A model generated the notes under the pieces. The model made no database searches and was not told the origin of the DNA. It saw only the letters and a list, made by a program, of their open reading frames with translations. DNA of 64,000 bases from Herminiimonas sp. KBW02 (GTDB taxonomy: Bacteria; Pseudomonadota; Gammaproteobacteria; Burkholderiales; Burkholderiaceae_D). The translations under genes and the position numbers were made by a program. This document shows positions 1 to 64,000 of the stretch, in pieces; positions within the stretch are counted from its first letter, which is position 1; every line of letters starts with the position of its first letter. The DNA lies in the NCBI RefSeq assembly GCF_003852535.1, contig NZ_QAJP01000007.1, positions 62,001 through 126,000 of the forward strand, written 5' to 3'.

Positions 1-259
1 CTGCATTTAATTTGCAGTAATTCAGGGGGCATTATTATTCAGTTCTTATTGAGTACTTATTGCTTATATTTGTCATTTTTGAAGATCCGTTAAAAGTTGA
101 TAGTTGCAAACAATATTGATCAAATCGTGCTCATTTGTACTCTTCTTTCTGATCGACAACGCTCCGTAGAAACCCGTATAAAAACAAAAATACTGCGTCA
201 CGGCTCTGCTAGAATGAAATGCTTCCATGTGCTTAAAATAAAGGATGGCAGCTTAGATT
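1..259. other. Upstream region of maeB
   Basis: AT-rich non-coding stretch before maeB. A TAGAAT hexamer at 210-215 could be a -10 element, but I see no convincing -35 at normal spacing. An AAGGA at about 241 lies rather far from the start codon to be a strong ribosome site. The only reading frame here is short, overlaps maeB out of frame and looks spurious. Confidence 0.4.
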
Positions 260-2572
260 ATGGATTCGAATACCGATAAAAAAGAAGAACTCCGCCTGCA
301 GTTACGTCAAGCCGCACTCGAGTATCACGAGTTTCCGACCCCCGGAAAAATCAGCGTCACTCCCACCAAACAAGTAACCAATCAGCGCGATCTGGCTCTG
401 GCTTATACGCCAGGTGTGGCAGTCGCTTGCGAAGAAATCGCCGTTAATCCGGCCGACTCTTATCGCTACACTGCACGCGGCAATCTGGTCGCCGTTATTA
501 CCAACGGTACTGCCGTGCTGGGCCTGGGCAATATCGGTCCTGCTGCCGCCAAGCCGGTGATGGAAGGCAAGGGCGTACTGTTCAAGAAATTTGCCGGTAT
601 CGACGTCTTCGATATCGAAATCAATGAAACCGATCCGGACAAGCTGTGCGACATCATTGCATCGCTGGAACCGACTTTCGGCGGTATCAACCTCGAAGAT
701 ATCAAAGCGCCTGAATGTTTCTACATCGAGCGTACCTTGCGCGAACGGATGAAGATTCCGGTCTTCCATGACGATCAGCACGGTACCGCGATCATTGTGG
801 CAGCCGCCATACTGAACGGCCTGAAAGTGGTCGGCAAGGACGTCAAGAAAACGAAACTGGTAGTCTCCGGCGCCGGTGCTGCGGCACTTGCTTGCCTGGA
901 TCTGATGGTAGACCTCGGCTTCCCGCGCGAAAATATTTTCGTCACTGATCTGGCTGGCGTTGTGTATCAGGGCCGCGTCGAATTGATGGATCCGGACAAG
1001 GAAAAATTCGCACAAAAAACCGATGCCCGTACCCTGGGTGAAGTCATCGTTGATGCGGACATCTTCCTCGGCCTGTCGGCTGGCGGCGTATTGAAGCCGG
1101 CGATGGTTGCTGCGATGGCCAAGCGTCCTGTCATCCTCGCGCTGGCGAATCCGACGCCCGAAATCCTGCCGGACGAAATCCGTGCAGTACGTGATGATGC
1201 AGTCATCGCAACCGGTCGCTCCGATTTCCCGAACCAGGTTAACAACGTCCTGTGCTTCCCGTACATCTTCCGCGGCGCACTGGATTGCGGTGCCACCACG
1301 ATTACACGTGAAATGGAAATCGCAGCGGTGCATGCGATTGCACAACTGGCGCAAGCCGAGCAATCGGACATCGTGGCCACCACCTACGGCATCCACAATC
1401 TGAGCTTCGGCCCGGATTACATCATTCCGATGCCATTCGATCCGCGCCTGATGATCAAGATCGCAATGGCGGTGGCGAAAGCGGCGGCAGAGTGTGGCGT
1501 GGCAGCACGTCCTATCACCGACATGGATGCCTATGCGGATCGCCTGCAGCAATTCGTGTATCGCAGCGGCACCTTCATGAAGCCTATCTTCCAGATCGCC
1601 AAGGCGACGCCGCCGGAGCTGAAACGCATCGTGTATGCGGAAGCGGAAGAAGAGCGCGTATTGCGTGCGGTACAGGTCGTGGTCGATGAAAAACTGGCGC
1701 GACCTATCCTGATCGGTCGCCCTGCAGTGCTGGCGCAACGTATAGAGCGCTTTGGTTTGCGTATCAAACCGGATGTTGATTTCACCATCATCAATCCGGA
1801 GCACGATGATCGCTATCGCGACTTCTGGCAAACCTACCTGGCGATGACCATGCGCAAAGGTGTGACCGAACAATACGCGAAGCTGGAAATGCGTCGTCGT
1901 CACACCTTGATCGGTGCGATGGCCATCCACAAGAAATATGCAGACGGCATGATTTGCGGCACCTTCGGTACCAATGACCTGCACCTGCATTATGTGGATC
2001 AGGTGCTGGGCAAACGTGCAGGCGTGAATGTGTATGCAGCGATGAATTGCCTGATCCTGTCGGATCGTCAATTGTTCATCGTCGATACGCACGTCAATGA
2101 AAATCCGACTGCGGAAGAACTGGCGGAAATCACGATCCTGGCGGCAGAAGAAATGCGTCGCTTTGGCCTGGCGCCGCGTGCTGCACTGTTGTCGCACTCT
2201 AACTTCGGTTCCAGCAACAGCGAGTCCGCGCAAAAAATGCGCAAGACTTTGCAGCTGGTACGCGAGCGTGCGCCAGAACTGGAAATCGATGGTGAGATGC
2301 ATGGTGATCTCGCATTGAATTCAGCACAGCTGAAAACGGCGATGCCGGATTCGACCCTGAAAGGTGATGCCAATCTGCTGATCTTGCCTAACATCGATGC
2401 GGCTAATATCACCTACAACTTGTTGAAGACTACTGTCGGTAATGGCGTTGCGATTGGGCCTATCTTGCTGGGTTGTGAGAAGCCTGTTCATATTTTGACG
2501 CCGTCGGCTACTGTGCGTCGTATCGTGAATATGACGGCTTTGTGTGTGGCGGATTCGGTGGCTGAACGTTAA
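260..2572 (+). CDS. maeB: NADP-dependent malic enzyme (malic enzyme-phosphotransacetylase fusion)
   Basis: Oxidatively decarboxylates malate to pyruvate, giving NADPH, in the cytoplasm at the TCA/gluconeogenesis junction. At 770 residues it has the length of the bacterial MaeB class. The N-terminal malic domain (about 20-190) carries the YTPGVA motif. A Rossmann NAD(P)-binding domain follows (about 190-430, [13 protein letters not shown]). A phosphotransacetylase-like domain (about 450-770) ends the protein; in this family it is regulatory rather than catalytic. The ATG at 260 gives the usual [12 protein letters not shown]-type N-terminus. The gene stands alone and is followed directly by a strong hairpin terminator. 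The large reverse-strand frame inside it is a codon-bias shadow. Identity is secure; only the exact start is less certain because the ribosome site is weak. Confidence 0.95.
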
Positions 2573-2585
2573 GCTGTAACTTTAT

Positions 2586-2624
2586 AAAAAAGCCGCTCTT
2601 GCCTTAGGCAGAGCGGCTTTTTTT
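2586..2624 (+). terminator. Rho-independent terminator after maeB
   Basis: A stem of AGCCGCTCT pairs with AGAGCGGCT, flanked by an A-run on the left and a T-run on the right. It lies 14 bases after the maeB stop. Both flanks are homopolymeric, so it could also stop minus-strand transcripts coming from the 5'-nucleotidase gene. Confidence 0.9.
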
Positions 2625-2685
2625 ATTGGTGGGTTGGTTTTCGTTTTTATGTTGCTGGCTTGGTTCTCTCTTCGTGGAGAAGTGC

Positions 2686-2708
2686 GTTGCCGGGCCACCC
2701 CCGGCAAC
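2686..2708. repeat. Intergenic 9-bp perfect hairpin
   Basis: GTTGCCGGG and CCCGGCAAC form a perfect nine-base inverted repeat around a five-base loop, with no T-run on either side. It is therefore not a classical terminator. It may be one copy of an extragenic palindrome family or an mRNA 3'-end stabiliser for the minus-strand 5'-nucleotidase. I saw no second copy in this window. Confidence 0.4.
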
Positions 2709-2771
2709 CCAAGTCTGATCGAAGAAAACACACCATTAACACAGGGCAATCCAAATCAGACCAGACAATAA

Positions 2772-3689
2772 TTAACTATCCTTAACCTCAGCCTTCAAAG
2801 GCACACGCCCCGTCTGCACCAACGGCGAAGCCCGATCGCAATGTCCCGGCTGATCATCAAAGAACATATGCGGTTTGAATGCGGCCAATACATCCGATTT
2901 GGAAACACCACCCATGAAGAAGGTTTCATCGATGGTGACGTCCCATGCGCGCAAGGTGCGGATGACGCGTTCATGCGCTGGTGATGAGCGTGCAGTCACC
3001 AAAGCGGTGCGTATTGGCGCTTTGTGTGCCGCCGAGTTCTTGAAGCTGTTCTGGATGAAGGACAGCGCTTTGAGCAGACGGGCAAACGGGCCTTCCGGTA
3101 AAGGCTTCAATGCGTTTTCGCGCTCGTGGTTTTCAAAAGCCTCTATGCCCTGGGTCTGGTAAATACGTTCCGACTCGTCGGAGAAGATGACGGCATCGCC
3201 GTCGAAGGCGATACGGATCTGATCCAGTTCTTCGTAGGCATTCGCCGGTTTCTGATACAGCAGGGCCGCAGCAGTCCCGGAATCTATCGCCGCCTGTACA
3301 TCGTCTTCATGCAGCGACAGGAACAGGCTGACGTTGAAGGCATGCAGATAAGGTGCGAGTGATGCGCCACCGGACAGCACTGCCCGTGTGATGTCGAGAT
3401 CGTAGTGCTTGATCGAGTTGAAGATGCGCATCGAAGTCTCGGTCGAGTTGCGCGACATAATGACGACTTCGACGAAGCGTTGATCCGGTGCCAGCGCATT
3501 GAGTTTCAGCAATGCGCGCACCAGGGCAAAGCCGGCGCCCAGCTTGAGGATTTCTCCCTCATTGTCGAGCTGGTGCTGGCGATAGGCTTCCAGGCCCTGG
3601 GTGCGAAAGATGGCTTCCTCAACCTCGAGGTCGAATAGGGCACGTGATGAAATTCCGACGACCAGCAGGCGATCAAGTGAAACAGGCAT
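2772..3689 (-). CDS. 5'-nucleotidase, cytosolic cN-I family
   Basis: Predicted to hydrolyse nucleoside 5'-monophosphates to nucleosides. The 305 residues match the family of bacterial proteins related to eukaryotic cytosolic 5'-nucleotidase I. Visible family features are the N-terminal LLVVGISSRALFDLE segment, the central FDGDAVIFSDESE segment with acidic residues typical of the phosphohydrolase core, and the C-terminal MFFDDQPGHCDRA segment that would ligate metal. There is no signal peptide, so it should be cytoplasmic. It is monocistronic, divergent from the DUF1232 gene and convergent with maeB. Family assignment is good; substrate preference cannot be read from sequence. Confidence 0.85.
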   Translation of the reverse strand: MPVSLDRLLVVGISSRALFDLEVEEAIFRTQGLEAYRQHQLDNEGEILKLGAGFALVRALLKLNALAPDQRFVEVVIMSRNSTETSMRIFNSIKHYDLDITRAVLSGGASLAPYLHAFNVSLFLSLHEDDVQAAIDSGTAAALLYQKPANAYEELDQIRIAFDGDAVIFSDESERIYQTQGIEAFENHERENALKPLPEGPFARLLKALSFIQNSFKNSAAHKAPIRTALVTARSSPAHERVIRTLRAWDVTIDETFFMGGVSKSDVLAAFKPHMFFDDQPGHCDRASPLVQTGRVPLKAEVKDS

Positions 3690-3822
3690 GTAGGGCTTTT
3701 CTTCCGGGTATCAGGAATGATGTGCAAAGGGCATAATTGCCGCATTACTTTGCGGGTTTAAGTCGGGATCATTATAAACATTCCGGCGCTCTACACCTGC
3801 CGAACCTTCACCAGAGAGCGCA

Positions 3823-4203
3823 ATGTTTGCAACGATCAGGAAATGGGCGCGACGCATCAAGAGCGATATCATCGTTTTATGGTTCGCCCGTAAACATCCG
3901 GATACGCCGTTCATGGCGAAAGCGGTGTGTGTGATCGCGGTAGCCTATGCGCTGAGTCCGATAGACCTGATCCCTGATTTCATTCCCGTGCTCGGCTACC
4001 TGGACGATGTCTTGCTGGTGCCTGGCTTGATCTGGCTGGCACTGCGTCTGCTACCTCCACAAGTAGTACAGCAATGTCGGGTGCAGGCAGAGGAATGGAT
4101 TAGCAAATACGCGCGCAGGCCCAGGAGCTACATAGGCGGCGCACTGATCATCCTGGTATGGTGTTTGCTAGCTTATTTATGCTGGCGCTGGCTGATGCAG
4201 TAA
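3823..4203 (+). CDS. DUF1232 (YkvA-type) membrane protein
   Basis: A 126-residue protein with the DUF1232 signature ALSPIDLIPDFIPVLGYLDD near residues 43-64. That motif defines a widespread family of small inner-membrane proteins without an agreed function. Hydrophobic segments lie at about 27-45, 58-80 and 105-124. The gene is divergent from the 5'-nucleotidase and convergent with the next small membrane protein, with a shared hairpin between them. The C-terminal hydrophobic segment (WRWLMQ end) probably anchors it. The role is unknown. Confidence 0.8.
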   Translation: MFATIRKWARRIKSDIIVLWFARKHPDTPFMAKAVCVIAVAYALSPIDLIPDFIPVLGYLDDVLLVPGLIWLALRLLPPQVVQQCRVQAEEWISKYARRPRSYIGGALIILVWCLLAYLCWRWLMQ

Positions 4204-4223
4204 GCAGCCAGGTGCGGGAATGA

Positions 4224-4251
4224 AGTGAGAACGACAAGTGCCGTTCTCACT
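4224..4251. terminator. Bidirectional hairpin between convergent genes
   Basis: AGTGAGAACG and CGTTCTCACT form a perfect ten-base stem with an eight-base loop, placed between two converging genes that end at 4203 and 4259. There is no proper T-run on either side, so it may be a weak terminator or an mRNA-end stabiliser for both transcripts. Confidence 0.5.
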
Positions 4252-4258
4252 GAGGAAG

Positions 4259-4519
4259 TTATTGTTGTGGTTTGTCTTCGCCGTCTTCGTAAAACGAAAC
4301 GCGCAGGGTACGGGTACGATGCAGTTTCTTCAGGCCGGCTTTGGTGCCGAGGTAGGCTGCCAGAAGACAGTACAATAGTGCCATCCAGCCCAGGTAGTAG
4401 ACGCCGACGAAGGGCAGGGCGATGACCAGGACGGTCGCGAAGAAATCGCGCTTTTCTATGGTGATCCAGTAGTGCGATAACGCGTACACGATGAAGAGCC
4501 CAATAAAGCCTAGCAACAT
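4259..4519 (-). CDS. Small membrane protein of unknown function
   Basis: An 86-residue protein with two or three hydrophobic segments (about 3-20, 27-45, 47-62). A basic then acidic, hydrophilic C-terminus follows (KKLHRTRTLRV, then DGEDKPQQ). I do not recognise a family. It is convergent with the DUF1232 gene. Coding is supported by the clean hydrophobic pattern and a plausible ATG, but no enzymatic motif is present. It may be a small accessory membrane protein; function cannot be inferred. Confidence 0.6.
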   Translation of the reverse strand: MLLGFIGLFIVYALSHYWITIEKRDFFATVLVIALPFVGVYYLGWMALLYCLLAAYLGTKAGLKKLHRTRTLRVSFYEDGEDKPQQ

Positions 4520-4642
4520 GATGTTTCCCTAATGACAGATGTGTCTGCATTCTAGCATCCGTATATTTGCTGTTGAGCGCTTTTCGCTGCTGCGCTGCCG
4601 CAAGGAATGCTGGGTTGGAAATCAAATATGTTGCGTTAAATA

Positions 4643-4657
4643 TGCATATTAAATAGA
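4643..4657 (+). promoter_or_regulatory. Degenerate NsrR-type operator before nsrR
   Basis: TGCATATTAAATAGA matches 12 of 15 positions of the perfect palindrome found before hmp. It lies about 28 bases ahead of the nsrR start, where a repressor would block transcription. This suggests autoregulation, weaker than control of hmp. Confidence 0.5.
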
Positions 4658-4684
4658 ATGATGTTCACTGGAGAGCGATAGCTG

Positions 4685-5143
4685 ATGAAATTAACCCGGT
4701 TTTCGGATATAGGATTGCGAGTGCTGATGTATTTGGCACGGGAATCGCGTAGCCCGTCGGTTACCGTGGCAGAGGTCGCGTCACAGTTTGATGTACCGCA
4801 TAACCATCTGGTCAAAGTTGTTGGTATGTTGGCAAGAATCGGCTGGATCGATGCAGTACGCGGACGTAATGGTGGCATCAGCCTTGCGGCCAGTCCGGAT
4901 ACCTTGCATATCGGTAGTGTGCTGCGTGTGCTGGAAGGCGACGATGAAGCGATTGATTGCGAAGGTATAGGTTGCCGTCTTTCTGGTGATTGCCGTTTGC
5001 GCAATGCGTTGAAGTTGGGTGTAGATGCTTTCTACAACGCAATGGATGAATACACGCTGGCTGATATCGTTACCGGTAACACGGGTGAACACATTGTCAG
5101 GATGCATCGCAATTTCCTGATGGATCGTGCTGCTGTCGTATAA
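4685..5143 (+). CDS. nsrR: Rrf2-family nitric-oxide-sensing repressor NsrR
   Basis: Iron-sulphur transcriptional repressor that releases DNA when its cluster reacts with nitric oxide. The 152-residue protein starts MKLTRFSDIGLRVLMYLA, the classic NsrR N-terminus. It has the Rrf2 winged helix (about 1-80) and three cysteines at 92, 97 and 103. The C-x4-C-x5-C spacing is that of the enterobacterial protein. It lies just upstream of hmp, the most frequent NsrR target, and both genes carry NsrR-like palindromes. A short GC hairpin with a T-run separates the two, so hmp is transcribed largely from its own promoter. IscR and other Rrf2 proteins are less likely given the cysteine spacing and the neighbour. 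Confidence 0.93.
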   Translation: MKLTRFSDIGLRVLMYLARESRSPSVTVAEVASQFDVPHNHLVKVVGMLARIGWIDAVRGRNGGISLAASPDTLHIGSVLRVLEGDDEAIDCEGIGCRLSGDCRLRNALKLGVDAFYNAMDEYTLADIVTGNTGEHIVRMHRNFLMDRAAVV

Positions 5144-5164
5144 GTTGAAATAGTTGCTTTGGTC

Positions 5165-5186
5165 GGGCCTGGAACGGGCCCTTTTT
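5165..5186 (+). terminator. Short hairpin terminator after nsrR
   Basis: GGGCC pairs with GGCCC across a short loop and is followed by five T residues. The stem is only five or six base pairs, so termination is probably partial, but it separates nsrR from the hmp operator immediately downstream. Confidence 0.6.
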
Positions 5187-5200
5187 AATAAGTTTAAAGT

Positions 5201-5215
5201 TGCATTTTAAATGCA
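5201..5215 (+). promoter_or_regulatory. NsrR operator of hmp
   Basis: TGCATTTTAAATGCA is a perfect inverted repeat with arms TGCATTT and AAATGCA around one central base. This fits the known NsrR consensus (GATGCATTT-like half-sites in inverted orientation). It sits 14 bases before the hmp start codon. Position, sequence and neighbouring regulator all agree. Confidence 0.85.
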
Positions 5216-5229
5216 TCATAGGAGTGTTT

Positions 5230-6432
5230 ATGTTGTCTGCTGCATCCCGCCCTTATATCGACGCCAGTGTTCCGGTCTTGCGTGAACATGGTCTGGCCAT
5301 CACCAAGGCCTTCTACAAGAACTTGTTTATCTCTCATCCGCAGCTGCACAATATTTTTAATGCAGGCAACCAGGCCAGCGGTGCGCAACAACAATCGCTG
5401 GCTTCTGCCGTATTTGCGTATGCCGCGAATATCGACAATCCTTCCGCGTTGGCACCTGTAATCTCGCGCATCGTACACAAGCATGTCTCGCTGGGCGTTA
5501 CTGCAGCACATTACCCGATCGTCGGCGAGCACTTGCTCGGAGCGATCAAGCAGGTACTGGGCGATGCAGCAACGCCGGAGCTCATTGCCGCGTGGGCGGA
5601 AGCCTACGGTATTCTGGCGCAGGCCCTGATCGATGAAGAGAGTCGTCTCTATGCTGCTGCTGGTGTGAGCCCAGGCGATTTGTTTGAGATGAATGTCATT
5701 GCGGTCGAACAGGAAAGCGAACAGGTTAAATCGTTCACTCTGGTCCCCAAGGATGGCAGCACTTCGCCTTCGTTCCGCCCTGGCCAGTATGTCAGCGTTG
5801 CCGTGCACTTACCGAATGGCTTGCGTCAATTGCGTCAATACAGTTTGTCGGATGCGCCGGATTATCGTCACTTGCGTATTTCGGTCAAGCGCGAAGTCGC
5901 GGGCCAGGAAACACCAGCCGGCATGGTTTCCAACTGGTTGCATGACAATGTGCAGGCAGGCAGCGTGCTGTCCGTGAGTAAGCCTTTCGGCGACTTCACA
6001 CCAGACACCGATAGCCAGGAACCTATCGTCCTGTTGTCGGCGGGTGTTGGTATCACGCCTATGATCTCGGCGTTGAATCGTATTGCTTACGTCGCTCCGC
6101 AACGACGCGTGATTTTTGCACATGCTGCGCGCAACGCAAGTCATCACCCGCATCGTGCAGATATCGCCAAGGCTGCAGCGCTGATGCCGAATCTGCAAAG
6201 CGTGACTTTTTATGAGGAAGATGATGCGGCAGAAAGCAGCGCGCATGCCTTGCCGGGTCGTATGCAACTGAAAAAACTGCCGCAGTGGGATGTCGCCACG
6301 ACTAAAGTTTATATGTGCGGTCCTTTACCGTTCATGCAAACGCAATGGGCAGATCTGGTGGCATCCGGCGTGCCGGTAAAGAACCTGCATCGTGAAGTGT
6401 TTGGTCCGGATATGCTGGATCACTTGATCTGA
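5230..6432 (+). CDS. hmp: Flavohaemoprotein, nitric oxide dioxygenase
   Basis: Converts nitric oxide plus oxygen to nitrate using NAD(P)H, FAD and haem, in the cytoplasm. The 400 residues comprise an N-terminal globin domain (about 1-140, with the proximal-His region HKHVSLGVTAAHYPIVG), a ferredoxin-reductase FAD domain (about 150-260, with RQYSLSDAPDYRHLRISVK) and an NAD domain (about 265-400, with LLSAGVGITPMISAL and YMCGPLPFM). I start it at the ATG at 5230, preceded by ATAGGAG, rather than an upstream in-frame ATG at 5200 that would overlap the operator. Regulation by NsrR is strongly suggested by the palindrome upstream. It is a complete, standard Hmp. Confidence 0.96.
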   Translation: MLSAASRPYIDASVPVLREHGLAITKAFYKNLFISHPQLHNIFNAGNQASGAQQQSLASAVFAYAANIDNPSALAPVISRIVHKHVSLGVTAAHYPIVGEHLLGAIKQVLGDAATPELIAAWAEAYGILAQALIDEESRLYAAAGVSPGDLFEMNVIAVEQESEQVKSFTLVPKDGSTSPSFRPGQYVSVAVHLPNGLRQLRQYSLSDAPDYRHLRISVKREVAGQETPAGMVSNWLHDNVQAGSVLSVSKPFGDFTPDTDSQEPIVLLSAGVGITPMISALNRIAYVAPQRRVIFAHAARNASHHPHRADIAKAAALMPNLQSVTFYEEDDAAESSAHALPGRMQLKKLPQWDVATTKVYMCGPLPFMQTQWADLVASGVPVKNLHREVFGPDMLDHLI

Positions 6433-6492
6433 TGACAGTTATCTGACGTCATCCAGTGCGCGCTCCAGCGTGCCGGATGGTGCTCACGATAG

Positions 6493-6523
6493 ACAAAGCC
6501 AGCGCTAGCCCCGCTGGCTTTGT
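6493..6523 (+). terminator. Terminator-like hairpin after hmp
   Basis: ACAAAGCCAGCG pairs perfectly with CGCTGGCTTTGT, a twelve-base stem with a seven-base loop. It is followed by a T-rich but interrupted tract (CGTTTTA). It is probably the hmp terminator. Confidence 0.75.
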
Positions 6524-6980
6524 CGTTTTATGACTATGGCAAATCCGAAACGGCTGGCAAAATTCATTTGCATGACTTGTTGCATACCTCAGGCCAGCGC
6601 TTACGTCGCATACCGCTACACCTCAAATTTTCCTTCCTTCTGCGATCGCCACTCTTGCAATGTCTTTGCAAGAGATTGTTGATACAGCTTCTCCTTGATT
6701 TAAAAAATACCGGCGCTGTATCACGGTAGTGAGTGTGCACATGTACGCGCTGCGCATAGATATGTGTCATCAACAAATGCCTTGGGTAGGCGGTGTGTGA
6801 AGATTGTTTGCAGTTTTATGTTGGTGATATCTGATTGGCATCTGTATATAGCAAAGGAAATGTAAAAGATATAACGATTAAATAAATAATGGAACGATGA
6901 TTCTCTGTGAGCTAGCGCGAAGTATCCGATCGAGACTAATCTTGGTACACGTATAGTTCATTCTCCCTAGACTAATCTCA
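6524..6980. other. Non-coding region before the phosphorelay kinase
   Basis: About 450 bases between the hmp terminator and the kinase gene. Short frames on both strands have no recognisable protein character and I treat them as spurious. The last 50 bases contain two direct copies of AGACTAATCT. The first half holds nothing I can identify. Confidence 0.5.
6933..6978 (+). repeat. Direct repeat AGACTAATCT upstream of the kinase
   Basis: The ten-base word AGACTAATCT occurs at 6933-6942 and again at 6969-6978, 36 bases apart, the second copy ending two bases before the kinase ATG. It could be a tandem activator or repressor site, possibly autoregulatory for the phosphorelay, but only two copies are visible. 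Confidence 0.45.
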
Positions 6981-9791
6981 ATGATAAATAAGGGCGAAAA
7001 AAGGAGTAGTTTTGATCCATCGTTGGCGCCGGGTGCACCAGCGATGCTCCTGAAATTCTTGGCGTTGGCGTTATTGCTTTGCATCGTTGCCGGTACGGTA
7101 CTCTTTCTTTACTGGCACTTCAGTAAGCTGGTATCTGTCCACAGGCGGCAGATGAATGCCGCCGCATACAGCGCGCAAATCTACTTCGATCAACGCGAAG
7201 AACTTTTGCGCTCACTCAGAAATTCTGCCATCCGCCAGTCTGCATCCCTGTCTGCTCCGCATAGCTACAAAGATGTGCGGCGTAGCGGTTTGACTGCGAT
7301 CCCATTGCCTGCGGAAAGCCCGGCAAATAGCTGGACCTTGTTTCTTACTGAGCGTGACCTGGATGCGATCAGTTCGGCACATACCCGTTTGATTCATTTC
7401 CTGCCAAAGCAGCGCAAGAAGGCCACATCCATATGGCCTGTCGAAAGTGTGTCTGCAATTGTCAGTCCACGGCAAGCAGAAGTGATTGCGCGGGAGTTAA
7501 CGAAGGTAGAGCATGCAAGTGACGAGCAGTTGTCGCAGAAGATGATCTGGCTGGATGTCTCCGGCAAGATGCGTGACAGCCTTTATATATTCAGTCTGCT
7601 TGATCCCAGCCAGCCCGCAGCCGGCTGGCTGGGCCTCGAGTTGCACAGTATAGATACCGGCATAGATTTTTCGAGTATTCATGGCAGCAGTTATGTCTTG
7701 CTGGATCAGAATGAGAACACGGTACTGCAAAGTGTGCCCGAATCAGAAATGCCGGGACGTTTGAGACAAAACTTTAAGGAAGATGCATTTGGTTTGTATG
7801 GGAATGATTTCTGGCCTGACTACATGGCACTCAACAAGAGAGTCGGAGAAGCTGGCTGGAACCTGGTTTATTACATACCGATAGGTCACTTACTCTATGA
7901 CGGAAGATTGGCAATTCAGCTTGCGCTGGGGCTGTGCGCCTTACTCATCGCGGCAGTATTCTTCGGCATGCGCCACATCCGTGATCGCCTGATTATTCCT
8001 GCCATCAAGCAATACGATGCCTTACTGGACATGGCTTCATTTAGCCAGACCATGATAGAAACTGCACCGGTTGCCTTATGCGTGCTGCGGCGTGCGAATG
8101 GCAGCGTGGCACTGGCGAATGAACTGACACGTAGCTGGTTTGCGGGCGAGGGCGCCTGGCAGGCCAGGGTGCTGACCAATCCTTACACTGATAAGGACAG
8201 GGAAATGACTTTGCGTGGCGGGCGCAAGGTCTATCTGACGATCGCGCCTACGCGTTACCGGGGCGAGGAGGTTTTGTTATGTGCCTTCATCGATATCACT
8301 GCGCATAAACGTATCGAAACTTCATTGTTGCAGGCGAAGATCACTGCTGACGAGGCAAATACGGCCAAGACAGTTTTTCTTACGACCATGAGCCATGAAC
8401 TGCGTACACCTTTGTATGGGATGCTGGGCGCGCTGGAGTTGTTTTCCCTGACCGCAGTCACGAATCAGCAAAGGATGTATCTGCAGGCGATGCAGCAGTC
8501 ATCATCTATTTTGCTGAATGTCGTGAGCGATACGCTCGATATCTCGAGCATAGAAGCGGGTCAGGTGAAGCTGGATATGGCGCCATTCTCACCGTTGGCG
8601 CTGATAGAAGAAGTAGTGGCTACTTATGCTGCGCGTGCCGAACGCAAGGCTCTGGATATATACAGCCTTCCCGATCCTCGTATTCCTGATGCGCTGACCG
8701 GCGACGTAATACGCATCAAGCAGATACTCAACAACCTGATGAACAATGCCATCAAGTTTACGGAGACGGGGCAAGTTGTTGTCAGGTCGGAGTTGTTGAG
8801 CGCCACGAAGGAAATGGTGACGCTGTCCGTACACGTAGAAGACACAGGGCAAGGTATAGAACCGACAGATCTGGTTCATATATTCGAGCCTTTCTATCAG
8901 GTTGAGCGCGATGCATTGCTGAAAAACGGTACGGGCCTGGGTTTATCTATTTGCAGGCGATTCGCGCAAATGATGGACGGAACCATGAATGCCACGAGCG
9001 AACCTGGCGCAGGGAGTATTTTTTCTTTGACTATATCTCTGCCCGTTAATAAAGACGCGGTAACACAAGACAATCCGGTGCTCTCGGGCGTGAAAGTTTA
9101 TGCGCACTCCGAATACGGCTCCTTGTCGCAAAACATATGTGACTGGCTTGCCTTATGGGGTGCCAGTGCCCATTGCTATGACCAGAAGCAGCAACAGGAC
9201 GACGGACAGTCGATCCTGCTGGATATCGTTTCGCTTAAAAAACTAATGGATGCCGCATGGAAAGGCCCACGCATCGTAGCGAGATTGTCGGCCTCATCGC
9301 TGGATGATGAAACCAAAAGCAAGTCTCTGCAGGTTCAATCCTACAGCGTGCGTTCTATTGCAAAGGCCATCGGCAGGGCACAGCGTTATCACGACGCGGC
9401 AGAGCCGGTAAAAATCAAAGCGCGGACCACCGCGCTGAACCTGAGCATCCTGACGGTGGAAGATAACCCGATTAATCGAATGATCCTGAAAGAACAACTG
9501 ACTTATCTGGGCTGCAAGGTTGAGTTTTCCGGGAACGGACGCGAAGCGCTCGACAGGCCGGACGTGATGGAGTTCGACATCATTCTGACGGATGTGAATA
9601 TGCCGCTGGTGGATGGCTATGAGCTTACCGCCCGTCTGCGCAAGCAGGGATATCAGAAACCCATCTTTGGCATTACTGCCAACGCAATCCCTGAGGATGA
9701 GCAACGCTGTCGAGCCGCAGGCATGAATATGGTCCTGACCAAACCTCTATCTATCGCGGCCCTGGAGGACGGGCTGCAGAGCATACATTGA
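6981..9791 (+). CDS. Membrane hybrid sensor histidine kinase
   Basis: First component of a phosphorelay, 936 residues. Order: a first membrane helix (about 22-46), a periplasmic sensing region (about 47-308), a second helix (about 309-330), a PAS-like segment (about 355-450), and a HisKA domain with the phosphorylated histidine in MSHELRTPLYGM (His472). An HATPase domain follows (about 575-690, N-box NNLMNNAIKFTE, G-box GTGLGLSI). A C-terminal receiver ends the protein, with VEDNPIN near 825 and the phosphoacceptor aspartate D871 in ILTDVNMP. It lacks its own HPt domain; that is supplied by the next gene. The ATG at 6981 has no clear ribosome site. Architecture resembles the RcsC/EvgS class; the signal is unknown. 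Confidence 0.92.
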   Translation: MINKGEKRSSFDPSLAPGAPAMLLKFLALALLLCIVAGTVLFLYWHFSKLVSVHRRQMNAAAYSAQIYFDQREELLRSLRNSAIRQSASLSAPHSYKDVRRSGLTAIPLPAESPANSWTLFLTERDLDAISSAHTRLIHFLPKQRKKATSIWPVESVSAIVSPRQAEVIARELTKVEHASDEQLSQKMIWLDVSGKMRDSLYIFSLLDPSQPAAGWLGLELHSIDTGIDFSSIHGSSYVLLDQNENTVLQSVPESEMPGRLRQNFKEDAFGLYGNDFWPDYMALNKRVGEAGWNLVYYIPIGHLLYDGRLAIQLALGLCALLIAAVFFGMRHIRDRLIIPAIKQYDALLDMASFSQTMIETAPVALCVLRRANGSVALANELTRSWFAGEGAWQARVLTNPYTDKDREMTLRGGRKVYLTIAPTRYRGEEVLLCAFIDITAHKRIETSLLQAKITADEANTAKTVFLTTMSHELRTPLYGMLGALELFSLTAVTNQQRMYLQAMQQSSSILLNVVSDTLDISSIEAGQVKLDMAPFSPLALIEEVVATYAARAERKALDIYSLPDPRIPDALTGDVIRIKQILNNLMNNAIKFTETGQVVVRSELLSATKEMVTLSVHVEDTGQGIEPTDLVHIFEPFYQVERDALLKNGTGLGLSICRRFAQMMDGTMNATSEPGAGSIFSLTISLPVNKDAVTQDNPVLSGVKVYAHSEYGSLSQNICDWLALWGASAHCYDQKQQQDDGQSILLDIVSLKKLMDAAWKGPRIVARLSASSLDDETKSKSLQVQSYSVRSIAKAIGRAQRYHDAAEPVKIKARTTALNLSILTVEDNPINRMILKEQLTYLGCKVEFSGNGREALDRPDVMEFDIILTDVNMPLVDGYELTARLRKQGYQKPIFGITANAIPEDEQRCRAAGMNMVLTKPLSIAALEDGLQSIH

Positions 9792-9796
9792 GGAAT

Positions 9797-10345
9797 ATGG
9801 TGACGACCCATTCTGACCAAAGCCTGACGCTCAATGCGATCAATGAAAGCAGCAGACACACTGCAGCTCAATTGATTTCGTATGAGTATTTCGTCGATAA
9901 CAAGTTGTGGCTGCTTCTTGGCATCGTCATCTTGTTAGTACTGTTGGCAGGACTCGTTTATGTCATTTTTTACATGCGTAAAAGGGATGCGCACGAGCGA
10001 AATGCGGCGCAGGACGTGGGGAACGATATCGATGACGATGGCGGCCGGACGCAAGACATGGTGCAGATACCAGCCAAATATCGCGAGGTCTTTGTACAGA
10101 CCATGGAAGAAGACCTGGGCATTCTGAATCAGGCACTCGATGAGGCGCGTGTGAGGGCGGTAATGAGTATGTTGCACCGTATGCACGGTGCGTTGGCGGC
10201 GGTTGGTTTGACTGAGCTCGCTGAACGATGTGAGCTGTTGGGGAAAGAGGGGAGATTGCGTGGCCTTGACGATGATCTGGAAAGGCAGATTGCCGAACTG
10301 GCGCGTGATTTGATGCGTGTGATTCGGTGGCAACAAACTATTTGA
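9797..10345 (+). CDS. Membrane-anchored HPt phosphotransfer protein
   Basis: A 182-residue protein with one strong transmembrane helix (about 37-59) followed by a linker and a four-helix HPt domain. The likely phosphoaccepting histidine is His130 in LHRMHGALAAVG, with the basic/glycine surroundings typical of HPt proteins. It should carry phosphate from the kinase receiver to the next gene's response regulator. I place the start at the ATG at 9797, just behind the kinase stop (9789-9791); a TTG at 9788 overlapping that stop, or the GTG at 9800, are alternatives. A separate, membrane-tethered HPt is less common than a fused one and recalls RcsD, although this protein lacks a kinase-like part. 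Confidence 0.8.
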   Translation: MVTTHSDQSLTLNAINESSRHTAAQLISYEYFVDNKLWLLLGIVILLVLLAGLVYVIFYMRKRDAHERNAAQDVGNDIDDDGGRTQDMVQIPAKYREVFVQTMEEDLGILNQALDEARVRAVMSMLHRMHGALAAVGLTELAERCELLGKEGRLRGLDDDLERQIAELARDLMRVIRWQQTI

Positions 10346-10368
10346 TAACTATAGTAGGTGATTACTTT

Positions 10369-11019
10369 ATGAGAAAACAAAGCGTCATTATTGCGGATGA
10401 TCATCCATTGATTCTGATGGGCTTGCGTGACCTGGTGGAGAAGGATGCCAGTTTTGAGCTCGCCGGCGCCGTATCCAGTTCCAGTGCACTGATTGCACTG
10501 GCACGGGAGAACCTGACCGATATACTCATTACCGACTATTCGATGCCGGGTGACGATATTTATGGTGACGGCATACGCCTGATCAAATATCTGATACGAC
10601 ATTTTCCACAAACGAAGATATTGATTGTGACGATGATGTCCAATCCCATGATCATCTCTGCGCTATACGATGCAGGAGTGTATGCAGTGGTCAGGAAAAG
10701 CGACGATCCGGCGGAGTTCATCGCGGCCCTGCATATACTGCGTCTCGGACGTAAGTACTTTCCACCCAGTTTTCAGAAGGACAGCAAGGCTAACGAACGC
10801 ACGAAATTCGTTGGTGAGCGGATTAACAGCCTCTCGCCGAAGGAGTTTGAAGTCTTGCGCTACTTCATTCAGGGCAAGCCTATTATGCAGGTAGCGTTAC
10901 ATCTGAACCGCAGCATCAAGACTGTCAGCGGACAAAAAATCGCCGCCATGCATAAGCTGAACGTGAAGACGGATCAGGAGTTGATTGCGTTTTGTCTGGA
11001 AACGGGATTGTTCCAGTGA
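10369..11019 (+). CDS. LuxR/NarL-type response regulator
   Basis: Output of the phosphorelay, 216 residues. A receiver domain (about 1-125) has the acidic pair in IIADDHPLIL and the phosphoacceptor Asp56 in ILITDYSMPG. It is joined to a LuxR-type helix-turn-helix (about 145-210, with LSPKEFEVLRYF and IKTVSGQKIAAMHKL). The receiver has an insertion after the aspartate (DDIYGDGI) also seen in RcsB-like regulators. The ATG at 10369 is favoured over an in-frame GTG at 10327, which lies inside the HPt gene and adds a non-conserved leader. It is probably cotranscribed with kinase and HPt. Targets are unknown. Confidence 0.9.
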   Translation: MRKQSVIIADDHPLILMGLRDLVEKDASFELAGAVSSSSALIALARENLTDILITDYSMPGDDIYGDGIRLIKYLIRHFPQTKILIVTMMSNPMIISALYDAGVYAVVRKSDDPAEFIAALHILRLGRKYFPPSFQKDSKANERTKFVGERINSLSPKEFEVLRYFIQGKPIMQVALHLNRSIKTVSGQKIAAMHKLNVKTDQELIAFCLETGLFQ

Positions 11020-11092
11020 TTGTCGACGAGCATCTGTTCCGTGAACATGAATGATGCTGTCGTTTTCAGGCGCTATATTTCTCTGCCTGGAT

Positions 11093-12127
11093 CTAACGAT
11101 ACCCGGCTGCGAGCATCTCACCCGGCGTGACGCCGGTCCAGCGCTTGAATGAACGGCGGAAGTTGTTGAGGTCATTGAAGCGCAGGTAGTGCGCTACATC
11201 CTGATTGTTGTAGCCTCTGACTTCGTACAGGTAGAGTGCAACGTGCATGCGTGCCAGGTCGAGTTGTTCCTGAAAGTGGGTATCGTGCTTTTGCAGCTTG
11301 CGTTTGAATGATGCCGGGCTCATACCAAATGCCTCAGCTACGCTATCCAGATTGAGTGGTTGACGAATATGTTGACGCAGATGGTTGTACAGCATGCTGA
11401 GGAAGCTCTCTCGTGCGTCCAGTGTATCCATCTGTAGCTGGCTGCCTACCTGTGCAGCGCGCAGGGCGATGGCGGAGGCGCCGGGCCAGGGGCGATCCAG
11501 GCAGGAAAGCGGCAGGCTCATCATATTGAGTTGCTGATCGAATGAAACTTCTTCATTCATATGCACCCAGTATTGCTCTATGTAAGACGGCTGTGCATAC
11601 GTGCAGCTGAAGCGCCATGGCATGCGTTCGCCGGATAACCAGTGCGTCATCGACGAGACTGCCATCATGCTGGCTTCGACCAGGAAGGTCAGTGTATCGC
11701 CCGCGCCGCAACTATCCAGCCAGTAGATATGCAGATGTGTATTACTTTGGATCATGCGCGGAGTCAGCAACGGCGATAGCAGTGCATGTGAGTCACACAG
11801 GTGCTGGATAGCCTTTCCCAGGTTTTCTGATTGATGCAGTACCTGGCTGACATCACCATAGTAGCCAGGCAACAGGCGTTCGCCATAAAGAAAGCTGGTG
11901 TCATCCGCAGCCAGATGTTTTTGCGTGTTGGCAATGAGGGTGCGGAACTGCAATGGCGATATGCGTTTCTTTCCGGTCAGGATGTCGTCCACGAATAATT
12001 GCGTTCCGCGCAACAGGAGATGACTGTCCACCTCGCGTGAAATACCCAGATCCAGCAGGATTGCCGGTTGATGGTGCGCAGCGATGAAGCTGGTGTCGCA
12101 CTCGTACCATTCGCCCTTGATAGCCAC
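11093..12127 (-). CDS. AraC-family transcriptional regulator
   Basis: A 344-residue regulator with an N-terminal effector-binding domain of the arabinose-binding/OruR type (about 20-210) and a C-terminal AraC double helix-turn-helix (about 240-344). The signature runs from LNLDSVAEAFGMSPASFKRK to LRFNDLNNFRRSFKRWTGVT. It lies nine bases downstream of the membrane GGDEF gene on the same strand, so the two are probably cotranscribed. This suggests that the regulator and the c-di-GMP-related protein act together. Its ligand and targets cannot be read from the sequence. Confidence 0.88.
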   Translation of the reverse strand: MAIKGEWYECDTSFIAAHHQPAILLDLGISREVDSHLLLRGTQLFVDDILTGKKRISPLQFRTLIANTQKHLAADDTSFLYGERLLPGYYGDVSQVLHQSENLGKAIQHLCDSHALLSPLLTPRMIQSNTHLHIYWLDSCGAGDTLTFLVEASMMAVSSMTHWLSGERMPWRFSCTYAQPSYIEQYWVHMNEEVSFDQQLNMMSLPLSCLDRPWPGASAIALRAAQVGSQLQMDTLDARESFLSMLYNHLRQHIRQPLNLDSVAEAFGMSPASFKRKLQKHDTHFQEQLDLARMHVALYLYEVRGYNNQDVAHYLRFNDLNNFRRSFKRWTGVTPGEMLAAGYR

Positions 12128-12136
12128 GGAACGTTC

Positions 12137-13054
12137 TCAGGCAATACCGGCGGGTTGGCGTGCGTGCGTCAGATCTATATTGACGCGTTTGATCAATGTC
12201 TCTGAGTCTTCATTGTCTGCCAGTGTGCATCCTGTGCTTGCGTTCAGCCAGATGCGTTCGCCTGCGGATGCGGTTTTATACGCGAGGCTGGCGACTGCAG
12301 CCCGCAATTCTTCGGCGATCTGTCTGGCCGATGCCAGCGATGTGTCAGGCAGGATCGCGATAAAGCGATCGCCGGCCAGGCGGCAGAGTAAATCCTGATC
12401 GCGCAAATTCAACAACAACAGCTGCGTGACAGCCTGCAATACCTTGTCACCTTCGAGCGGGCCAAAGCGACGATTGATCAGATGAAAATCATTGATATCG
12501 ATCGCGACCAGCGACAGCGGACGCGTGCTGTTGCTCGATTCCGCCAGCGCCATTTTAACTTGTTCGCGCAGATAAGCGGCGCCGCCGAGAGGCGTAAGTT
12601 TGTCAAACAGGCGCTCATCCCGAAACACGCGTTCGCGTTTGGTCATCTGTCGCCGTATCGCCAGTTCTTCACGATGCCACTGATAGATGCCTATGCTCAG
12701 GATGACCAGGCCGATAGGGATAGGAAGGTTTTCCAGGAGGTTGTCCCAGTGCACGGTGGGAGGAATGACGATAAATTCATCCAGTACATCCATCCACCAC
12801 GAAAAAATAAAGCAGCACAAGCCGACGGCAAGCAAATGCGTGACGCGACCTGACGGGCGACTGGTCAGGAGCAGCGCCAGCCATAACAATGCAAACAAGG
12901 CAGTGCCGCCTTCGGCGCATACGTCCATCCAGTCTATAAGCGCCCAGGGCTTCACGTCTCCCGCCATCAGGTAAAGATATAAACCTGCAGCGGCGCATAT
13001 GGCCAGGCCTGTGAGTGTCAGGGTGCGATTGTTGGTAATGGGTCTGGAGAGCAT
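12137..13054 (-). CDS. Membrane protein with degenerate GGDEF domain
   Basis: A 305-residue protein with about four or five N-terminal membrane helices (about 8-135) and a C-terminal GGDEF-family domain (about 145-305). The catalytic signature, normally GG(D/E)EF, reads AGDRF: the essential glutamate is replaced by arginine, so diguanylate cyclase activity is unlikely. The inhibitory-site motif RxxD is intact (RDQD), exactly five residues before it. In the family this combination often marks a c-di-GMP-binding receptor rather than an enzyme. It is upstream of, and probably cotranscribed with, the AraC regulator. Confidence 0.85.
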   Translation of the reverse strand: MLSRPITNNRTLTLTGLAICAAAGLYLYLMAGDVKPWALIDWMDVCAEGGTALFALLWLALLLTSRPSGRVTHLLAVGLCCFIFSWWMDVLDEFIVIPPTVHWDNLLENLPIPIGLVILSIGIYQWHREELAIRRQMTKRERVFRDERLFDKLTPLGGAAYLREQVKMALAESSNSTRPLSLVAIDINDFHLINRRFGPLEGDKVLQAVTQLLLLNLRDQDLLCRLAGDRFIAILPDTSLASARQIAEELRAAVASLAYKTASAGERIWLNASTGCTLADNEDSETLIKRVNIDLTHARQPAGIA

Positions 13055-13463
13055 GAAGTAAGCGCTGGTTCGTATTGAATGCGCTCATGCTAAACGTCAA
13101 ACATTGCAGTTCTGTGACAACGAAGTTTTGTGTGGGTCAAATCAGCGCAGCGCAGATTTCTTTTTTTATTCATATTTATTTGCGTTGCGGAAACTGCGAT
13201 CAGTTGCGGCAGCGCCTGCCCCCTCTGGCCGTGGGCGTATTTTTCATCCTGCATCATTTGCATAGTGGCCATATGAGTTTGTTTGCGGATGTAATCCGTG
13301 ACAGTCAAATCAGCTCACTTTCACCCTGAAACCAGCCTCGTAACGCTGTTTTAGCCATGTTCGCGGCATGCGTGTCATCTAACTGTCATGAAGTGCAGTC
13401 AAGATTCGGCCCGGTGTCCCGTGTGGGACGAAATGCAAGATAGCCGATCAAGGGGAGTGGCAC
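13055..13463. promoter_or_regulatory. Divergent control region between GGDEF and receptor genes
   Basis: About 400 bases separating the minus-strand GGDEF gene from the plus-strand phosphate-acquisition genes. The receptor-proximal part holds a Pho box (separate entry) and a possible single half-site in reverse orientation (GTGACAG at 13298-13304). The middle part has no convincing gene; short frames there look spurious. Confidence 0.55.
13372..13389 (+). promoter_or_regulatory. Pho box (PhoB-binding site)
   Basis: GTGTCAT-CTAA-CTGTCAT: two direct seven-base repeats separated by four bases, nearly identical to the PhoB consensus CTGTCAT-N4-CTGTCAT. It lies 75 bases before the receptor start. 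A CAAGAT hexamer at 13400-13405, ten bases past the box, could serve as the -10 of a PhoB-activated promoter whose -35 is replaced by the box. The genes it precedes all fit phosphate scavenging. Confidence 0.8.
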
Positions 13464-15968
13464 ATGTATGCATGCAGGGAATCAACAATAGCTTTCAGAG
13501 CAGGTTTCAAATTAAGTCTGATGGCATTGGCAATCACCAGTTTTTCAACCATGTCGTTCGCACAGGACGGCGCGGTTGAGTATGTCGATGTCGTGGGGCA
13601 GGCGGCGCGTATCGACAAGGCATTGAGAGAACAACGTAATTCGGACAGCATTGAAAGCGTGGTACATGCAGATGCAATCGGTCAGTTGCCGGATGATAAC
13701 GCCGCAGAAGCGTTGCAACGTATTCCGGGTGTGTCCGTGGAGCGTGATCAGGGAGAAGGTCGCTTCGTCAGCATACGCGGCATCGCACCAGACCTGAATA
13801 GCGTCACCATCAATGGCACGCTGGTGCCGTCGCCGGAAAGCAGCCGCCGCGCAGTGGCGCTCGACGTATTGCCGAGCGAACTGATCCAGTCGATCTCTGC
13901 AGTCAAAACCCTGACGCCGGATATGGACGCGAATTCATTGGGCGGTACCGTGAATGTACGCAGCCTTTCTGCTTTTGATCATAAAGGTCTGTTTTACACG
14001 CTGTCGACGGAAGGCAGTCACGATACCAATTCCGGACACAACAGCCCGAAAATCTCTGGCGCATTCAGTAATCGTTTTGATGTCGGCGGCACTAAGAACT
14101 TTGGTGTAGCTGCAGCACTGAGCTGGCAGAAGCGCAAGTTTGCATCCGATAACGTTGAAACCGGCGGCAAATGGGATTTGACGAATCCGGGCGCACCACG
14201 ACTGGAAGAAGCCGAGCAGCGTCGTTATGAAATTACCCGTGAACGCCTGGGCCTGGGTCTGAACTTCGACTACAAGCCGGATGAAAACACCAATCTTTAC
14301 CTGCGCACGCTATACAGCCGCTTTGCTGATACTGAGCAGCGCAATGCCGCCGGTGCGAAATTTGACAGCGCGCAACTGCCGGGCGAGACCGGTGATGCAG
14401 AAGGCTATCGCGAGCTCAAGAGCCGCAAGGATACGCAGACCATACAGTCGTACTCACTGGGCGGTGATCGCACCATCGGTTTGTGGAAGGTAGACGGTCA
14501 GTTTGGCTTCAGCCGTGCGACCGAGAACCAGCCGTTTGGCATTGCAGGCGCAGTTTTTGAAGGCAATGGAAATTTTTCAGGCGTTGGTTATGTCAATTCC
14601 ATGCGCCCGGTATTAACGGCATCTGGTGGCTTCTATGATCCTTCGCAATACACTTTGAAAGAAGTGGAGATGGAGTCCAAGAAATCGACCGACACCGAGA
14701 AAAACGTCAGACTCAACCTGGCGCGCCAGTACGACATCCAGGGTTACGCTTCCGAAGTCAAATTTGGCGGCAAGATCAGCCGTCGCGAAAAGAAGACGGA
14801 TACGAATGTCTGGAACTATGACAACTTCGGCGCCGCTCCGGATGGCATGGGCAGCTATGTCGGCGGCAACGTCAACTATCAGCTAGGCCAGTTCGGTCCT
14901 GCTATCAGTGACCCTGCGATCCGCAACCTGATCGGCGGTCTGGATAAAAATGCGGCCTACGATGAAGAGAAATCGCGCATCAACGATTTCCGTATGACTG
15001 AAAACATCAATTCGGCATATGTCATGAACACCATAGACATCGACAAGCTGCGCCTGATTGCCGGCCTGCGTTACGAAGGTACCCGCTTCACAGCCAGCGG
15101 CACCGGCCTGAATGACGGTAACTATGAAGCGAGCTATACCCGCAAGAGTTATCACAACTGGTTGCCGGGTTTGCATGCGAGTTATCAGCTGAACCAAAAC
15201 ACCAAGTTGCGCGGTGCATGGACCAGTACCGTGGTGCGTCCGACATTTGAAGCACTGTCTCCTGGTTTCTTGATTGATAACGATGAAGCGAGCTTCGGTA
15301 ATCCCAATCTGAATCCGCTCAAGTCCAAGAACATCGACGTCGGTATCGAACACTATATGGGGCGTGCCGGTGTGCTGTCTGCCTTCGCCTTCCACAAGGA
15401 CATCGACAACTTTGTCTATCGCTCTGACCTCGCTGGTACCGGTCGCTGGGCCAGCTTCCGTGAAGCGGTTACCTACGCCAATGGTGACAAAGCAAAGTTG
15501 TCGGGCGTGGAACTCGCCTATTCGCAAAAACTGGATTGGCTGCCTAAGCCCTGGAACAACGTACTGGTCGGCGCCAATGCCACATTCAGCCGTTCGCGTG
15601 CTGTGATCGACGGCCTGGGTCAATCGCGCACCATCGATTTGCCTAGCCAGTCCAGTCGCGTGGGTAATCTGATGCTGGGATGGGAAGATAAAAAGCTCAG
15701 CATGCGCATCTCTGCCAACTACAAGTCCAGCTATCTGGCGGAAGTGGCGGCTATCGATAATCCGGCGCGTGACAGCTATGCCGATGCACAGACCTTCGTC
15801 GATCTGAGTATCGCTTACTACATCACACCCAAGGTCAAGCTCACTTTCATGGCGCAAAACATCACCGACGAGTCTTACTACGTCTACATGGGTCGCAAGA
15901 GCTTGAATACGCAGTATGAACAGTACGGTCCTACCTACCGTATCGCGCTGACGCTGACCGACTTCTGA
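13464..15968 (+). CDS. TonB-dependent outer-membrane receptor
   Basis: Outer-membrane transporter, 834 residues. A signal peptide (about 1-33, cleavage near MSFA-QDG) is followed by a plug domain (about 45-160) with the family features LPDDNAAEALQRIPGVSVER and RFVSIRGIAPDLNSVTING. A 22-strand barrel ends in an aromatic residue (LTLTDF). The plug style belongs to the large group of TonB receptors common in Xanthomonas and Caulobacter rather than to siderophore receptors. It is the first gene after the Pho box. It is followed by a phytase lipoprotein, a dedicated ExbB-ExbD-TonB set and PhoX, so the cargo is probably phytate or another phosphorylated compound. AGGGGAG precedes the ATG. Receptor class is certain, substrate inferred. 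Confidence 0.93.
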   Translation: MYACRESTIAFRAGFKLSLMALAITSFSTMSFAQDGAVEYVDVVGQAARIDKALREQRNSDSIESVVHADAIGQLPDDNAAEALQRIPGVSVERDQGEGRFVSIRGIAPDLNSVTINGTLVPSPESSRRAVALDVLPSELIQSISAVKTLTPDMDANSLGGTVNVRSLSAFDHKGLFYTLSTEGSHDTNSGHNSPKISGAFSNRFDVGGTKNFGVAAALSWQKRKFASDNVETGGKWDLTNPGAPRLEEAEQRRYEITRERLGLGLNFDYKPDENTNLYLRTLYSRFADTEQRNAAGAKFDSAQLPGETGDAEGYRELKSRKDTQTIQSYSLGGDRTIGLWKVDGQFGFSRATENQPFGIAGAVFEGNGNFSGVGYVNSMRPVLTASGGFYDPSQYTLKEVEMESKKSTDTEKNVRLNLARQYDIQGYASEVKFGGKISRREKKTDTNVWNYDNFGAAPDGMGSYVGGNVNYQLGQFGPAISDPAIRNLIGGLDKNAAYDEEKSRINDFRMTENINSAYVMNTIDIDKLRLIAGLRYEGTRFTASGTGLNDGNYEASYTRKSYHNWLPGLHASYQLNQNTKLRGAWTSTVVRPTFEALSPGFLIDNDEASFGNPNLNPLKSKNIDVGIEHYMGRAGVLSAFAFHKDIDNFVYRSDLAGTGRWASFREAVTYANGDKAKLSGVELAYSQKLDWLPKPWNNVLVGANATFSRSRAVIDGLGQSRTIDLPSQSSRVGNLMLGWEDKKLSMRISANYKSSYLAEVAAIDNPARDSYADAQTFVDLSIAYYITPKVKLTFMAQNITDESYYVYMGRKSLNTQYEQYGPTYRIALTLTDF

Positions 15969-15984
15969 TTTGAAAGAACCATAC

Positions 15985-17973
15985 ATGCATATTTCAACAC
16001 CTTTGCTGAAGGGCGGGCTGGCGCTCGCCTGCCTGCTGACGCTGTCAGCTTGCCAGCATGCACCCAAATCGGCTGCAGCAAGCACCTCAAGTGCAGTCGT
16101 GTCAGTCAAGCCTGCGGCGGCGGTAGTTACGCCGCTGGCGCTGAGCATGAGCGCGGTCGATACTGGCCTCAAGACAGAAATGGCGCAGTTACTGGCGCCG
16201 CAAAATATCATCCCCGGAGCAGATCGCCTGGTGGTCAGCAAGAAGAAAGGCATTTTGCTGCTGAATAAACAGGGCGAAACGCTGGACACATTGACGGGTA
16301 CTTTCGGCAGTACCGATCATCGGGCTGACGGCAATGGACTGTTGCTGGCAGCGGTCGATGCGGATCGTCAGCAAGCCATGATCACCAGCCGCCTCAGTAA
16401 TCAAAAGGGCTGGACGCCACGGCAATATATACCGCGCCGTGATTTCAAGATTGATGGTGTATGCCTGTATCAGGATGAAGCCAGCAATGCATTTGTATTC
16501 CTGGTTGGTGAAGAAGGCCTGGGCGAGCAATGGCTGGTCGCCAGCAAGGCAGTACCGCTGGCGACTCCGCAACGCATACGTCGCATGAGCTTGCCGCCGG
16601 AAAGTTCGACGTGCGCGGTCGATGATGCAGCAGGCCTGATGTACGTGAACGAAGAAAAGGTCGGACTGTGGGCCTACGACGCACATCCGGAAGCAGAGCT
16701 GGCGCGCTATCCGGTCGGCCTGCGTCAGCCTATGGGCGATATCGCCGGTTCTGCCGCGGGTATGGCGGTAGTGCCGGGTGGTGTGTTGCTGCTGGATGCG
16801 GATAAAGCGATGCTGCATCGTTATGCCCGCGATAAGAAAAATACCTGGCGCACACTTCCTGCAATTGCCTTGAATTCTTTCGATGAACCGGAGCAACTGA
16901 GTGTCCGTGTCAGCGGCAAACAGATCGATGTACTGGTTCAGGACGAGCGCGGCTTGCACCGCGGTGTGCTTGACTGGTTGCCTGCTGCGCCGCAAGCAGT
17001 GAAGCGCTTGCCAATACTGCAGGCACAGGTACAGACCGATCTGGTGCCTAGCCTGGGCGATGCGGCCGATGATCCGGCGATTTGGGTGCACCCGACCGAC
17101 GCTGCCCGCAGCCGTGTGTTCGGTACTGACAAACAGGGTGGCTTGCTGGTGTACGACATGAAGGGGCGTAAATTGCAGGACTTGCGCGTAGGTCGCCTGA
17201 ACAACGTCGATGTCCGTTCCGGCTTCATGCACAAGGGGAAACTCATCGACCTCGCGGTAGCCAGCAATCGCGATCACGACAGTTTGCATGTGTTTGCGAT
17301 AGATCGCAGCAGCGGACAAGTATCTGAACTCGGCCAGTACCCGACCGGGCTCAAGGATATCTACGGCATCTGCATGTTCAAGGATGCGCAAGGCAACATC
17401 GATGCCATTGCTAACGGTAAAGATGGCAGCTTCATGCAATATCGCCTGACTTCATTGAACGGCAAGGTGCAAAGCCGCCTGGTGCGTCAGTTCAAGGTGG
17501 CAACGCAACCGGAAGGATGCGTCGCCGATGATCACGGACAACAACTGTTTGTCGGTGAAGAAGATGTGGCGGTGTGGGCACTGGATGCACGTGCAGAAGC
17601 ACCGACTGCGATGACCAGGGTCATTGGTGTAGGCGAGGTTGCACATGCCGACATAGAAGGCCTGGGCTTTTATCGCGGTGCACGTCATACCTATCTGGTC
17701 ATTTCCAGTCAGGGCAACGACAGCTATGTGGTGCTTGACGGCCAGGCGCCGTACGCCGTACGCGGTGCATTCCGGATCGGCCTCAATGCCAAGGCTGGAA
17801 TAGATGGCGTCTCGGAAACAGACGGACTGGAAGTGGTCTCTGCCAACCTCGGAGGCATCTGGAAGCAGGGCATGCTGGTGGTGCAGGACGGGCGTAAACG
17901 CATGCCGGAAGGCAAGCAAAACTACAAGTACGTGCCGTGGTCTGCCGTCGCAGACGCATTGGGACTTGAATAA
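15985..17973 (+). CDS. Beta-propeller phytase lipoprotein
   Basis: Predicted to release phosphate from phytate. The 662-residue protein has a lipoprotein signal with lipobox LSAC (Cys23), so it is membrane-anchored at the cell envelope. Two consecutive propeller-like halves follow: a divergent N-terminal one (about 60-340) and a canonical C-terminal one (about 350-660). The second half holds ADDPAIWVHPTD, LNNVDVR, IYGICMF and EGCVADDHGQQLFVGEED, the signatures of beta-propeller phytases. Dual-domain phytases of this type are known. It begins 16 bases after the receptor stop and is surely in the same operon. The start is the ATG at 15985; an earlier in-frame TTG would spoil the signal peptide. 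Confidence 0.92.
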   Translation: MHISTPLLKGGLALACLLTLSACQHAPKSAAASTSSAVVSVKPAAAVVTPLALSMSAVDTGLKTEMAQLLAPQNIIPGADRLVVSKKKGILLLNKQGETLDTLTGTFGSTDHRADGNGLLLAAVDADRQQAMITSRLSNQKGWTPRQYIPRRDFKIDGVCLYQDEASNAFVFLVGEEGLGEQWLVASKAVPLATPQRIRRMSLPPESSTCAVDDAAGLMYVNEEKVGLWAYDAHPEAELARYPVGLRQPMGDIAGSAAGMAVVPGGVLLLDADKAMLHRYARDKKNTWRTLPAIALNSFDEPEQLSVRVSGKQIDVLVQDERGLHRGVLDWLPAAPQAVKRLPILQAQVQTDLVPSLGDAADDPAIWVHPTDAARSRVFGTDKQGGLLVYDMKGRKLQDLRVGRLNNVDVRSGFMHKGKLIDLAVASNRDHDSLHVFAIDRSSGQVSELGQYPTGLKDIYGICMFKDAQGNIDAIANGKDGSFMQYRLTSLNGKVQSRLVRQFKVATQPEGCVADDHGQQLFVGEEDVAVWALDARAEAPTAMTRVIGVGEVAHADIEGLGFYRGARHTYLVISSQGNDSYVVLDGQAPYAVRGAFRIGLNAKAGIDGVSETDGLEVVSANLGGIWKQGMLVVQDGRKRMPEGKQNYKYVPWSAVADALGLE

Positions 17974-18055
17974 GCGTTTGTCATCAAGCGGCAACATGAA
18001 TGTCATTTAATAGGCTGCTCCGCCTTCACTGGTGGAGCGGCAATCAGGAGTAAGC

Positions 18056-18769
18056 ATGCACAATGCAATGGAAAAAATGACGATATGGGGATTGATCAGC
18101 GACGCCAGCCTGCTGGTACAAGCGGTCATGCTCATACTGGTCGCAGCGTCTGTCCTCAGTTGGTATCTGATCGTCTTGCGTTCCGTCGCGCTCAAGCGCG
18201 AGGAAGCAGAAGTGGCTGAGTTTCAATCCAGCTTCCGCGCAACGGCGGACCTGCATCATTTATATAACGACAGCAAAAAATCGGCGCACGAGCACGGTGG
18301 TTTGCAAACCATTTTTGTCGCCGGTTATCACGAATACCTGCAATTCCGTAACGAGCCAGGCATCACCGGCGACATCGTGCGTGAAGGTGTAGAGCGCGCC
18401 AGTCTGGTCAGCATCGGCGAACAGGAAGCGCGTCTGGAACACGGTTTGTCGCTGTTGGCAACCATCGGTTCGGTCAGCCCGTACATCGGCCTCTTTGGCA
18501 CCGTATGGGGCATCATGAATTCCTTCATCGGTTTATCCGAGGTGCAGCAGGCGACCTTATCAACGGTAGCGCCGGGTATTGCAGAAGCACTGATAGCTAC
18601 CGCTATCGGTCTGTTCGCCGCGATTCCTGCCGTCATCGCCTACAACCGTTTCAGCGCACGTGCTGCGGCACTGGCTGCGCGTTACTACAACTTTGGCAAT
18701 GAACTGCAGACACGCCTGCATCGCCTGATGCACATTGCGCGCAAGCCGGTGGAAGCACTGGCGGCCTGA
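18056..18769 (+). CDS. exbB: ExbB-type proton channel protein
   Basis: Inner-membrane proton-channel subunit that energises TonB. The 237 residues have three membrane helices (about 15-36, 130-150 and 170-192) and the MotA/TolQ/ExbB signature (TIGSVSPYIGLFGTVWGIMN, then VAPGIAEALIATAIGLFAAI). AGGAG precedes the ATG at 18056. It heads a compact exbB-exbD-tonB block. TolQ is an alternative by sequence, but the absence of tolA/tolB/pal here and the presence of a TonB receptor and TonB favour ExbB dedicated to this uptake system. Confidence 0.9.
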   Translation: MHNAMEKMTIWGLISDASLLVQAVMLILVAASVLSWYLIVLRSVALKREEAEVAEFQSSFRATADLHHLYNDSKKSAHEHGGLQTIFVAGYHEYLQFRNEPGITGDIVREGVERASLVSIGEQEARLEHGLSLLATIGSVSPYIGLFGTVWGIMNSFIGLSEVQQATLSTVAPGIAEALIATAIGLFAAIPAVIAYNRFSARAAALAARYYNFGNELQTRLHRLMHIARKPVEALAA

Positions 18770-18780
18770 GGAGTATAAAC

Positions 18781-19224
18781 ATGCGCAAACCGCAAACCAA
18801 ATACGGCCCTAAAGCAGAAATGAATGTGGTGCCTTATATCGACGTCATGCTGGTATTGCTGGTGATCTTCATGGTGACAACGCCTATGCTGCTGCAGGGG
18901 GTGCAACTGGATTTGCCGAAGGTGGCAAATGAAGCGATCGCCACCAATGAGAAACAAAAAATCCTGACCTTGTCGGTGCAGGCTAATGGCAACTATTACT
19001 GGAACGTCGGCACGGATATTGATACCACCAGTCGCAGCGACAGTGCGGTCGATATAGATGAAATGGCGAGCAAAGTCGGCCGCATCATAGCCGAGCATGG
19101 TGATACCAAAGTACTGGTACGCGCTGACAAGTCGGCGGATTACGCCACTGTGATTGCCGGCATCGCTGCCTTGCAGCGCGGTGGTGTGACCAATCTGGGC
19201 CTGATTACCGAGGCACCGCAATGA
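18781..19224 (+). CDS. exbD: ExbD-type energy-transducing protein
   Basis: Partner of ExbB, 147 residues. A short cytoplasmic N-terminus and one membrane helix (about 17-40) contain the conserved aspartate of the proton path in NVVPYIDVMLVLLVIFMVTT. A periplasmic domain (about 45-147) ends in the typical DYATVIAGIAALQRGGVTNL segment. It starts 11 bases after exbB and overlaps tonB by four bases (ATGA), indicating coupled translation. Confidence 0.92.
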   Translation: MRKPQTKYGPKAEMNVVPYIDVMLVLLVIFMVTTPMLLQGVQLDLPKVANEAIATNEKQKILTLSVQANGNYYWNVGTDIDTTSRSDSAVDIDEMASKVGRIIAEHGDTKVLVRADKSADYATVIAGIAALQRGGVTNLGLITEAPQ

Positions 19225-20021
19225 GTGCGATGGCCTTGCCCGTACATCCATCCATCTCGCTGCCTGCTTTTGGCCGGATACGTGCTGACCGCAGTCTGGC
19301 AATAGGTCTGACGCTGGGTTTGCATGTATTCCTGGGTGCCATGCTGCTGGTGAACTGGCATACCCAAGAAAGCAAACTGGTGCCGCTGAACAGCATCAAG
19401 GTTTCCATGATCGCGTTGCCTGCACCTGCGTCGGACGCGATGAAGGTCGTGCCTGCCAGTGCGCCGCCGCTGCAGAAGCAGCCAACTCCTGTACCGGCAG
19501 AATCACCAGCAGAACTGGCACGCAAACGGGTAGAAAAAAAGCCGGAAGAAAAGCCGCGGGAAATAGTCCCTAAACCGAATGTCCCTGACTACGCAGAGCA
19601 GCAACGTAACGAGGAAATGCAGCGCCAGGCAGCGCGCAGGGATGCAGAGGCACGTCAGGCGGAAGAACAACGCCAGCGCGATGCCCATGCAGAAGGAGCA
19701 CGACAGGAGGTTGCACGGCTGGCCGCCAGTCGCCAGTACCTGCCGATAGATAAACGTGCGCCCGCTTATCCGCAACGTGCACTCGATCAGGGGCTGGAAG
19801 GTACCTGCACCGTCAGCTACACGGTCAACACGGCTGGCCGGGTGGAGCAGCCACAGGTTGCGGGCGAGTGTCATCCACTCTTCATCCGTCCTTCACTGGA
19901 AGCGGCCAAAGGCTTCCGCTATGAGCCACGTATCGTCGACGGAAAAGCCGTGGTCGTACCCAATGTGAAGAACACCTTTCAATACCGGATAGAACAGCAA
20001 GCCGCTGCATCCGCCAACTAA
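19221..20021 (+). CDS. tonB: TonB energy transducer
   Basis: Transmits proton-motive energy from ExbBD to the outer-membrane receptor. The 266 residues contain one N-terminal membrane helix (about 27-47), a proline- and charge-rich periplasm-spanning stretch (about 85-160, with KKPEEKPREIVPKP and a Glu/Arg/Gln-rich coil), and the TonB C-terminal domain (about 175-260). Recognisable core motifs are APAYPQRALDQGLEGTCTVSY and AAKGFRYEP. It overlaps exbD by four bases. Its placement between a TonB receptor and a phosphatase suggests a system-specific TonB rather than the global one. Confidence 0.92.
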   Translation: MSAMALPVHPSISLPAFGRIRADRSLAIGLTLGLHVFLGAMLLVNWHTQESKLVPLNSIKVSMIALPAPASDAMKVVPASAPPLQKQPTPVPAESPAELARKRVEKKPEEKPREIVPKPNVPDYAEQQRNEEMQRQAARRDAEARQAEEQRQRDAHAEGARQEVARLAASRQYLPIDKRAPAYPQRALDQGLEGTCTVSYTVNTAGRVEQPQVAGECHPLFIRPSLEAAKGFRYEPRIVDGKAVVVPNVKNTFQYRIEQQAAASAN

Positions 20022-20029
20022 GCCCACGC

Positions 20030-21997
20030 ATGAAACAAGCATTCAATGACTTCCATGACAGCATGGAAGCGCATGACGATATCGTCATCAATCCTGGAAA
20101 TAATCCGTCGCTAGATCAACTGCTGGATGGCGGACGTCGACGCCTGTTAAAAGGCGGGATCGGTATCGCAGCCTTCGGTTTTCTCGGCGGCGGCTTAAGT
20201 GCATGCAGTACAGCGTCTACGAATACGAGCGCGCCGCTGATCGGATTCCACGGTGTTCCGCCGCAAATGGAGCAGGCATTTGACAGGGTAGTGGTGGCAG
20301 AGGGTTACACGGCGCGCGCTTTTTTCTCATGGGGCGATGCAGTCGAGCGCGCCGCCACACCGTGGCAGGCCGACGCCAGTGATGACTGGCGTGCACAGTT
20401 GCTGCAGGCTGGTGAGAATCACGATGGCATGCACTTCTTTCCTTTTCCCGAGCATCCGAATAGCCATGGCTTGCTCGTGATGAATCATGAGTACGTCAAT
20501 CCGACCTTGCATCCGAACGGCATGAGCAAAAGGGATGGCAAGCGACCATTGCATGAAGTGCGCAAGGAACAGGCAGCACACGGCGTCAGTGTGATCGAAG
20601 TGCAGAAGGATGCGAGCGGCACATGGCAACGGGTGTTTCCATCCAGGTTTAATCGTCGTATTTCAGCTTTGACGCCCATGCGTATCAGCGGTCCGTTGGC
20701 CGGACACGCCGCGATGAAAACCGTAGCTGACCCGAGTGGTACTGAAGTGCTGGGCACGATCAATAACTGCGCAAATGGATTTACTCCATGGGGCACTTAC
20801 CTGACCTGCGAAGAAAACTGGCACAACTATTTCGTCAATCGCGACACACAGGATTACGCACAGCGTATCTCGCACAAGCGCTATGGCATCTCTACCAGCG
20901 CCAGCAAAAACTACCAGTGGGAAACCGCCGATCCACGTTTTGATGCAACGCCGGATGCTGGCAAGGAGCATGGCGGTTACGTCAACGAGCCACATCGCTT
21001 CGGCTGGGTGGTGGAAATTGATCCCTTCGATCCGCACAGCAAACCGGTCAAGCGCACAGCGTTCGGCCGCTTCTGCCGCGAGTGCGCCACCTTATCGCTG
21101 GCAGATGATGGACGTATGGCTTTTTATTCTGGCGACGATACGCGCGGCGAATACATCTACAAATTCGTTCCGCATGGTCGTTACGATGCGCGTAATCCGC
21201 AGGCCAATCGCAATCTGCTGGACAGCGGCATCTTGTACGTCGCCAAACTGGCTGCTGATGGCAGCGGACGCTGGCAGGCATTGGTGCATGGTGCAAACGG
21301 ACTGACGGTACAGAACGGATTTGCCAGCCAGGAAGACATCTTGCTGAACGCACGCACTGCGGCAGACTTCGTTGGTGCCACGCCGATGGACAGACCGGAG
21401 TGGGCAGCGGTGCATCCGGTCACGCGCGAAGTGTTTGTGACGCTCACCAATAATAATGAACGCGGCAAGAAAGTGGCGGTAGATGCGGCGAATCCACGGC
21501 CACAGAATTTGCATGGGCAGATCGTACGCTTCCGCGAGGCAGGTGATGATCCTGCGGCAGTGGACTTCAAGTGGGCTATCTTCTTGCTGGCAGGTGAGCG
21601 AGCTGACAGCAAGGATGCGAACGGCAAGCCGTTGTCACCCAACCTGGTCGGTAATATCAACGGCGATATTTTTTCATCACCGGATGGACTGGCGTTTGAT
21701 AAGGATGGCCGACTGTGGATACAGACCGACTATGACGATGACGCGCAGGAAATGCAGGCCATGGGTTGCAATCAACTCTTGTGTGCCGATACGGTAACGG
21801 GTGAAGTTCGGCGCTTCCTGGTCGGCCCGCGTGGCTGTGAGTTGACGGGTATGAGCTGGAGTCCTGACGGTAGGGCGATGTGGATCAATGTCCAGCATCC
21901 GGGTATCAGCTATCCGGCTAGTGATGGCAAGACACGGCCGCGGTCGACGACGGTGTTGATTACGCGGAATGATGGCGGGGTGATTGGGGCTGCGTGA
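20030..21997 (+). CDS. phoX: PhoX-family alkaline phosphatase
   Basis: Predicted extracytoplasmic phosphatase of the calcium/iron-dependent PhoX family (DUF839), which removes phosphate from many phosphomonoesters. The 655-residue protein has a twin-arginine signal (RRRLLKGGIGIAAFGF, about 37-52) for folded export. Family motifs are NNCANGFTPWGTYLTCEEN and GRFCREC with metal-ligating residues, the SGDDTRGEYIYKF segment, and the C-terminal GRLWIQTDYDD. A cysteine after the Tat helix (LSAC) could also lipidate it. It lies eight bases after tonB, last in the Pho-box run. No terminator is evident behind it. Confidence 0.9.
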   Translation: MKQAFNDFHDSMEAHDDIVINPGNNPSLDQLLDGGRRRLLKGGIGIAAFGFLGGGLSACSTASTNTSAPLIGFHGVPPQMEQAFDRVVVAEGYTARAFFSWGDAVERAATPWQADASDDWRAQLLQAGENHDGMHFFPFPEHPNSHGLLVMNHEYVNPTLHPNGMSKRDGKRPLHEVRKEQAAHGVSVIEVQKDASGTWQRVFPSRFNRRISALTPMRISGPLAGHAAMKTVADPSGTEVLGTINNCANGFTPWGTYLTCEENWHNYFVNRDTQDYAQRISHKRYGISTSASKNYQWETADPRFDATPDAGKEHGGYVNEPHRFGWVVEIDPFDPHSKPVKRTAFGRFCRECATLSLADDGRMAFYSGDDTRGEYIYKFVPHGRYDARNPQANRNLLDSGILYVAKLAADGSGRWQALVHGANGLTVQNGFASQEDILLNARTAADFVGATPMDRPEWAAVHPVTREVFVTLTNNNERGKKVAVDAANPRPQNLHGQIVRFREAGDDPAAVDFKWAIFLLAGERADSKDANGKPLSPNLVGNINGDIFSSPDGLAFDKDGRLWIQTDYDDDAQEMQAMGCNQLLCADTVTGEVRRFLVGPRGCELTGMSWSPDGRAMWINVQHPGISYPASDGKTRPRSTTVLITRNDGGVIGAA

Positions 21998-22064
21998 GAG
22001 TGGAGCTGAGTAGGCAGTGTTGTAGGTTGCTCATGTTAGGATTCCTTCAAAGAGTCAGGGGATT

Positions 22065-22373
22065 ATGTCTTTTCGCCAAATAGAAGACGTGGATGCGTGG
22101 GTGCAAGCCAATGGTGGGGTAGACCGCTTGCGTGCATGTATATCAGTTGGGATTTTCGGTAATGATGTCCGGTCGATTGCACTTGCTAATGAATGGTTGC
22201 GATTGGAAGAACAAAAAGTGAATGCTGATCAAGCCAACTTTGATCGCGAACTTCGTGTGCGTGAGGTCGCAGCTACCGAAGATGCTGCGAAATCGGCAAA
22301 GCTGTCGGCACGATGGGCATTCCTGGCCATGTTGATTTCCCTTGCAGCGTTCGCGGTTGCAGCGCTCAAATAG
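22065..22373 (+). CDS. Small coiled-coil/tail-anchored unknown protein
   Basis: A 102-residue protein I do not recognise. The first half is hydrophilic and helical with a charged coil-like stretch (about 45-78). A single hydrophobic segment (about 82-101) sits at the very C-terminus, suggesting a tail-anchored inner-membrane protein. TCAGGGGATT precedes the ATG. Coding is plausible because of the clean amphipathic-plus-anchor pattern. It is 35 bases ahead of another unknown membrane protein and may form an operon with it. Confidence 0.6.
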   Translation: MSFRQIEDVDAWVQANGGVDRLRACISVGIFGNDVRSIALANEWLRLEEQKVNADQANFDRELRVREVAATEDAAKSAKLSARWAFLAMLISLAAFAVAALK

Positions 22374-22408
22374 CATGGTACGATCCCTGCCAAAAATAGG
22401 GGAGAAGA

Positions 22409-23038
22409 ATGAAAATAGACTGGCGAGATAAATCGAATTGGTTCGCTGGAGTGCTTTTGTCAGGCGTAGCGTTTCTTGTGATCTACAGAATTGGTAATTT
22501 TTTCGGTTTGGATAAAAATACTTGGGCCGCTTGGGTTCAAGCGATAGGTTCGATTTTTTCCATTTGGACAGCATTTTTCATTCTTAGAAGACAGCGCGAA
22601 CATGGACGGCAACTTGTAATAGATGCGGAAAATCGTGTTTTGAAGAAGCAAATAGAAGTTGTCGATCAAATAGTTCGAAACCATATGCTTATGGTGAAGA
22701 ATATTAGTTATTTATTTAGTTTTGGGACAACGATTAATGCTCATACAATTGATTTGGAATCCAAGCTTGGGTACGGGAAAGGGAGTGTTGCAACCATTCC
22801 TTTGTACGAACTTGGTTCCAGTTCGATTGCGCTCAGTATTCAACAATTGCGGACTGCTACTGAAATTTTGGAGAATGCGCAGATACGAATCGGATCTGCT
22901 GATCCCAGTTTGAGTGCCGACAGGGATATTTCAAATTTTCTTAAACAAGAGTCGCATGAAGCAAATAAGCATTTGGAATTGGCCGAGTACAATTTTGAAA
23001 TGGGCCTGGAGCAGTTGAGATCTAGCTCTGTCTCGTAG
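22409..23038 (+). CDS. Unknown protein with two N-terminal membrane helices
   Basis: A 209-residue protein without a family I can name. Two hydrophobic helices (about 12-32 and 40-59) are followed by a long, mainly helical cytoplasmic part (about 60-209) rich in Glu, Gln and Asn. GGGGAGAAG precedes the ATG. Its base composition is clearly more AT-rich than the surrounding core genes (18 of 60 bases G or C at 22681-22740). With the small gene before it and the tRNA beyond, it may be horizontally acquired. Topology resembles sensor or defence-associated membrane proteins, but no motif supports a function. Confidence 0.65.
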   Translation: MKIDWRDKSNWFAGVLLSGVAFLVIYRIGNFFGLDKNTWAAWVQAIGSIFSIWTAFFILRRQREHGRQLVIDAENRVLKKQIEVVDQIVRNHMLMVKNISYLFSFGTTINAHTIDLESKLGYGKGSVATIPLYELGSSSIALSIQQLRTATEILENAQIRIGSADPSLSADRDISNFLKQESHEANKHLELAEYNFEMGLEQLRSSSVS

Positions 23039-23204
23039 TATTTTTTTATGCCTGGCATGAGCCATGCCATTAGTTACACGCGGCGAGCTGTTTCCAGTGT
23101 CAGGGGCTGGATAATTAGTGCGGCCTAGCGCTGATGCTAGTTCTTTAGTCGTTAGGTGTAACTGGAAGCAGGCACTGAGCAGTACCTTAAGTTCTTGATC
23201 TGAA
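23039..23204. other. Non-coding gap before the tRNA terminator
   Basis: I see no gene, integrase remnant or repeat of the tRNA 3' end here. The last bases lead into the tRNA-Leu terminator on the minus strand. Confidence 0.4.
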
Positions 23205-23205
23205 A

Positions 23206-23231
23206 TGAAAAACGCACCCAGTTGGGTGCGT
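23206..23231 (-). terminator. Terminator of tRNA-Leu
   Basis: Read on the minus strand, ACGCACCC and GGGTGCGT form an eight-base perfect stem around a four-base loop, followed by a T-run. It lies ten bases beyond the tRNA 3' end. Confidence 0.85.
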
Positions 23232-23240
23232 ATTCAATTA

Positions 23241-23325
23241 TGGTGCCGAGAGCCGGAATCGAACCGGCACGCCTTGCGGCGCGGGATTTTGAGTCCCGTG
23301 CGTCTACCTATTCCGCCATCTCGGC
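23241..23325 (-). tRNA. tRNA-Leu (anticodon CAA)
   Basis: On the minus strand the gene begins GCCGAGATGGCGGAAT and ends with an encoded CCA. The acceptor stem GCCGAGA pairs with TCTCGGC. The anticodon stem-loop CGGGA-CTCAAAA-TCCCG gives anticodon CAA, reading UUG. The extra length between anticodon and T arms is the long variable arm of leucine tRNAs. The T arm contains GGTTCGATTCC. 85 bases including CCA. Confidence 0.95.
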
Positions 23326-23444
23326 AACGCAAGCTGAGCATTATGCTCGATTTGCCGGATTTGAGCAAGACTCATCGTGCTCGAATATGCTGCCTGTACG
23401 CAAAATTTTTACAAAATCGATAGCGAATCGACACTACTGCGACA

Positions 23445-25184
23445 TTACTGTGGGGTTGCGGCCGGGGCATTGTAGACGCGGCGATACAGGCGGAAGCGTT
23501 CGTCACGATCAGCCGGACGACGGCCGTGCCAGACCAGTTGCCATTGCTGGCTGGAACGGGTGATGGACTGTGCCGCATCGTTGCCGCGATGGTTGTCCTG
23601 CAGCAGCAGGTAGTCGCAGTTCTTTTCGCCGAATTGCGCGAATTCTATCTTGCCGAAGTAGGCGAACGAAGCGCGCTGGGCCGGGCCCACATTCGAGGCA
23701 ACACAACGTTTGACCGTCGGCAATGCCGCATCGATCTGCTGCGCGACGCTGACATAGCTCTTGATGTAGTTACCCCATGGCAGCCACAGTGTCATCAGCA
23801 GCAACCAGCACAGGATGATGCCACCGGACGAGAGTACGACGGCGCGCCATAAGACCGACGGGCGACGCGAGACGCGCCAGTAGACGATCCAGATCCAGCC
23901 GGCGGACGCCGCAGCGGCAACCAGCAGGATGAAGAGGTTGAATTCAGGTTTGAAGCCCGGTGCGATCTTGAATGCGTTCTTCGCCAGTTGTGCCGGCCAG
24001 CCGGTTTGCTTGGCGATCCAGCCTATCCAGATGAAGGCTGCGCAAGTGGTCAGCATCATCACCGAGAACCAGTCCACCGCATTGATGGCGCCACGCTTCA
24101 TGGTCGGCAAGCCAAAGGCAGCCAGGATCGCGAGCATAGGCAACAGTGGCAACAGGCTGGCTTCTTCACCATGCGAGTTGAGCAGTGCCAGCACCAGAAG
24201 TGCGGCAAAGAAAGTCAGCGGCAGCGTGATGTGCAAGGCTGCGTGCTGGCGACGCCAGGCATACACCGCCCAGATCGCGAACGGCCAGGCCGGCCATGCA
24301 AACCAGATCGCATTCTTCAGGAAGTATTGCAGGGTAGACCAGGATGGTGCGTCAACCAGGTGGTAGTTCCAGGCCATCCACGCATCTATCGGCGAGCTGC
24401 CGTATGGTTGCACTTGTTGACTCGCCCATATCCACGCGCCAGTGATGGCGGCGGCCAGTGGCAGGGTAACCAGTATCAGGCGTGGCAATAATGCGCGTTC
24501 GCGGATTGCGGCGAGCACGATGATGCCTATCCATAAGGCAAATGGTGTGACCCAGCCGCGGGTCAGGGCCAGCAAGCCGAGTGCGCTACCAAGCACGACT
24601 GCACGACGTATGGTGTGTTCTTCAAACAGGCGGGTGGTGGCATACAGCGCGTAGGCGACCAGCGAAACCTGCAGTGCTTCCGAGGTGGTGCCGTGGCTGT
24701 GTACCAGCAAGCCGAGGCAGCCGAGGTAGATCAGCAGTGCGCCGTCAGCCAGGGTGCGGCCGAAGTCTTTCGGTTCAGGTTGTCCGCCGAAGGCAAGCTT
24801 GAGCGGTTGTGCTTCAGTGCGGCGACCCAGCAGGTAGGTGGTGTACCAGACCGCGCTGGAGCCGAGCAGGAAGAAGCAGATAGGTGCGATGCGCGCAGCC
24901 ATGGGCGCGCCGACCAGCCAGCCGAATAATTTGATGCAGATGGCGCCGAACCAGAACGCCAGCGGACCTTCTTCCGGCATCGCTAGGCCGACGATATTCG
25001 GTGATAACCAGTCGGCCAGTGTGCCGGTGGCCATGGTCCACATGATGCCAAAGCCGGCCGCGTCGTCCGGTTTCCACGGGTCACGGCCTATCAGGCCGGG
25101 CAGGATGTACAGCAGACACAGTGCGAACAAGGCCCAGCGCGGGAGTGCGAGTGTAGCGGAGGCGGGCAGGCGGACTGGCTTCAT
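23445..25184 (-). CDS. ArnT-like GT-C family glycosyltransferase
   Basis: A polytopic membrane protein of about 579 residues with roughly ten to twelve hydrophobic helices. It belongs to the GT-C group (ArnT/dolichyl-phosphate-mannose mannosyltransferase-like). The N-terminal LPGLIGRDPWKPDDAAGFGI segment carries the acidic residues that bind the lipid-linked sugar, and a soluble C-terminal part follows (about 490-579). Such enzymes transfer a sugar from a polyprenyl carrier onto lipid A, other envelope lipids or proteins. Aminoarabinose-pathway genes are not nearby, so the donor is unknown. I prefer the ATG at 25184 (MKPVRLPASATLAL); a frame extending to 25301 adds a leader that does not look like protein. 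Confidence 0.8.
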   Translation of the reverse strand: MKPVRLPASATLALPRWALFALCLLYILPGLIGRDPWKPDDAAGFGIMWTMATGTLADWLSPNIVGLAMPEEGPLAFWFGAICIKLFGWLVGAPMAARIAPICFFLLGSSAVWYTTYLLGRRTEAQPLKLAFGGQPEPKDFGRTLADGALLIYLGCLGLLVHSHGTTSEALQVSLVAYALYATTRLFEEHTIRRAVVLGSALGLLALTRGWVTPFALWIGIIVLAAIRERALLPRLILVTLPLAAAITGAWIWASQQVQPYGSSPIDAWMAWNYHLVDAPSWSTLQYFLKNAIWFAWPAWPFAIWAVYAWRRQHAALHITLPLTFFAALLVLALLNSHGEEASLLPLLPMLAILAAFGLPTMKRGAINAVDWFSVMMLTTCAAFIWIGWIAKQTGWPAQLAKNAFKIAPGFKPEFNLFILLVAAAASAGWIWIVYWRVSRRPSVLWRAVVLSSGGIILCWLLLMTLWLPWGNYIKSYVSVAQQIDAALPTVKRCVASNVGPAQRASFAYFGKIEFAQFGEKNCDYLLLQDNHRGNDAAQSITRSSQQWQLVWHGRRPADRDERFRLYRRVYNAPAATPQ

Positions 25185-25321
25185 GAAGGGGAAATTATTT
25201 TTATTTGATCCGGCGTTATTGTGCCGCAAAAATTCTGTATCAGTGCAGCGGATTGATCCGTATAGAGTGAAAAGAACGGTTTCCGACACACCGAAAGGCA
25301 CATGGGGCCTGATGCAATAAT

Positions 25322-25348
25322 AAAAAAGGCAGCCGTAGCTGCCTTTTT
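25322..25348 (-). terminator. Terminator of the L31 gene
   Basis: AAAAAGGCAGC and GCTGCCTTTTT form a perfect eleven-base inverted repeat with a four-base loop. It lies 17 bases after the L31 stop on the minus strand, and its T-run flank is usable in that direction. Confidence 0.9.
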
Positions 25349-25364
25349 AAAACGCGGTGACGAA

Positions 25365-25631
25365 TTATTCTGCCACGCTTGTTTTGGAACCGACGGAACC
25401 GAATTTCTTGCGGAATTTGTCCACGCGACCTGCGGTATCAACGATTTTGTGTTTGCCGGTGTAGAACGGATGCGATTCCGACGAAACCTCGATCTTGATC
25501 AGTGGGTATGTAGCGCCTTCAAATTCGATGGTTTCACGAGTTTGAATGGTCGAACGGGTAATGAATTTGAAATCGTTAGACATGTCTTGAAACACGACTT
25601 CGCGATATTCTGGGTGTATGCCTTCTTTCAT
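25365..25631 (-). CDS. rpmE2: 50S ribosomal protein L31 type B
   Basis: Large-subunit ribosomal protein of 88 residues starting [18 protein letters not shown], the type B L31 N-terminus, with the conserved [21 protein letters not shown] toward the end. It contains no cysteine, so it is the zinc-independent paralogue class. The ATG at 25631 is preceded by AAGGCAG; a longer frame exists but its added residues are not conserved. It is single-gene, with its own terminator. In many bacteria the zinc-free form is induced when zinc is scarce, but no Zur site is obvious here, and no type A copy is visible in this window. Confidence 0.95.
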
Positions 25632-25814
25632 TTTTCTGCCTTGGTTAGTTTGGTAGCCAATCGTCACTTCGTCGGTCGCACAGCTTCTTGACCCGATTGT
25701 CGATCACTTGCCTGGGTTGGAACGAGCCGGAGATTATACAATGAAATCATGGGTTTGCGATAGATTTGGCAACAGCGGTGTTACAGTTCGGCACTAAGAA
25801 TAAAAGGAGACTCT

Positions 25815-26447
25815 GTGACAATAGGTTTGCAAAGTGGCATGAGTACGTTGCTGCAGGTGGTGGAAGCCTGCGGCATCATTGCATTTGCCTGCTCCGGCTT
25901 TGTCGAGGCACGGCGTAAGGATATGGATTTGGTCGGGGTATTTATTGTTGCCTTTGTGACAGCTTTTGGCGGCGGTACCCTGCGCGATATGCTGCTGGAC
26001 CGACGGCCGCTGTTTTGGGTCGAGCATCAGGAATACGCAATCCTGGTCTTTGTCCTGGCTCTGTTGGCCGGGCCGTTTTTGCCGCATTTACGTTCTGCCG
26101 TCGCTGAAAAGACGATAGTCGTGGCCGATGCCCTTGGTCTTGGTTTGTTCAGTGCGGTCGGTACTTCGCTGGCGATGGAAGCGCAGATGCCTGTATTTAT
26201 CTGCGTGATGATGGGTGTAACGACCGGTATTTTCGGTGGTGTGTTGCGCGATGTCTTGTGTAACCAGATACCGATGGTGTTCCGCCGTGAGCAGTTGTAC
26301 GCGACCTGTTCATTGCTCGGCTGTACTGTGTATTTGTTGCTGGAGTGGCTGAATATGACGTCGGCTGTGGCGCTGATCGCCAGCATCCTGGTGACGTCGG
26401 TGTTACGTCTGTTGGCAGTGCGACGGAACTGGCGTTTGCCCGGATAA
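25815..26447 (+). CDS. TRIC/UPF0126-type membrane channel protein
   Basis: A 210-residue inner-membrane protein with about seven helices arranged as two internal repeats. Each contains the glycine-rich family motif (VTAFGGGTLRDMLLDRRP in the first and TTGIFGGVLRDVLCNQIP in the second). This pattern defines the UPF0126/YicG family, related to trimeric intracellular cation channels. The GTG at 25815 follows AAAAGGAGA at ideal distance. It is convergent with rho, with a strong two-way terminator between them. Transport specificity in bacteria is not established. Confidence 0.88.
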   Translation: MTIGLQSGMSTLLQVVEACGIIAFACSGFVEARRKDMDLVGVFIVAFVTAFGGGTLRDMLLDRRPLFWVEHQEYAILVFVLALLAGPFLPHLRSAVAEKTIVVADALGLGLFSAVGTSLAMEAQMPVFICVMMGVTTGIFGGVLRDVLCNQIPMVFRREQLYATCSLLGCTVYLLLEWLNMTSAVALIASILVTSVLRLLAVRRNWRLPG

Positions 26448-26460
26448 AGCAAAGACCAAT

Positions 26461-26501
26461 AAAAAAGCCCGCTTTCATTTGTAGTGAAAGCGGGCTTTTT
26501 G
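26461..26501. terminator. Bidirectional terminator between TRIC gene and rho
   Basis: AAAAAGCCCGCTTTCA pairs with TGAAAGCGGGCTTTTT over about sixteen bases. It has an A-run on one side and a T-run on the other, between two convergent genes. It should end both transcripts. Confidence 0.92.
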
Positions 26502-26538
26502 TTTTCAGCCGAATACAAGCTGAAAAGCAGATGCAGGA

Positions 26539-27804
26539 TCAGGAATTGCCGCGACGCATCATGTCGAAGAATTCGGCGTTGTTTTTGGTCGCCTTCATCT
26601 TGTCGAGGATGAACTCCATCGCTTCGATCTCGTCCATGCCGTACAACAGTTTGCGCAAGACCCAGATTTTTTGCAGTTGATCCGGTTTGATCAGCAACTC
26701 TTCGCGGCGGGTGCCGGATTTGTTCAGGTTGATGGCAGGGTAGACGCGCTTCTCGGCCAGACGGCGTTCGAGATGGACCTCCATGTTGCCGGTACCTTTG
26801 AATTCTTCGTAGATCACGTCATCCATACGGCTGCCGGTTTCGATCAGCGCGGTTGCGATGATGGTCAGCGAGCCGCCTTCTTCGACATTACGTGCCGCAC
26901 CGAAGAAGCGCTTAGGACGTTGCAATGCATTCGCATCGACACCACCGGTCAGTACCTTGCCGGAAGCAGGGATCACGGTGTTGTAGGCGCGTGCCAGACG
27001 AGTGATAGAGTCGAGCAGAATCACGACGTCTTTTTTCATTTCGACCAGGCGCTTGGCTTTTTCCAGCACCATTTCAGCAACTTGTACGTGACGTGTCGCT
27101 GGTTCATCGAAGGTCGATGCCACGACTTCGCCGCGGACCGAACGCTGCATCTCGGTCACTTCTTCCGGACGTTCGTCGATCAGCAACACGATCATGACTG
27201 CTTCAGGGTGATTGGTGGTGATCGCGTGTGCAATGTGTTGCAGCATCACGGATTTACCGGATTTAGGCGATGCAACCAGCAAGCCGCGCTGACCTTTACC
27301 GATAGGTGCGATCAGGTCGATGATGCGGCCGGTGATGTTTTCTTCGCCACGCATATCGCGTTCAAGCAGCAATGGCTTGTTCGGGTGCAGCGGCGTCAGA
27401 TTTTCAAACAGGATGCGGTGTTTCGAAGCTTCCGGCGATTCGCCGTTGACCTTGTCTACCTTGACCAGTGCAAAGTAGCGTTCACCGTCTTTCGGTGTGC
27501 GGACTTCACCTTCGATTGAATCGCCGGTGTGCAGATTGAAGCGGCGGATTTGCGAAGGCGAAATGTAGATGTCGTCTGTGGACGCCATGTAGCTGGCGTC
27601 GGGCGAGCGCAGGAAGCCAAAGCCATCAGGCAATACTTCGAGGGCGCCATCGCCAAAAATTTGTTCTCCTGATTTCGCGCGTTTCTTGAGAATCGCGAAC
27701 ATCAGTTCTTGTTTGCGCAAGCGCGCAGCGTTGTCGATGTCCAGGCTAATTGCCATTTCTAGCAGTGCGGAGACGTGTAACGCCTTTAATTCAGATAAAT
27801 GCAT
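26539..27804 (-). CDS. rho: Transcription termination factor Rho
   Basis: Hexameric RNA-dependent ATPase that ends transcription. The 421 residues start [18 protein letters not shown] (the N-terminal helical domain). An RNA-binding cold-shock-like domain follows (about 50-125, with [15 protein letters not shown]). The ATPase core has the Walker A in [17 protein letters not shown], the Walker B in [16 protein letters not shown] and the Q-loop region [20 protein letters not shown]. It follows trxA on the same strand, a pairing common in proteobacteria. About 100 bases separate the genes and include an antisense-oriented hairpin. Complete and unremarkable. Confidence 0.98.
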
Positions 27805-27874
27805 ATGTTTGAGTTTCCCAGGATGGGAGATAAAAAGGTGGGGGAGGGAACGACGCGGTGAAGTTGGTAATCAT

Positions 27875-27905
27875 GCAGCGATGCGGGCGCATCGCTGCCT
27901 TTTTT
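27875..27905 (+). terminator. Intrinsic terminator oriented opposite to trxA-rho
   Basis: GCAGCGATGC pairs with GCATCGCTGC (ten bases, four-base loop) followed by C and six T residues on the plus strand. The flanking genes are on the minus strand, where no T-run follows the stem. As written it would stop plus-strand (antisense) transcription between rho and trxA. Confidence 0.65.
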
Positions 27906-27912
27906 AATTATT

Positions 27913-28239
27913 TCAGATGTTGCTATCGATGAAGGCGGTCAATTGACCTTTGGCCAGTGCGCCTACTTTTTGCGCAGCTGGTGCACCGTTCTTGAACAAG
28001 ATCAGTGTAGGAATGCCGCGGATACCGAATTTGGCCGGAATCGCCTGATTGGCGTCAACGTCCATTTTCGTGATCTGGATTTTGCCTGCGTACTCTTTTG
28101 CAACATCTTCCAGGATAGGTGCAATCATTTTGCACGGACCGCACCACTCTGCCCAGAAGTCGACCAGAACAGGTTTGTCGGATTTCAATACGTCTGTATC
28201 AAAAGATGCATCGGTAATATGTTTGATGTTTTCGCTCAT
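27913..28239 (-). CDS. trxA: Thioredoxin 1
   Basis: Small cytoplasmic dithiol reductase of 108 residues. The active site WCGPC (Cys33 and Cys36) lies in [18 protein letters not shown]. The cis-proline region [14 protein letters not shown] and the C-terminal helix are all present. No signal peptide. It lies upstream of rho on the minus strand and may be cotranscribed with it, since the hairpin between them lacks a T-run in that direction. Confidence 0.97.
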
Positions 28240-28525
28240 GTTTGCCTCAGTCTGAGGGGAAAAGGATAAATCTGCGCCTGGGCATCACCTGCCAATTGGT
28301 ATTTGCCTGCAGCGACTCCGCTTACTGAAGCTCAGATGGAGACGTTGCGATTTAATTCAAGTTTTGAAGGTGTAACCAGAGGTGATCAGGCGGGGTCTGG
28401 GCAAATCATAACCTATTTTATAAAAAGTGGGGCATTGCTCGAAAAATTTCACGCGTGTCGCATAAAATGCAAAACCGGATAGTCTGTCGCTACTAATTCC
28501 ATTGATTTCTTCAACTGAGCCCCTG

Positions 28526-31213
28526 ATGCTGCCTCGCACTGTATTAATTCCACCTTCCGCTGCCTTTTGGGACGATGCCGCAAGCGCATTGTTGCAAAGT
28601 GATGCGCTGGCGGAGGCGCAGCCATCAGTACAGCGGGATTTATCTTCATTACGGGTAGTGGTCTCGACTTTCGCGCATATACAACTATTAAAGAGTGCGC
28701 TGGGACGGCAACTGGGCGGGGCTTTCATTCCGCCGACGATTACCTCGCTGGGTGAATATATACGGTTGTTACCTCCGCAAACCGGTGCCAGTGCCACTGC
28801 ACCCAGCGAACGACTGATGTCGCTGTATGCGGATCTGCGCCAGCATGCATGGCTGAAGAAGCTCTTTAGTGCGCGCCGCAATACTGATTTATTGCCACTG
28901 GCGGAAATCCTGCTCGCGCTATCAGATGAATTGACGCAAGCCATGCTGCCTGAGTTGCAGGTGTCAACTGATGTCGCCGATGCACGCTGGCAAGCAGCGC
29001 TGGAGCAATTGTCACCGGTGGCGCGCAATTTGTTGTCAGATGAAACGCAGCTGGTGTGGACCATCTGGAAAAGCCAGCTGGATGCCAGCGATGCGATCGT
29101 GCACCGCTTTGCGCAAATGATGCGTATTGCCGGGCAGGCGCAATTGCCATTGTTCTGGATCAGTCCGGTAGCAGCCGATGCGCTGGAGCAGGCTTTCCTC
29201 GACGCTTATCAGGTGAACCGGCCTGTGGTTGCGATCACGCTGGACTGGCATGCGCAACATATTAATAGTACCTATGCTGCTGCCTGGCCCGAGTTGCTGG
29301 TGGATGAAGAGGCTCTCGCAAGTGACGCATTGCCATTGGCAACGCCAGCGGGCTTGTCTTTATATGCCGCGCACAACCTGGAAGCAGAAGCCAAAGCCGG
29401 TGCACAAACCATACTGGACTGGCTGCAACAGGGCAAAACGAATATCGCCATCGTCGCGCAGGATCGCGTAGTCGCACGTCGCATTCGTGCGCTGCTGGAA
29501 CGTGCACAAGTGATCGTGGCTGATGAAACCGGCTGGAAGCTATCAACTACGCGCGCTGCTGCGGCGCTGGCGTCGTGGCTGGAACTGGTGGCAGCGCGTG
29601 CCGAAACCATCGCCTTGCTGGATTTCCTGAAGTCGCCGTTTGTCTTTTCTAATACTGACAATAAAGCCGATCTGGTCATGGCGAGTGAGCTCGCTTTGCG
29701 TCGTGCCAATGTGCTCGGCGGCTGGGATGCGGTCGGCGACGCGCTGACGGCGATTCCTGCGGCGCAGAATATGGTGAAGCTGCTGGCACAACAGGCGACC
29801 GGTTTCAGCAAAGGTAAAACCTTGTGCGACTGGATCACCGCCAGCCAGCAAACGCTGGACGCACTTGGCATGCGTGCTGCCTTGCAGGCGGACGGCGCTG
29901 GTGCGCAAGTGCTGCAGTTGTTACAGGATATAGAACAGGACTGCGCCGCAGTCGGGCATATCTTTTCATTTGCCGAATGGCGCGCCTTCCTGAATCTGCA
30001 GCTGGAAGCAACCGCCTATGTGCAATTGAACCGCGACCGTCGCGTCGTGATGCTGCCGTTGAACGGTGCGCGTTTGCGTAGCTTCGATGCGGTCTTGCTG
30101 GTCGGGGCCGATGCCGAGCATTTGCCATCGCAACCGAGCGAAACCTTGTTCTTCGCGAATGTGGTGCGGCGTGAACTGGGCCTGGCAACACGTGAAAGCA
30201 GACAACGCCAGCAGTTGCGTGATGTGACGGAGTTGCTGTCGTCGAATGCGCTGGTTGTGATGTCATGGCAGGCGCATAAGAACGGCGAACCGAATCCCGT
30301 CAGCCCGTGGATAGAGCGCTTGCAGCTGAGTCTGGCGCGCGCTGGTTTGCCGGAAGTCGCAACGCATCGAGTCGAGATCGCACCACGCGGCCTGATACCG
30401 GCGCCGCTGAGCATGCCGGCGCCACATGCTGCCGTCTTGCGCCCGCAAAAGCTTTCCGCCAGTGGCTATAACAGCCTGGTTGCTTGCCCATATCAATTCT
30501 TTGCCACGCGCATGCTGGGTTTGTCCGGACTCGATGAGTTATCGGATATGCCGGAGAAGCGCGATTACGGTGACTGGCTGCATCAAATCCTCGCGATCTT
30601 CCATACGCGCTTGCACGAAGTTGCAAAGTCCGAGCGTGCCGCTTTGCTGCAAGAGATCACAGACCAGGTATTCAATCTGGCACTGGATAAAAGTGCTGCC
30701 GCACTGGGTTATTACGCGCGCTGGCAAAAAGCGATGCCCGCTTATCTGGAATGGTTAAGCGAGCGCGAAGCGCAAGGCTGGCATTTTGTGCTGGGCGAAG
30801 AGAAGTTTGAAAAAGTATTGCGTTGGGATGATGGCGAAATCATCCTGCACGGTCGGGTCGATCGCATGGATGAGAATGAAGCCGGCGAACGTGCGGTGCT
30901 GGATTACAAGAGTACCAACCAGAATGCGCTGCGGGAAAAACTCAAGCACGGTGAAGACCATCAATTGCCGTTCTACGGTTTGCTGTCGGATGTGCCGCTG
31001 GCAAACGCGCTGTATATCCCGCTGGAAGCCAGCAAGGACAAGATCAAGGAAGTGGAATCACCCGACTATGACAATTGGCAGCAGACTTTGAGTACGCAAA
31101 TCGTCAACAGCATGCGTGCGATTGCGCATGATGCGCCTTTGCCTGCGACTGGCCCGGAATCGGTATGCCAGTACTGTGATGTGCGTGGACTATGCCGCAA
31201 GGGAGCATGGTAA
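28526..31213 (+). CDS. addB: AddB-like PD-(D/E)XK nuclease/inactive helicase subunit
   Basis: Second subunit of a RecBCD-like double-strand-break resection complex. The protein has about 895 residues. The N-terminal and middle parts are helicase-like without a clear Walker A. The C-terminal RecB-type nuclease domain (about 650-895) contains GRVDRMD and the catalytic VLDYKST, with a QLPFYGLL motif. Cysteines for an AddB-type iron-sulphur cluster are visible: CPYQFF near residue 652 and the C-terminal CQYCDVRGLC. The gene overlaps its partner at the TAATG junction. The start is uncertain; the ATG at 28526 gives a reasonable MLPRTVLIPPSAAFW N-terminus, and an upstream TTG at 28502 is possible. 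Confidence 0.85.
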   Translation: MLPRTVLIPPSAAFWDDAASALLQSDALAEAQPSVQRDLSSLRVVVSTFAHIQLLKSALGRQLGGAFIPPTITSLGEYIRLLPPQTGASATAPSERLMSLYADLRQHAWLKKLFSARRNTDLLPLAEILLALSDELTQAMLPELQVSTDVADARWQAALEQLSPVARNLLSDETQLVWTIWKSQLDASDAIVHRFAQMMRIAGQAQLPLFWISPVAADALEQAFLDAYQVNRPVVAITLDWHAQHINSTYAAAWPELLVDEEALASDALPLATPAGLSLYAAHNLEAEAKAGAQTILDWLQQGKTNIAIVAQDRVVARRIRALLERAQVIVADETGWKLSTTRAAAALASWLELVAARAETIALLDFLKSPFVFSNTDNKADLVMASELALRRANVLGGWDAVGDALTAIPAAQNMVKLLAQQATGFSKGKTLCDWITASQQTLDALGMRAALQADGAGAQVLQLLQDIEQDCAAVGHIFSFAEWRAFLNLQLEATAYVQLNRDRRVVMLPLNGARLRSFDAVLLVGADAEHLPSQPSETLFFANVVRRELGLATRESRQRQQLRDVTELLSSNALVVMSWQAHKNGEPNPVSPWIERLQLSLARAGLPEVATHRVEIAPRGLIPAPLSMPAPHAAVLRPQKLSASGYNSLVACPYQFFATRMLGLSGLDELSDMPEKRDYGDWLHQILAIFHTRLHEVAKSERAALLQEITDQVFNLALDKSAAALGYYARWQKAMPAYLEWLSEREAQGWHFVLGEEKFEKVLRWDDGEIILHGRVDRMDENEAGERAVLDYKSTNQNALREKLKHGEDHQLPFYGLLSDVPLANALYIPLEASKDKIKEVESPDYDNWQQTLSTQIVNSMRAIAHDAPLPATGPESVCQYCDVRGLCRKGAW

Positions 31214-34200
31214 TGCGCGGGCCGGATGACATGACGCGGGATGTATCTATGTCGGAGCCGCACATGGTGCCGCGTGCTTATGAAATCAATGGCGAGCAGG
31301 CGGATGCTGCCCACTTCGTCGCGCGTGCCTGTGATCCTGCGCGTTCAGTGGTGGTGGAAGCCTGTGCCGGTAGCGGCAAGACCTGGTTGCTGGTAGCGCG
31401 TGTACTGCGTTTGTTACTGGCAGGTACCGAGCCCGCCGCCATCCTCGCGATTACCTTTACGCGCAAGGCAGCGCAAGAGATGCGTGAACGCCTGATGCAA
31501 TTGCTGCACGAGCTGACGCTGAAGCCGGATGCAGAAGTACTGGCCTTGCTGCGCGAACGTGGCATTCCCGAACATGCACTGGCCGAGATTTTGCCGCAGG
31601 CGCGTGCATTGTATGAAAAGGTTTTGCGCAGCCCGCAGGCCTTGTCGATAGACACTTTCCATAGCTGGTTCGCACGCCTGATACAGATCGCACCTTTGGC
31701 CTCCGGTGTGCCGCATGGCTACAGCCTGACCGAATCGACCGGTGAGTTGTTATCGGATGCTTACAGTCGCTTCATGCAGGAAGTGAATGAAAAAGATCAG
31801 CAGCACGTCAAGGAAGTACTGATCGATTTATATGGACAGGTCGGCGACTTCAGCACGCGCAACTTATTGAATTCATTTATCGCCAAGCGCGCCGAATGGT
31901 GGGCGTCGGTACAGGGCGGTGAACCGCTGCAATGGCTGGAAGAACTCTGCGGTGCCGATGGCGTGACCGACGCACGCCTATCCTTGTGGTCGGATGAAAA
32001 TACTGTAGAGAGTTTCCTTCGGATTGCTTACTTACTCGGTCATGGCGGTGTCGCGAATCAAAAAAGAGCTACGGCAATTGAAAGTGCAATTTCCGGTGGC
32101 GCCAGCTTGGAAAATTTTACTTCTTTAGCTAATGAGTTCTTTGACGATAAGGGAAAATTCAGAAGGAATGGTTCCACTAATAACTTTGTAAAAACAGTAA
32201 ATGAAAATTTAGGGGAGAACGGACTATTAGCATTTGAGCTGGAGTTTGATCGATTGGGCGAAGCGCTGAAGAAGATCCTGCGTCGCAGCATGGAGCCGAA
32301 AGTCATCGCGTTAAATCGCTCCCTGTTTACAGTGGGTGCGGCATACCTTGAGATTTACCAGGCGGTTAAAGCCGAGCAGCGGGTATTCGATTTCGCCGAT
32401 CTGGAATGGCAGGCTTATCGCCTGTTAACGAATGAAGAGCACGCCGCTTATTTGCAGAGCCGTCTCGACGCACGTTACAAACATGTGTTGCTGGATGAAT
32501 TCCAGGATACCAACCCGCTGCAGTGGAGCATCGTCCAGGCCTGGCTCAACGCTTATGGCGACGATAGCGACAAGCCCAGCATGTTTGTGGTCGGCGATCC
32601 CAAGCAATCGATTTATCGCTTCCGTCGTGCCGAGCCGCGCGTATTTTCGGCGGCGCGCACAGTGCTGGTGGCGCAAGGTGCAGACTTCCTGCGCACCAAC
32701 CAGACGCGTCGTAATGCACGCAGCATCGTTGACGTTCTGAACGATAGCTTCCGCGGCAATCCTATTTATACGCCACAGACTACGCTCTCGGGTAATGAGG
32801 GCGCGGTGTGGCAATTGCCACTGGTGCAGCAGGAAAAGAGTGAGAAAGTCGTCTGGTCGCCAGCCATGATGCGTGATCCATTGACCGAGCCGCGCGAGGA
32901 AGAGGAAGATGCGCGTCGCCTGGAAGAAGGGCGTGCAGTAGCGCAAGCCATCCTGCGGGCGCGCACCCTGACCCCGGGTGCGCAGTGGTCGGATGTGATG
33001 TTGCTGGTCAAGAAGCGTACCCATCTGGGCGCCTACGAACGCGCGTTGCGCGAAGCGGGTATTCCGTTTGCATCGGATAGACGCGGTGGTTTGCTGGAAT
33101 CGCTGGAAGTCGCTGATCTGATCGCCTTGCTGACTTTCCTGATTACGCCGCATGACAATCTGGCGCTGGCGCATGTGCTCAAGTCACCTATCATGGGCGC
33201 GACCGATAACGATCTGATCGCGCTGGCCTTGCGCAGTGAGAAAACATGGTGGAGCCGTTTGCATCAGGCCGAACTGAATACACCGACATTGCAGCGCGCA
33301 GTGCAGCTATTGGAGAAATGGCTGGAACTGGCTGCGCGTTTGCCGGTGCATGATTTGCTCGACCGCATCCTGCATGAAGGTGATGTGGTCGCACGCTACG
33401 CACTATCCGCATCGCCGCTGGTACGCGGGCAAGTGCTGGGCAATATCGAAGCCTTTACCGAACTGGCACTGAACCTGGATGCCGGACGTTATCCGAGCTT
33501 GCCTAAATTCATCGATGCTTTGCGTCGCCTGCAAAAATCGGCTGAAAGCGATGCACCGGACGAAGCGGATATCGACGCTGCGCTGGATGCGGTGCGCATC
33601 CTGACTATCCACGGCGCGAAAGGGCTGGAAGCCGACATCGTGGTGTTGCTGGACGCGAATCATAGTGATCCGGCGCGTGATGATTACGGCGTGCTGTGCG
33701 AATGGAAGCAGGAAGCCGATGCGCCGAATCACTTTTCGGTATTCGGGCGCCAGGCCGAGCGTGGTGCGGCGCGCGATTATCTGTTCGCAGAAGAAGAACA
33801 GCTGAAAACACAGGAAGACTGGAACCTCTTATATGTAGCGACCACGCGCGCGAAGAAGCTATTAATCGTGAGCGGCGTGGCGGACGCACGTAGTGGTTCA
33901 GAGAGCGGTGTGGCCGAGGGCTGCTGGTATGCGCGTTTCCGGGGAGCGCAGCAGGTCGAGCCGGAGCAGCAAGAGCAAGTGTGTGATGTCGCGCTGGAGC
34001 AGGAATTCCAGCTGGCGATATTCAGTCCGCCCGCCATGCCGCTGGAGCAGACTGAATTGCCGGCAGCGTTCAGCAGCGCAGAAATCGAAGAAGGCATCGT
34101 CCTGCATGCACTGATGGAACGTCTGACCCAGCACTGGCCGATACAGATTTATGACGCAGCGGCGCTGGCGAAATGGTTGTCCTGCACGCGCGAGATGGCG

Positions 34201-34518
34201 GAAGTGGTGCGGGTGCAGGCTGAAGCGATATTGGGACAAGCCGAACTCAGTCGCTTCTTTGATCCGTCACAGCATCGTTTTGCGCGTAATGAGATGGAAA
34301 TCGTCAGCACTAGCGGGATTGCACGTTTTGACCGGGTGGTGATGTTTGACGATGAGTTGTGGATCCTGGACTACAAACGCAATCTGTTCGACAGCGAGCG
34401 GGCGGCGTACACTGCGCAGCTGGCCCGTTATCGCATTGCAGCACAGGATGTTTTCCCCGGCCTGAAGATACGTACTGCGCTGATCACGGTGGATGGCAAT
34501 CTGACTGAGGTAATATGA
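31213..34518 (+). CDS. addA: AddA-like UvrD-type helicase-nuclease
   Basis: Helicase-nuclease subunit for recombination repair, about 1101 residues. The Walker A motif is CAGSGKTWLL (Lys56) and motif II is LLDEFQDTNPLQW. Motif III/IV-like segments FVVGDPKQSIYRFRRA and VRILTIHGAKGLEADIVVLL follow, then a late YVATTRAKKLLIVSG. A C-terminal nuclease motif reads FDRVVMFDDELWILDYKR. It starts at the ATG at 31213, which overlaps the addB stop (TAATG), with GGGAG upstream; earlier in-frame ATGs at 31192 and 31207 are possible. A strongly AT-rich patch lies near residues 265-340. Helicase class is certain; the AddA name rests on the pairing. Confidence 0.9.
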   Translation: MRGPDDMTRDVSMSEPHMVPRAYEINGEQADAAHFVARACDPARSVVVEACAGSGKTWLLVARVLRLLLAGTEPAAILAITFTRKAAQEMRERLMQLLHELTLKPDAEVLALLRERGIPEHALAEILPQARALYEKVLRSPQALSIDTFHSWFARLIQIAPLASGVPHGYSLTESTGELLSDAYSRFMQEVNEKDQQHVKEVLIDLYGQVGDFSTRNLLNSFIAKRAEWWASVQGGEPLQWLEELCGADGVTDARLSLWSDENTVESFLRIAYLLGHGGVANQKRATAIESAISGGASLENFTSLANEFFDDKGKFRRNGSTNNFVKTVNENLGENGLLAFELEFDRLGEALKKILRRSMEPKVIALNRSLFTVGAAYLEIYQAVKAEQRVFDFADLEWQAYRLLTNEEHAAYLQSRLDARYKHVLLDEFQDTNPLQWSIVQAWLNAYGDDSDKPSMFVVGDPKQSIYRFRRAEPRVFSAARTVLVAQGADFLRTNQTRRNARSIVDVLNDSFRGNPIYTPQTTLSGNEGAVWQLPLVQQEKSEKVVWSPAMMRDPLTEPREEEEDARRLEEGRAVAQAILRARTLTPGAQWSDVMLLVKKRTHLGAYERALREAGIPFASDRRGGLLESLEVADLIALLTFLITPHDNLALAHVLKSPIMGATDNDLIALALRSEKTWWSRLHQAELNTPTLQRAVQLLEKWLELAARLPVHDLLDRILHEGDVVARYALSASPLVRGQVLGNIEAFTELALNLDAGRYPSLPKFIDALRRLQKSAESDAPDEADIDAALDAVRILTIHGAKGLEADIVVLLDANHSDPARDDYGVLCEWKQEADAPNHFSVFGRQAERGAARDYLFAEEEQLKTQEDWNLLYVATTRAKKLLIVSGVADARSGSESGVAEGCWYARFRGAQQVEPEQQEQVCDVALEQEFQLAIFSPPAMPLEQTELPAAFSSAEIEEGIVLHALMERLTQHWPIQIYDAAALAKWLSCTREMAEVVRVQAEAILGQAELSRFFDPSQHRFARNEMEIVSTSGIARFDRVVMFDDELWILDYKRNLFDSERAAYTAQLARYRIAAQDVFPGLKIRTALITVDGNLTEVI

Positions 34519-34523
34519 CGCAT

Positions 34524-34557
34524 GCCGCGCATGTGTGTATTGCGCGGCGTGTAATTT
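34524..34557 (+). terminator. Possible terminator after addA
   Basis: GCCGCGC and GCGCGGC form a seven-base stem with an eleven-base loop, followed by GTGTAATTTT. The T-tract is short and interrupted, so termination may be weak. It begins six bases after the addA stop. Confidence 0.4.
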
Positions 34558-34679
34558 TGGCAAGCGAGCTTGTCCTATCGCTGACCGCTAATCGATAAAT
34601 TTAAACCTCGCAGCGGAAAACCGACGCCCGATAGCGCTATCTATTGACGGTCATTCCTCTGCACTACTATAGTGGCGAG

Positions 34680-34895
34680 ATGATTACAGACTTTCACAAT
34701 CTTTCTGCAAAGATCAGCCAGCTGGCTGATCTGACTCAATCGCTACGTAGCGAAAATGCGGATTTGCGCATCAAATCGGCTGCCCTGGCGGCCGAGAATG
34801 CCGAGTTGACGCGCCGCATGCAGGAAGCGCACGAACGCGTTGCTGCACTGCTCGCAAAAATCCCTGCACAAGAACAAGATGAGGAGACCGCATGA
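34680..34895 (+). CDS. Small coiled-coil protein, ZapB-like
   Basis: A 71-residue, almost entirely helical protein with heptad-like spacing of Leu and Ala (LSAKISQLADLTQSLRSEN, then AALAAENAELTRRMQEAH). It has the size and character of ZapB-like proteins found before zapA in many betaproteobacteria. It overlaps zapA by four bases (ATGA), so the two are translated together. This supports a role at the division ring, bridging or stabilising ZapA/FtsZ. An in-frame TTG at 34644 would add twelve residues; the ATG is preferred. Confidence 0.75.
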   Translation: MITDFHNLSAKISQLADLTQSLRSENADLRIKSAALAAENAELTRRMQEAHERVAALLAKIPAQEQDEETA

Positions 34896-35203
34896 TCCAG
34901 CTCGATGTATCCATCATGGGGCAGCCTTATAAACTGGCTTGCAAGGAAGGCGAAGAAGGCGCGCTGCAGGAAGCGGTTGCGTATCTGGACGGCAAGATGT
35001 CGGCCATCCGCGACGCTGGCAAGTTGAAGGGTAATGACCGTATCGCCGTCATGGCTGCGCTCGGAATTGCTGCAGAGCTTTTGGCGACCAAATCGCCGAG
35101 TGGCCCCTTGTCCGAGATGTCGATGGCCGAGGTCAAGCAAAAAATCGCTGCAATGCACGAAACGCTGGATACGGCATTGGCGCCACAAGAAAATCTTTTC
35201 TAA
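34892..35203 (+). CDS. zapA: Cell division protein ZapA
   Basis: FtsZ-ring stabiliser of 103 residues, beginning MIQLDVSIMGQPYKLACKEGEE, the ZapA globular domain with the conserved G-x-Y-x-L segment. A helical C-terminal region follows (NDRIAVMAALGIAAELL) for dimer and tetramer formation. It overlaps the ZapB-like gene by four bases and is followed directly by the 6S RNA gene, an arrangement conserved in many proteobacteria. Confidence 0.92.
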   Translation: MIQLDVSIMGQPYKLACKEGEEGALQEAVAYLDGKMSAIRDAGKLKGNDRIAVMAALGIAAELLATKSPSGPLSEMSMAEVKQKIAAMHETLDTALAPQENLF

Positions 35204-35244
35204 GATTTCTTTTCCTTGTCCTGCGATTGGAGTAAACTAAGCGC

Positions 35245-35415
35245 TCCTGCCGTGTTCGCCATTGCCATAAAATCCTTGAACCATTTATGCGCAGCGGCTG
35301 CGGAATTTTGTTCGATGGGAGTGCGCGTCGCTAGTCCGATGAACCCGAAGTTGAACTAACTGTGGCCAACTTGAACCTTTTGGTTCAGGATGCCGGCAAA
35401 GCGGCACAGGCGGGA
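35245..35415 (+). ncRNA. ssrS: 6S RNA
   Basis: Regulator of the RNA polymerase sigma-70 holoenzyme. Evidence is its position right after zapA and its structure. The closing stem pairs CCTGCCGTGTTCGCC (35246-35260) with GGCAAAGCGGCACAGG (35395-35410). Near the 3' side, CTTGAACCTTTTGGTTCAGG folds into the small hairpin seen in the same place in enterobacterial 6S RNA. The roughly 170-base length is normal. A TAAACT at 35233-35238 can be its -10. A terminator hairpin follows at 35427. The exact ends are estimates. Confidence 0.85.
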
Positions 35416-35426
35416 CTTGAATACTG

Positions 35427-35458
35427 AAACGGTTGCATGCAAATGCAGCCGTTTTTTA
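35427..35458 (+). terminator. Terminator behind the 6S RNA
   Basis: ACGGTTGCAT pairs with ATGCAGCCGT (ten pairs including one G-T) around the loop GCAA, followed by TTTTT. It marks the end of the primary 6S transcript, about 15 bases past the mature 3' end. Confidence 0.88.
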
Positions 35459-35585
35459 TTTCCGCTGCCGTTTCTGGACAAGGGCGGGACAAGAGCGGAC
35501 ATCTGCTGCAAAATCACCGGACGATCCGGTTCCATCTTTGGTTTTATAATCCGCCGGTATATTTAACTTTTCAGGCAAACAGCTT

Positions 35586-36044
35586 ATGCGCTATTGGCTT
35601 ATGAAATCCGAACCGAGCGAAGTCAGCATCGATGATGCCTGGTCCGCTCCCAAAAGAACCGTGGCATGGACCGGCGTGCGTAACTACCAGGCGCGCAACT
35701 TCATGCGCGACACCATGCAGGTCGGCGACGGCGTCCTGTTCTATCACTCCAGTTGCGCCGAGCCCGGCATCGTTGGTCTGGCCGAAGTTGCCAGCACCGC
35801 CTATCCCGACCATACCCAGTTTGAACCGGACAGCCATTACTACGATCCGAAAGCGACGCAGGAAACACCGCGCTGGATGATGGTCGACGTCCGTATCAAG
35901 AAAAAGACCCGCCTGCTGTCGCTGGCCGAAATGCGCGCCATGCCGGAGTTGAGCGGAATGGTGCTCCTGCAACGCGGCAGTCGCCTGTCGATTACGCCTG
36001 TCACCACTGATGAATGGAATTTCATCTGTAAGCAATTGGGCTGA
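35586..36044 (+). CDS. EVE-domain protein
   Basis: A 152-residue protein made of a single EVE domain (PUA-like fold, thymocyte nuclear protein 1 family). Family landmarks are MRYWLMKSEPSE at the start, WTGVRNYQARNFMRD, the aromatic cage region VLFYHSS, GIVGLAEV, and the WMMVDVRIKKK segment. EVE domains bind modified bases in DNA or RNA. The protein is cytoplasmic. It lies just downstream of 6S RNA with its own short leader; its physiological ligand in bacteria is not settled. Confidence 0.92.
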   Translation: MRYWLMKSEPSEVSIDDAWSAPKRTVAWTGVRNYQARNFMRDTMQVGDGVLFYHSSCAEPGIVGLAEVASTAYPDHTQFEPDSHYYDPKATQETPRWMMVDVRIKKKTRLLSLAEMRAMPELSGMVLLQRGSRLSITPVTTDEWNFICKQLG

Positions 36045-36734
36045 TCCGGCGTAGTTAATTCTCTTCATCTTGTGCAGGCGGAATATTGCCTGCGTATCTT
36101 TGCTTCTTTTTCCCTGGATTTCGCTTCGATAAATTTTCTGCCATGGAAAATTATTGGAGATGAAATACGCCTCTGTTACAAAAAATATTTAACATTTTTA
36201 TGAATATTTGATGACAGTGCGCATGTAATTTTTCGCATGTCCTTATACGGTAAAAAATTCAAACACACTAATCTGCCTGTTTTTTAAGCAGTTACATGCG
36301 TTGACCGCGCAAGATGTACCAGCATTGCGCGTAATTTTTACAAACACATTCCTCCTGTCCTTACACACGGACATCATCCGTTTCCTTTCATTATTTTTTC
36401 TGAATTCAGGAGACGAATATCTCTTATTTTTCCGCGCGCACGACGTGGAACTAAATCATGAGCACCATCTCTTAACCAGCTCTTTGTATAGACAAAATGA
36501 CACGAATTTATTGCCGCAGAAAATTTTGTTCGGGCGCAATTTGAAATAAAAATTTCTTGGTCGCGCTTTTCATCTGTGTGCATGTTTGCTTCCTTCATCG
36601 GAGCCTTATTTAAGAATGGTGGGAAAAATGATGGTGTCGTTGACTTCATACACACACAGCATCGATGACTTTGGTGCATGCCTTGCTGCTGATGCAATGA
36701 ACCAGGTGCACGCAGCTCAGGTGCTGGGAAAATA
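36045..36734. other. AT-rich 690-base non-coding region before the EPS cluster
   Basis: Long, distinctly AT-rich stretch between the EVE gene and the first exopolysaccharide gene. A few short frames occur (for instance 36301-36549), but none has a good ribosome site or protein character. Near its end is a GG-N10-GC sigma-54-like element (separate entry). The length suits a complex promoter with upstream activator sites for the cluster. Confidence 0.5.
36672..36687 (+). promoter_or_regulatory. Candidate sigma-54 promoter of the EPS cluster
   Basis: TGGTGC-ATGCC-TTGCT matches the -24/-12 layout TGGCAC-N5-TTGCW, with the diagnostic GG and GC ten bases apart. It ends 47 bases before the first EPS gene. 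Four of six bases match in the -24 element and all in TTGC. Such matches can occur by chance, so confidence is modest. Confidence 0.35.
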
Positions 36735-37964
36735 ATGATGAACATACTTGTGATGCATGAGCGCGCAGTGCTTGCGCGCCGCCGCCAGGCTCGTCTGCGA
36801 TCATCCGTGCTGCTGCTCGCGACGATGGCCAGCCTGCCGGTACTTGCTGCAGATCCGGTGACTGGCGATACCTTCACGCCGTATGCCAGCTACGGCATTT
36901 ATTACGATGCCAATCTGTTGCGCCAGTCTGATATTGCGCGGCAGAGCGGGGCGCAGTTATCTGATCGCTGGATGCGTGCCGCAGTGGGCATACGCATGGA
37001 TAAAGACATCGGGCGACAGAAACTGACCGCCGATGCCTCGGTCTATCGTGCCGACTACGATCACTTCAATCAATTCAATAACACTGGCAAAGACCTTACC
37101 GCCAACTGGAAGTGGGCGCTCGGCAATCAGTTCTCGGGGAACGCCGGCGTGAATTACATGCAAGGCCTGACCTCGTTCGATGACTATCGCAGCATGCAGC
37201 GCAGTATACAAACGCAGACCAAGACCTATGTCGACGGCTCGTGGCGCTTCCATCCGAGCTGGGCATTGAATGCGGCGTACAGCCATTACGACCTCGGCTA
37301 TGACCTCGAAGTGCAGAAGCCATCTGAACGTACGCTGGACATCACCGATGTCGGTGTCGATTACCTGGCGCGCAGCGGCAACAAGGTTGGTGTGGTCTTG
37401 CGGCATATAGAAGGTGATTACACCTTTGCCGACATCAACTCGTATACGCAGAATGAAGTGAAGGCCAAGGTTGACTGGCAAGTCACCGGCAAGACCATGC
37501 TGCAATTCCTCGGCGGCTACGCCAAGCGTGAATATGCAATCAATCCGCAACGTGATTCCAATGTGCCGAGTGCACGTCTCACCGCTTACTGGAAGGCGAC
37601 TAACAAGACAGCGGTCTCACTGGCTGCCTGGCGTGAGCTGGGCGCGACCGACAACCTGGCCGCCAACTATGCACGCAACCAGGGTCTGAGCCTGGCGTCG
37701 ACCTGGGATGCGACCAGCAAGATCAGTGTCGATGGCCTGGTGATGGCAGAGAAGCGCAGCTACAACGGCGTGTCGGTGATACAGGGACTGGAGCCGCTGA
37801 ATCGCTCGGACGACTATCGCAATGCCTTGCTTGGCGTGACGTACAAGCCGACCTCGCACTGGCGCATACGCGCGGCGGTATTCCGTACCACCCTGGATTC
37901 GAATATTCCATCGGCGTCTTACAGTACCGATGGTGCTCATATCAGTACACGCTATGAATTCTGA
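36735..37964 (+). CDS. epsL: EpsL-type outer-membrane beta-barrel protein
   Basis: Probable outer-membrane component for exopolysaccharide secretion or anchoring. A signal peptide covers about residues 1-36 of the 409 (cleavage near PVLA-ADPV). The rest is alternating beta-strand sequence (for instance FTPYASYGIYYDANLL) ending in an aromatic residue (HISTRYEF), typical of barrels. It matches the EpsL family described next to EpsB/E/F/G genes. The start may be the first or second ATG (36735/36738) or the ATG at 36753. It is first in the cluster and overlaps the next gene by 11 bases. Confidence 0.82.
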   Translation: MMNILVMHERAVLARRRQARLRSSVLLLATMASLPVLAADPVTGDTFTPYASYGIYYDANLLRQSDIARQSGAQLSDRWMRAAVGIRMDKDIGRQKLTADASVYRADYDHFNQFNNTGKDLTANWKWALGNQFSGNAGVNYMQGLTSFDDYRSMQRSIQTQTKTYVDGSWRFHPSWALNAAYSHYDLGYDLEVQKPSERTLDITDVGVDYLARSGNKVGVVLRHIEGDYTFADINSYTQNEVKAKVDWQVTGKTMLQFLGGYAKREYAINPQRDSNVPSARLTAYWKATNKTAVSLAAWRELGATDNLAANYARNQGLSLASTWDATSKISVDGLVMAEKRSYNGVSVIQGLEPLNRSDDYRNALLGVTYKPTSHWRIRAAVFRTTLDSNIPSASYSTDGAHISTRYEF

Positions 37965-39357
37965 CATCAGCCAAATCAAATATCCGGCGGATATACCCGC
38001 GCGGAATTTCTATCGTCGCCTGCTCGATCCGCTGATTGCGATCGGCTTGCTCTATCTGATGAGCGTGCTGATAGGGCATGGCTTCAGCGCGCAGCATGTG
38101 GTGCTGGCGATACTGACCTTCTTTATCTGCTCGACCGTATTCAGCTGGAGCGATCCGTGGCGTGATGCGGCATCGAATAATTTCCTCAGCAAACTCAAGG
38201 CGATCTTGCTGGCCTGGAGCCTGGTGGCGGTACTTCTGCTGTTCTTTGGCTATGTGGCTGGTTTGTCGTCCCTGTTTACCCAGCAGGAAATTATCATCTG
38301 GCTGCTGCTGACGCCGCCACTGCTATTGCTGGGCCAGATCGTCCTGCAAAAAGCGAGCTCCGGCTTGCGTCGCACCGGCATACGCTCGGTGGTACTGGTC
38401 GGTGTCAATGAACTGAGCGTGAAGCTGGCCGAGCGTGTAGATGAAAATCCTGATCTGCGCATGGAAGTCAGCGGCTTCTTTGATGACAGGGATGTCTCGC
38501 GCCAGCCGGATGATCAGCGAGTGCCTTTGCTTGGCAGCATGTCCGATATCCCGGCCTATGTGCGGCAAAACAATATCAACACCATCTTCATCAGCCAGCC
38601 TATCTCGGCGCAGCCGCGCATACGCAAGTTGCTCAATGAATTGCAGGACACCACAGCTTCGATCTACTTTCTGCCGGATATCTATGTCTTTGATCTGATC
38701 CAGGCGCGCTTCGACAGCGTGGCCGGTTTGCCGGTGGTGGCGATTTGTGAGTCGCCGTTCACAGGTATTAACAGCATGATCAAGCGTGGCAGCGACATCG
38801 TGCTGGCCTCGATCATCCAGCTCATGCTGTTGCCGGTCATGCTGGGCATCGCAATCGCGATCAAGGTCACCTCGCCGGGGCCGGTGATCTTCCGCCAGCG
38901 CCGCTACGGCCTCGATGGTGAAGAAATTATCGTCTACAAATTCCGCTCGATGACGGTATGCGAAGACGGTGCACGGGTGGTGCAGGCAACCAAGGACGAC
39001 CAGCGCATCACGCGCATAGGTGCCTTCCTGCGCAAGACCTCGCTCGATGAATTGCCGCAATTCTTCAATGTCCTGCAGGGTCGCATGAGCATAGTCGGGC
39101 CGCGTCCGCATGCGGTCGCGCACAACGAGCTGTATCGCAAACAAATCAAGGGTTACATGCTGCGGCACAAGGTGCGCCCCGGCATCACCGGCTGGGCCCA
39201 GGTGAATGGTTTGCGCGGCGAGACCGACACGCTGGACAAGATGGAAGCGCGCATCGCCTATGACCTCGACTACCTCAAGCGCTGGTCGCTGGCACTCGAC
39301 CTGTGGATCATCCTGCGCACCTTCAAGGTCGTGCTGATGCGTGACAACGCTTATTGA
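37954..39357 (+). CDS. epsB: Undecaprenyl-phosphate sugar phosphotransferase (EpsB/WcaJ type)
   Basis: Starts repeat-unit synthesis by transferring a hexose-1-phosphate (probably glucose) to undecaprenyl phosphate at the inner membrane. The 467 residues contain four N-terminal helices (about 20-135), a CoA-binding-like Rossmann domain (about 145-270) and a fifth helix (about 290-315). The C-terminal bacterial sugar-transferase domain follows, with FRQRRYGLDGEEIIVYKFRSM, RKTSLDELPQFFNVL, MSIVGPRPHA and RPGITGWAQVNG. The ATG at 37954 overlaps the epsL end; an upstream in-frame start is less likely. Confidence 0.93.
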   Translation: MNSDISQIKYPADIPARNFYRRLLDPLIAIGLLYLMSVLIGHGFSAQHVVLAILTFFICSTVFSWSDPWRDAASNNFLSKLKAILLAWSLVAVLLLFFGYVAGLSSLFTQQEIIIWLLLTPPLLLLGQIVLQKASSGLRRTGIRSVVLVGVNELSVKLAERVDENPDLRMEVSGFFDDRDVSRQPDDQRVPLLGSMSDIPAYVRQNNINTIFISQPISAQPRIRKLLNELQDTTASIYFLPDIYVFDLIQARFDSVAGLPVVAICESPFTGINSMIKRGSDIVLASIIQLMLLPVMLGIAIAIKVTSPGPVIFRQRRYGLDGEEIIVYKFRSMTVCEDGARVVQATKDDQRITRIGAFLRKTSLDELPQFFNVLQGRMSIVGPRPHAVAHNELYRKQIKGYMLRHKVRPGITGWAQVNGLRGETDTLDKMEARIAYDLDYLKRWSLALDLWIILRTFKVVLMRDNAY

Positions 39358-39386
39358 TACCGAATACGAAGCAAATGGAGTGAAGC

Positions 39387-40175
39387 ATGAAAAAAATAAG
39401 ACAAGCAATGTTGGCGATTCTGATGATTACCGTAGGCAGCTGGGTACAGGCCGCCGATGTACCGCTGGGTGCAGGTGACGTGGTAAAGATCACCGTCTTC
39501 GGTAACAGCGACCTGACGGTGGAAACACGTGTCAGCGAAGCGGGCAGCATTTCATTCCCGCTGGTCGGTGAAGTAAAAGTCGGCGGTCTCTCATCCAACC
39601 AGGCGGAAAAGAAAATTGCTGACCTGTTGGATAAAGGCGGTTTCATCCGCAATCCGCAAGTCAACCTGATGGTGACCGAGATGCAGAGCCAGCAGGTATC
39701 GGTGCTGGGGCAGGTTAACAAGCCCGGGCGTTACCCGGTTGACGGCAAGCGCAGCCTGACCGATGTGCTGGCGATGGCGGGCGGTGCGAATGAAGAAGCG
39801 GCCGATACCGTAATCCTTACGCATACCCGTGACGGCAAAACCAGCAAGGAAAGCATAGACCTGCTGGAACTGGTGCGTTCCGGTGATCCGAGCAAGAACC
39901 GCGAGCTGGTGGCAGGTGACCAGATATTCGTCGAACGTGCGCCGCGCTTCTATATCTACGGCGAAGTACAGAAGCCGGGTTCCTACAAGCTGGAACGCAA
40001 CATGATGGTGCTGCAGGCGCTGTCCACCGGTGGCGGCCTGAGCGCACGCGGTACGGAACGCGGCGTACGCATCAAGCGGCGCGATGCCAATGGCGTACTG
40101 CAAATCATCAGCGTCAAACATGACGATTTACTCAAGCCGGACGACATCGTCTATGTAAAAGAAAGCCTGTTCTGA
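39387..40175 (+). CDS. epsE: Polysaccharide export protein (EpsE/Wza family)
   Basis: Periplasmic or outer-membrane export protein of 262 residues with a signal peptide (about 1-22, cleavage near VQA-ADV). A polysaccharide-export domain (about 23-110, [17 protein letters not shown]) is followed by two SLBB-type segments (about 115-185, [16 protein letters not shown], and about 190-262, [18 protein letters not shown]). No lipobox cysteine is visible, unlike Wza of E. coli. It lies 29 bases after epsB and 13 before epsF. Confidence 0.92.
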
Positions 40176-40188
40176 GCGGGGCACGACT

Positions 40189-41601
40189 ATGACTATCAGC
40201 CAAATCCTGCGCACCTTGCGTGCGCGTTACAAAATCATCGTGCTGCTGCTGGCGCTGACGCTGGCGTCCGCCTTCGTGGTCAGCCTGGTGATGTCCAAGA
40301 CCTACAAGGCAACGACGGCACTGGTGTTGAATAACAAGGGTGTCGATCCGGTCACCGGCCTGAACGTGCCGGCACAACTGACGCCGGGTTACATGCCGAC
40401 CCAGGTCGATATCGTCAACAGCAAAGTGGTCGCAATGAAAGTCATCGACGATCTGAAGCTGGCTGATAGTCCTGCCGTCAAGGAACGCTACGCACGGCTG
40501 GATCCGGGCCACGGCACGATACAGGACTGGCTGGCCGATGGCTTGCGCAGCAGCCTGACGGTGGAGCCGGCGCGTGAAAGCAGCGTGCTGAATATCAGCT
40601 TCAAGGGTGACGATGCCGATTACGTGGCGAAAGTAGCGAACGCCTTTGCGGCGGCTTATCAGCAAGTCAGCGTCGACCTGAAAGTCGCTCCGGCACAAAA
40701 AGCCAGCGGCTACATCAATGAGCAAATCAAAGTCTTGCGTGACCGCTTTGAAGATGCGCAAAACCGCATGTCGGCTTACCAGCAAAAGAACAATATCTTC
40801 AGCAGCGATAATAAGCTGGATGTGGAAACCTCCCGCCTGAATGAATTGTCGAGTCAGCTGGTGGTAGCGCAAGGGCAGGCGATGGATGCCACTTCACGCC
40901 AGCAGCAGGTCAAGCGCAATGCCGGGGATTCGCCGGATGTCCTGTCCAATCCTTTGATACAGACGCTGAAGTCACGTTTGTCGGAAGCCGAAGCCAAGTT
41001 CGCCGATACGTCGAAGAAACTCAATATCAACCATCCGCAATACATCGCCGCCAAATCGGAAGTGGATCAATTGCGCGCCAACCTGAATCAGCAGATAGGA
41101 CTGGCTTCCAGCGGGGTCGTGAACAACGCAAGGATCGCGCAGCAACGTGAAGCGGAAATCCGTGCGGCACTGGATGCACAAAAGAAAAAGGTGCTGGCAC
41201 TGAATGGTGCACGCGATGAATTGAGTGTGCTGGCGAATGAAATGGAAAACGCGAAGAAGGCGTACGAGACCGCTTCGCAACGCCTGACCCAGACCAGCCT
41301 GGAAGGCCAGTCCACGCAATCCGATATCTCGGTGCTGACGGCGGCAACGGCACCGCGCAGCCCGGCCAGCCCGCGTCTCATGCTCAATCTGCTGGTCGCA
41401 CTGGTGGTTGGCCTGATGCTGGGTGTGGGTGCGGCGATTGCGATGGAATTGCTGGATCACCGCGTGCGTTCGCCGGAAGACCTGACGCGCATCTTCGATT
41501 TGCCGCTGATAGGCGTGATCGAAAAAACAAAAAAGCTGGGCAAGAGAAATCCTCCGCGCCTGGGCCCTGCAGGATCGGCCGGTCCTGCGATAGCTGCCTG
41601 A
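40189..41601 (+). CDS. epsF: Chain-length determinant protein (EpsF/Wzc N-domain type)
   Basis: Inner-membrane polysaccharide co-polymerase of 470 residues. It has two membrane helices (about 18-37 and 399-420), and between them a long periplasmic region (about 60-395) with strong coiled-coil character. The Wzz-family N-terminus is [20 protein letters not shown]. The conserved proline motif before the second helix reads [11 protein letters not shown]. The cytoplasmic tail is short, and the ATPase partner is encoded separately in the next gene, as in other EpsF/EpsG systems. It should set polymer length together with epsG. Confidence 0.92.
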
Positions 41602-41645
41602 AGCCACAAGCGACAGCACAGCGCACATTTTAGATAGGAAACATC

Positions 41646-42548
41646 ATGATCAGAAACGCAACGCAGATCCAGGATGCCGCCACCTTGCAGTATCGCGAGA
41701 CACGTCCATTGAGCGCAGCCAACCAGATGGGCAGCATCCTGGTCAAGAGTGGTCGTCTTAGCGTCGGCGACACCGAACGCATCCTGCGCGAGCAGCATAT
41801 ACACCGGCAGCGCTTTGGTGAAACCGGCGTCGCGCTGGGTTTGTTGACAGCTGCCGATATCGATTTCGCGCTGTCCAGCCAGTTCGCCTATCCCTATTTG
41901 CGTCGCGGCGAAAGCAGCGTCAGTGAAGAAGTCATCGCTGCCTATGATCCGTTCAGCAAGCAGGTCGAAGCGTTGCGTGCCTTGCGTAGTCAACTGGTGA
42001 TGCGCTGGTTTGGTTCTGGTGCGCAACGTTCTGCATTGGCGATTACCAGCGCCGAGCGTGGTGATGGCCGCAGCTATATCGCGGCCAACCTGGCGGTACT
42101 TTTCTCGCAGCTGGGTCAACGCACGCTGCTGATCGATGCGGATATGCGCAGACCGCGCCAGCATAAATTATTTGGCATAGAAAACCGCAGCGGCTTGTCC
42201 GGCATCCTGTCCGGCCGTAATGCCGCCACTGATGTGCAGCGCATAGAAGCCCTGATGGATTTGTCGGTCTTGCCGAGCGGCGTGTTGCCGCCGAATCCGC
42301 AGGAGTTGCTGGGGCGCGGTGCCTTCCCGCAAATGCTGCGCGACTTCAGCACTGAGTTCGATGTGATCCTGATTGATACCCCGCCGGATTACGACTATGC
42401 CGATGGCCAGACTGCGGCGGCACGTGCCGGTGCGGCGCTGGTCGTCGCACGCAAGGACAAAAGTCATGTCGGTGCGATTGGCAATCTGGTCGATTCGATG
42501 AAGCATAGCGGCGTGCTGGTGGTCGGCGCCGTTATGAATGAATACTAA
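41646..42548 (+). CDS. epsG: Chain-length P-loop ATPase/tyrosine kinase homologue (EpsG)
   Basis: Cytoplasmic partner of EpsF, 300 residues. An N-terminal extension (about 1-105) is followed by a BY-kinase/ParA-like P-loop domain. The Walker A region reads SAERGDGRSYIAANLAV, so the usual lysine of GxGKS is arginine. The Walker A' segment TLLIDADMRRPRQH and Walker B segment VILIDTPP are normal. There is no tyrosine cluster at the C-terminus (it ends VMNEY), in contrast to Wzc or CapB kinases. It may therefore act as an ATP-binding regulator more than as a strong autokinase. It starts 44 bases behind epsF. Confidence 0.88.
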   Translation: MIRNATQIQDAATLQYRETRPLSAANQMGSILVKSGRLSVGDTERILREQHIHRQRFGETGVALGLLTAADIDFALSSQFAYPYLRRGESSVSEEVIAAYDPFSKQVEALRALRSQLVMRWFGSGAQRSALAITSAERGDGRSYIAANLAVLFSQLGQRTLLIDADMRRPRQHKLFGIENRSGLSGILSGRNAATDVQRIEALMDLSVLPSGVLPPNPQELLGRGAFPQMLRDFSTEFDVILIDTPPDYDYADGQTAAARAGAALVVARKDKSHVGAIGNLVDSMKHSGVLVVGAVMNEY

Positions 42549-42564
42549 ATTTAGATGAGATGAC

Positions 42565-43584
42565 ATGGCGAGCCCGAAGAATCACAAACAGCTATGTAAG
42601 GAATTGATGCAGCAGCACGAAGTATTGCTGGAGTTGATAGGTGATGCGCCTTTCCACTATGTCGATATCCCTACGCACGGCAATGTAGGCGACTTGCTGA
42701 TCATGCACGGCACGCTGGCTTTCTTCCGCAAGCACGGTCTGCGTCCCAAGCTGATCGCACCTTACGACGCTTATGACCCGGAGTGGATAGATGAAGGTGA
42801 TGTGATCGTATTCCACGGCGGCGGCAATTTCGGTGACCTGTATCCATGCTTCCAGCAGTTGCGGGAAGACATCGTCATGTCGCATTCGCGCAATCGCATC
42901 ATTGTGCTGCCGCAATCGCTGCATTTCTCTTCAGCTGTCGAGCAGGCTGCTTCCGCAGAAGTATTCCGCAGTCATCCGGATGTACACATCTGTGTACGGG
43001 ATGAAGTGTCGCTGCAGATGGCGCAAGCCTTCAGCGATCACGTGTATCTGTTGCCGGATATGGCGCATCAGCTCTATCCGCTGCGGTCTGGGAACAAGCG
43101 TCCGTCACAACATGGTTTGCGCATTAGTCGCGTCGATGATGAAGGTGGTGCGCATGCCGATATGAGCGAGCTGAATATAGAAACTCTCACCGACTGGCCG
43201 GAATTCGTCGGTGAGCGGGAAGAACGTATCAACCTGTTCCGTCGTGGCCTTGGAGGTTTCTATCGCCGTGGTATGGGACGCATCGCGAATCGCATCCTGG
43301 TGCGTCTGTGGATCGCTTACTCGGCACGGCTAGTCAAGGATGCGGCGCGCTTGTTTGCGCGGCATGAGTTCATCGTGACGGATCGCCTGCACGGCCACAT
43401 CCTCGCTTGCCTGCTGAATCGCCCCAACATCGTGCTCGATAACAGCTATGGAAAGAATTCCCGCTATGTCGCGGCCTGGACGCAGCGCAGTGAGCTGGTG
43501 ACGCTGGAGCAGGCACAGACGCAACCCACACAGCCACGGACAACACGAATCGCAGATGTCGCGCAGTTGGCGGCCATCATTTAA
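42565..43584 (+). CDS. Polysaccharide pyruvyl transferase family protein
   Basis: Predicted to add ketal-linked pyruvate from phosphoenolpyruvate to a sugar of the repeat unit. The 339 residues match the polysaccharide pyruvyl transferase family (WcaK/EpsO type). Recognisable segments are THGNVGDLLIMHGTLAF, VIVFHGGGNFGDLYP, IIVLPQSLHFS, CVRDEVSLQMAQ and VTDRLHGHILACLL. It is cytoplasmic. Position between chain-length genes and glycosyltransferases suits repeat-unit decoration, which would give the polymer an acidic group. Confidence 0.9.
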   Translation: MASPKNHKQLCKELMQQHEVLLELIGDAPFHYVDIPTHGNVGDLLIMHGTLAFFRKHGLRPKLIAPYDAYDPEWIDEGDVIVFHGGGNFGDLYPCFQQLREDIVMSHSRNRIIVLPQSLHFSSAVEQAASAEVFRSHPDVHICVRDEVSLQMAQAFSDHVYLLPDMAHQLYPLRSGNKRPSQHGLRISRVDDEGGAHADMSELNIETLTDWPEFVGEREERINLFRRGLGGFYRRGMGRIANRILVRLWIAYSARLVKDAARLFARHEFIVTDRLHGHILACLLNRPNIVLDNSYGKNSRYVAAWTQRSELVTLEQAQTQPTQPRTTRIADVAQLAAII

Positions 43585-43596
43585 GGGAGAATTATT

Positions 43597-44673
43597 TTGG
43601 CGACGATAGATGTTTTACTGCCGGTGAAGAACGGCATCGACTACCTGGCGGCATCGCTGGACAGTATCTGCATGCAGACTTTCAGGGATTGGCGCGTGCT
43701 GGTGCTGGACCACGGTTCTACCGATGGCAGCCTGGAGCTGGCCGAGGACTACCACCGACGCGATCCGCGCATAGAAGTACATAGCTTCCCGCAAGCCGAA
43801 GGCCTGGCTGGCTTGCTGAATTGCGGCCTCGAGATCAGCGATTGCAAATATGTGATGCGGCATGATGCCGATGATGTCTGCTTCGTCGATCGTATGGAGA
43901 TCGTGCTGGCCGCTTTCAAACGGCAACCGGACTGTGTCGCTATCAGCGGGCAATCGTCGGTGATCAATGGTGCAGGTGAAGTCGGCGGCAATATCAAGAT
44001 GCCGATCGGTCGTCAGCGTGTGGCAGCCGCCAGCTTCTTCCGCAATCCGATTACGCATCCGGCTGCCATGATGGATTTCGCTGCGGTACAAAAACTGGGT
44101 GTGCGTTACGGCTCGGATTTCCTGAAGGTGATGCCTGCCGACAAGCGTTTGCAGGTGAATAGCCTGGCTGAGGATTACTTCATGTTCGGCCAGCTGGCGA
44201 TACTCGGCAAGTGCACCAATGTGCCGTCACAGCTGATCCAGTATCGCTGGCACGGCAGCAATGTCAGCGCGACGCGCTTCCGCGAACAGGTCGAGGTGTC
44301 GCTGGATATCTCGCGTTACCTGACGCGCTCCTTCTGCATCATGCATGACCTGCCTTACTTCGATCCGGCGCCTTTCTGCAATCACGGCGGTATTTTGTTT
44401 GATGTGAATGGCCGGACCGATTTTTCCGATGAGTTCGCGCAGATGGCGTATACCTTGCGCCGCGGACTCGGTGCGTCGGAAGAGCTGGAACGCGAACTGA
44501 TCTTCCGTAAAGCGGCATCGACGCGGCAGGATGCGGCCTTGCTGTGGCGCTATTTCCAGTTCCAGTCGCGCAATGCACCTGAGACTGGTGAATGGAATGC
44601 CATCCGTTCCTGGCTGATCCGTCGTTTCCCTGGCAAGGGCAGCATGAGTGTGGCCGGGGAACTGGCTGCTTAA
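43597..44673 (+). CDS. Glycosyltransferase family 2
   Basis: A 358-residue GT2-type enzyme. The N-terminal nucleotide-sugar domain reads IDVLLPVKNGIDYLAASLDS and VLDHGSTDGSLELAE, with the metal-binding acidic motif in MRHDADDVCFVDRM. A C-terminal acceptor part follows. No membrane helices are apparent. The start appears to be TTG at 43597, well placed after AAGGGAGA, since no ATG fits the conserved N-terminus. Donor and acceptor sugars cannot be derived from sequence. Confidence 0.88.
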   Translation: MATIDVLLPVKNGIDYLAASLDSICMQTFRDWRVLVLDHGSTDGSLELAEDYHRRDPRIEVHSFPQAEGLAGLLNCGLEISDCKYVMRHDADDVCFVDRMEIVLAAFKRQPDCVAISGQSSVINGAGEVGGNIKMPIGRQRVAAASFFRNPITHPAAMMDFAAVQKLGVRYGSDFLKVMPADKRLQVNSLAEDYFMFGQLAILGKCTNVPSQLIQYRWHGSNVSATRFREQVEVSLDISRYLTRSFCIMHDLPYFDPAPFCNHGGILFDVNGRTDFSDEFAQMAYTLRRGLGASEELERELIFRKAASTRQDAALLWRYFQFQSRNAPETGEWNAIRSWLIRRFPGKGSMSVAGELAA

Positions 44674-44677
44674 TTCC

Positions 44678-46117
44678 ATGCCTACCGACATTCCATATCA
44701 GGCCACTGCAGCTGGTGGCAAAGTACACATGCGCTGGCTGCCGAATCAGGGGCAGGCGCATACAGTACTGGGCGTGATCGTGCTGGCGCTGCTGGCCGGG
44801 ATCGTCGTACCGTTTTATGCGGAAGTGATGGATTACAAGCTGGCGCGACTGGCAGCCTTGCCTGCCTTCCTGCTGTTTGGTTTTCTGCTGCTGTTTAACC
44901 GTATGGCCTTGCTGACGCTGATTATCGTGTTTCGCTCGGTCGGTGATGTGGTGCTGGAATCCACTCGTTTCTCGATAGGCGGCTATACCACCGGGCTCGG
45001 TGGTGTCATCAATCTGTGTGTGATCCTGCTGGCCTGCATGCTGGTGATGGAGCGGCCGCAGCAATTGCCGAAGAAGATGGTCTGGTCGTGGTTGCCGTTC
45101 CTGCTGGCAGCGCTGTTCGGTGTCGTGATCTCGCCGGAGAAGGGTGACGCGATCCGCACTTACCTGACGCTGTTGTCTTATTTCGCGATGTTCGTGAGTG
45201 CTTTTTACTTCGTGCGCTCGGCGCAGGATTTCCGCTATTGCGTACGATTGGTGTTGTGGTCCTCGGTCTTGCCTGCGCTGTATGCAGTGGTCGATGTTGC
45301 CTTGCACGGTGCCAGCGGCGGGGCGGAAGGCTTCCGCCTGCAATCAACGTTTACCCATCCGAATATCTTCGCCTTTTACCTGACGCTGGTGATCCCGCTG
45401 ATCCTGTTCACTCTGAAGGATAAGGCCATGCCTATGAGTGGCACCATGCGGGTGGTGGTGACGCTGTACTTCTTTTACCTGCTGGCTTTGCTGGTGCTGA
45501 CGCAGACCCGTAGTGCGTGGATTGCCTGTCTGTTTGTCTTTGTCGGCTATGCCTTGCTGTTTGAACGACGTTATCTGCTGTACCTGATGCTGTTGCCGGT
45601 GGTGGCTTTGCTGGTGCCGGAGATCCGTGATCGCTTGCTGGATCTGGGTAGCGGTACCGAAGCAGTCGGCTATGCGAAGCTGAATTCGTTTGCCTGGCGT
45701 TTGTCGATCTGGGAGAGCGGCCTGCAGTGGATGCGCCCCAGCCATTATCTGTCCGGCTACGGCGTCGATGCTTTCCGTTACTTTTCACAGACTTTTTTTC
45801 CGGCTGCAAACAAGATGAACTGGGGTGCGCACAATGTCTATGTGCAATGGTTCTTTGATGCAGGTGTGCTCGGCTTGGGTGCTTATCTCTTCCTGTATGC
45901 ACGCATGGTGCTGGTGCTGAAAGCCTTGTTCAGGACAGACCGGCTGGCGTCCTTCATCACGATTGCTATCGTGATTGTGTATCTGGTGGTGTCGTCCTCG
46001 GACAATATGTTCGGCTATCTGGTCTTTAACTGGTACTTTTGGTTTGTCATCGGTGCCGGCTGCGCACTGGCGACTATCAGCGGGGCCTTGCCCACTACTA
46101 AAGAAGGTGCGCGATGA
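44678..46117 (+). CDS. O-antigen ligase-like polysaccharide polymerase (Wzy)
   Basis: A 479-residue polytopic inner-membrane protein with about ten to twelve helices and a large periplasmic loop (about 360-395). It includes the Wzy_C/O-antigen ligase pattern LLVLTQTRSAWIACLFVF and the loop GYGVDAFRYFSQTFFP with AHNVYVQWFFDAG. It should polymerise repeat units on the periplasmic face, in partnership with the flippase at the cluster's end and epsF/epsG. The ATG at 44678 lies four bases after the upstream stop with little ribosome site, suggesting coupling. It overlaps the next gene by four bases. Confidence 0.87.
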   Translation: MPTDIPYQATAAGGKVHMRWLPNQGQAHTVLGVIVLALLAGIVVPFYAEVMDYKLARLAALPAFLLFGFLLLFNRMALLTLIIVFRSVGDVVLESTRFSIGGYTTGLGGVINLCVILLACMLVMERPQQLPKKMVWSWLPFLLAALFGVVISPEKGDAIRTYLTLLSYFAMFVSAFYFVRSAQDFRYCVRLVLWSSVLPALYAVVDVALHGASGGAEGFRLQSTFTHPNIFAFYLTLVIPLILFTLKDKAMPMSGTMRVVVTLYFFYLLALLVLTQTRSAWIACLFVFVGYALLFERRYLLYLMLLPVVALLVPEIRDRLLDLGSGTEAVGYAKLNSFAWRLSIWESGLQWMRPSHYLSGYGVDAFRYFSQTFFPAANKMNWGAHNVYVQWFFDAGVLGLGAYLFLYARMVLVLKALFRTDRLASFITIAIVIVYLVVSSSDNMFGYLVFNWYFWFVIGAGCALATISGALPTTKEGAR

Positions 46118-47088
46118 GCGGCCCGCGTCTGGAAGTGCTGGATGGCTGGCGCGGCGTCAGCATCCTGTGTGTACTGGCAGCGCACTTGCTGCCTATGGGA
46201 CCCAAGGTATTGCAGATGAATGCGATGTTTGGGCTGCTCGGTATGTCTTTGTTCTTTACGCTGTCCGGTTTCCTGATTACTTCCTTCCTGCTGAAGGACC
46301 CGCCGGTGTCGGATTTTCTGGTGCGTCGCTTCTTCCGCATCCTGCCGCTCGCATGGTTGTATCTGGCGCTGGCATTGACGCTGGCTGGTGCGTCGGCGGA
46401 TACCTGGCTGTCGCATTTCTTCTTTTACGCAAACTTGCCGCCAGTGCATCTGGTGACGCTGACTGAACACATCTGGAGTTTGTGCCTGGAGATGCAGTTT
46501 TATCTGGGCATCGCCTTGCTGTTTGCCTTGTTTGGAGTGCGCAGCCTGTTGCTGCTTCCTTTGCTGGCTTTGTTCTTCACCGGCTTGCGCGTAACGGATG
46601 GCGTGTATGCATCCAGCATCAGCTATTACCGCATGGATGAAATCCTGGCCGGTTGTACTTTGGCCTTGCTGGTACAGCACCGCAGTGATTTGCGTGTGCT
46701 GGCGTGGCTGAAAAAAATTCCGCAATGGCCATTGCTGCTGTTGTTGCTGGTGTCCTGCCATGAGCAGGGCGCAGCGCTGAATTACCTGCGTCCGTATCTG
46801 GCGGCGCTGCTGGTCGGCAGCACCATCGTCAATCCGGCCAGCACGCTCGCCACCCTGCTGAACCGTCGCGTGCTGGTTTACCTGGCGACTATCTCCTATG
46901 CGTTGTACGTGATCCATCCGCTGCTGGCGCATACCTGGCTCGGTAGCGGTGATGTGATCGTCAAATACCTGAAGCGGCCCTTGCTGTTCGCGGTGCTGTT
47001 CGTCCTTGCGCATATCTCTACCTTCTACTTTGAACACTGGTGGATAGCGCGCGGCAAGATGATGGCCAACAAATTTAAAACAGCTTAA
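46114..47088 (+). CDS. Acyltransferase 3 family membrane protein
   Basis: A 324-residue integral membrane O-acyltransferase (AT3/OafA type) with about ten helices. The family start is DGWRGVSILCVLAAHLLPMG, with the catalytic histidine in the first helix. FFTLSGFLITSFLL and LVRRFFRILPLAWLY follow, and the late TISYALYVIHPLLAHTW. It probably acetylates the polymer or its lipid-linked precursor. ATGA overlap with the polymerase gene supports cotranslation. Confidence 0.9.
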   Translation: MSGPRLEVLDGWRGVSILCVLAAHLLPMGPKVLQMNAMFGLLGMSLFFTLSGFLITSFLLKDPPVSDFLVRRFFRILPLAWLYLALALTLAGASADTWLSHFFFYANLPPVHLVTLTEHIWSLCLEMQFYLGIALLFALFGVRSLLLLPLLALFFTGLRVTDGVYASSISYYRMDEILAGCTLALLVQHRSDLRVLAWLKKIPQWPLLLLLLVSCHEQGAALNYLRPYLAALLVGSTIVNPASTLATLLNRRVLVYLATISYALYVIHPLLAHTWLGSGDVIVKYLKRPLLFAVLFVLAHISTFYFEHWWIARGKMMANKFKTA

Positions 47089-47093
47089 ATAAT

Positions 47094-48536
47094 ATGGAGA
47101 ACCCGGATATGCCTATTTCCCACCCTGATGTCGGTACCAAAAACAGTATTGCGACTGCACTGGCTTTGTGTGGCGCATTGCTGCTGACAGGCGCGCCCAT
47201 GCATGCGGCAGCGCAGAGTGGCTGGGGGACGTATCAAAAGCCGTTTGCCGCCAGCTCACCGTGGAATAGTCGTCCGGTGCAGCCGGTGCTGGGCGACTTC
47301 GTGATCCCGAAGTCCACCTATGCACCTGGCGTTGCTGGTGGTGAGTGGTCTACTGGTGTGTTCCTCGCGAAAGCAGGGGATCAGCCTGTCACGGTAAGCG
47401 GTTTGCCGAAGACGCAAGGCCTGTGGGACCCGGATGCATCTGCTTTCCATGACGTGACTATCCCGCGCTGGCCTGCGGATGTAGTGGCTGCCAGCGCCAG
47501 TGATGGTCATGCCGATATCGTTGATCCGGCGACCGGCATCGTTCACTCATTCTGGCAATTGAAAAAGGTCGATGGCAAGTGGGTCGCGGCGCAGTATGCA
47601 TGGACCAAACTGAACGGTCGCGGCTGGGGTGATCCGGCGCATTACTTCCAGGGTGCGCGCGCGGCCGGAGTGGCGACTGCGGGTGGCCTGATACGCAAGC
47701 ATGAAGTGAAGGACGGCGATGTGATGTATCGCCACGCGCTGGCCATGTCGCTGACCTTCGACGGGTTATCGTCGCAACCGACTTATGTATTCCCGGCGAC
47801 TTCGGCAGATACCGATGCCGCCACGCGCAACACAGGAAAGATACCGGAAGGTGCCTTGCTGATGCTGCCGTCTTCCTATGACACCAGCAAGATCAGCAAT
47901 CCTGATCTGCGCAAAGTCGCGGAGACGCTGAAGACCTACGGCGCTTATGTGGTTGATCGTAACTTCGGTACGCCTTTCTTTATCTATGTGGAAAACGGTG
48001 CCGGTTTCGATTTGCATAAAGGCGGCTGGGACAACAACGTAGCCAATGATCTGGAACGCATGCGCGTGGCACTGCGTCCGGTGGTGTCAGCGCAAGGCTG
48101 GCTGGATGGGAATGGGCAGCCTGTCGTTCTGCAAAAGCAAATGAATCTCCTGTCCATGCGTGGCCCGTGGCAATTGCAATCGGGTGCCAGCCTGGGGGAT
48201 TTCGATACCTGGCAACAGGCGGTGGTGTTTCCTGCCAACGCGCAGGCGGTGACACAAGTCAATTATTCATCGCGTGGTTTGCATCCGGTGAACTGGGCCT
48301 TGCCACAGGCAGGAAAGAACTACCGCGTTACTGCGCGGACCACTGGCGGTGGCAAATTGCGCCTGCAAGTACGCCACCCATCCGGCAACCCGCTTTACTT
48401 CGATAGCGGCGAGTTGACGAACGGCGAAGGCAAGACCTTTGCATGGCCTGATCCGCGCGCGATTGTGACCGTGTATGCGACCAGTGGTGTCGGCACCGTG
48501 TCTACGGTGAGTGGTGAATTACTGCAAATGGATTAA
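47094..48536 (+). CDS. Secreted protein of unknown function in the EPS cluster
   Basis: A 480-residue protein I cannot assign. A signal peptide (about 15-41, cleavage near MHAAA-QSG) implies export. The mature part begins with an [11 protein letters not shown] segment, has a central globular region with many Trp, Tyr, His and Asp (WAKLN-like, [26 protein letters not shown]), and ends with an all-beta module (about 385-480, [18 protein letters not shown]). That layout is common in carbohydrate-active enzymes with an accessory domain. Its place between acyltransferase genes makes a polymer-cleaving, -binding or -modifying role likely, but no catalytic signature is recognisable. Confidence 0.7.
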
Positions 48537-49123
48537 TGAAACGAATGATGGATAGCGACTGGTCAGCAGATGTGCAGCGATATGACATGCGACGCCCGTT
48601 CCTGAAAGAGCAATCGATCTGGGCCGTGTGGACTTATCGCCTGGGGCGACGCATAGATAACCGCGCACCGGGGCGCATGAAGCGTGTGCTGACGGCTGTG
48701 TACTGGCCGTGGTTCCGCCTGGTGGAAACCATGGTCGGCATCAGCCTGCCGAAGTCGGCAGTGATAGGCGGCGGTCTGCGCATCTGGCATTTCGGCGGCA
48801 TCTTTGTACACCCGGAAGCGCAGATAGGTCGCAACTGCACTTTGCGCCAGGGCGTGACCATAGGTAATCGCGTGGCCGACGGTGCGGTGCCGGTGATCGG
48901 TGACGACGTCGAGTTTGGTGCGTATGCACAAGTGCTGGGCGCGGTGCGCATCGGGAATGGTTGCCGCATCGGTGCGCTGTCGGTGGTCTTGTGCGATGTG
49001 CCGGATGGTGCAACGGCGGTCGGTGTGCCGGCGCGAATAGTCGGACAGACGGAAGCAGATAGTCTGCAAAAAAATATACAAGAAGATGTGTCGAGGATTA
49101 TGCGTTCCGCTACGGAGCGCTGA
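48536..49123 (+). CDS. Serine O-acetyltransferase-like hexapeptide acetyltransferase
   Basis: A 195-residue left-handed beta-helix acetyltransferase of the CysE/WcaB type. A helical N-terminus (about 20-75) is followed by hexapeptide repeats (about 85-175, with LRIWHFGGIFVHPEAQIGRNC, GNRVADGAVPVIGDDVEFG and AVGVPARIVG). In an EPS cluster it more likely acetylates a sugar than serine. It shares one base with the preceding stop codon (TAATG). Nearby in-frame ATGs at 48545 and 48548 are possible starts. Confidence 0.83.
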   Translation: MKRMMDSDWSADVQRYDMRRPFLKEQSIWAVWTYRLGRRIDNRAPGRMKRVLTAVYWPWFRLVETMVGISLPKSAVIGGGLRIWHFGGIFVHPEAQIGRNCTLRQGVTIGNRVADGAVPVIGDDVEFGAYAQVLGAVRIGNGCRIGALSVVLCDVPDGATAVGVPARIVGQTEADSLQKNIQEDVSRIMRSATER

Positions 49124-49134
49124 AAGGATATGAA

Positions 49135-50379
49135 GTGAACGCGATACGTGTTGCCTACCTGATTAATCAATACCCGAAGGTGAGCCACAGCTTTATCCGG
49201 CGGGAAATATTAGCGCTGGAACGTCAGGGCATGAATGTGCAAAGGATAGCGATGCGCGGCTGGGATGGTGATCTGGTCGATGCCGAGGATTTCACTGAAC
49301 GTGATCGCACGCGCTATGTATTGAAAAACGGTTTGTCCGGCTTGCTACGCTCGGTGTTGTCGGTTGCTACCTCTACGCCGACGCGCCTGTTTCACGGTTT
49401 GCGCCTGGCCTGGCAGATGAGCAAACGCGCCGACCGTTCCTTGCCTTACCACTTGATATATCTGGCGGAGGCATGCCAGGTAGCCTTGTGGCTGAAGCGG
49501 GAAGGTGTGACGCATCTGCATGCGCACTTCGGTACCAATTCTGCCGAGGTAGCAATGCTGGCGAGCGAACTGACTGGCGTACCGTACAGCCTGACCATAC
49601 ATGGCTCGGAAGAATTCGATAAGGCCGAGTTCATCGGCCTCGGGGAAAAGCTGCGCCGCGCTACCTTTGTCGCTGCTGTCAGTTCTTTCTGTCGCAGTCA
49701 GTTGTATCGCAGCGTCGCCTATACACACTGGGCCAAGATGCACATCGTGCATTGTGGCGTCGATCCTGACTTCTATCGCATAGGTGCGACACAGGTCGTC
49801 GAGAAGCCACGCTTTGTTTGCGTCGGACGTTTATGTGAACAGAAGGGCCAGCAAATCCTGATAGAAGCGGCAGCGCGACTGGCGGCCAAGGGTATAGATT
49901 TTGAACTGGTGCTGGCAGGGGATGGTGAGATGCGCCCCGAGGTCGAAGCACTGATTGAAAAACATGGTCTGGGTGCGCAGGTAAGGATTACCGGCTGGAT
50001 CAGCAGCGAGCAGGTCAGGCAGGAGCTGCTGGCGGCGCGTGCACTGGTGATGGCGAGTTTTGCTGAGGGTTTGCCGGTAGTGATTATGGAAGCGATGTCG
50101 GTACAGCGTCCGGTGCTGACGACATGGATAGCCGGGATACCGGAGCTGGTGATCGAAGGTGAAAACGGCTGGTTGTATCCGCCGGGTTCGGTCGATGAGC
50201 TGGCACTGGCGATGGAGCGTTGCCTGAATACACCGCATGATGAACTGGCACGCATGGGTTCTCGTGCGCGTACCCGTGTGCTGGCCCGTCACGACATCGA
50301 CCGGGAAGCGGCCAAGCTGATTGCCCTGTTCTATCAAGTGTCGCAAGGTGATCGCTGGCTGCTGGGAGGTAAACCATGA
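49135..50379 (+). CDS. Glycosyltransferase family 4 (WcaL-like)
   Basis: A 414-residue GT-B enzyme of the colanic-acid WcaL type. The N-terminal acceptor domain includes RVAYLINQYPKVSHSFIRRE and GVTHLHAHFGTNSAEVA, with SLTIHGSEEF. The C-terminal donor domain has RFVCVGRLCEQKGQQILIEA, GDGEMRPEVEALI and the E-x7-E motif in SFAEGLPVVIMEAMSVQRPV. The start is GTG at 49135 after AAAGGA. It overlaps the next gene by four bases. The sugar is unknown; WcaL relatives often transfer galactose. Confidence 0.9.
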   Translation: MNAIRVAYLINQYPKVSHSFIRREILALERQGMNVQRIAMRGWDGDLVDAEDFTERDRTRYVLKNGLSGLLRSVLSVATSTPTRLFHGLRLAWQMSKRADRSLPYHLIYLAEACQVALWLKREGVTHLHAHFGTNSAEVAMLASELTGVPYSLTIHGSEEFDKAEFIGLGEKLRRATFVAAVSSFCRSQLYRSVAYTHWAKMHIVHCGVDPDFYRIGATQVVEKPRFVCVGRLCEQKGQQILIEAAARLAAKGIDFELVLAGDGEMRPEVEALIEKHGLGAQVRITGWISSEQVRQELLAARALVMASFAEGLPVVIMEAMSVQRPVLTTWIAGIPELVIEGENGWLYPPGSVDELALAMERCLNTPHDELARMGSRARTRVLARHDIDREAAKLIALFYQVSQGDRWLLGGKP

Positions 50380-51563
50380 TGACTCTATTCCAGATCATTT
50401 TGTTGCTGGTGGTACTGGCCTTGCTGGTGCCGGTTGCCGTGCTCCTGCTGCAGGTACTGGCGGCGACGGCAAAGAAATCCGTGGCCGCTATACCCGGCGG
50501 ACGGCGTCCGGAAGTCGCGGTACTGGTGCCAGCGCACAATGAAGCACAAGGCATAGCCGCGACCGTGGCCGGGATACGTGCGCAGTTGCGTGAGGGTGAC
50601 CGCATTCTGGTTGTTGCTGATAACTGCGATGATGACACCGCAGAACAGGCATTGGCGGCTGGTGCACCGGTATTGGAGCGCGATGATTTATCGGCGCGCG
50701 GCAAAGGCTATGCGCTGGATGCTGGCGTGCGGCAACTGGCGCTGAGTCCGCCGGAGGTCTTGATCATCATAGATGCCGATTGTCGCGTAAAAGCTGGCTC
50801 GATCACACACCTGGCTTGTACTGCGCTGGAAACGCAAAGACCGGTGCAAGCGCTGGATCTGATGCGCGCACCACGCGGTGCCGGTCTGAAGATACGTATT
50901 GCCGAGTTTGCCTGGATAGTGAAGAACAAGGTGCGTGCACTGGGTTTCCATCATCTGGGTTTGCCGTGTCAGTTGATGGGTACCGGCATGGCCTTTCCGT
51001 GGCCGTTGATAGCGCAGGCGTCGCTGGCGAACGGTCACCTGGCGGAAGACATGAAACTGGGCGTAGAGCTGGCGCGGGCGCAGGCGGCACCGGTATTTTG
51101 TCCGGAAGCCTGCGTGGTCAGTTACTTCCCGAGCAGCGATGAAGCCGCGCGCATGCAACGCACGCGCTGGGAGCATGGGCATATGGGCATGATCATGCAT
51201 GAAGGCTTGCCTTTGCTGTGGCAGGGCATACGCGAGCGCAATCGTGCGCTGTTTGCGATGGCGCTGGATATGTGCGTACCGCCGCTGGCTTTGCTGACGC
51301 TGCTGGCGTGCGCAGTGTTTGCCATGACTGCGCTGAATTTCCTGGTCTTTGATTACGCTACGCCGCTGGTATTGGCCGGTGTATTACTGGCGGCATTGAC
51401 GCTGGCGATACTGCTGTCGTGGCAACGCTTTGGCCAACAAGTGTTGAGCCTGAAGGATTTATTTTCGGCATTGGGCTATGCGTGCTGGAAGTTACCGTTG
51501 TACATGAAGTTCTTCGTGAACCGTCAGCTTGAATGGGTAAGGGCCAGACGTGATGCAGAATAA
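50376..51563 (+). CDS. Glycosyltransferase family 2, membrane-bound
   Basis: A 395-residue GT2 enzyme of the processive/membrane type. An N-terminal helix (about 5-28) is followed by a catalytic domain (about 45-265) with EVAVLVPAHNEAQGIAATVA, VVADNCDDDTA, the metal-binding IIDADCRVK, the AEDMKLG motif and QRTRWEHGHM (the Q-x-x-RW signature). Two C-terminal helices lie near 295-320 and 326-346. It is more like ceramide or hyaluronan-type synthases than soluble GT2 enzymes. It overlaps both neighbours (ATGA before, 11 bases after). Confidence 0.88.
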   Translation: MMTLFQIILLLVVLALLVPVAVLLLQVLAATAKKSVAAIPGGRRPEVAVLVPAHNEAQGIAATVAGIRAQLREGDRILVVADNCDDDTAEQALAAGAPVLERDDLSARGKGYALDAGVRQLALSPPEVLIIIDADCRVKAGSITHLACTALETQRPVQALDLMRAPRGAGLKIRIAEFAWIVKNKVRALGFHHLGLPCQLMGTGMAFPWPLIAQASLANGHLAEDMKLGVELARAQAAPVFCPEACVVSYFPSSDEAARMQRTRWEHGHMGMIMHEGLPLLWQGIRERNRALFAMALDMCVPPLALLTLLACAVFAMTALNFLVFDYATPLVLAGVLLAALTLAILLSWQRFGQQVLSLKDLFSALGYACWKLPLYMKFFVNRQLEWVRARRDAE

Positions 51564-52743
51564 TCAGGCACTGATGCCGGACTACAGCGGCACGCAAATT
51601 TCTTCTTACCCTGTGCAGACTGATTTTCAGCGTCAGGTGGTGTGCATACTCGGACTGCCTTTCGATGTGATCAGCACTGACCAGGCGGTCGATAAATTAT
51701 CGGATGCAGCGCATCAGTATCAGCGTTGCTTTCTCTCGACCCCCAATCTGAATTTTGCCGTGGCCAGTCTGGCTGGCGGCGCATTCCGCGATTCCGTCAT
51801 ACGTAGTGACTTGTCGGTGGCAGACGGCATGCCGCTGGTATGGATAGCAAGGCTGCTCGGTTTGCCTGTCACTGAACGGGTTGCCGGTTCTACTTTGTTT
51901 GAACGTCTGCGCACACGCAAAGATGGCGCGGAAAAATTGCGCGTGTACTTCTTTGGCGGACCGGATGGTGTGGCAGCGGCCGCAGCAGAGAAGCTGAATG
52001 ACAGTGCGTCCGGCCTGGTATGTACAGGATATGAATCACCAGGTTTTGGCAGCCTAGAGCAGATGAGTACGCCCGCCATCATCAATCGCATTAATGCCAG
52101 CCAGGCTGATTTTGTGGTGGTCGCTTTGGGTGCAAAGAAAGGGCAGGCCTGGATAGAACACAATCTGGCCGCACTGGATGCCCCTGTCATCAGTCATCTG
52201 GGCGCGGTAGTGAATTTTGTCGCCGGTACTGTTGTACGTGCACCGCGCTGGGTGCAGCGCATAGGCGGCGAATGGTTGTGGCGCATATGGGAAGAGCCCA
52301 GCTTGTGGCGACGTTATTTGTACGACGGCTTTACCTTGCTCCGGCTGATGACGCGTCATGTGTTGCCGTGTGCGGTGATGGTGCGTCTGCGCAAACCTGA
52401 ACTGGATGCGCTGCTTGCGGCACGCATAGAGATGCAGCAGCACGCCAGCCACATCAGTATTCATGTCTGCGGTGCATGGGATGAACGCAACCTGACAGCA
52501 ATGCGAAAAGTATTTACAGATGCAAGCATGATGCCTGCCGACATCCGTATCGACTTTACTGACGTGACGCATATTGATAGTGCCTGCATAGGCTTGCTGC
52601 TATTGCTGTATGGCCACCAAAGCAAAGTGCAGCGTGATTTCGTCTTGCATGGAGTGCGTCCTGATGTGTTGCGTATTTTGCGTTTGTACTGTGCTGACTA
52701 TCTGGTGAGTGAACAGCAAGCTGCTTACGTCGTCGTTGCCTGA
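51553..52743 (+). CDS. WecG/TagA/CpsF glycosyltransferase fused to a STAS domain
   Basis: A 396-residue two-domain protein. The first part (about 30-260) is a WecG/TagA/CpsF family glycosyltransferase with FLSTPNLNFAVASL, VADGMPLVWIARLLG, RVAGSTLFERL, VYFFGGPDGVA and QADFVVVALGAKKGQAWIEHN. Such enzymes transfer ManNAc-type or glucose residues to lipid-linked acceptors. The second part (about 300-396) is a STAS domain. ADIRIDFTDVTHIDSACIGL carries the conserved serine (Ser343) that anti-sigma-type kinases phosphorylate in related proteins. The fusion suggests regulation of the transferase by phosphorylation or partner binding. ATG at 51553 is chosen over the adjoining GTG. It is the last gene before a 244-base gap. 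Confidence 0.88.
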   Translation: MQNNQALMPDYSGTQISSYPVQTDFQRQVVCILGLPFDVISTDQAVDKLSDAAHQYQRCFLSTPNLNFAVASLAGGAFRDSVIRSDLSVADGMPLVWIARLLGLPVTERVAGSTLFERLRTRKDGAEKLRVYFFGGPDGVAAAAAEKLNDSASGLVCTGYESPGFGSLEQMSTPAIINRINASQADFVVVALGAKKGQAWIEHNLAALDAPVISHLGAVVNFVAGTVVRAPRWVQRIGGEWLWRIWEEPSLWRRYLYDGFTLLRLMTRHVLPCAVMVRLRKPELDALLAARIEMQQHASHISIHVCGAWDERNLTAMRKVFTDASMMPADIRIDFTDVTHIDSACIGLLLLLYGHQSKVQRDFVLHGVRPDVLRILRLYCADYLVSEQQAAYVVVA

Positions 52744-52987
52744 AATAATTTGCAGAAATTGGCGCTGTAAAAATTACGTACATCCATGATTTTTACCGTG
52801 CATATTTTGCAAAAAATACGCGATACATTTCTGCGAAAAAATATTTCAGTTTCATGAAGTTTCCCTCTGAAAACGCGTAAATTTTTCAACTAACTTTATT
52901 GTTAAATCTTCTATCTAAATAGTGAACTTTGCGGTGATCTGACTATCTTTGTAAGGGTGCAAACTTGCCGCTTACTGGATAAATGAA
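52744..52987. promoter_or_regulatory. AT-rich promoter region before galE
   Basis: The longest gap inside the EPS cluster, clearly AT-rich and without genes. It probably contains a second promoter for the nucleotide-sugar genes. No clear sigma-70 pair or terminator stands out. A poor sigma-54-like spacing near 52954-52967 was considered and not accepted. Confidence 0.45.
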
Positions 52988-54019
52988 ATGCAAATATTAG
53001 TAACGGGAGGAGCTGGTTACATCGGCTCACATACTTGTGTAGAACTGATTAATGCAGGGTATCAGGTCGTCGTTGTCGATAACCTTTGCAATAGCAAAGT
53101 GTCGGTGCTCGATCGCGTCGCAACGATCACCGGTACCGCGATAGATTTCATCGAAGCAGACCTGCGTGACTACTCTGCGATGGATGAAATATTTTCCGCG
53201 TATGAATTTGATGCCGTCGTGCATTTCGCCGGACTGAAAGCAGTCGGTGAATCGGTGGCGGAGCCGCTGCGCTATTACGACAATAATGTGGAAGGCAGTC
53301 TGGTGTTGTTCCAGGTGATGGCCAGGCATGATGTGAAGAGTCTGGTCTTCAGTTCTTCCGCCACGGTCTACGGTGACCCGGCCACTGTGCCTATTGTCGA
53401 AGATTTTCCATTGGCGGCCACCAATCCTTATGGTCGCAGCAAGCTGATGATAGAAGAGATGCTGCGCGATGTGGCGACTTCTGATCCGTCATGGCGCATC
53501 GCTTTGTTGCGCTACTTCAATCCCGCCGGTGCGCATGAGAGCGGCCTGATCGGCGAAGACCCGAATGATGTACCGAATAACCTGTTTCCGTATGTGGCGC
53601 AGGTTGCGTCGGGGCGGCGCGAGTTGCTCTCGGTCTACGGTTCCGATTATCCGACTTCGGATGGTACCGGCGTGCGTGACTACATCCATGTAGTTGATCT
53701 CGCACTTGGCCATGTGAAGACGCTGGCACGCTTATTGAGTGCGGAAATGAATGCCGATGCAGGCGTGCTGGCCTACAACCTGGGTACCGGTTGCGGCAGC
53801 AGCGTATTGCAAATGATCAGTGCATTTGAAAAAGCGAGCGGGCGCAAGATTCCGTATCGCATCGTTGCACGCCGTCCCGGCGATATCGCCGTGTGTTACG
53901 CCGATGCTTCACTGGCGCAACGCGAACTCGGCTGGCGCGCGATCCGCAGCATAGAGCAAATGTGCGCTGATTCCTGGCGCTGGCAGGCGATGTCGGAAGA
54001 AAAGCTGGCCTATGCCTGA
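52988..54019 (+). CDS. galE: UDP-glucose 4-epimerase
   Basis: Interconverts UDP-glucose and UDP-galactose, feeding galactose into the polymer. The 343 residues start MQILVTGGAGYIGSHTCVEL (the NAD-binding Rossmann motif). The SSSATVYGDP active-site serine/threonine segment follows, then NPYGRSKLMIEEML with the catalytic Y-x3-K, and GTGVRDYIHVVDLA. A cytoplasmic dehydrogenase/reductase of extended type. It opens the second half of the EPS cluster after a promoter-like gap. Confidence 0.96.
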   Translation: MQILVTGGAGYIGSHTCVELINAGYQVVVVDNLCNSKVSVLDRVATITGTAIDFIEADLRDYSAMDEIFSAYEFDAVVHFAGLKAVGESVAEPLRYYDNNVEGSLVLFQVMARHDVKSLVFSSSATVYGDPATVPIVEDFPLAATNPYGRSKLMIEEMLRDVATSDPSWRIALLRYFNPAGAHESGLIGEDPNDVPNNLFPYVAQVASGRRELLSVYGSDYPTSDGTGVRDYIHVVDLALGHVKTLARLLSAEMNADAGVLAYNLGTGCGSSVLQMISAFEKASGRKIPYRIVARRPGDIAVCYADASLAQRELGWRAIRSIEQMCADSWRWQAMSEEKLAYA

Positions 54020-54063
54020 AGTCACATCCACATTGAGTTAACACTGAAGAATCCGAGGGAACC

Positions 54064-55251
54064 ATGAAAGCAATGATACTTGCCGCAGGCAAAGGAACAC
54101 GCGTCCAGCCCCTGACTTATGAATTGCCGAAGCCAATGATACCGATACTGGGTAAGCCGGTGATGGAGTACCTGGTCGAGCATCTGGTGAAGTACGGTAT
54201 CCAGGAGATTATGGTCAACGTCAGTTACCTGCACCAAAAGATAGAAGACTATTTTGGTGAAGGGCAGCGTTTTGGTGCACAGATAGGTTATTCCTTCGAA
54301 GGCTATATGACCGACGAAGGTGAAGTCATGCCCAAGCCCATAGGTTCCGCCGGCGGTCTGAAGAAGATACAGGAGTTCGGTGGTTTCTTTGATGAAACAA
54401 CATTGGTCATATGCGGTGATGCGCTGATCGACCTCGATATCAAATCAGCCTTGTTTGAACACAAGCGCAAAGGCGCGATGGTCAGCATCATTACCAAGGA
54501 AGTGCCGCTGGATAAGGCATCTGATTACGGCATGGTGGTGACCGATGAGGAAGGACGTGTTTTGTCCTTCCAGGAAAAACCGAAACCGGAAGAGGCGCTG
54601 TCGAACCTGGCCAGCACTGGTATTTATATTTTCGAGCCGGAAGTGCTGGACCTGATTCCATCCGATACCGAGTTTGATATCGGTTCACAGCTGTTCCCTT
54701 TGCTGGTGGAGAAGGGCGTGCCTTTCTTTGCTCAAAAGCGTTTCTTCAACTGGATCGATATCGGCAACGTCAAAGACTACTGGCAGGTTTCGCAAAATGT
54801 GCTGAAGGGCGAGCTCGCGCATATGACCATGCCCGGTACACAGATCGCCGATGGTGTGTGGGTCGGCCTGAACACACGCATAGACTGGGAAGGAACGACG
54901 ATAGAAGGACCGGTGTATATAGGTTCCGGTTCGACGGTGGAAGCGGGCAGCACCATCATAGGCCCGACCTGGATAGGGCATGGCAGCCAGATCTGCAGCG
55001 GTTCGGAAGTCACACGCAGCGTACTGTTCGAATACACGCGCGTCTCGCCGAACTCCCATATGTCGGAGCTTGTCGTGTGCAAGGATTACTGTGTCAGTCG
55101 CATCGGCCAGATGCAGCACGTCTCGGATTGTGTCGAAGATTACTGGCGTGATGCGCGTGATCGTCGCGGCAAAACGCGCACACCTGAAGCGGAAGCTGCG
55201 GGCTTGCCACCGCAGGAAGTCAAGCCGCGCAAGCTGGCGAATGTGGCCTGA
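54064..55251 (+). CDS. NDP-sugar pyrophosphorylase with hexapeptide repeats
   Basis: A 395-residue nucleotidyltransferase of the mannose-1-phosphate guanylyltransferase/glucose-1-phosphate group. The N-terminal catalytic domain (about 1-235) has MILAAGKGTRVQPLTYELPK, ICGDALIDLDI and FNWIDIGNVKDYWQVS. A left-handed beta-helix follows (about 260-350, DGVWVGLNTRIDWEGTTIEG). The last 40 or so residues form a charged tail (RDARDRRGKTRTPE) that I cannot assign. It could supply GDP-mannose or another NDP-hexose; the separate ManC two genes on suggests a different sugar for this enzyme. Confidence 0.85.
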   Translation: MKAMILAAGKGTRVQPLTYELPKPMIPILGKPVMEYLVEHLVKYGIQEIMVNVSYLHQKIEDYFGEGQRFGAQIGYSFEGYMTDEGEVMPKPIGSAGGLKKIQEFGGFFDETTLVICGDALIDLDIKSALFEHKRKGAMVSIITKEVPLDKASDYGMVVTDEEGRVLSFQEKPKPEEALSNLASTGIYIFEPEVLDLIPSDTEFDIGSQLFPLLVEKGVPFFAQKRFFNWIDIGNVKDYWQVSQNVLKGELAHMTMPGTQIADGVWVGLNTRIDWEGTTIEGPVYIGSGSTVEAGSTIIGPTWIGHGSQICSGSEVTRSVLFEYTRVSPNSHMSELVVCKDYCVSRIGQMQHVSDCVEDYWRDARDRRGKTRTPEAEAAGLPPQEVKPRKLANVA

Positions 55252-55262
55252 CGCGAGCTTGC

Positions 55263-56681
55263 ATGAAAATTTATCCCGTTATTTTGTCCGGTGGTTCAGG
55301 CAGCCGTTTATGGCCCTTGTCGCGTGCCGCCTTGCCCAAGCAATTACTGCCGCTGGTATCCGAGCGCACGATGTTGCAGGACACCGTGTTGCGTGTCGCT
55401 AACTGGAAAGGCGTGGAGCCGCCGCTGGTCGTCTGTGGTGATGATCATCGCTTCCTGGTCGCCGAGCAATTACGCCAGATCGGCATCACACCGACCGCCA
55501 TCCTGCTGGAAGCGCAGGGGCGCAATACGGCACCTGCCGTGGCGGCGGCAGCGAATTACCTGAGCGCGCTGGAGCCGGATGCAGTGATGCTGGTGCTGCC
55601 AGCGGATCATATGATTGCGGATGAAGATGCCTTCCATGTCGCGGTGATGCTGGCTGCCGATGCGATAGGTACGACTGCGCTGGCCACTTTCGGCATCGTG
55701 CCGACTGCGGCTGAAACCGGTTACGGCTATATCCGTCGCGGTGCGGCATTAGATGCATCGGAAACCTGTTTCGCGGTGGAACGCTTTGTGGAAAAACCCG
55801 ATCTGGCCACCGCAGAGAAATTCCTCGCCGATAAAAATTATTCGTGGAATAGCGGCATGTTCATGTTCCGCGCTACCGCTTACCTGTCAGAACTGCAGCG
55901 CCTGCAACCAGAGATGGCGCAGTGCTGTGCATTGGCAGTACATGATGCGTATAGCGATTTGTCATTCTGCCGCCTTGATGAAACCGCCTATGCGGCATGC
56001 CCGGCCGAGTCTATCGATTTTGCGGTGATGGAGCACACTGCGCATGCGCTGGTGATCCCGGTTGATATAGGCTGGAGCGACGTCGGCTCGTGGTCGGCGC
56101 TGGCAGAAATCAAGCCTGGCGACAAGGACGGCAACATTCTGCACGGTGATGTGTACACGGATGGCGTGACCGATACGCTGATCCGTTCCGGCAGCCGCTT
56201 CGTCGCCGCGATAGGCGTCGATAAGCTGATCGTGGTGGAAACCAAGGATGCGGTACTGATAGTCGCAAAGGACCAGGTGCAACGCGTCAAACAGGTGGTC
56301 GAACATCTGCAGCTGGAACAACGCAGCGAACATCTGAACCATACACGCGTGTATCGCCCGTGGGGTTGCTACGAAGGGATAGATGCAGGTGAGCGCTTCC
56401 AGGTCAAACGCATCACCGTTGATCCGGGTGAAAAACTTTCACTGCAGATGCACCACCATCGCGCCGAACACTGGGTAGTCGTGACGGGTACTGCCCGTAT
56501 CACTTGCGGCGAGACAGTCAGGCTGCTGACTGAAAACGAATCCATCTACATCCCGATAGGTACGACACACAGGCTGGAGAATCCGGGCAAGATGCCGCTC
56601 CATCTGATCGAAGTGCAATCGGGGGCTTACCTGGGAGAAGATGACATCGTGCGTTTCGACGATGTGTATCAACGCGCCTGA
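55263..56681 (+). CDS. manC: Mannose-1-phosphate guanylyltransferase/mannose-6-phosphate isomerase
   Basis: Bifunctional enzyme making GDP-mannose, 472 residues. The N-terminal nucleotidyltransferase (about 1-290) has VILSGGSGSRLWPLSR, LLEAQGRNTAPAVAAAA, VLPADHMI and FVEKPDLATAEKFL. The C-terminal cupin-type isomerase domain (about 340-472) has RPWGCYEGIDAGERFQVKRI, LSLQMHHHRAEHWVVVTG and the metal-ligating histidines. Shares one base with the next gene's start. Indicates mannose or a GDP-mannose-derived sugar in the polymer. Confidence 0.95.
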   Translation: MKIYPVILSGGSGSRLWPLSRAALPKQLLPLVSERTMLQDTVLRVANWKGVEPPLVVCGDDHRFLVAEQLRQIGITPTAILLEAQGRNTAPAVAAAANYLSALEPDAVMLVLPADHMIADEDAFHVAVMLAADAIGTTALATFGIVPTAAETGYGYIRRGAALDASETCFAVERFVEKPDLATAEKFLADKNYSWNSGMFMFRATAYLSELQRLQPEMAQCCALAVHDAYSDLSFCRLDETAYAACPAESIDFAVMEHTAHALVIPVDIGWSDVGSWSALAEIKPGDKDGNILHGDVYTDGVTDTLIRSGSRFVAAIGVDKLIVVETKDAVLIVAKDQVQRVKQVVEHLQLEQRSEHLNHTRVYRPWGCYEGIDAGERFQVKRITVDPGEKLSLQMHHHRAEHWVVVTGTARITCGETVRLLTENESIYIPIGTTHRLENPGKMPLHLIEVQSGAYLGEDDIVRFDDVYQRA

Positions 56682-57910
56682 TGAACCTGTCTGACCATCC
56701 GAATTTGCAAGAGCATCCTTTCATACAAAACGCGACGCGTCCGCTGATCGTACGACTGACGGAAAAGCGCAGCGAAGGTCGCGTCATCCGCAGCGCGAGC
56801 TTTGGCAACCAGCAAGTCTGGTGGGATCTGGCCGGACCCGAACACAGTTTGCCCGCGCCGCTGGTGGCACACGATATGGCGGCGACCGCCTTGATTTTTG
56901 TCGCGATGCATCGCGGCCAGGATTTATATATCGATGGCCCGGTGACGTATTCCCTGTTGAAAAACATGGAGGACCTGATCGCGTGCTGGGTCGCCTGGCG
57001 ACCGGATCTGTACCGAGCTATACGCGTAGGTGCGGCACAGGAGTTGCCGGATAGCGCGATCCCGGCTCCGTATGCGACGCGCGCAGTGGCGGCGTTCTCC
57101 GGCGGCCTGGATGCATCATTTACTGCATGGCGTCACGTTACCGGACGCGCCGGGCGACGCAGCTATCCCTTGCATGCAGGCGTGCTGATACAGGGCTTCG
57201 ATATCGCGCTGGATGCAAAGGCTGCTTTCGATACCACCATCGCTTCTGCGGCTGATACCCTGCATTCGATCAGTGTGCCGATGGTGACGCTGAAGACCAA
57301 CTGGCGCACCGTCGCCTGCGTGAACTGGGAAATGGAATTCGGTAATGGTGTTGCCACCTGTTTGCGCAACTGGCAGGGCAGTGCGAATGCGGGCCTGGTT
57401 GGTTCCGATGAAGACTACGCCCGGCTGGTTCTGCCCTGGGGTGGCAATCCGATTACCTATGCGATGCTATCCAGTCGCGATTTCCAGATTGTGTATGACG
57501 GTGGTGAATTCGCCCGTACTGAAAAAGCCGAAGGCATACTCGACTGGCCGGTAGGTTTGCGCAATCTGCGCGTGTGCTGGGAAGGCCCGACTACCGGGCG
57601 CAATTGTGGTCGCTGCGAGAAATGCATGCGTACCAAACTCAACTTCATGGCGGTCGGTGCGGTCTTGCCAGAGTCGCTGGCGGGTCGTCCGACGGATGCG
57701 CAGATCCTGCGTTTGCGCGCGGGGAATCATGCGCAACTGGTCTTGCTGGAAGAGATCGTGCTGATTGCGGAGCAGCGCCAGATCACCGAATCATGGTTGC
57801 GCATGCTGAAGTGGGCGATCAAGAAGAACCGTTTCCTGAATACCTTCTCCATCTTTGGCCGGATCAGGCGCTTGCTGGGTTCCGTTAAACGCAGGCTGGT
57901 GGCCAGATGA
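56681..57910 (+). CDS. QueC-like PP-loop ATPase of unknown role in the EPS cluster
   Basis: A 409-residue protein not usually named in EPS clusters. An adenylating PP-loop is seen as AAFSGGLDASF (Ser140 to Ala145; the canonical last serine of SGGxDS is alanine). Far downstream, Cys299, Cys309, Cys312 and Cys315 form C-x9-C-x2-C-x2-C in RNCGRCEKCMRTK, the zinc knuckle of QueC-type enzymes. QueC activates a carboxylate with ATP and converts it to amide and nitrile. A large N-terminal extension (about 1-130) is extra. No membrane helix. It shares one base with manC and overlaps the flippase gene (ATGA), so it belongs to this operon. An amidating or adenylating step on a sugar acid or protein is conceivable; a non-EPS role cannot be excluded. 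Confidence 0.75.
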   Translation: MNLSDHPNLQEHPFIQNATRPLIVRLTEKRSEGRVIRSASFGNQQVWWDLAGPEHSLPAPLVAHDMAATALIFVAMHRGQDLYIDGPVTYSLLKNMEDLIACWVAWRPDLYRAIRVGAAQELPDSAIPAPYATRAVAAFSGGLDASFTAWRHVTGRAGRRSYPLHAGVLIQGFDIALDAKAAFDTTIASAADTLHSISVPMVTLKTNWRTVACVNWEMEFGNGVATCLRNWQGSANAGLVGSDEDYARLVLPWGGNPITYAMLSSRDFQIVYDGGEFARTEKAEGILDWPVGLRNLRVCWEGPTTGRNCGRCEKCMRTKLNFMAVGAVLPESLAGRPTDAQILRLRAGNHAQLVLLEEIVLIAEQRQITESWLRMLKWAIKKNRFLNTFSIFGRIRRLLGSVKRRLVAR

Positions 57911-59355
57911 AAAATATGCGACGGGTGGTGCCGTGGGCCATCGTCGATAGCCTGGGAGTAGGGCTGCTCGGTTTCCTCACGCTGGCCATCATGACGCGGG
58001 TGCTGACGCCCACTGACTTCGGTAGTGTCGCCTTCGCGCAATCCATCGTCCTGCTGACACAACTGGTGATAGGCCTCGGTATCAATGAAGCGCTGATCCA
58101 GCGGCGGCCCATCGACATGCTGCATCTGGACAGTGCGTTCTGGATGGCGGTCGCGCTTGGCTTGTCCGGCTTCCTGTTTTGCGTCGGCATCGGTCTTTAC
58201 TTCATTTTCTATTTGCAGGAGAGTCTGGTCGGTACCATCCTGCTGGCCGAAGGGACGGCCTGTCTGTTCACCGGCCTGAACCTGTTGCCGTCTGCGATGC
58301 TGGATCGCAAGCTGCGCACCAAGGCGATTGCACGACGTACGGTTGCCGGCAAGCTGAGTTACGGCATCGTCGCGATCACGCTGGCGCTGTCGCAGTTCGG
58401 CGTGTGGAGCATCGTCATCGCCGGTATCGTGCAAAACATTTTACTGACGGTGATTTTCTGGCGTGGCCAGCTACGGTGGCCGCAGCGTCGCTTTTCCTGG
58501 CCGCATGCAAAGCAATTGATTGTGTTTGGTTTCCCGGTGATGCTGGAAGGTGCGTTGTGGGCTTTCCTGACGCGCGTGTTCAGCTTGCTGATCGGTACGA
58601 TACACGGCATGAGCATGCTGGGTTTTGTCAGCGTTGCGTTCAAGGCGACCGATGCCTTGTCGAATATCGTCGGTAGTGTGGCGGGACGCATAGGCTTGCC
58701 GCTGTTCTCTTCTATGCAGCAGGACAAGGAGCGCTTGCAGCGTTCCTTCCTGCAAACCACACAGGTGATGGCTTTCGTTTCCACGCCTATCTTCGTCGGT
58801 CTCGCACTGACCACTGCGCAATGGGTGCCGCTGCTACTGGGGAATAAATGGGCGGAAGCGATACCGATGATCGTGATCCTGTGCTTTGTGTGGGCGATCA
58901 GCTTCACCCGTATCTTCGTCAGTCCTTATTTGCGGGCGCTGGGTCATCCGCGTGCCTTGCTGTTACCGGCGGTGTGTGCGGGGGCCTGTACCATCGCTGC
59001 CGTGTTCCTGACGGCGCAGCAGTCTGCGATTTACATCATCGCTGCGTGGTCGTGCCGGGTGGCAGTAACGTATCCGCTGGGTTTGCACCTGTTACGCAAG
59101 TACGCAGCGATTCCTATGCGTACGCAATTGCAGCCTTTGCTGTCGCCTGTTATGTGCGTCACTTTCATGGCGGCCTGCGTCTATGCGGCGCAACGCGGCT
59201 TGCAGCATCTGTCGCTGCCTTTGCTGGCGATGCTGTTTATCTCGATGGCTGTGGGGGCGCTGAGCTATGCGCTCGCGGTGCTTTTGCTGCACCGTGAGCA
59301 TTTGTCAGGATTATGGGCGAACTGGCGCGGCGGGGAATTGAAGCAAAGCCCTTAG
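57907..59355 (+). CDS. Wzx-type polysaccharide flippase
   Basis: Moves lipid-linked repeat units across the inner membrane. The 482 residues have about twelve to fourteen helices of the polysaccharide transport (MATE-like) fold. The family start AIVDSLGVGLLGFLTLAIMTRVLTP is followed by FGSVAFAQSIVLLTQLVIGLG and the ALIQRRPI segment. Its partner is the polymerase earlier in the cluster. Its stop codon overlaps that of the convergent PAP2 gene by four bases, leaving no room for a conventional terminator between them. Confidence 0.9.
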   Translation: MKNMRRVVPWAIVDSLGVGLLGFLTLAIMTRVLTPTDFGSVAFAQSIVLLTQLVIGLGINEALIQRRPIDMLHLDSAFWMAVALGLSGFLFCVGIGLYFIFYLQESLVGTILLAEGTACLFTGLNLLPSAMLDRKLRTKAIARRTVAGKLSYGIVAITLALSQFGVWSIVIAGIVQNILLTVIFWRGQLRWPQRRFSWPHAKQLIVFGFPVMLEGALWAFLTRVFSLLIGTIHGMSMLGFVSVAFKATDALSNIVGSVAGRIGLPLFSSMQQDKERLQRSFLQTTQVMAFVSTPIFVGLALTTAQWVPLLLGNKWAEAIPMIVILCFVWAISFTRIFVSPYLRALGHPRALLLPAVCAGACTIAAVFLTAQQSAIYIIAAWSCRVAVTYPLGLHLLRKYAAIPMRTQLQPLLSPVMCVTFMAACVYAAQRGLQHLSLPLLAMLFISMAVGALSYALAVLLLHREHLSGLWANWRGGELKQSP

Positions 59356-59960
59356 TTCGGCTCTGCCGGATGGCGATGCAAGTTCTCGTTGCCGGACAGG
59401 TAGATCGCTATGCGCTCTATCCAGCCTTCGGTCGGCGCCGGTTTGAGGGTGAGTATCGGGAACAGGGCGATAGCGCCTATGATGAGCAGCTTGCGATCAA
59501 AGACGATGGTCGTCCATCCGCGGCAATACCAGATGAAACCCAGGCTGATGACAGCGCCCAGCAGCAAACCGGTAATGACTTCAGAAACCGAGTGCACGCC
59601 CAGCGCCAGGCGCGAGATACCGATCATGAGGCCGAACAGCAGGCCTGCGATTACTCCCAACGTCAGCTTGCGCTTGCCCTGATCCTGCAACAACACATAC
59701 AGGAATGCAGGTGCAACCGACATCGCCCGCATCGCATGACCGCTGAAGCCTTTGAAATCAATCGCGGCGATACCTATGCCCCAGCCGACATAAGCGATCT
59801 TGGTTGCCGCAACCAGGAAGATGCCGAAGCCGAATAGCAAACACCAGCACAGCGCCGGACGCCAGGCGCGTGCTGCTGCCAGCCACACTGCAAGCAGTGC
59901 GGCCAGCGGCATCGTGAAGTTGGTATCGGCGAGTTTGGTAAAGGCGAGCCAGGCTGTCAT
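59352..59960 (-). CDS. PAP2-family membrane phosphatase
   Basis: A 202-residue membrane protein with about six helices. It carries PAP2 features FSGHAMRAMS (catalytic PSGH-like histidine) and SRLALGVHSVSEVITG (SR-x5-H, with the usual final aspartate replaced by glutamate). A K-x-rich region stands in place of the first motif (TKIAYVGWGIG). Such enzymes dephosphorylate undecaprenyl pyrophosphate, phosphatidic acid or lipid A. Its position against the EPS flippase fits undecaprenyl-pyrophosphate recycling. It is on the opposite strand to the EPS cluster, 34 bases before lgt's end, and may be cotranscribed with lgt. Confidence 0.8.
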   Translation of the reverse strand: MTAWLAFTKLADTNFTMPLAALLAVWLAAARAWRPALCWCLLFGFGIFLVAATKIAYVGWGIGIAAIDFKGFSGHAMRAMSVAPAFLYVLLQDQGKRKLTLGVIAGLLFGLMIGISRLALGVHSVSEVITGLLLGAVISLGFIWYCRGWTTIVFDRKLLIIGAIALFPILTLKPAPTEGWIERIAIYLSGNENLHRHPAEPN

Positions 59961-59994
59961 CTATGGGTTATCTCTAATCGATTAAAGGGAATCT

Positions 59995-60792
59995 TCACGC
60001 AGGCTTTTTGCGATAAGCAATCAGCAGCATGACGATGCCCAGCACGATCAGCGGTACCGATAACATCTGTCCGGCAGAGATGGTGATATTGGCGAAGTGC
60101 ACTTCGTAATCCGGCATACGGAAGTATTCGGTGAAGAAGCGCGCCGAACCGTACAGCAAACAGAACATGCCGCCGACTGCCATGCGTGGACGTTCCTTGC
60201 GTGCGAACAGCCAGAGCAGGATAAACATCAGCAAGCCATCGACCAGTGCCTGGTACAAAGGCGAAGGGTGACGCGGCAGGTTATCGACGTTAGGCCAGAT
60301 CATGGCCCAAGGCAGCGAGGCGTCGGCGATGCGGCCCGGCAGTTCGGCATTGATGAAGTTGCCGAGGCGACCAAAGGCATAACCGAGCGGCACCATAGGT
60401 GCGATGAAATCCCACACGTCCAGCACGTTGCGACGTTGACGGTTGGCCCACACGCTCATCGCGAGCAAGACACCGAGGAAGCCACCGTGGAAGGACATGC
60501 CGCCTTTCCATACCTTGAAGATTTCGAGCGGATTGGAGAAGTAGTAGCTCGGATCGTAGAACAGGACTTCACCAAGGCGACCACCGATGATGACGCCGAG
60601 CACACCGTAGAACAGCATGTCGTCTATGTCTTCCTTCTTCCAGCCGGCACGTGCGATATGTGGCTGCTTGATGCGTACCCGCGCCAGCCAGATGAATTGT
60701 GCGAATGCTGCCAGGTACATAAGGCCGTACCAGCGGATGGCGAGGGGACCGATTTCGAGTGCAATCGGGTCGGGCATAGGGTGTATCCACAT
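59995..60792 (-). CDS. lgt: Prolipoprotein diacylglyceryl transferase
   Basis: Transfers diacylglycerol from phosphatidylglycerol to the lipobox cysteine of prelipoproteins. The 265 residues have seven membrane helices and the Lgt signature [17 protein letters not shown], the H-x-x-P-like [22 protein letters not shown] start and [18 protein letters not shown]. It is essential in most Gram-negative bacteria. It lies four bases behind the LysR regulator gene on the minus strand, so part of its expression may come from that promoter. Confidence 0.97.
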
Positions 60793-60796
60793 ATTT

Positions 60797-61690
60797 CTAT
60801 TTCTTTCTCAGTAATTCCAGAAAAGCGTTTAATACCGGCGAGGTGTTATCCCGTCGCCATGCCATACCGGTTTCGACCAGTGGCGTTTTATCTGCCAGTG
60901 CCTTGTAGTCGACGCCGGGGCGTTTTAAGTTTGATACGGATTGTGGCACAAGCGCGATGCCCATGCCCGCAGATACCAGTCCTATGATGGTTTGCATCTG
61001 TATCGCTTCCTGTCCGATATGCGGTGTCAGGCCGGCGTCGCGATAACAGGCGAGGATCGCATCATGGAAGGCCGGAGCGATCCGGCGCGGGAAGATAATC
61101 AGCGGCAGTTCAGCGACTGCCTGCAAGGCTACCGTCTGCTTGCCACGCACCGCGTTCAATCCCTTAGGTACAGCCAGGATCAAAGGTTCAGATAAAACCG
61201 GCAAATAATCCAGTTGCAGCCTGGCTTTGTCCGGTAGCGGCGGGATCAGCAGGCCGACGTCTATGCGTCCCTGCGTCAGTTCGTCGAGCTGCACGTCGGT
61301 GGTGGCTTCACGCAAATCAATCTCGACTTGCGGGTAGGCTTCACGGAATTCGCGCAGGAAGTGCGGCAGCACGCTGTAGTCAGCTGTCGACACAAAGGCC
61401 AGCGAGAGTCGCCCCGAAGCACCGGACGCCGCGCGCCGCATCAGATCCGGCAGCGCAGCGGTTTGCTGCAGGATGCGTTGCGCTTCCGGCAACAGGGCTA
61501 TGCCCGCCGGAGTCAATGCCACGCTACGGCTGGTGCGACGGAACAGCTGTACGCCGAGCAAGGCTTCCAGCGCCTGGATCGATTGCGACAGCGGCGGCTG
61601 CGTCATGTGCAGGCGCTGGGCGGCGCGGCCGAAGTGCATCTCCTCGGCGACCGTGACGAAGTGGCGTAACTGCCGGAGTTCTATATTCAT
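60797..61690 (-). CDS. LysR-family transcriptional regulator
   Basis: A 297-residue LysR regulator. The N-terminal winged helix (about 1-60) has [41 protein letters not shown] and [19 protein letters not shown]. The C-terminal effector domain covers about 90-295. The [13 protein letters not shown] linker and N-terminus resemble BenM/CatM-type members. It is divergent from ilvD, with an interrupted palindrome between them. Whether it controls ilvD, itself or the downstream lgt is unknown. Confidence 0.92.
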
Positions 61691-61708
61691 GGCCTTAATT
61701 TACCTCAT

Positions 61709-61731
61709 ATCAATATATTTTGCATATTGAT
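61709..61731. promoter_or_regulatory. Inverted repeat, candidate LysR operator
   Basis: ATCAATAT and ATATTGAT are perfect eight-base arms separated by seven bases, 19 bases ahead of the LysR gene in the ilvD-lysR divergent region. Length, dyad symmetry and AT-rich spacer fit the T-N11-A type sites of LysR proteins. Confidence 0.55.
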
Positions 61732-61894
61732 CATGATGGAATCATATATTTGACACATGGCACGGCGCAAGGCAATCTAGGCGTCTTTTCAAGGATTTGC
61801 CCTGTTACCGGGCAGGCAAGCGTCGCAGCCTCTATTAAGCAGCCTTGGTTAAGTGCGACGTACTACCGATAGCTTATTTTCTTCTGGAGTCATC

Positions 61895-63568
61895 ATGGCA
61901 TTCAATCGCCGTTCGAAAAATATTACACAAGGTATCTCCCGCAGCCCGAATCGTTCCATGTACTACGCAATGGGCTACGAAAAGGAAGATTTCGACAAAC
62001 CTATGGTTGGTATCGCCAACGGTCACTCGACGATCACACCATGTAACTCCGGCCTGCAAAAGCTGGCTGACATCGCCATCAAGACCGTCAAGGACTCGGG
62101 TGGCAACCCGCAAGTATTCGGCACACCGACGATTTCCGACGGTATGTCCATGGGTACCGAAGGCATGAAGTACTCGCTGATTTCGCGCGAAGTCATCGCC
62201 GACTGTATCGAAACAGCTGTTAACGGCCAATGGATGGACGGCGTGCTGGTCATCGGTGGTTGCGACAAGAATATGCCAGGCGGCATGATCGCGATGCTGC
62301 GCACCAACGTACCAAGTATTTATGTATACGGCGGCACCATCAAACCAGGCCACTGGAAAGGTAAAGACCTGACCATCGTTTCCGCGTTTGAAGCTGTCGG
62401 TGAATTCACCGCTGGTCGCATGTCGCAAGAAGACTTCGACGGTATCGAACGCAATGCCTGCCCATCGGCTGGTTCCTGCGGCGGTATGTACACTGCCAAC
62501 ACCATGTCGTCGGCATTTGAAGCACTGGGCCTGGCCTTGCCATACTCGTCGACCATGGCTAACCCTGACGATGAAAAAGTCGGCTCCGCTGCAGAATCCG
62601 CACGCGTGCTGATCGAAGCCATCAAGAAAGACCTGAAGCCACGCGATATCGTGACCCGCAAGGCAATCGAAAATGCAGTTGCGGTCATCATGGCTACCGG
62701 CGGTTCGACCAATGCGGTCTTGCACTTCCTCGCGATTGCACACGCTGCTGAAGTTGAATGGACCATCGACGACTTCGAACGTATGCGCAAGAAAGTACCT
62801 GTCATCTGCGATCTGAAACCATCGGGTCAATACGTGGCTACTGATTTGCACAAGGCTGGTGGCATTCCACAAGTCATGAAAGTCTTGCTGGATGCTGGCT
62901 TGCTGCACGGTGATTGCATGACCATCACTGGTCAGACCGTAGCGGAAGCGCTGGCGAACATACCATCGGTACCGAGCGCAGAGCAAAAGGTCATCCATCC
63001 GATCAAGGATGCGCTGTACGAACAAGGCCATCTGGCTATCCTGAAAGGCAATCTGTCGCCTGAAGGTTGCGTAGCAAAAATCACCGGCCTGAAAAATCCT
63101 GTGATCACCGGTCCTGCACGCGTATTCGACGACGAGTACTCGGCGATGGATGCGATCATGGCGAAGAAAATCGTCGCTGGCGACGTACTGGTCTTGCGTT
63201 ACCTCGGCCCTAAAGGCGGTCCTGGTATGCCTGAGATGCTGGCACCGACCTCGGCGCTGGTTGGTCAGGGCCTGGGCGAGTCCGTCGGCTTGATTACCGA
63301 TGGTCGTTTCTCTGGCGGTACCTGGGGCATGGTGGTTGGTCACGTGTCGCCGGAAGCTTTCGTGGGTGGCCTGATTGGTCTGGTAGAAGAGGGTGATTCG
63401 GTCACCATCGATGCACACAATCTGCTGATCCAGTTGAACGTACCGGAAGAAGAAATCGCACGTCGTCGCGCGAACTGGAAGCAACCTGCGCCACGTTACA
63501 CACGCGGTGTCTTGTCGAAGTTCGCTGCTCTGGCTTCGACCGCCAGCAAAGGCGCAGTCACTGGCTGA
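61895..63568 (+). CDS. ilvD: Dihydroxy-acid dehydratase
   Basis: Dehydrates dihydroxy-acids in valine, isoleucine and pantothenate synthesis, using an iron-sulphur cluster. The 557 residues show [47 protein letters not shown] and [18 protein letters not shown] with the cluster cysteines. ATG at 61895 follows CTGGAG and gives the normal [13 protein letters not shown] start; an upstream in-frame ATG at 61853 adds residues not seen in the family. The leader contains a small GC hairpin near 61798-61815. A strong terminator follows. Confidence 0.97.
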
Positions 63569-63588
63569 TAGTTGCTTGCTGTACGCGT

Positions 63589-63617
63589 AAAAAAGCCGGC
63601 TGATGCCGGCTTTTTTT
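63589..63617 (+). terminator. Terminator after ilvD
   Basis: AAAAAAGCCGGC and GCCGGCTTTTTT form a long inverted repeat with a four-base loop and a T-run, about 20 bases after the ilvD stop. The A-run on the left means it may work in both directions and also end the minus-strand GGDEF transcript. Confidence 0.92.
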
Positions 63618-63769
63618 ATGTGTGTATGGAATTGCGGTTTTTGTTTCCTTTATCCACATTTTCTGTGGATAACTCTGGGGGAAACTCATGGTCGCAATGC
63701 GCATAGCCTTGCTGCTATTGGCATCGATATAAATTGCCTATCCGCTGATGCTTTTGCGCAATAGGAAAG

Positions 63770-64000
63770 TCAGTCGGCAAACACGAATTTATTTTTGCCG
63801 AGCTGCTTGGCCCGGTACATCGCCGCGTCGGCACGCTGCATGAGCTCTTCATGCCCGAATCCGGGCTGATACATGGCGACGCCTATGCTGGCTGAGACCA
63901 CGACTTGTTTGCCGTCGATTTCTACTGCTTCCTGAGCGGCTTTGATCATGCGTGCCAGGATTCTTTCGCATTCCTCTATCGTATGCAGTTCGTTCAGGAC
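63770..64000 (-). CDS. GGDEF-domain protein, C-terminal part (cut by window end)
   Basis: The last 76 codons of a minus-strand gene whose 5' part lies beyond the window. Translation gives SASIGVAMYQPGFG followed by LMQRADAAMYRAKQLGKNKF, the end of a diguanylate cyclase (GGDEF) domain. The catalytic signature itself is outside the window, so activity cannot be judged. The stop codon is at 63770-63772. Confidence 0.88.
   Translation of the reverse strand, partial: VLNELHTIEECERILARMIKAAQEAVEIDGKQVVVSASIGVAMYQPGFGHEELMQRADAAMYRAKQLGKNKFVFAD

Follow-up and report, generated by a model that had tools for sequence, protein, structure and literature searches.

The QLP gene and its genomic surroundings

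The window, i.e., the whole stretch of DNA analyzed here, comprises 64,000 nucleotides from Herminiimonas sp. KBW02. It contains an open reading frame with an ATG start that codes for 409 amino acids followed by a stop codon; we termed the encoded protein QLP (QueC-like PP-loop protein; P0001). The manC stop overlaps the QLP start by 1 nt (TGATG) and the QLP stop overlaps the wzx start by 4 nt (ATGA), in agreement with the coupling of the three genes described in an earlier note on this DNA. Comparison with four relatives gave dN values of 0.009, 0.032, 0.145 and 0.204 and dS values of 0.39, 0.99, 1.35 and 1.18, the larger of the latter being close to saturation. Since dN is well below dS with all four relatives, the reading frame is real and under purifying selection.

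The order manC - QLP - wzx is conserved in the loci L002-L006, L010 and L011 (L006 and L015 being one record), and in L002-L006 the conserved order extends further back, to a gene for a secreted protein (window position 47094). A UDP-sugar dehydrogenase motif was not found in the window, and a pyruvate ketal is therefore the sole acid visibly made by the cluster; against this, a uronate could be provided by genes outside the window. On reading the operon, no ammonia donor (glutaminase) was recognized.

Table 1. Genes of the polysaccharide cluster around QLP (positions in the window).
Feature	Position	Strand	Basis
EPS export/initiation block: sugar-phosphate transferase-, Wza-, Wzc-like ORFs	37930..42548	+	by reading
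ParA/BcsQ-type ATPase within the EPS export/initiation block	41646-42548	+	Pfam
Polysaccharide pyruvyl transferase (PPT)	42565..43584	+	Pfam PF04230 1.4e-36; trees
Family-2 glycosyltransferase	43597..44673	+	Pfam
Wzy/O-antigen-ligase-like membrane protein; putative start, listed ORF from 44648	44693..46117	+	by reading
Membrane acyltransferase (Acyl_transf_3)	46114..47088	+	Pfam
Hexapeptide acyltransferase	48536..49123	+	Pfam
GT4-type glycosyltransferase	49135..50379	+	by reading; synteny
Family-2-type glycosyltransferase	50376..51563	+	by reading; synteny
WecG/TagA-type glycosyltransferase fused to STAS domain	51550..52743	+	Pfam
galE-like epimerase	52988..54019	+	by reading; homologues in synteny
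NDP-sugar nucleotidyltransferase with hexapeptide repeats	54064..55251	+	Pfam
manC (mannose-1-phosphate guanylyltransferase / mannose-6-phosphate isomerase)	55263..56681	+	Pfam NTP_transferase 2.7e-56, MannoseP_isomer 4.8e-58
QLP; PP-loop 140-145, R279/K282, Cys4 knuckle 299-315	56681..57910	+	ORF, alignments
Wzx-type flippase	57907..59355	+	Pfam Polysacc_synt_3 9.2e-60

QLP has a PP-loop and a cysteine knuckle

The alignments contain an SGGLDA PP-loop at residues 140-145 and cysteines at positions 299, 309, 312 and 315, forming a C-x9-C-x2-C-x2-C knuckle, both as claimed in the earlier note. The pattern [ST]-x-G-x-D and all four cysteines are kept in 59/59 aligned family rows; for rows from phage contigs the cysteine count is biased, because part of the row set was retrieved with the pattern NCGxCxKCxR. 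R279 is likewise found in all 59 rows and K282 in 57 of them.

A PDB search with the profile of the 59 rows gave weak matches to MnmA, GMP synthase, TilS and QatC chains, and the best nine matches are all PP-loop enzymes (E 0.013-0.21). With hhalign, the family aligned colinearly with QueC over residues 134-331, from the PP-loop through the Cys knuckle (E 3.9e-6), and over the PP-loop part it matched NASAT (3e-7; 9 NASAT rows from 14 loci), GuaA (3.6e-7) and MnmA (4.5e-7). Judged by these profiles, the core of QLP is almost certainly that of a PP-loop ATP pyrophosphatase, as had been assigned before. On sequence grounds, QLP is a member of a PP-loop family that has no name so far.

Two existing families cover part of the protein. 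phrog_1550 ("QueC-like queuosine biosynthesis," moron category) is matched by 25 of the 59 rows (best E 1.9e-7); the match of P0001 itself is confined to the knuckle (E 9e-4), and the label is the name of a family, not a tested function. DUF6395 (PF19932) matches QLP in the knuckle region only (18.2 bits, cut-off 25) and 13/59 rows at E<=0.01; no DUF6395 members were found in 100 genomes and 14 controls.

Distribution of the family

Strong family matches were found in 9/274 genomes of the class, and the QLP gene is present in 8/13 genomes of the genus. The family also occurs in Cyanobacteriota, Verrucomicrobiota, Bacillota, one haloarchaeon and phage contigs, with relatives on 17 IMG/VR contigs; a search of a phage-genome collection with P0001 gave no match. 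In the eight plasmid loci that carry annotation, the family gene is labeled "hypothetical protein." In open-licence PMC papers we found no biochemical data on any family member, and nothing pertinent on PPT with a PP-loop protein, on Azospirillum or on QueC together with moron and O-antigen. The idea that homologues always lie in EPS clusters does not hold: many do, but other copies are solitary, lie on phage contigs or make up an island of only two genes.

PPT and Wzx are recurrent gene partners

The PPT of the window is the only PF04230 match in its genome. In a hand tally of 46 loci, a PPT gene was adjacent or fused to the family gene in 10 and at most three genes away in 12. The two are fused in L077 (9663-11924, Pfam), and in Azospirillum they form a pair with no surrounding glycosyltransferase. 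On the family tree, PPT adjacency requires at least nine changes. The adjacency statistics, for which a background of 2,600 genes per genome was assumed, gave P 6e-8 for the adjacent position of PPT in 10 of the 13 PPT-containing loci, and P 0.027 for 10/46 under the strictest model (PPT in every locus, placed randomly among 18 genes). No PPT is located within three genes in 34/46 loci, although some of these loci are cut short by the end of the contig. Solitary family genes, found in phage contigs as well as in chromosomes, suggest that a PPT beside QLP is not required.

Phylogenetic analysis placed the window PPT in a clade of 11 rows (SH-aLRT 100 in the first tree, 99 in the second) together with eight rows of PPTs encoded next to a family gene and one PPT each from the family-bearing genomes G502 and G541, neither of which is linked to the family gene. 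None of the 16 background PPTs, from genomes without the family, falls inside this clade. The first tree was built without the PPTs of G525 and G570; the second adds both and places all 21 PPT matches of 94 genomes, including the window PPT. Outside the clade are the PPTs of G525 and the family-bearing G570, the second PPT of G541, the family-adjacent PPTs of L007, L044 and L084 and the near-family PPTs of L095/L096 and L099/L100. A clade-type PPT is present in 3/94 genomes (G000, G502 and G541), all three of which have QLP (P 3e-5); among the matches listed, QLP is strong in four of the 94 genomes, all of which are taken to lie within the 274 scanned. With the window genome excluded, 2/2 genomes with a clade-type PPT carry QLP against a background of 3/93 (P 7e-4).

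Wzx adjoins the family gene in 5/46 loci, among them the phage contig L085, which encodes homologues of both window proteins (QLP 58%, Wzx 42%). In L085, L086 and L088 the family gene is located near tail or baseplate genes. For the QLP and Wzx pair of L085 this fits surface conversion.

MurL resembles the QLP family

Genes for the epimerase MurL were located by synteny, through murD genes lying apart from the dcw cluster in genomes that gave no match to MurI; MurL is present in 40/40 genomes of one family. In print it has been reported to be devoid of known domains, and no domain assignment was found in open-licence PMC papers. All 24 MurL rows (23 distinct) contain GGGKDS and four cysteines, in the first row with the loop at 148 and the cysteines at 313, 329, 332 and 335, which is a PP-loop and Cys4 layout like that of the QLP family. 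The two alignments matched colinearly with hhalign (E 1.5e-5), and among five profiles the QLP family was the best partner of MurL (8e-5 vs 0.0011-0.011). Four random 25-row subsets of the family matched MurL more weakly (6e-4 to 5e-3), and a PDB search with the MurL profile gave nothing significant. MurL differs from QLP in its GGGKDS loop, its C-x15-C spacing, its MurD2 partner and its N-terminal domain, which has no detectable similarity to that of QLP (E 0.22). The window genome has MurI and gave no direct sequence match to MurL; no murD was recognized beside the family loci that were read. According to the parts of the publications available, the MurL reaction forms AMP (PMC8788868, PMC5808125). 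With a PP-loop and a Cys4 knuckle in the protein, this AMP-forming mechanism is therefore directly testable.

A proposed role in glycan decoration

The PPT and Wzx partners support the role in polysaccharide assembly that the earlier note had suggested, and the target of QLP is probably a surface glycan or its precursor. Carboxylate activation, which the note had also put forward, is plausible. In our main reading, to which we assign a probability of roughly 0.35, QLP is an AMP-forming, carboxylate-activating enzyme that derivatizes, perhaps by amidation, an acidic group in the repeat of the polysaccharide; this group may be the pyruvate ketal. QLP would be located in the cytoplasm and bind ATP at S140-D144. 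It would adenylate the carboxylate, thereby releasing AMP and PPi, and the adenylate would then be attacked, with ammonia or an amine as the likeliest nucleophile. We infer both this adenylation and its place in the pathway: the acidic group of a lipid-linked or nucleotide-activated EPS repeat unit would be converted to a neutral derivative ahead of flipping by Wzx. The likeliest acid in the window operon would be the pyruvate ketal made by PPT. An amide or amine adduct is only tentatively proposed as product, and the ketal as substrate is more doubtful still. That PPT and QLP carry out a two-step decoration, in which the ketal is added and its carboxylate amidated or capped to give a neutral group, with plasmid PPT-QLP and phage QLP-Wzx pairs as mobile surface-conversion cassettes, is a rather unlikely extension. 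We know of no neutral pyruvyl decoration in any bacterial glycan.

Alternative functions

QLP has the PP-loop and the C-terminal C-x9-C-x2-C-x2-C (Cys positions only, putative zinc site) in common with QueC. The knuckle had been called characteristic of QueC; its Cys spacing is indeed the same as in a QueC (L165), but the score of QLP against Pfam QueC (PF06508) is 13.8 bits and thus below the cut-off of 22. QLP further differs in its N-terminal extension of about 130 residues, seen already in the earlier note, and in lacking the segment DxSGYPDCR, which we take to be substrate-binding and which is present in 16/16 QueCs and 0/59 family rows. This argues against QueC chemistry for QLP. The window genome has a separate queC (C12:210175), and a true QueC was ruled out on these grounds. 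A true QueC (ExsB) is encoded in the succinoglycan region of S. meliloti according to the available part of the source (PMC3568095), and despite this precedent a 7-cyano-7-deazaguanine synthase in the EPS operon has next to no probability. NASATs (WbpG, WbuX) are PP-loop and zinc-tetracysteine amidotransferases of O-antigen clusters, with the motif CxxC-Xn-[GN]xCxxC, as the accessible part of PMC10607449 describes. Because PP-loop enzymes of LPS clusters are thus already known, and with ExsB as a further case, the claim that QueC chemistry is a novelty in a cluster of this type was too strong. The surroundings and the PP-loop match would suit a NASAT-like formation of an amidine on an N-acetyl sugar. 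However, the profile match ends ahead of the Cys knuckle, the NASAT motif is N-terminal in the one NASAT row inspected whereas the QLP cysteines are C-terminal, no CxxC precedes the PP-loop in P0001, and a comparison of QLP with NCBIfam, TIGR03573 included, gave no match up to an E value of 5. The window genome encodes two NASATs above cut-off elsewhere. QLP was hence rejected as a NASAT, and a NASAT-like reaction is quite improbable. Slightly less probable again is a modification of protein N-termini as by QatC/Cap9, or an anti-phage function. QatC has a 144-residue N-terminal part, a QueC core and a zinc Cys4 in the part of PMC13279940 available, weak QatC matches were found for 5/59 family rows, and the IMG/VR contigs would fit as well; but P0001 had no match in PADLOC, no QatA/B/D or CBASS genes were recognized on reading the neighborhoods, and the position of the family gene by tail or baseplate genes, in L085 together with Wzx, fits surface conversion.

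Two further readings retain AMP formation. QLP might adenylate a free hydroxy or amino acid and couple it to the sugar at an amino or hydroxyl group. Such an acyl or aminoacyl transfer would fit the ATP-grasp neighbor in L039 (PF14397, "sugar-transfer associated"), the weaker ATP-grasp matches in L081 and L083 and the genes for GNAT, AMP-binding/carrier proteins and NRPS at several loci. These neighbors were not recognized in the window cluster and the link to PPT would be left unexplained, and we regard it as unlikely. A MurL-like reading is less likely than that. MurL is AMP-forming and acts on an activated glycan, both of which are proposed for QLP; the two share an N-terminal part of about 140 residues, the PP-loop and the C-terminal Cys4, and ATP-grasp or NRPS genes are close to some family members. 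Against it stand the weaker matches of the family subsets, the unmatched N-terminal domains, the lack of a significant PDB match for the MurL profile and the window cluster, in which an amino-acid ligase was not recognized.

Implications

QLP belongs to an unassigned enzyme family with members in bacteria, in a haloarchaeon and on phage contigs, and the gene partners of this family hint at the pathway. MurL, an epimerase in print without known domains, has a PP-loop and a Cys4. If the carboxylate activation proposed for QLP is true, carboxylate capping would be added to the known ways of decorating a glycan, and phages would gain a means of altering the surface charge of their hosts.

The QLP gene and its operon

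The gene for the QueC-like PP-loop protein (QLP) lies in an exopolysaccharide cluster that extends from approximately 37.9 kb to 59.4 kb of the window; ten genes of this cluster were annotated by Pfam scan, the remainder by eye. The coordinates and motifs that the earlier note had given for QLP (SGGLDA PP-loop and Cys knuckle) are correct, and key residues of both motifs are (nearly) invariant in a 59-row alignment of the family. The gene shares one base with manC and four with wzx. The surrounding gene order is conserved in five more 20-kb loci (L002-L006), and manC-QLP-wzx also in L010 and L011. The gene is present in eight of the 13 genomes of the genus, and in four pairwise comparisons dN was much smaller than dS. 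The window's genome is Herminiimonas-type; the closest named relative is H. contaminans, with 98% identity at the protein level. The window also encodes a secreted-looking protein, which has a conserved position in L002-L006 and no Pfam match at E<=0.001, and an unusual fusion of a WecG/TagA glycosyltransferase with a STAS domain.

Coordinates of the features discussed
Feature	Sequence	Position	Strand	Remark
QLP	window	56681-57910	+	409 aa
PPT (polysaccharide pyruvyl transferase)	window	42565-43584	+
Secreted-looking protein	window	47094-48533		480 aa
WecG/TagA-STAS fusion	window	51550-52743
Two NASAT genes	window's genome, G000:C11	591723-595260		WbuX/WbpG-type
QLP, phage contig	L085	6004-8633		with Wzx-type flippase
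QLP, phage contig	L086	5797-7029
QLP, phage contig	L088	5875-7152
Hint-domain-like gene and QLP	L008, Thalassovita	8784-11119
QLP fusion and alanine racemase gene	L101, viral contig	5251-7797 and 3274-4392		848 aa (fusion)
Distant QLP-like protein, region	L109, Exiguobacterium plasmid	7119-11358
Putative MurL	L141	6389-7750	-	further rows L142-L164

QLP belongs to the PP-loop enzymes

Pfam gave sub-threshold matches confined to the Cys knuckle (DUF6395, 18.2 bits; QueC, 13.8 bits), and NCBIfam and PADLOC gave none for the window's QLP. The alignment, obtained by iterated searches, contains 59 distinct rows, the window protein and 58 relatives. S140/G142/D144, G172, N207, R279, K282, C299, N308-C309-G310, C312, K314 and C315 are (nearly) invariant in it, a conservation that is inflated for the Cys motif, by which the phage rows were retrieved. 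In the PDB, the nine top matches of the alignment profile were PP-loop enzymes without exception, namely MnmA, GMP synthase, TilS and QatC; all nine matches are weak, at E 0.013-0.21. AsnB, NadE, ArgG, LarE and QueC followed at E values of up to 4.5, interspersed with designed helical proteins, which are aligned with the C-terminal part. With hhalign, the family matched NASAT (amidotransferases with PP-loop and tetracysteine motif, such as WbpG and WbuX; TIGR03573) at 3e-7, GuaA at 3.6e-7, MnmA at 4.5e-7 and QueC at 3.9e-6; of these four, QueC alone is aligned on through the C-terminal knuckle. Because of these PP-loop matches and the alignment with QueC through the knuckle, QLP is predicted from its sequence to be a PP-loop ATP pyrophosphatase whose tail resembles that of QueC. 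A true QueC was rejected as an identity, since the DxSGYPDCR motif found in 16 of 16 QueCs is present in none of the 59 rows and the genome's own queC is located on a different contig.

Distribution of QLP

Strong matches (E below 1e-50) were found in nine of 274 genomes of the class; 18 more match at E 6e-5 to 0.01 and were read as MnmA-/GuaA-type proteins. Among 299 genomes sampled from the phylum, seven match at E<=0.001. Beyond the phylum, relatives are found in Verrucomicrobiota (L007), Cyanobacteriota (L102, L103, L106), Bacillota (L108) and a haloarchaeon (L107). Altogether, 17 IMG/VR contigs carry relatives; a phage-genome collection searched with the window's QLP gave no match. In eight annotated plasmid loci the relatives are termed "hypothetical protein".

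Several loci are unusual. One 1.9-Mb genome (G257; L033, L034, L035) encodes four paralogues, two of them in tandem. In Thalassovita, QLP is accompanied by a Hint-domain-like gene, and both are, by our own reading, located within an apparent S10 ribosomal protein operon. On a viral contig QLP is fused to an aspartyl/asparaginyl beta-hydroxylase domain, with an alanine racemase gene nearby. The distant Exiguobacterium relative is flanked by a PLP enzyme on one side and by an AMP-binding protein on the other, possibly in a small-molecule cluster.

Gene partners of QLP

Partners were tallied by hand in 46 loci, counting the window's genus as one locus, merging tandem and near-identical copies and including the weak relative L109; genes in unannotated loci were called with a simple longest-ORF script and our own reading. 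A PPT (PF04230) adjoins or is fused with QLP in 10 loci (L007, L044, L077, L080, L084, L090, L102/L103, L104, L105, L108), with a 753-aa PPT-QLP fusion in L077, and is the second or third gene from QLP in two further ones (L095/L096; L099/L100). Eight of ten unannotated PPTs scanned are over the Pfam cut-off, those of L099 and L100 under it. The Azospirillum pair has no glycosyltransferases around it. Evidence against a link is that in 34 of the 46 loci no PPT was detected within three genes, by a profile search that covered close PPT types and may miss distant ones. PPTs are rare: of 94 genomes of the class, 18 have at least one (21 matches in total). On a quick tree of the QLP family, PPT-adjacency changes at least nine times and was therefore not inherited once.

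The PPT tree comprised 16 family-linked rows, the window's included, and 20 other matches from the 94 genomes: 16 background PPTs from genomes without a strong QLP match and four, none adjoining QLP, from the QLP-bearing genomes G502, G541 (twice) and G570. One clade of 11 rows (SH-aLRT 99; 100 in a first version lacking G525 and G570) unites the window's PPT, eight QLP-adjacent rows and, from G502 and G541, one unlinked PPT each, and contains none of the 16 background PPTs. Outside it are five other QLP-linked groups (L007, L044, L084, L095/L096, L099/L100), the second G541 PPT and that of G570. Clade-type PPTs occur in three of the 94 genomes, all with QLP, a strong QLP being present in just four (P 3e-5); omitting the window's genome, which is included by construction, leaves 2/2 among 3 of 93 (P 7e-4, own arithmetic). 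Since the tree has long branches and many open forks, and the program warned of long branches meeting near this clade, we rely on its single deep split. The window's PPT, 13 kb upstream of QLP, is the only one in its genome. As it also falls inside the clade, it is, on sequence grounds, of the kind that accompanies QLP despite this distance.

A Wzx-type flippase directly adjoins QLP in five loci (window, L033, L040 and L085 by Pfam; L106 by annotation). ATP-grasp neighbours likewise occur in five: L039 (PF14397), L081 and L083 (weak ATP-grasp matches), L105 and L107 (annotation). In the phage contig L085, the inserted QLP-Wzx pair (58 and 42%, respectively, compared with the window's proteins) is on the strand opposite to the phage genes; PHROGs assigned five surrounding genes to tail fibre (two), virion (two) and exonuclease. 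In L086 and L088, QLP is close to tail or baseplate genes, without Wzx or PPT. These three phage genes are probably surface-conversion morons, and their position near tail, tail-fibre or baseplate genes suggests that they would convert the surface glycan of the lysogen.

Comparison with MurL

MurL was included because it is AMP-forming and, in the excerpts of PMC5808125 and PMC8788868, reported without known domains. It was identified here by synteny and distribution: G498 and G225 have no MurI match, murD of G498 is found away from the dcw cluster and overlaps with a 453-aa gene, the putative MurL, and this is matched in 40 of 40 genomes of G225's family. GGGKDS and four Cys are present in 24 of 24 rows (23 distinct), in the printed rows at about 148 and at 313-335 (C-x15-C-x2-C-x2-C). 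The MurL and QLP family profiles match at E 1.5e-5, colinear from PP-loop through knuckle, whereas four other PP-loop profiles match MurL more weakly (0.0011-0.011). Because subsets of the QLP family also gave weaker values (6e-4 to 5e-3), the N-terminal parts did not match and the MurL profile found nothing significant in the PDB, we regard MurL as a PP-loop protein that is distantly related to QLP but belongs to a different family. Its PP-loop and C-terminal Cys4 knuckle are consistent with an AMP-forming reaction. Of 235 genomes of the class, each at least 97% complete, 147 lack a match to glutamate racemase (TIGR00067) at E<=1e-10; MurL accounts for few such genomes (4/141).

Proposed function and novelty

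Established for QLP are the ATP-pyrophosphatase signature, the gene partners and the operon. QueC, GMP synthase and MurL release AMP, as presumably does NASAT; by analogy with these superfamily members, QLP would convert an acid to an acyl-adenylate and then transfer it. Its gene partners would place this acid on a glycan or glycan precursor. Within the window, PPT is the cluster's one visible carboxylate source, and a UDP-sugar dehydrogenase motif was not found there. On this basis our best single guess is that PPT would install a pyruvate ketal, QLP would make an amide or amine adduct from the ketal carboxylate and Wzx would export the repeat. We put amide or amine formation at 0.35 and a pyruvate ketal as the substrate somewhat lower, and our confidence in the full chain is low.

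The earlier note had proposed that such chemistry would be new for this kind of cluster, which does not hold. NASAT enzymes are held to perform PP-loop chemistry in surface-glycan clusters (excerpt of PMC10607449), two NASAT genes lie near each other in another part of the window's genome, and ExsB of the succinoglycan region has been reclassified as QueC (excerpt of PMC3568095). A paper on the QLP family was not found in the literature searched. The apparent novelty is that QLP represents a QueC-like family of its own, which is widespread and partnered with PPT and Wzx.
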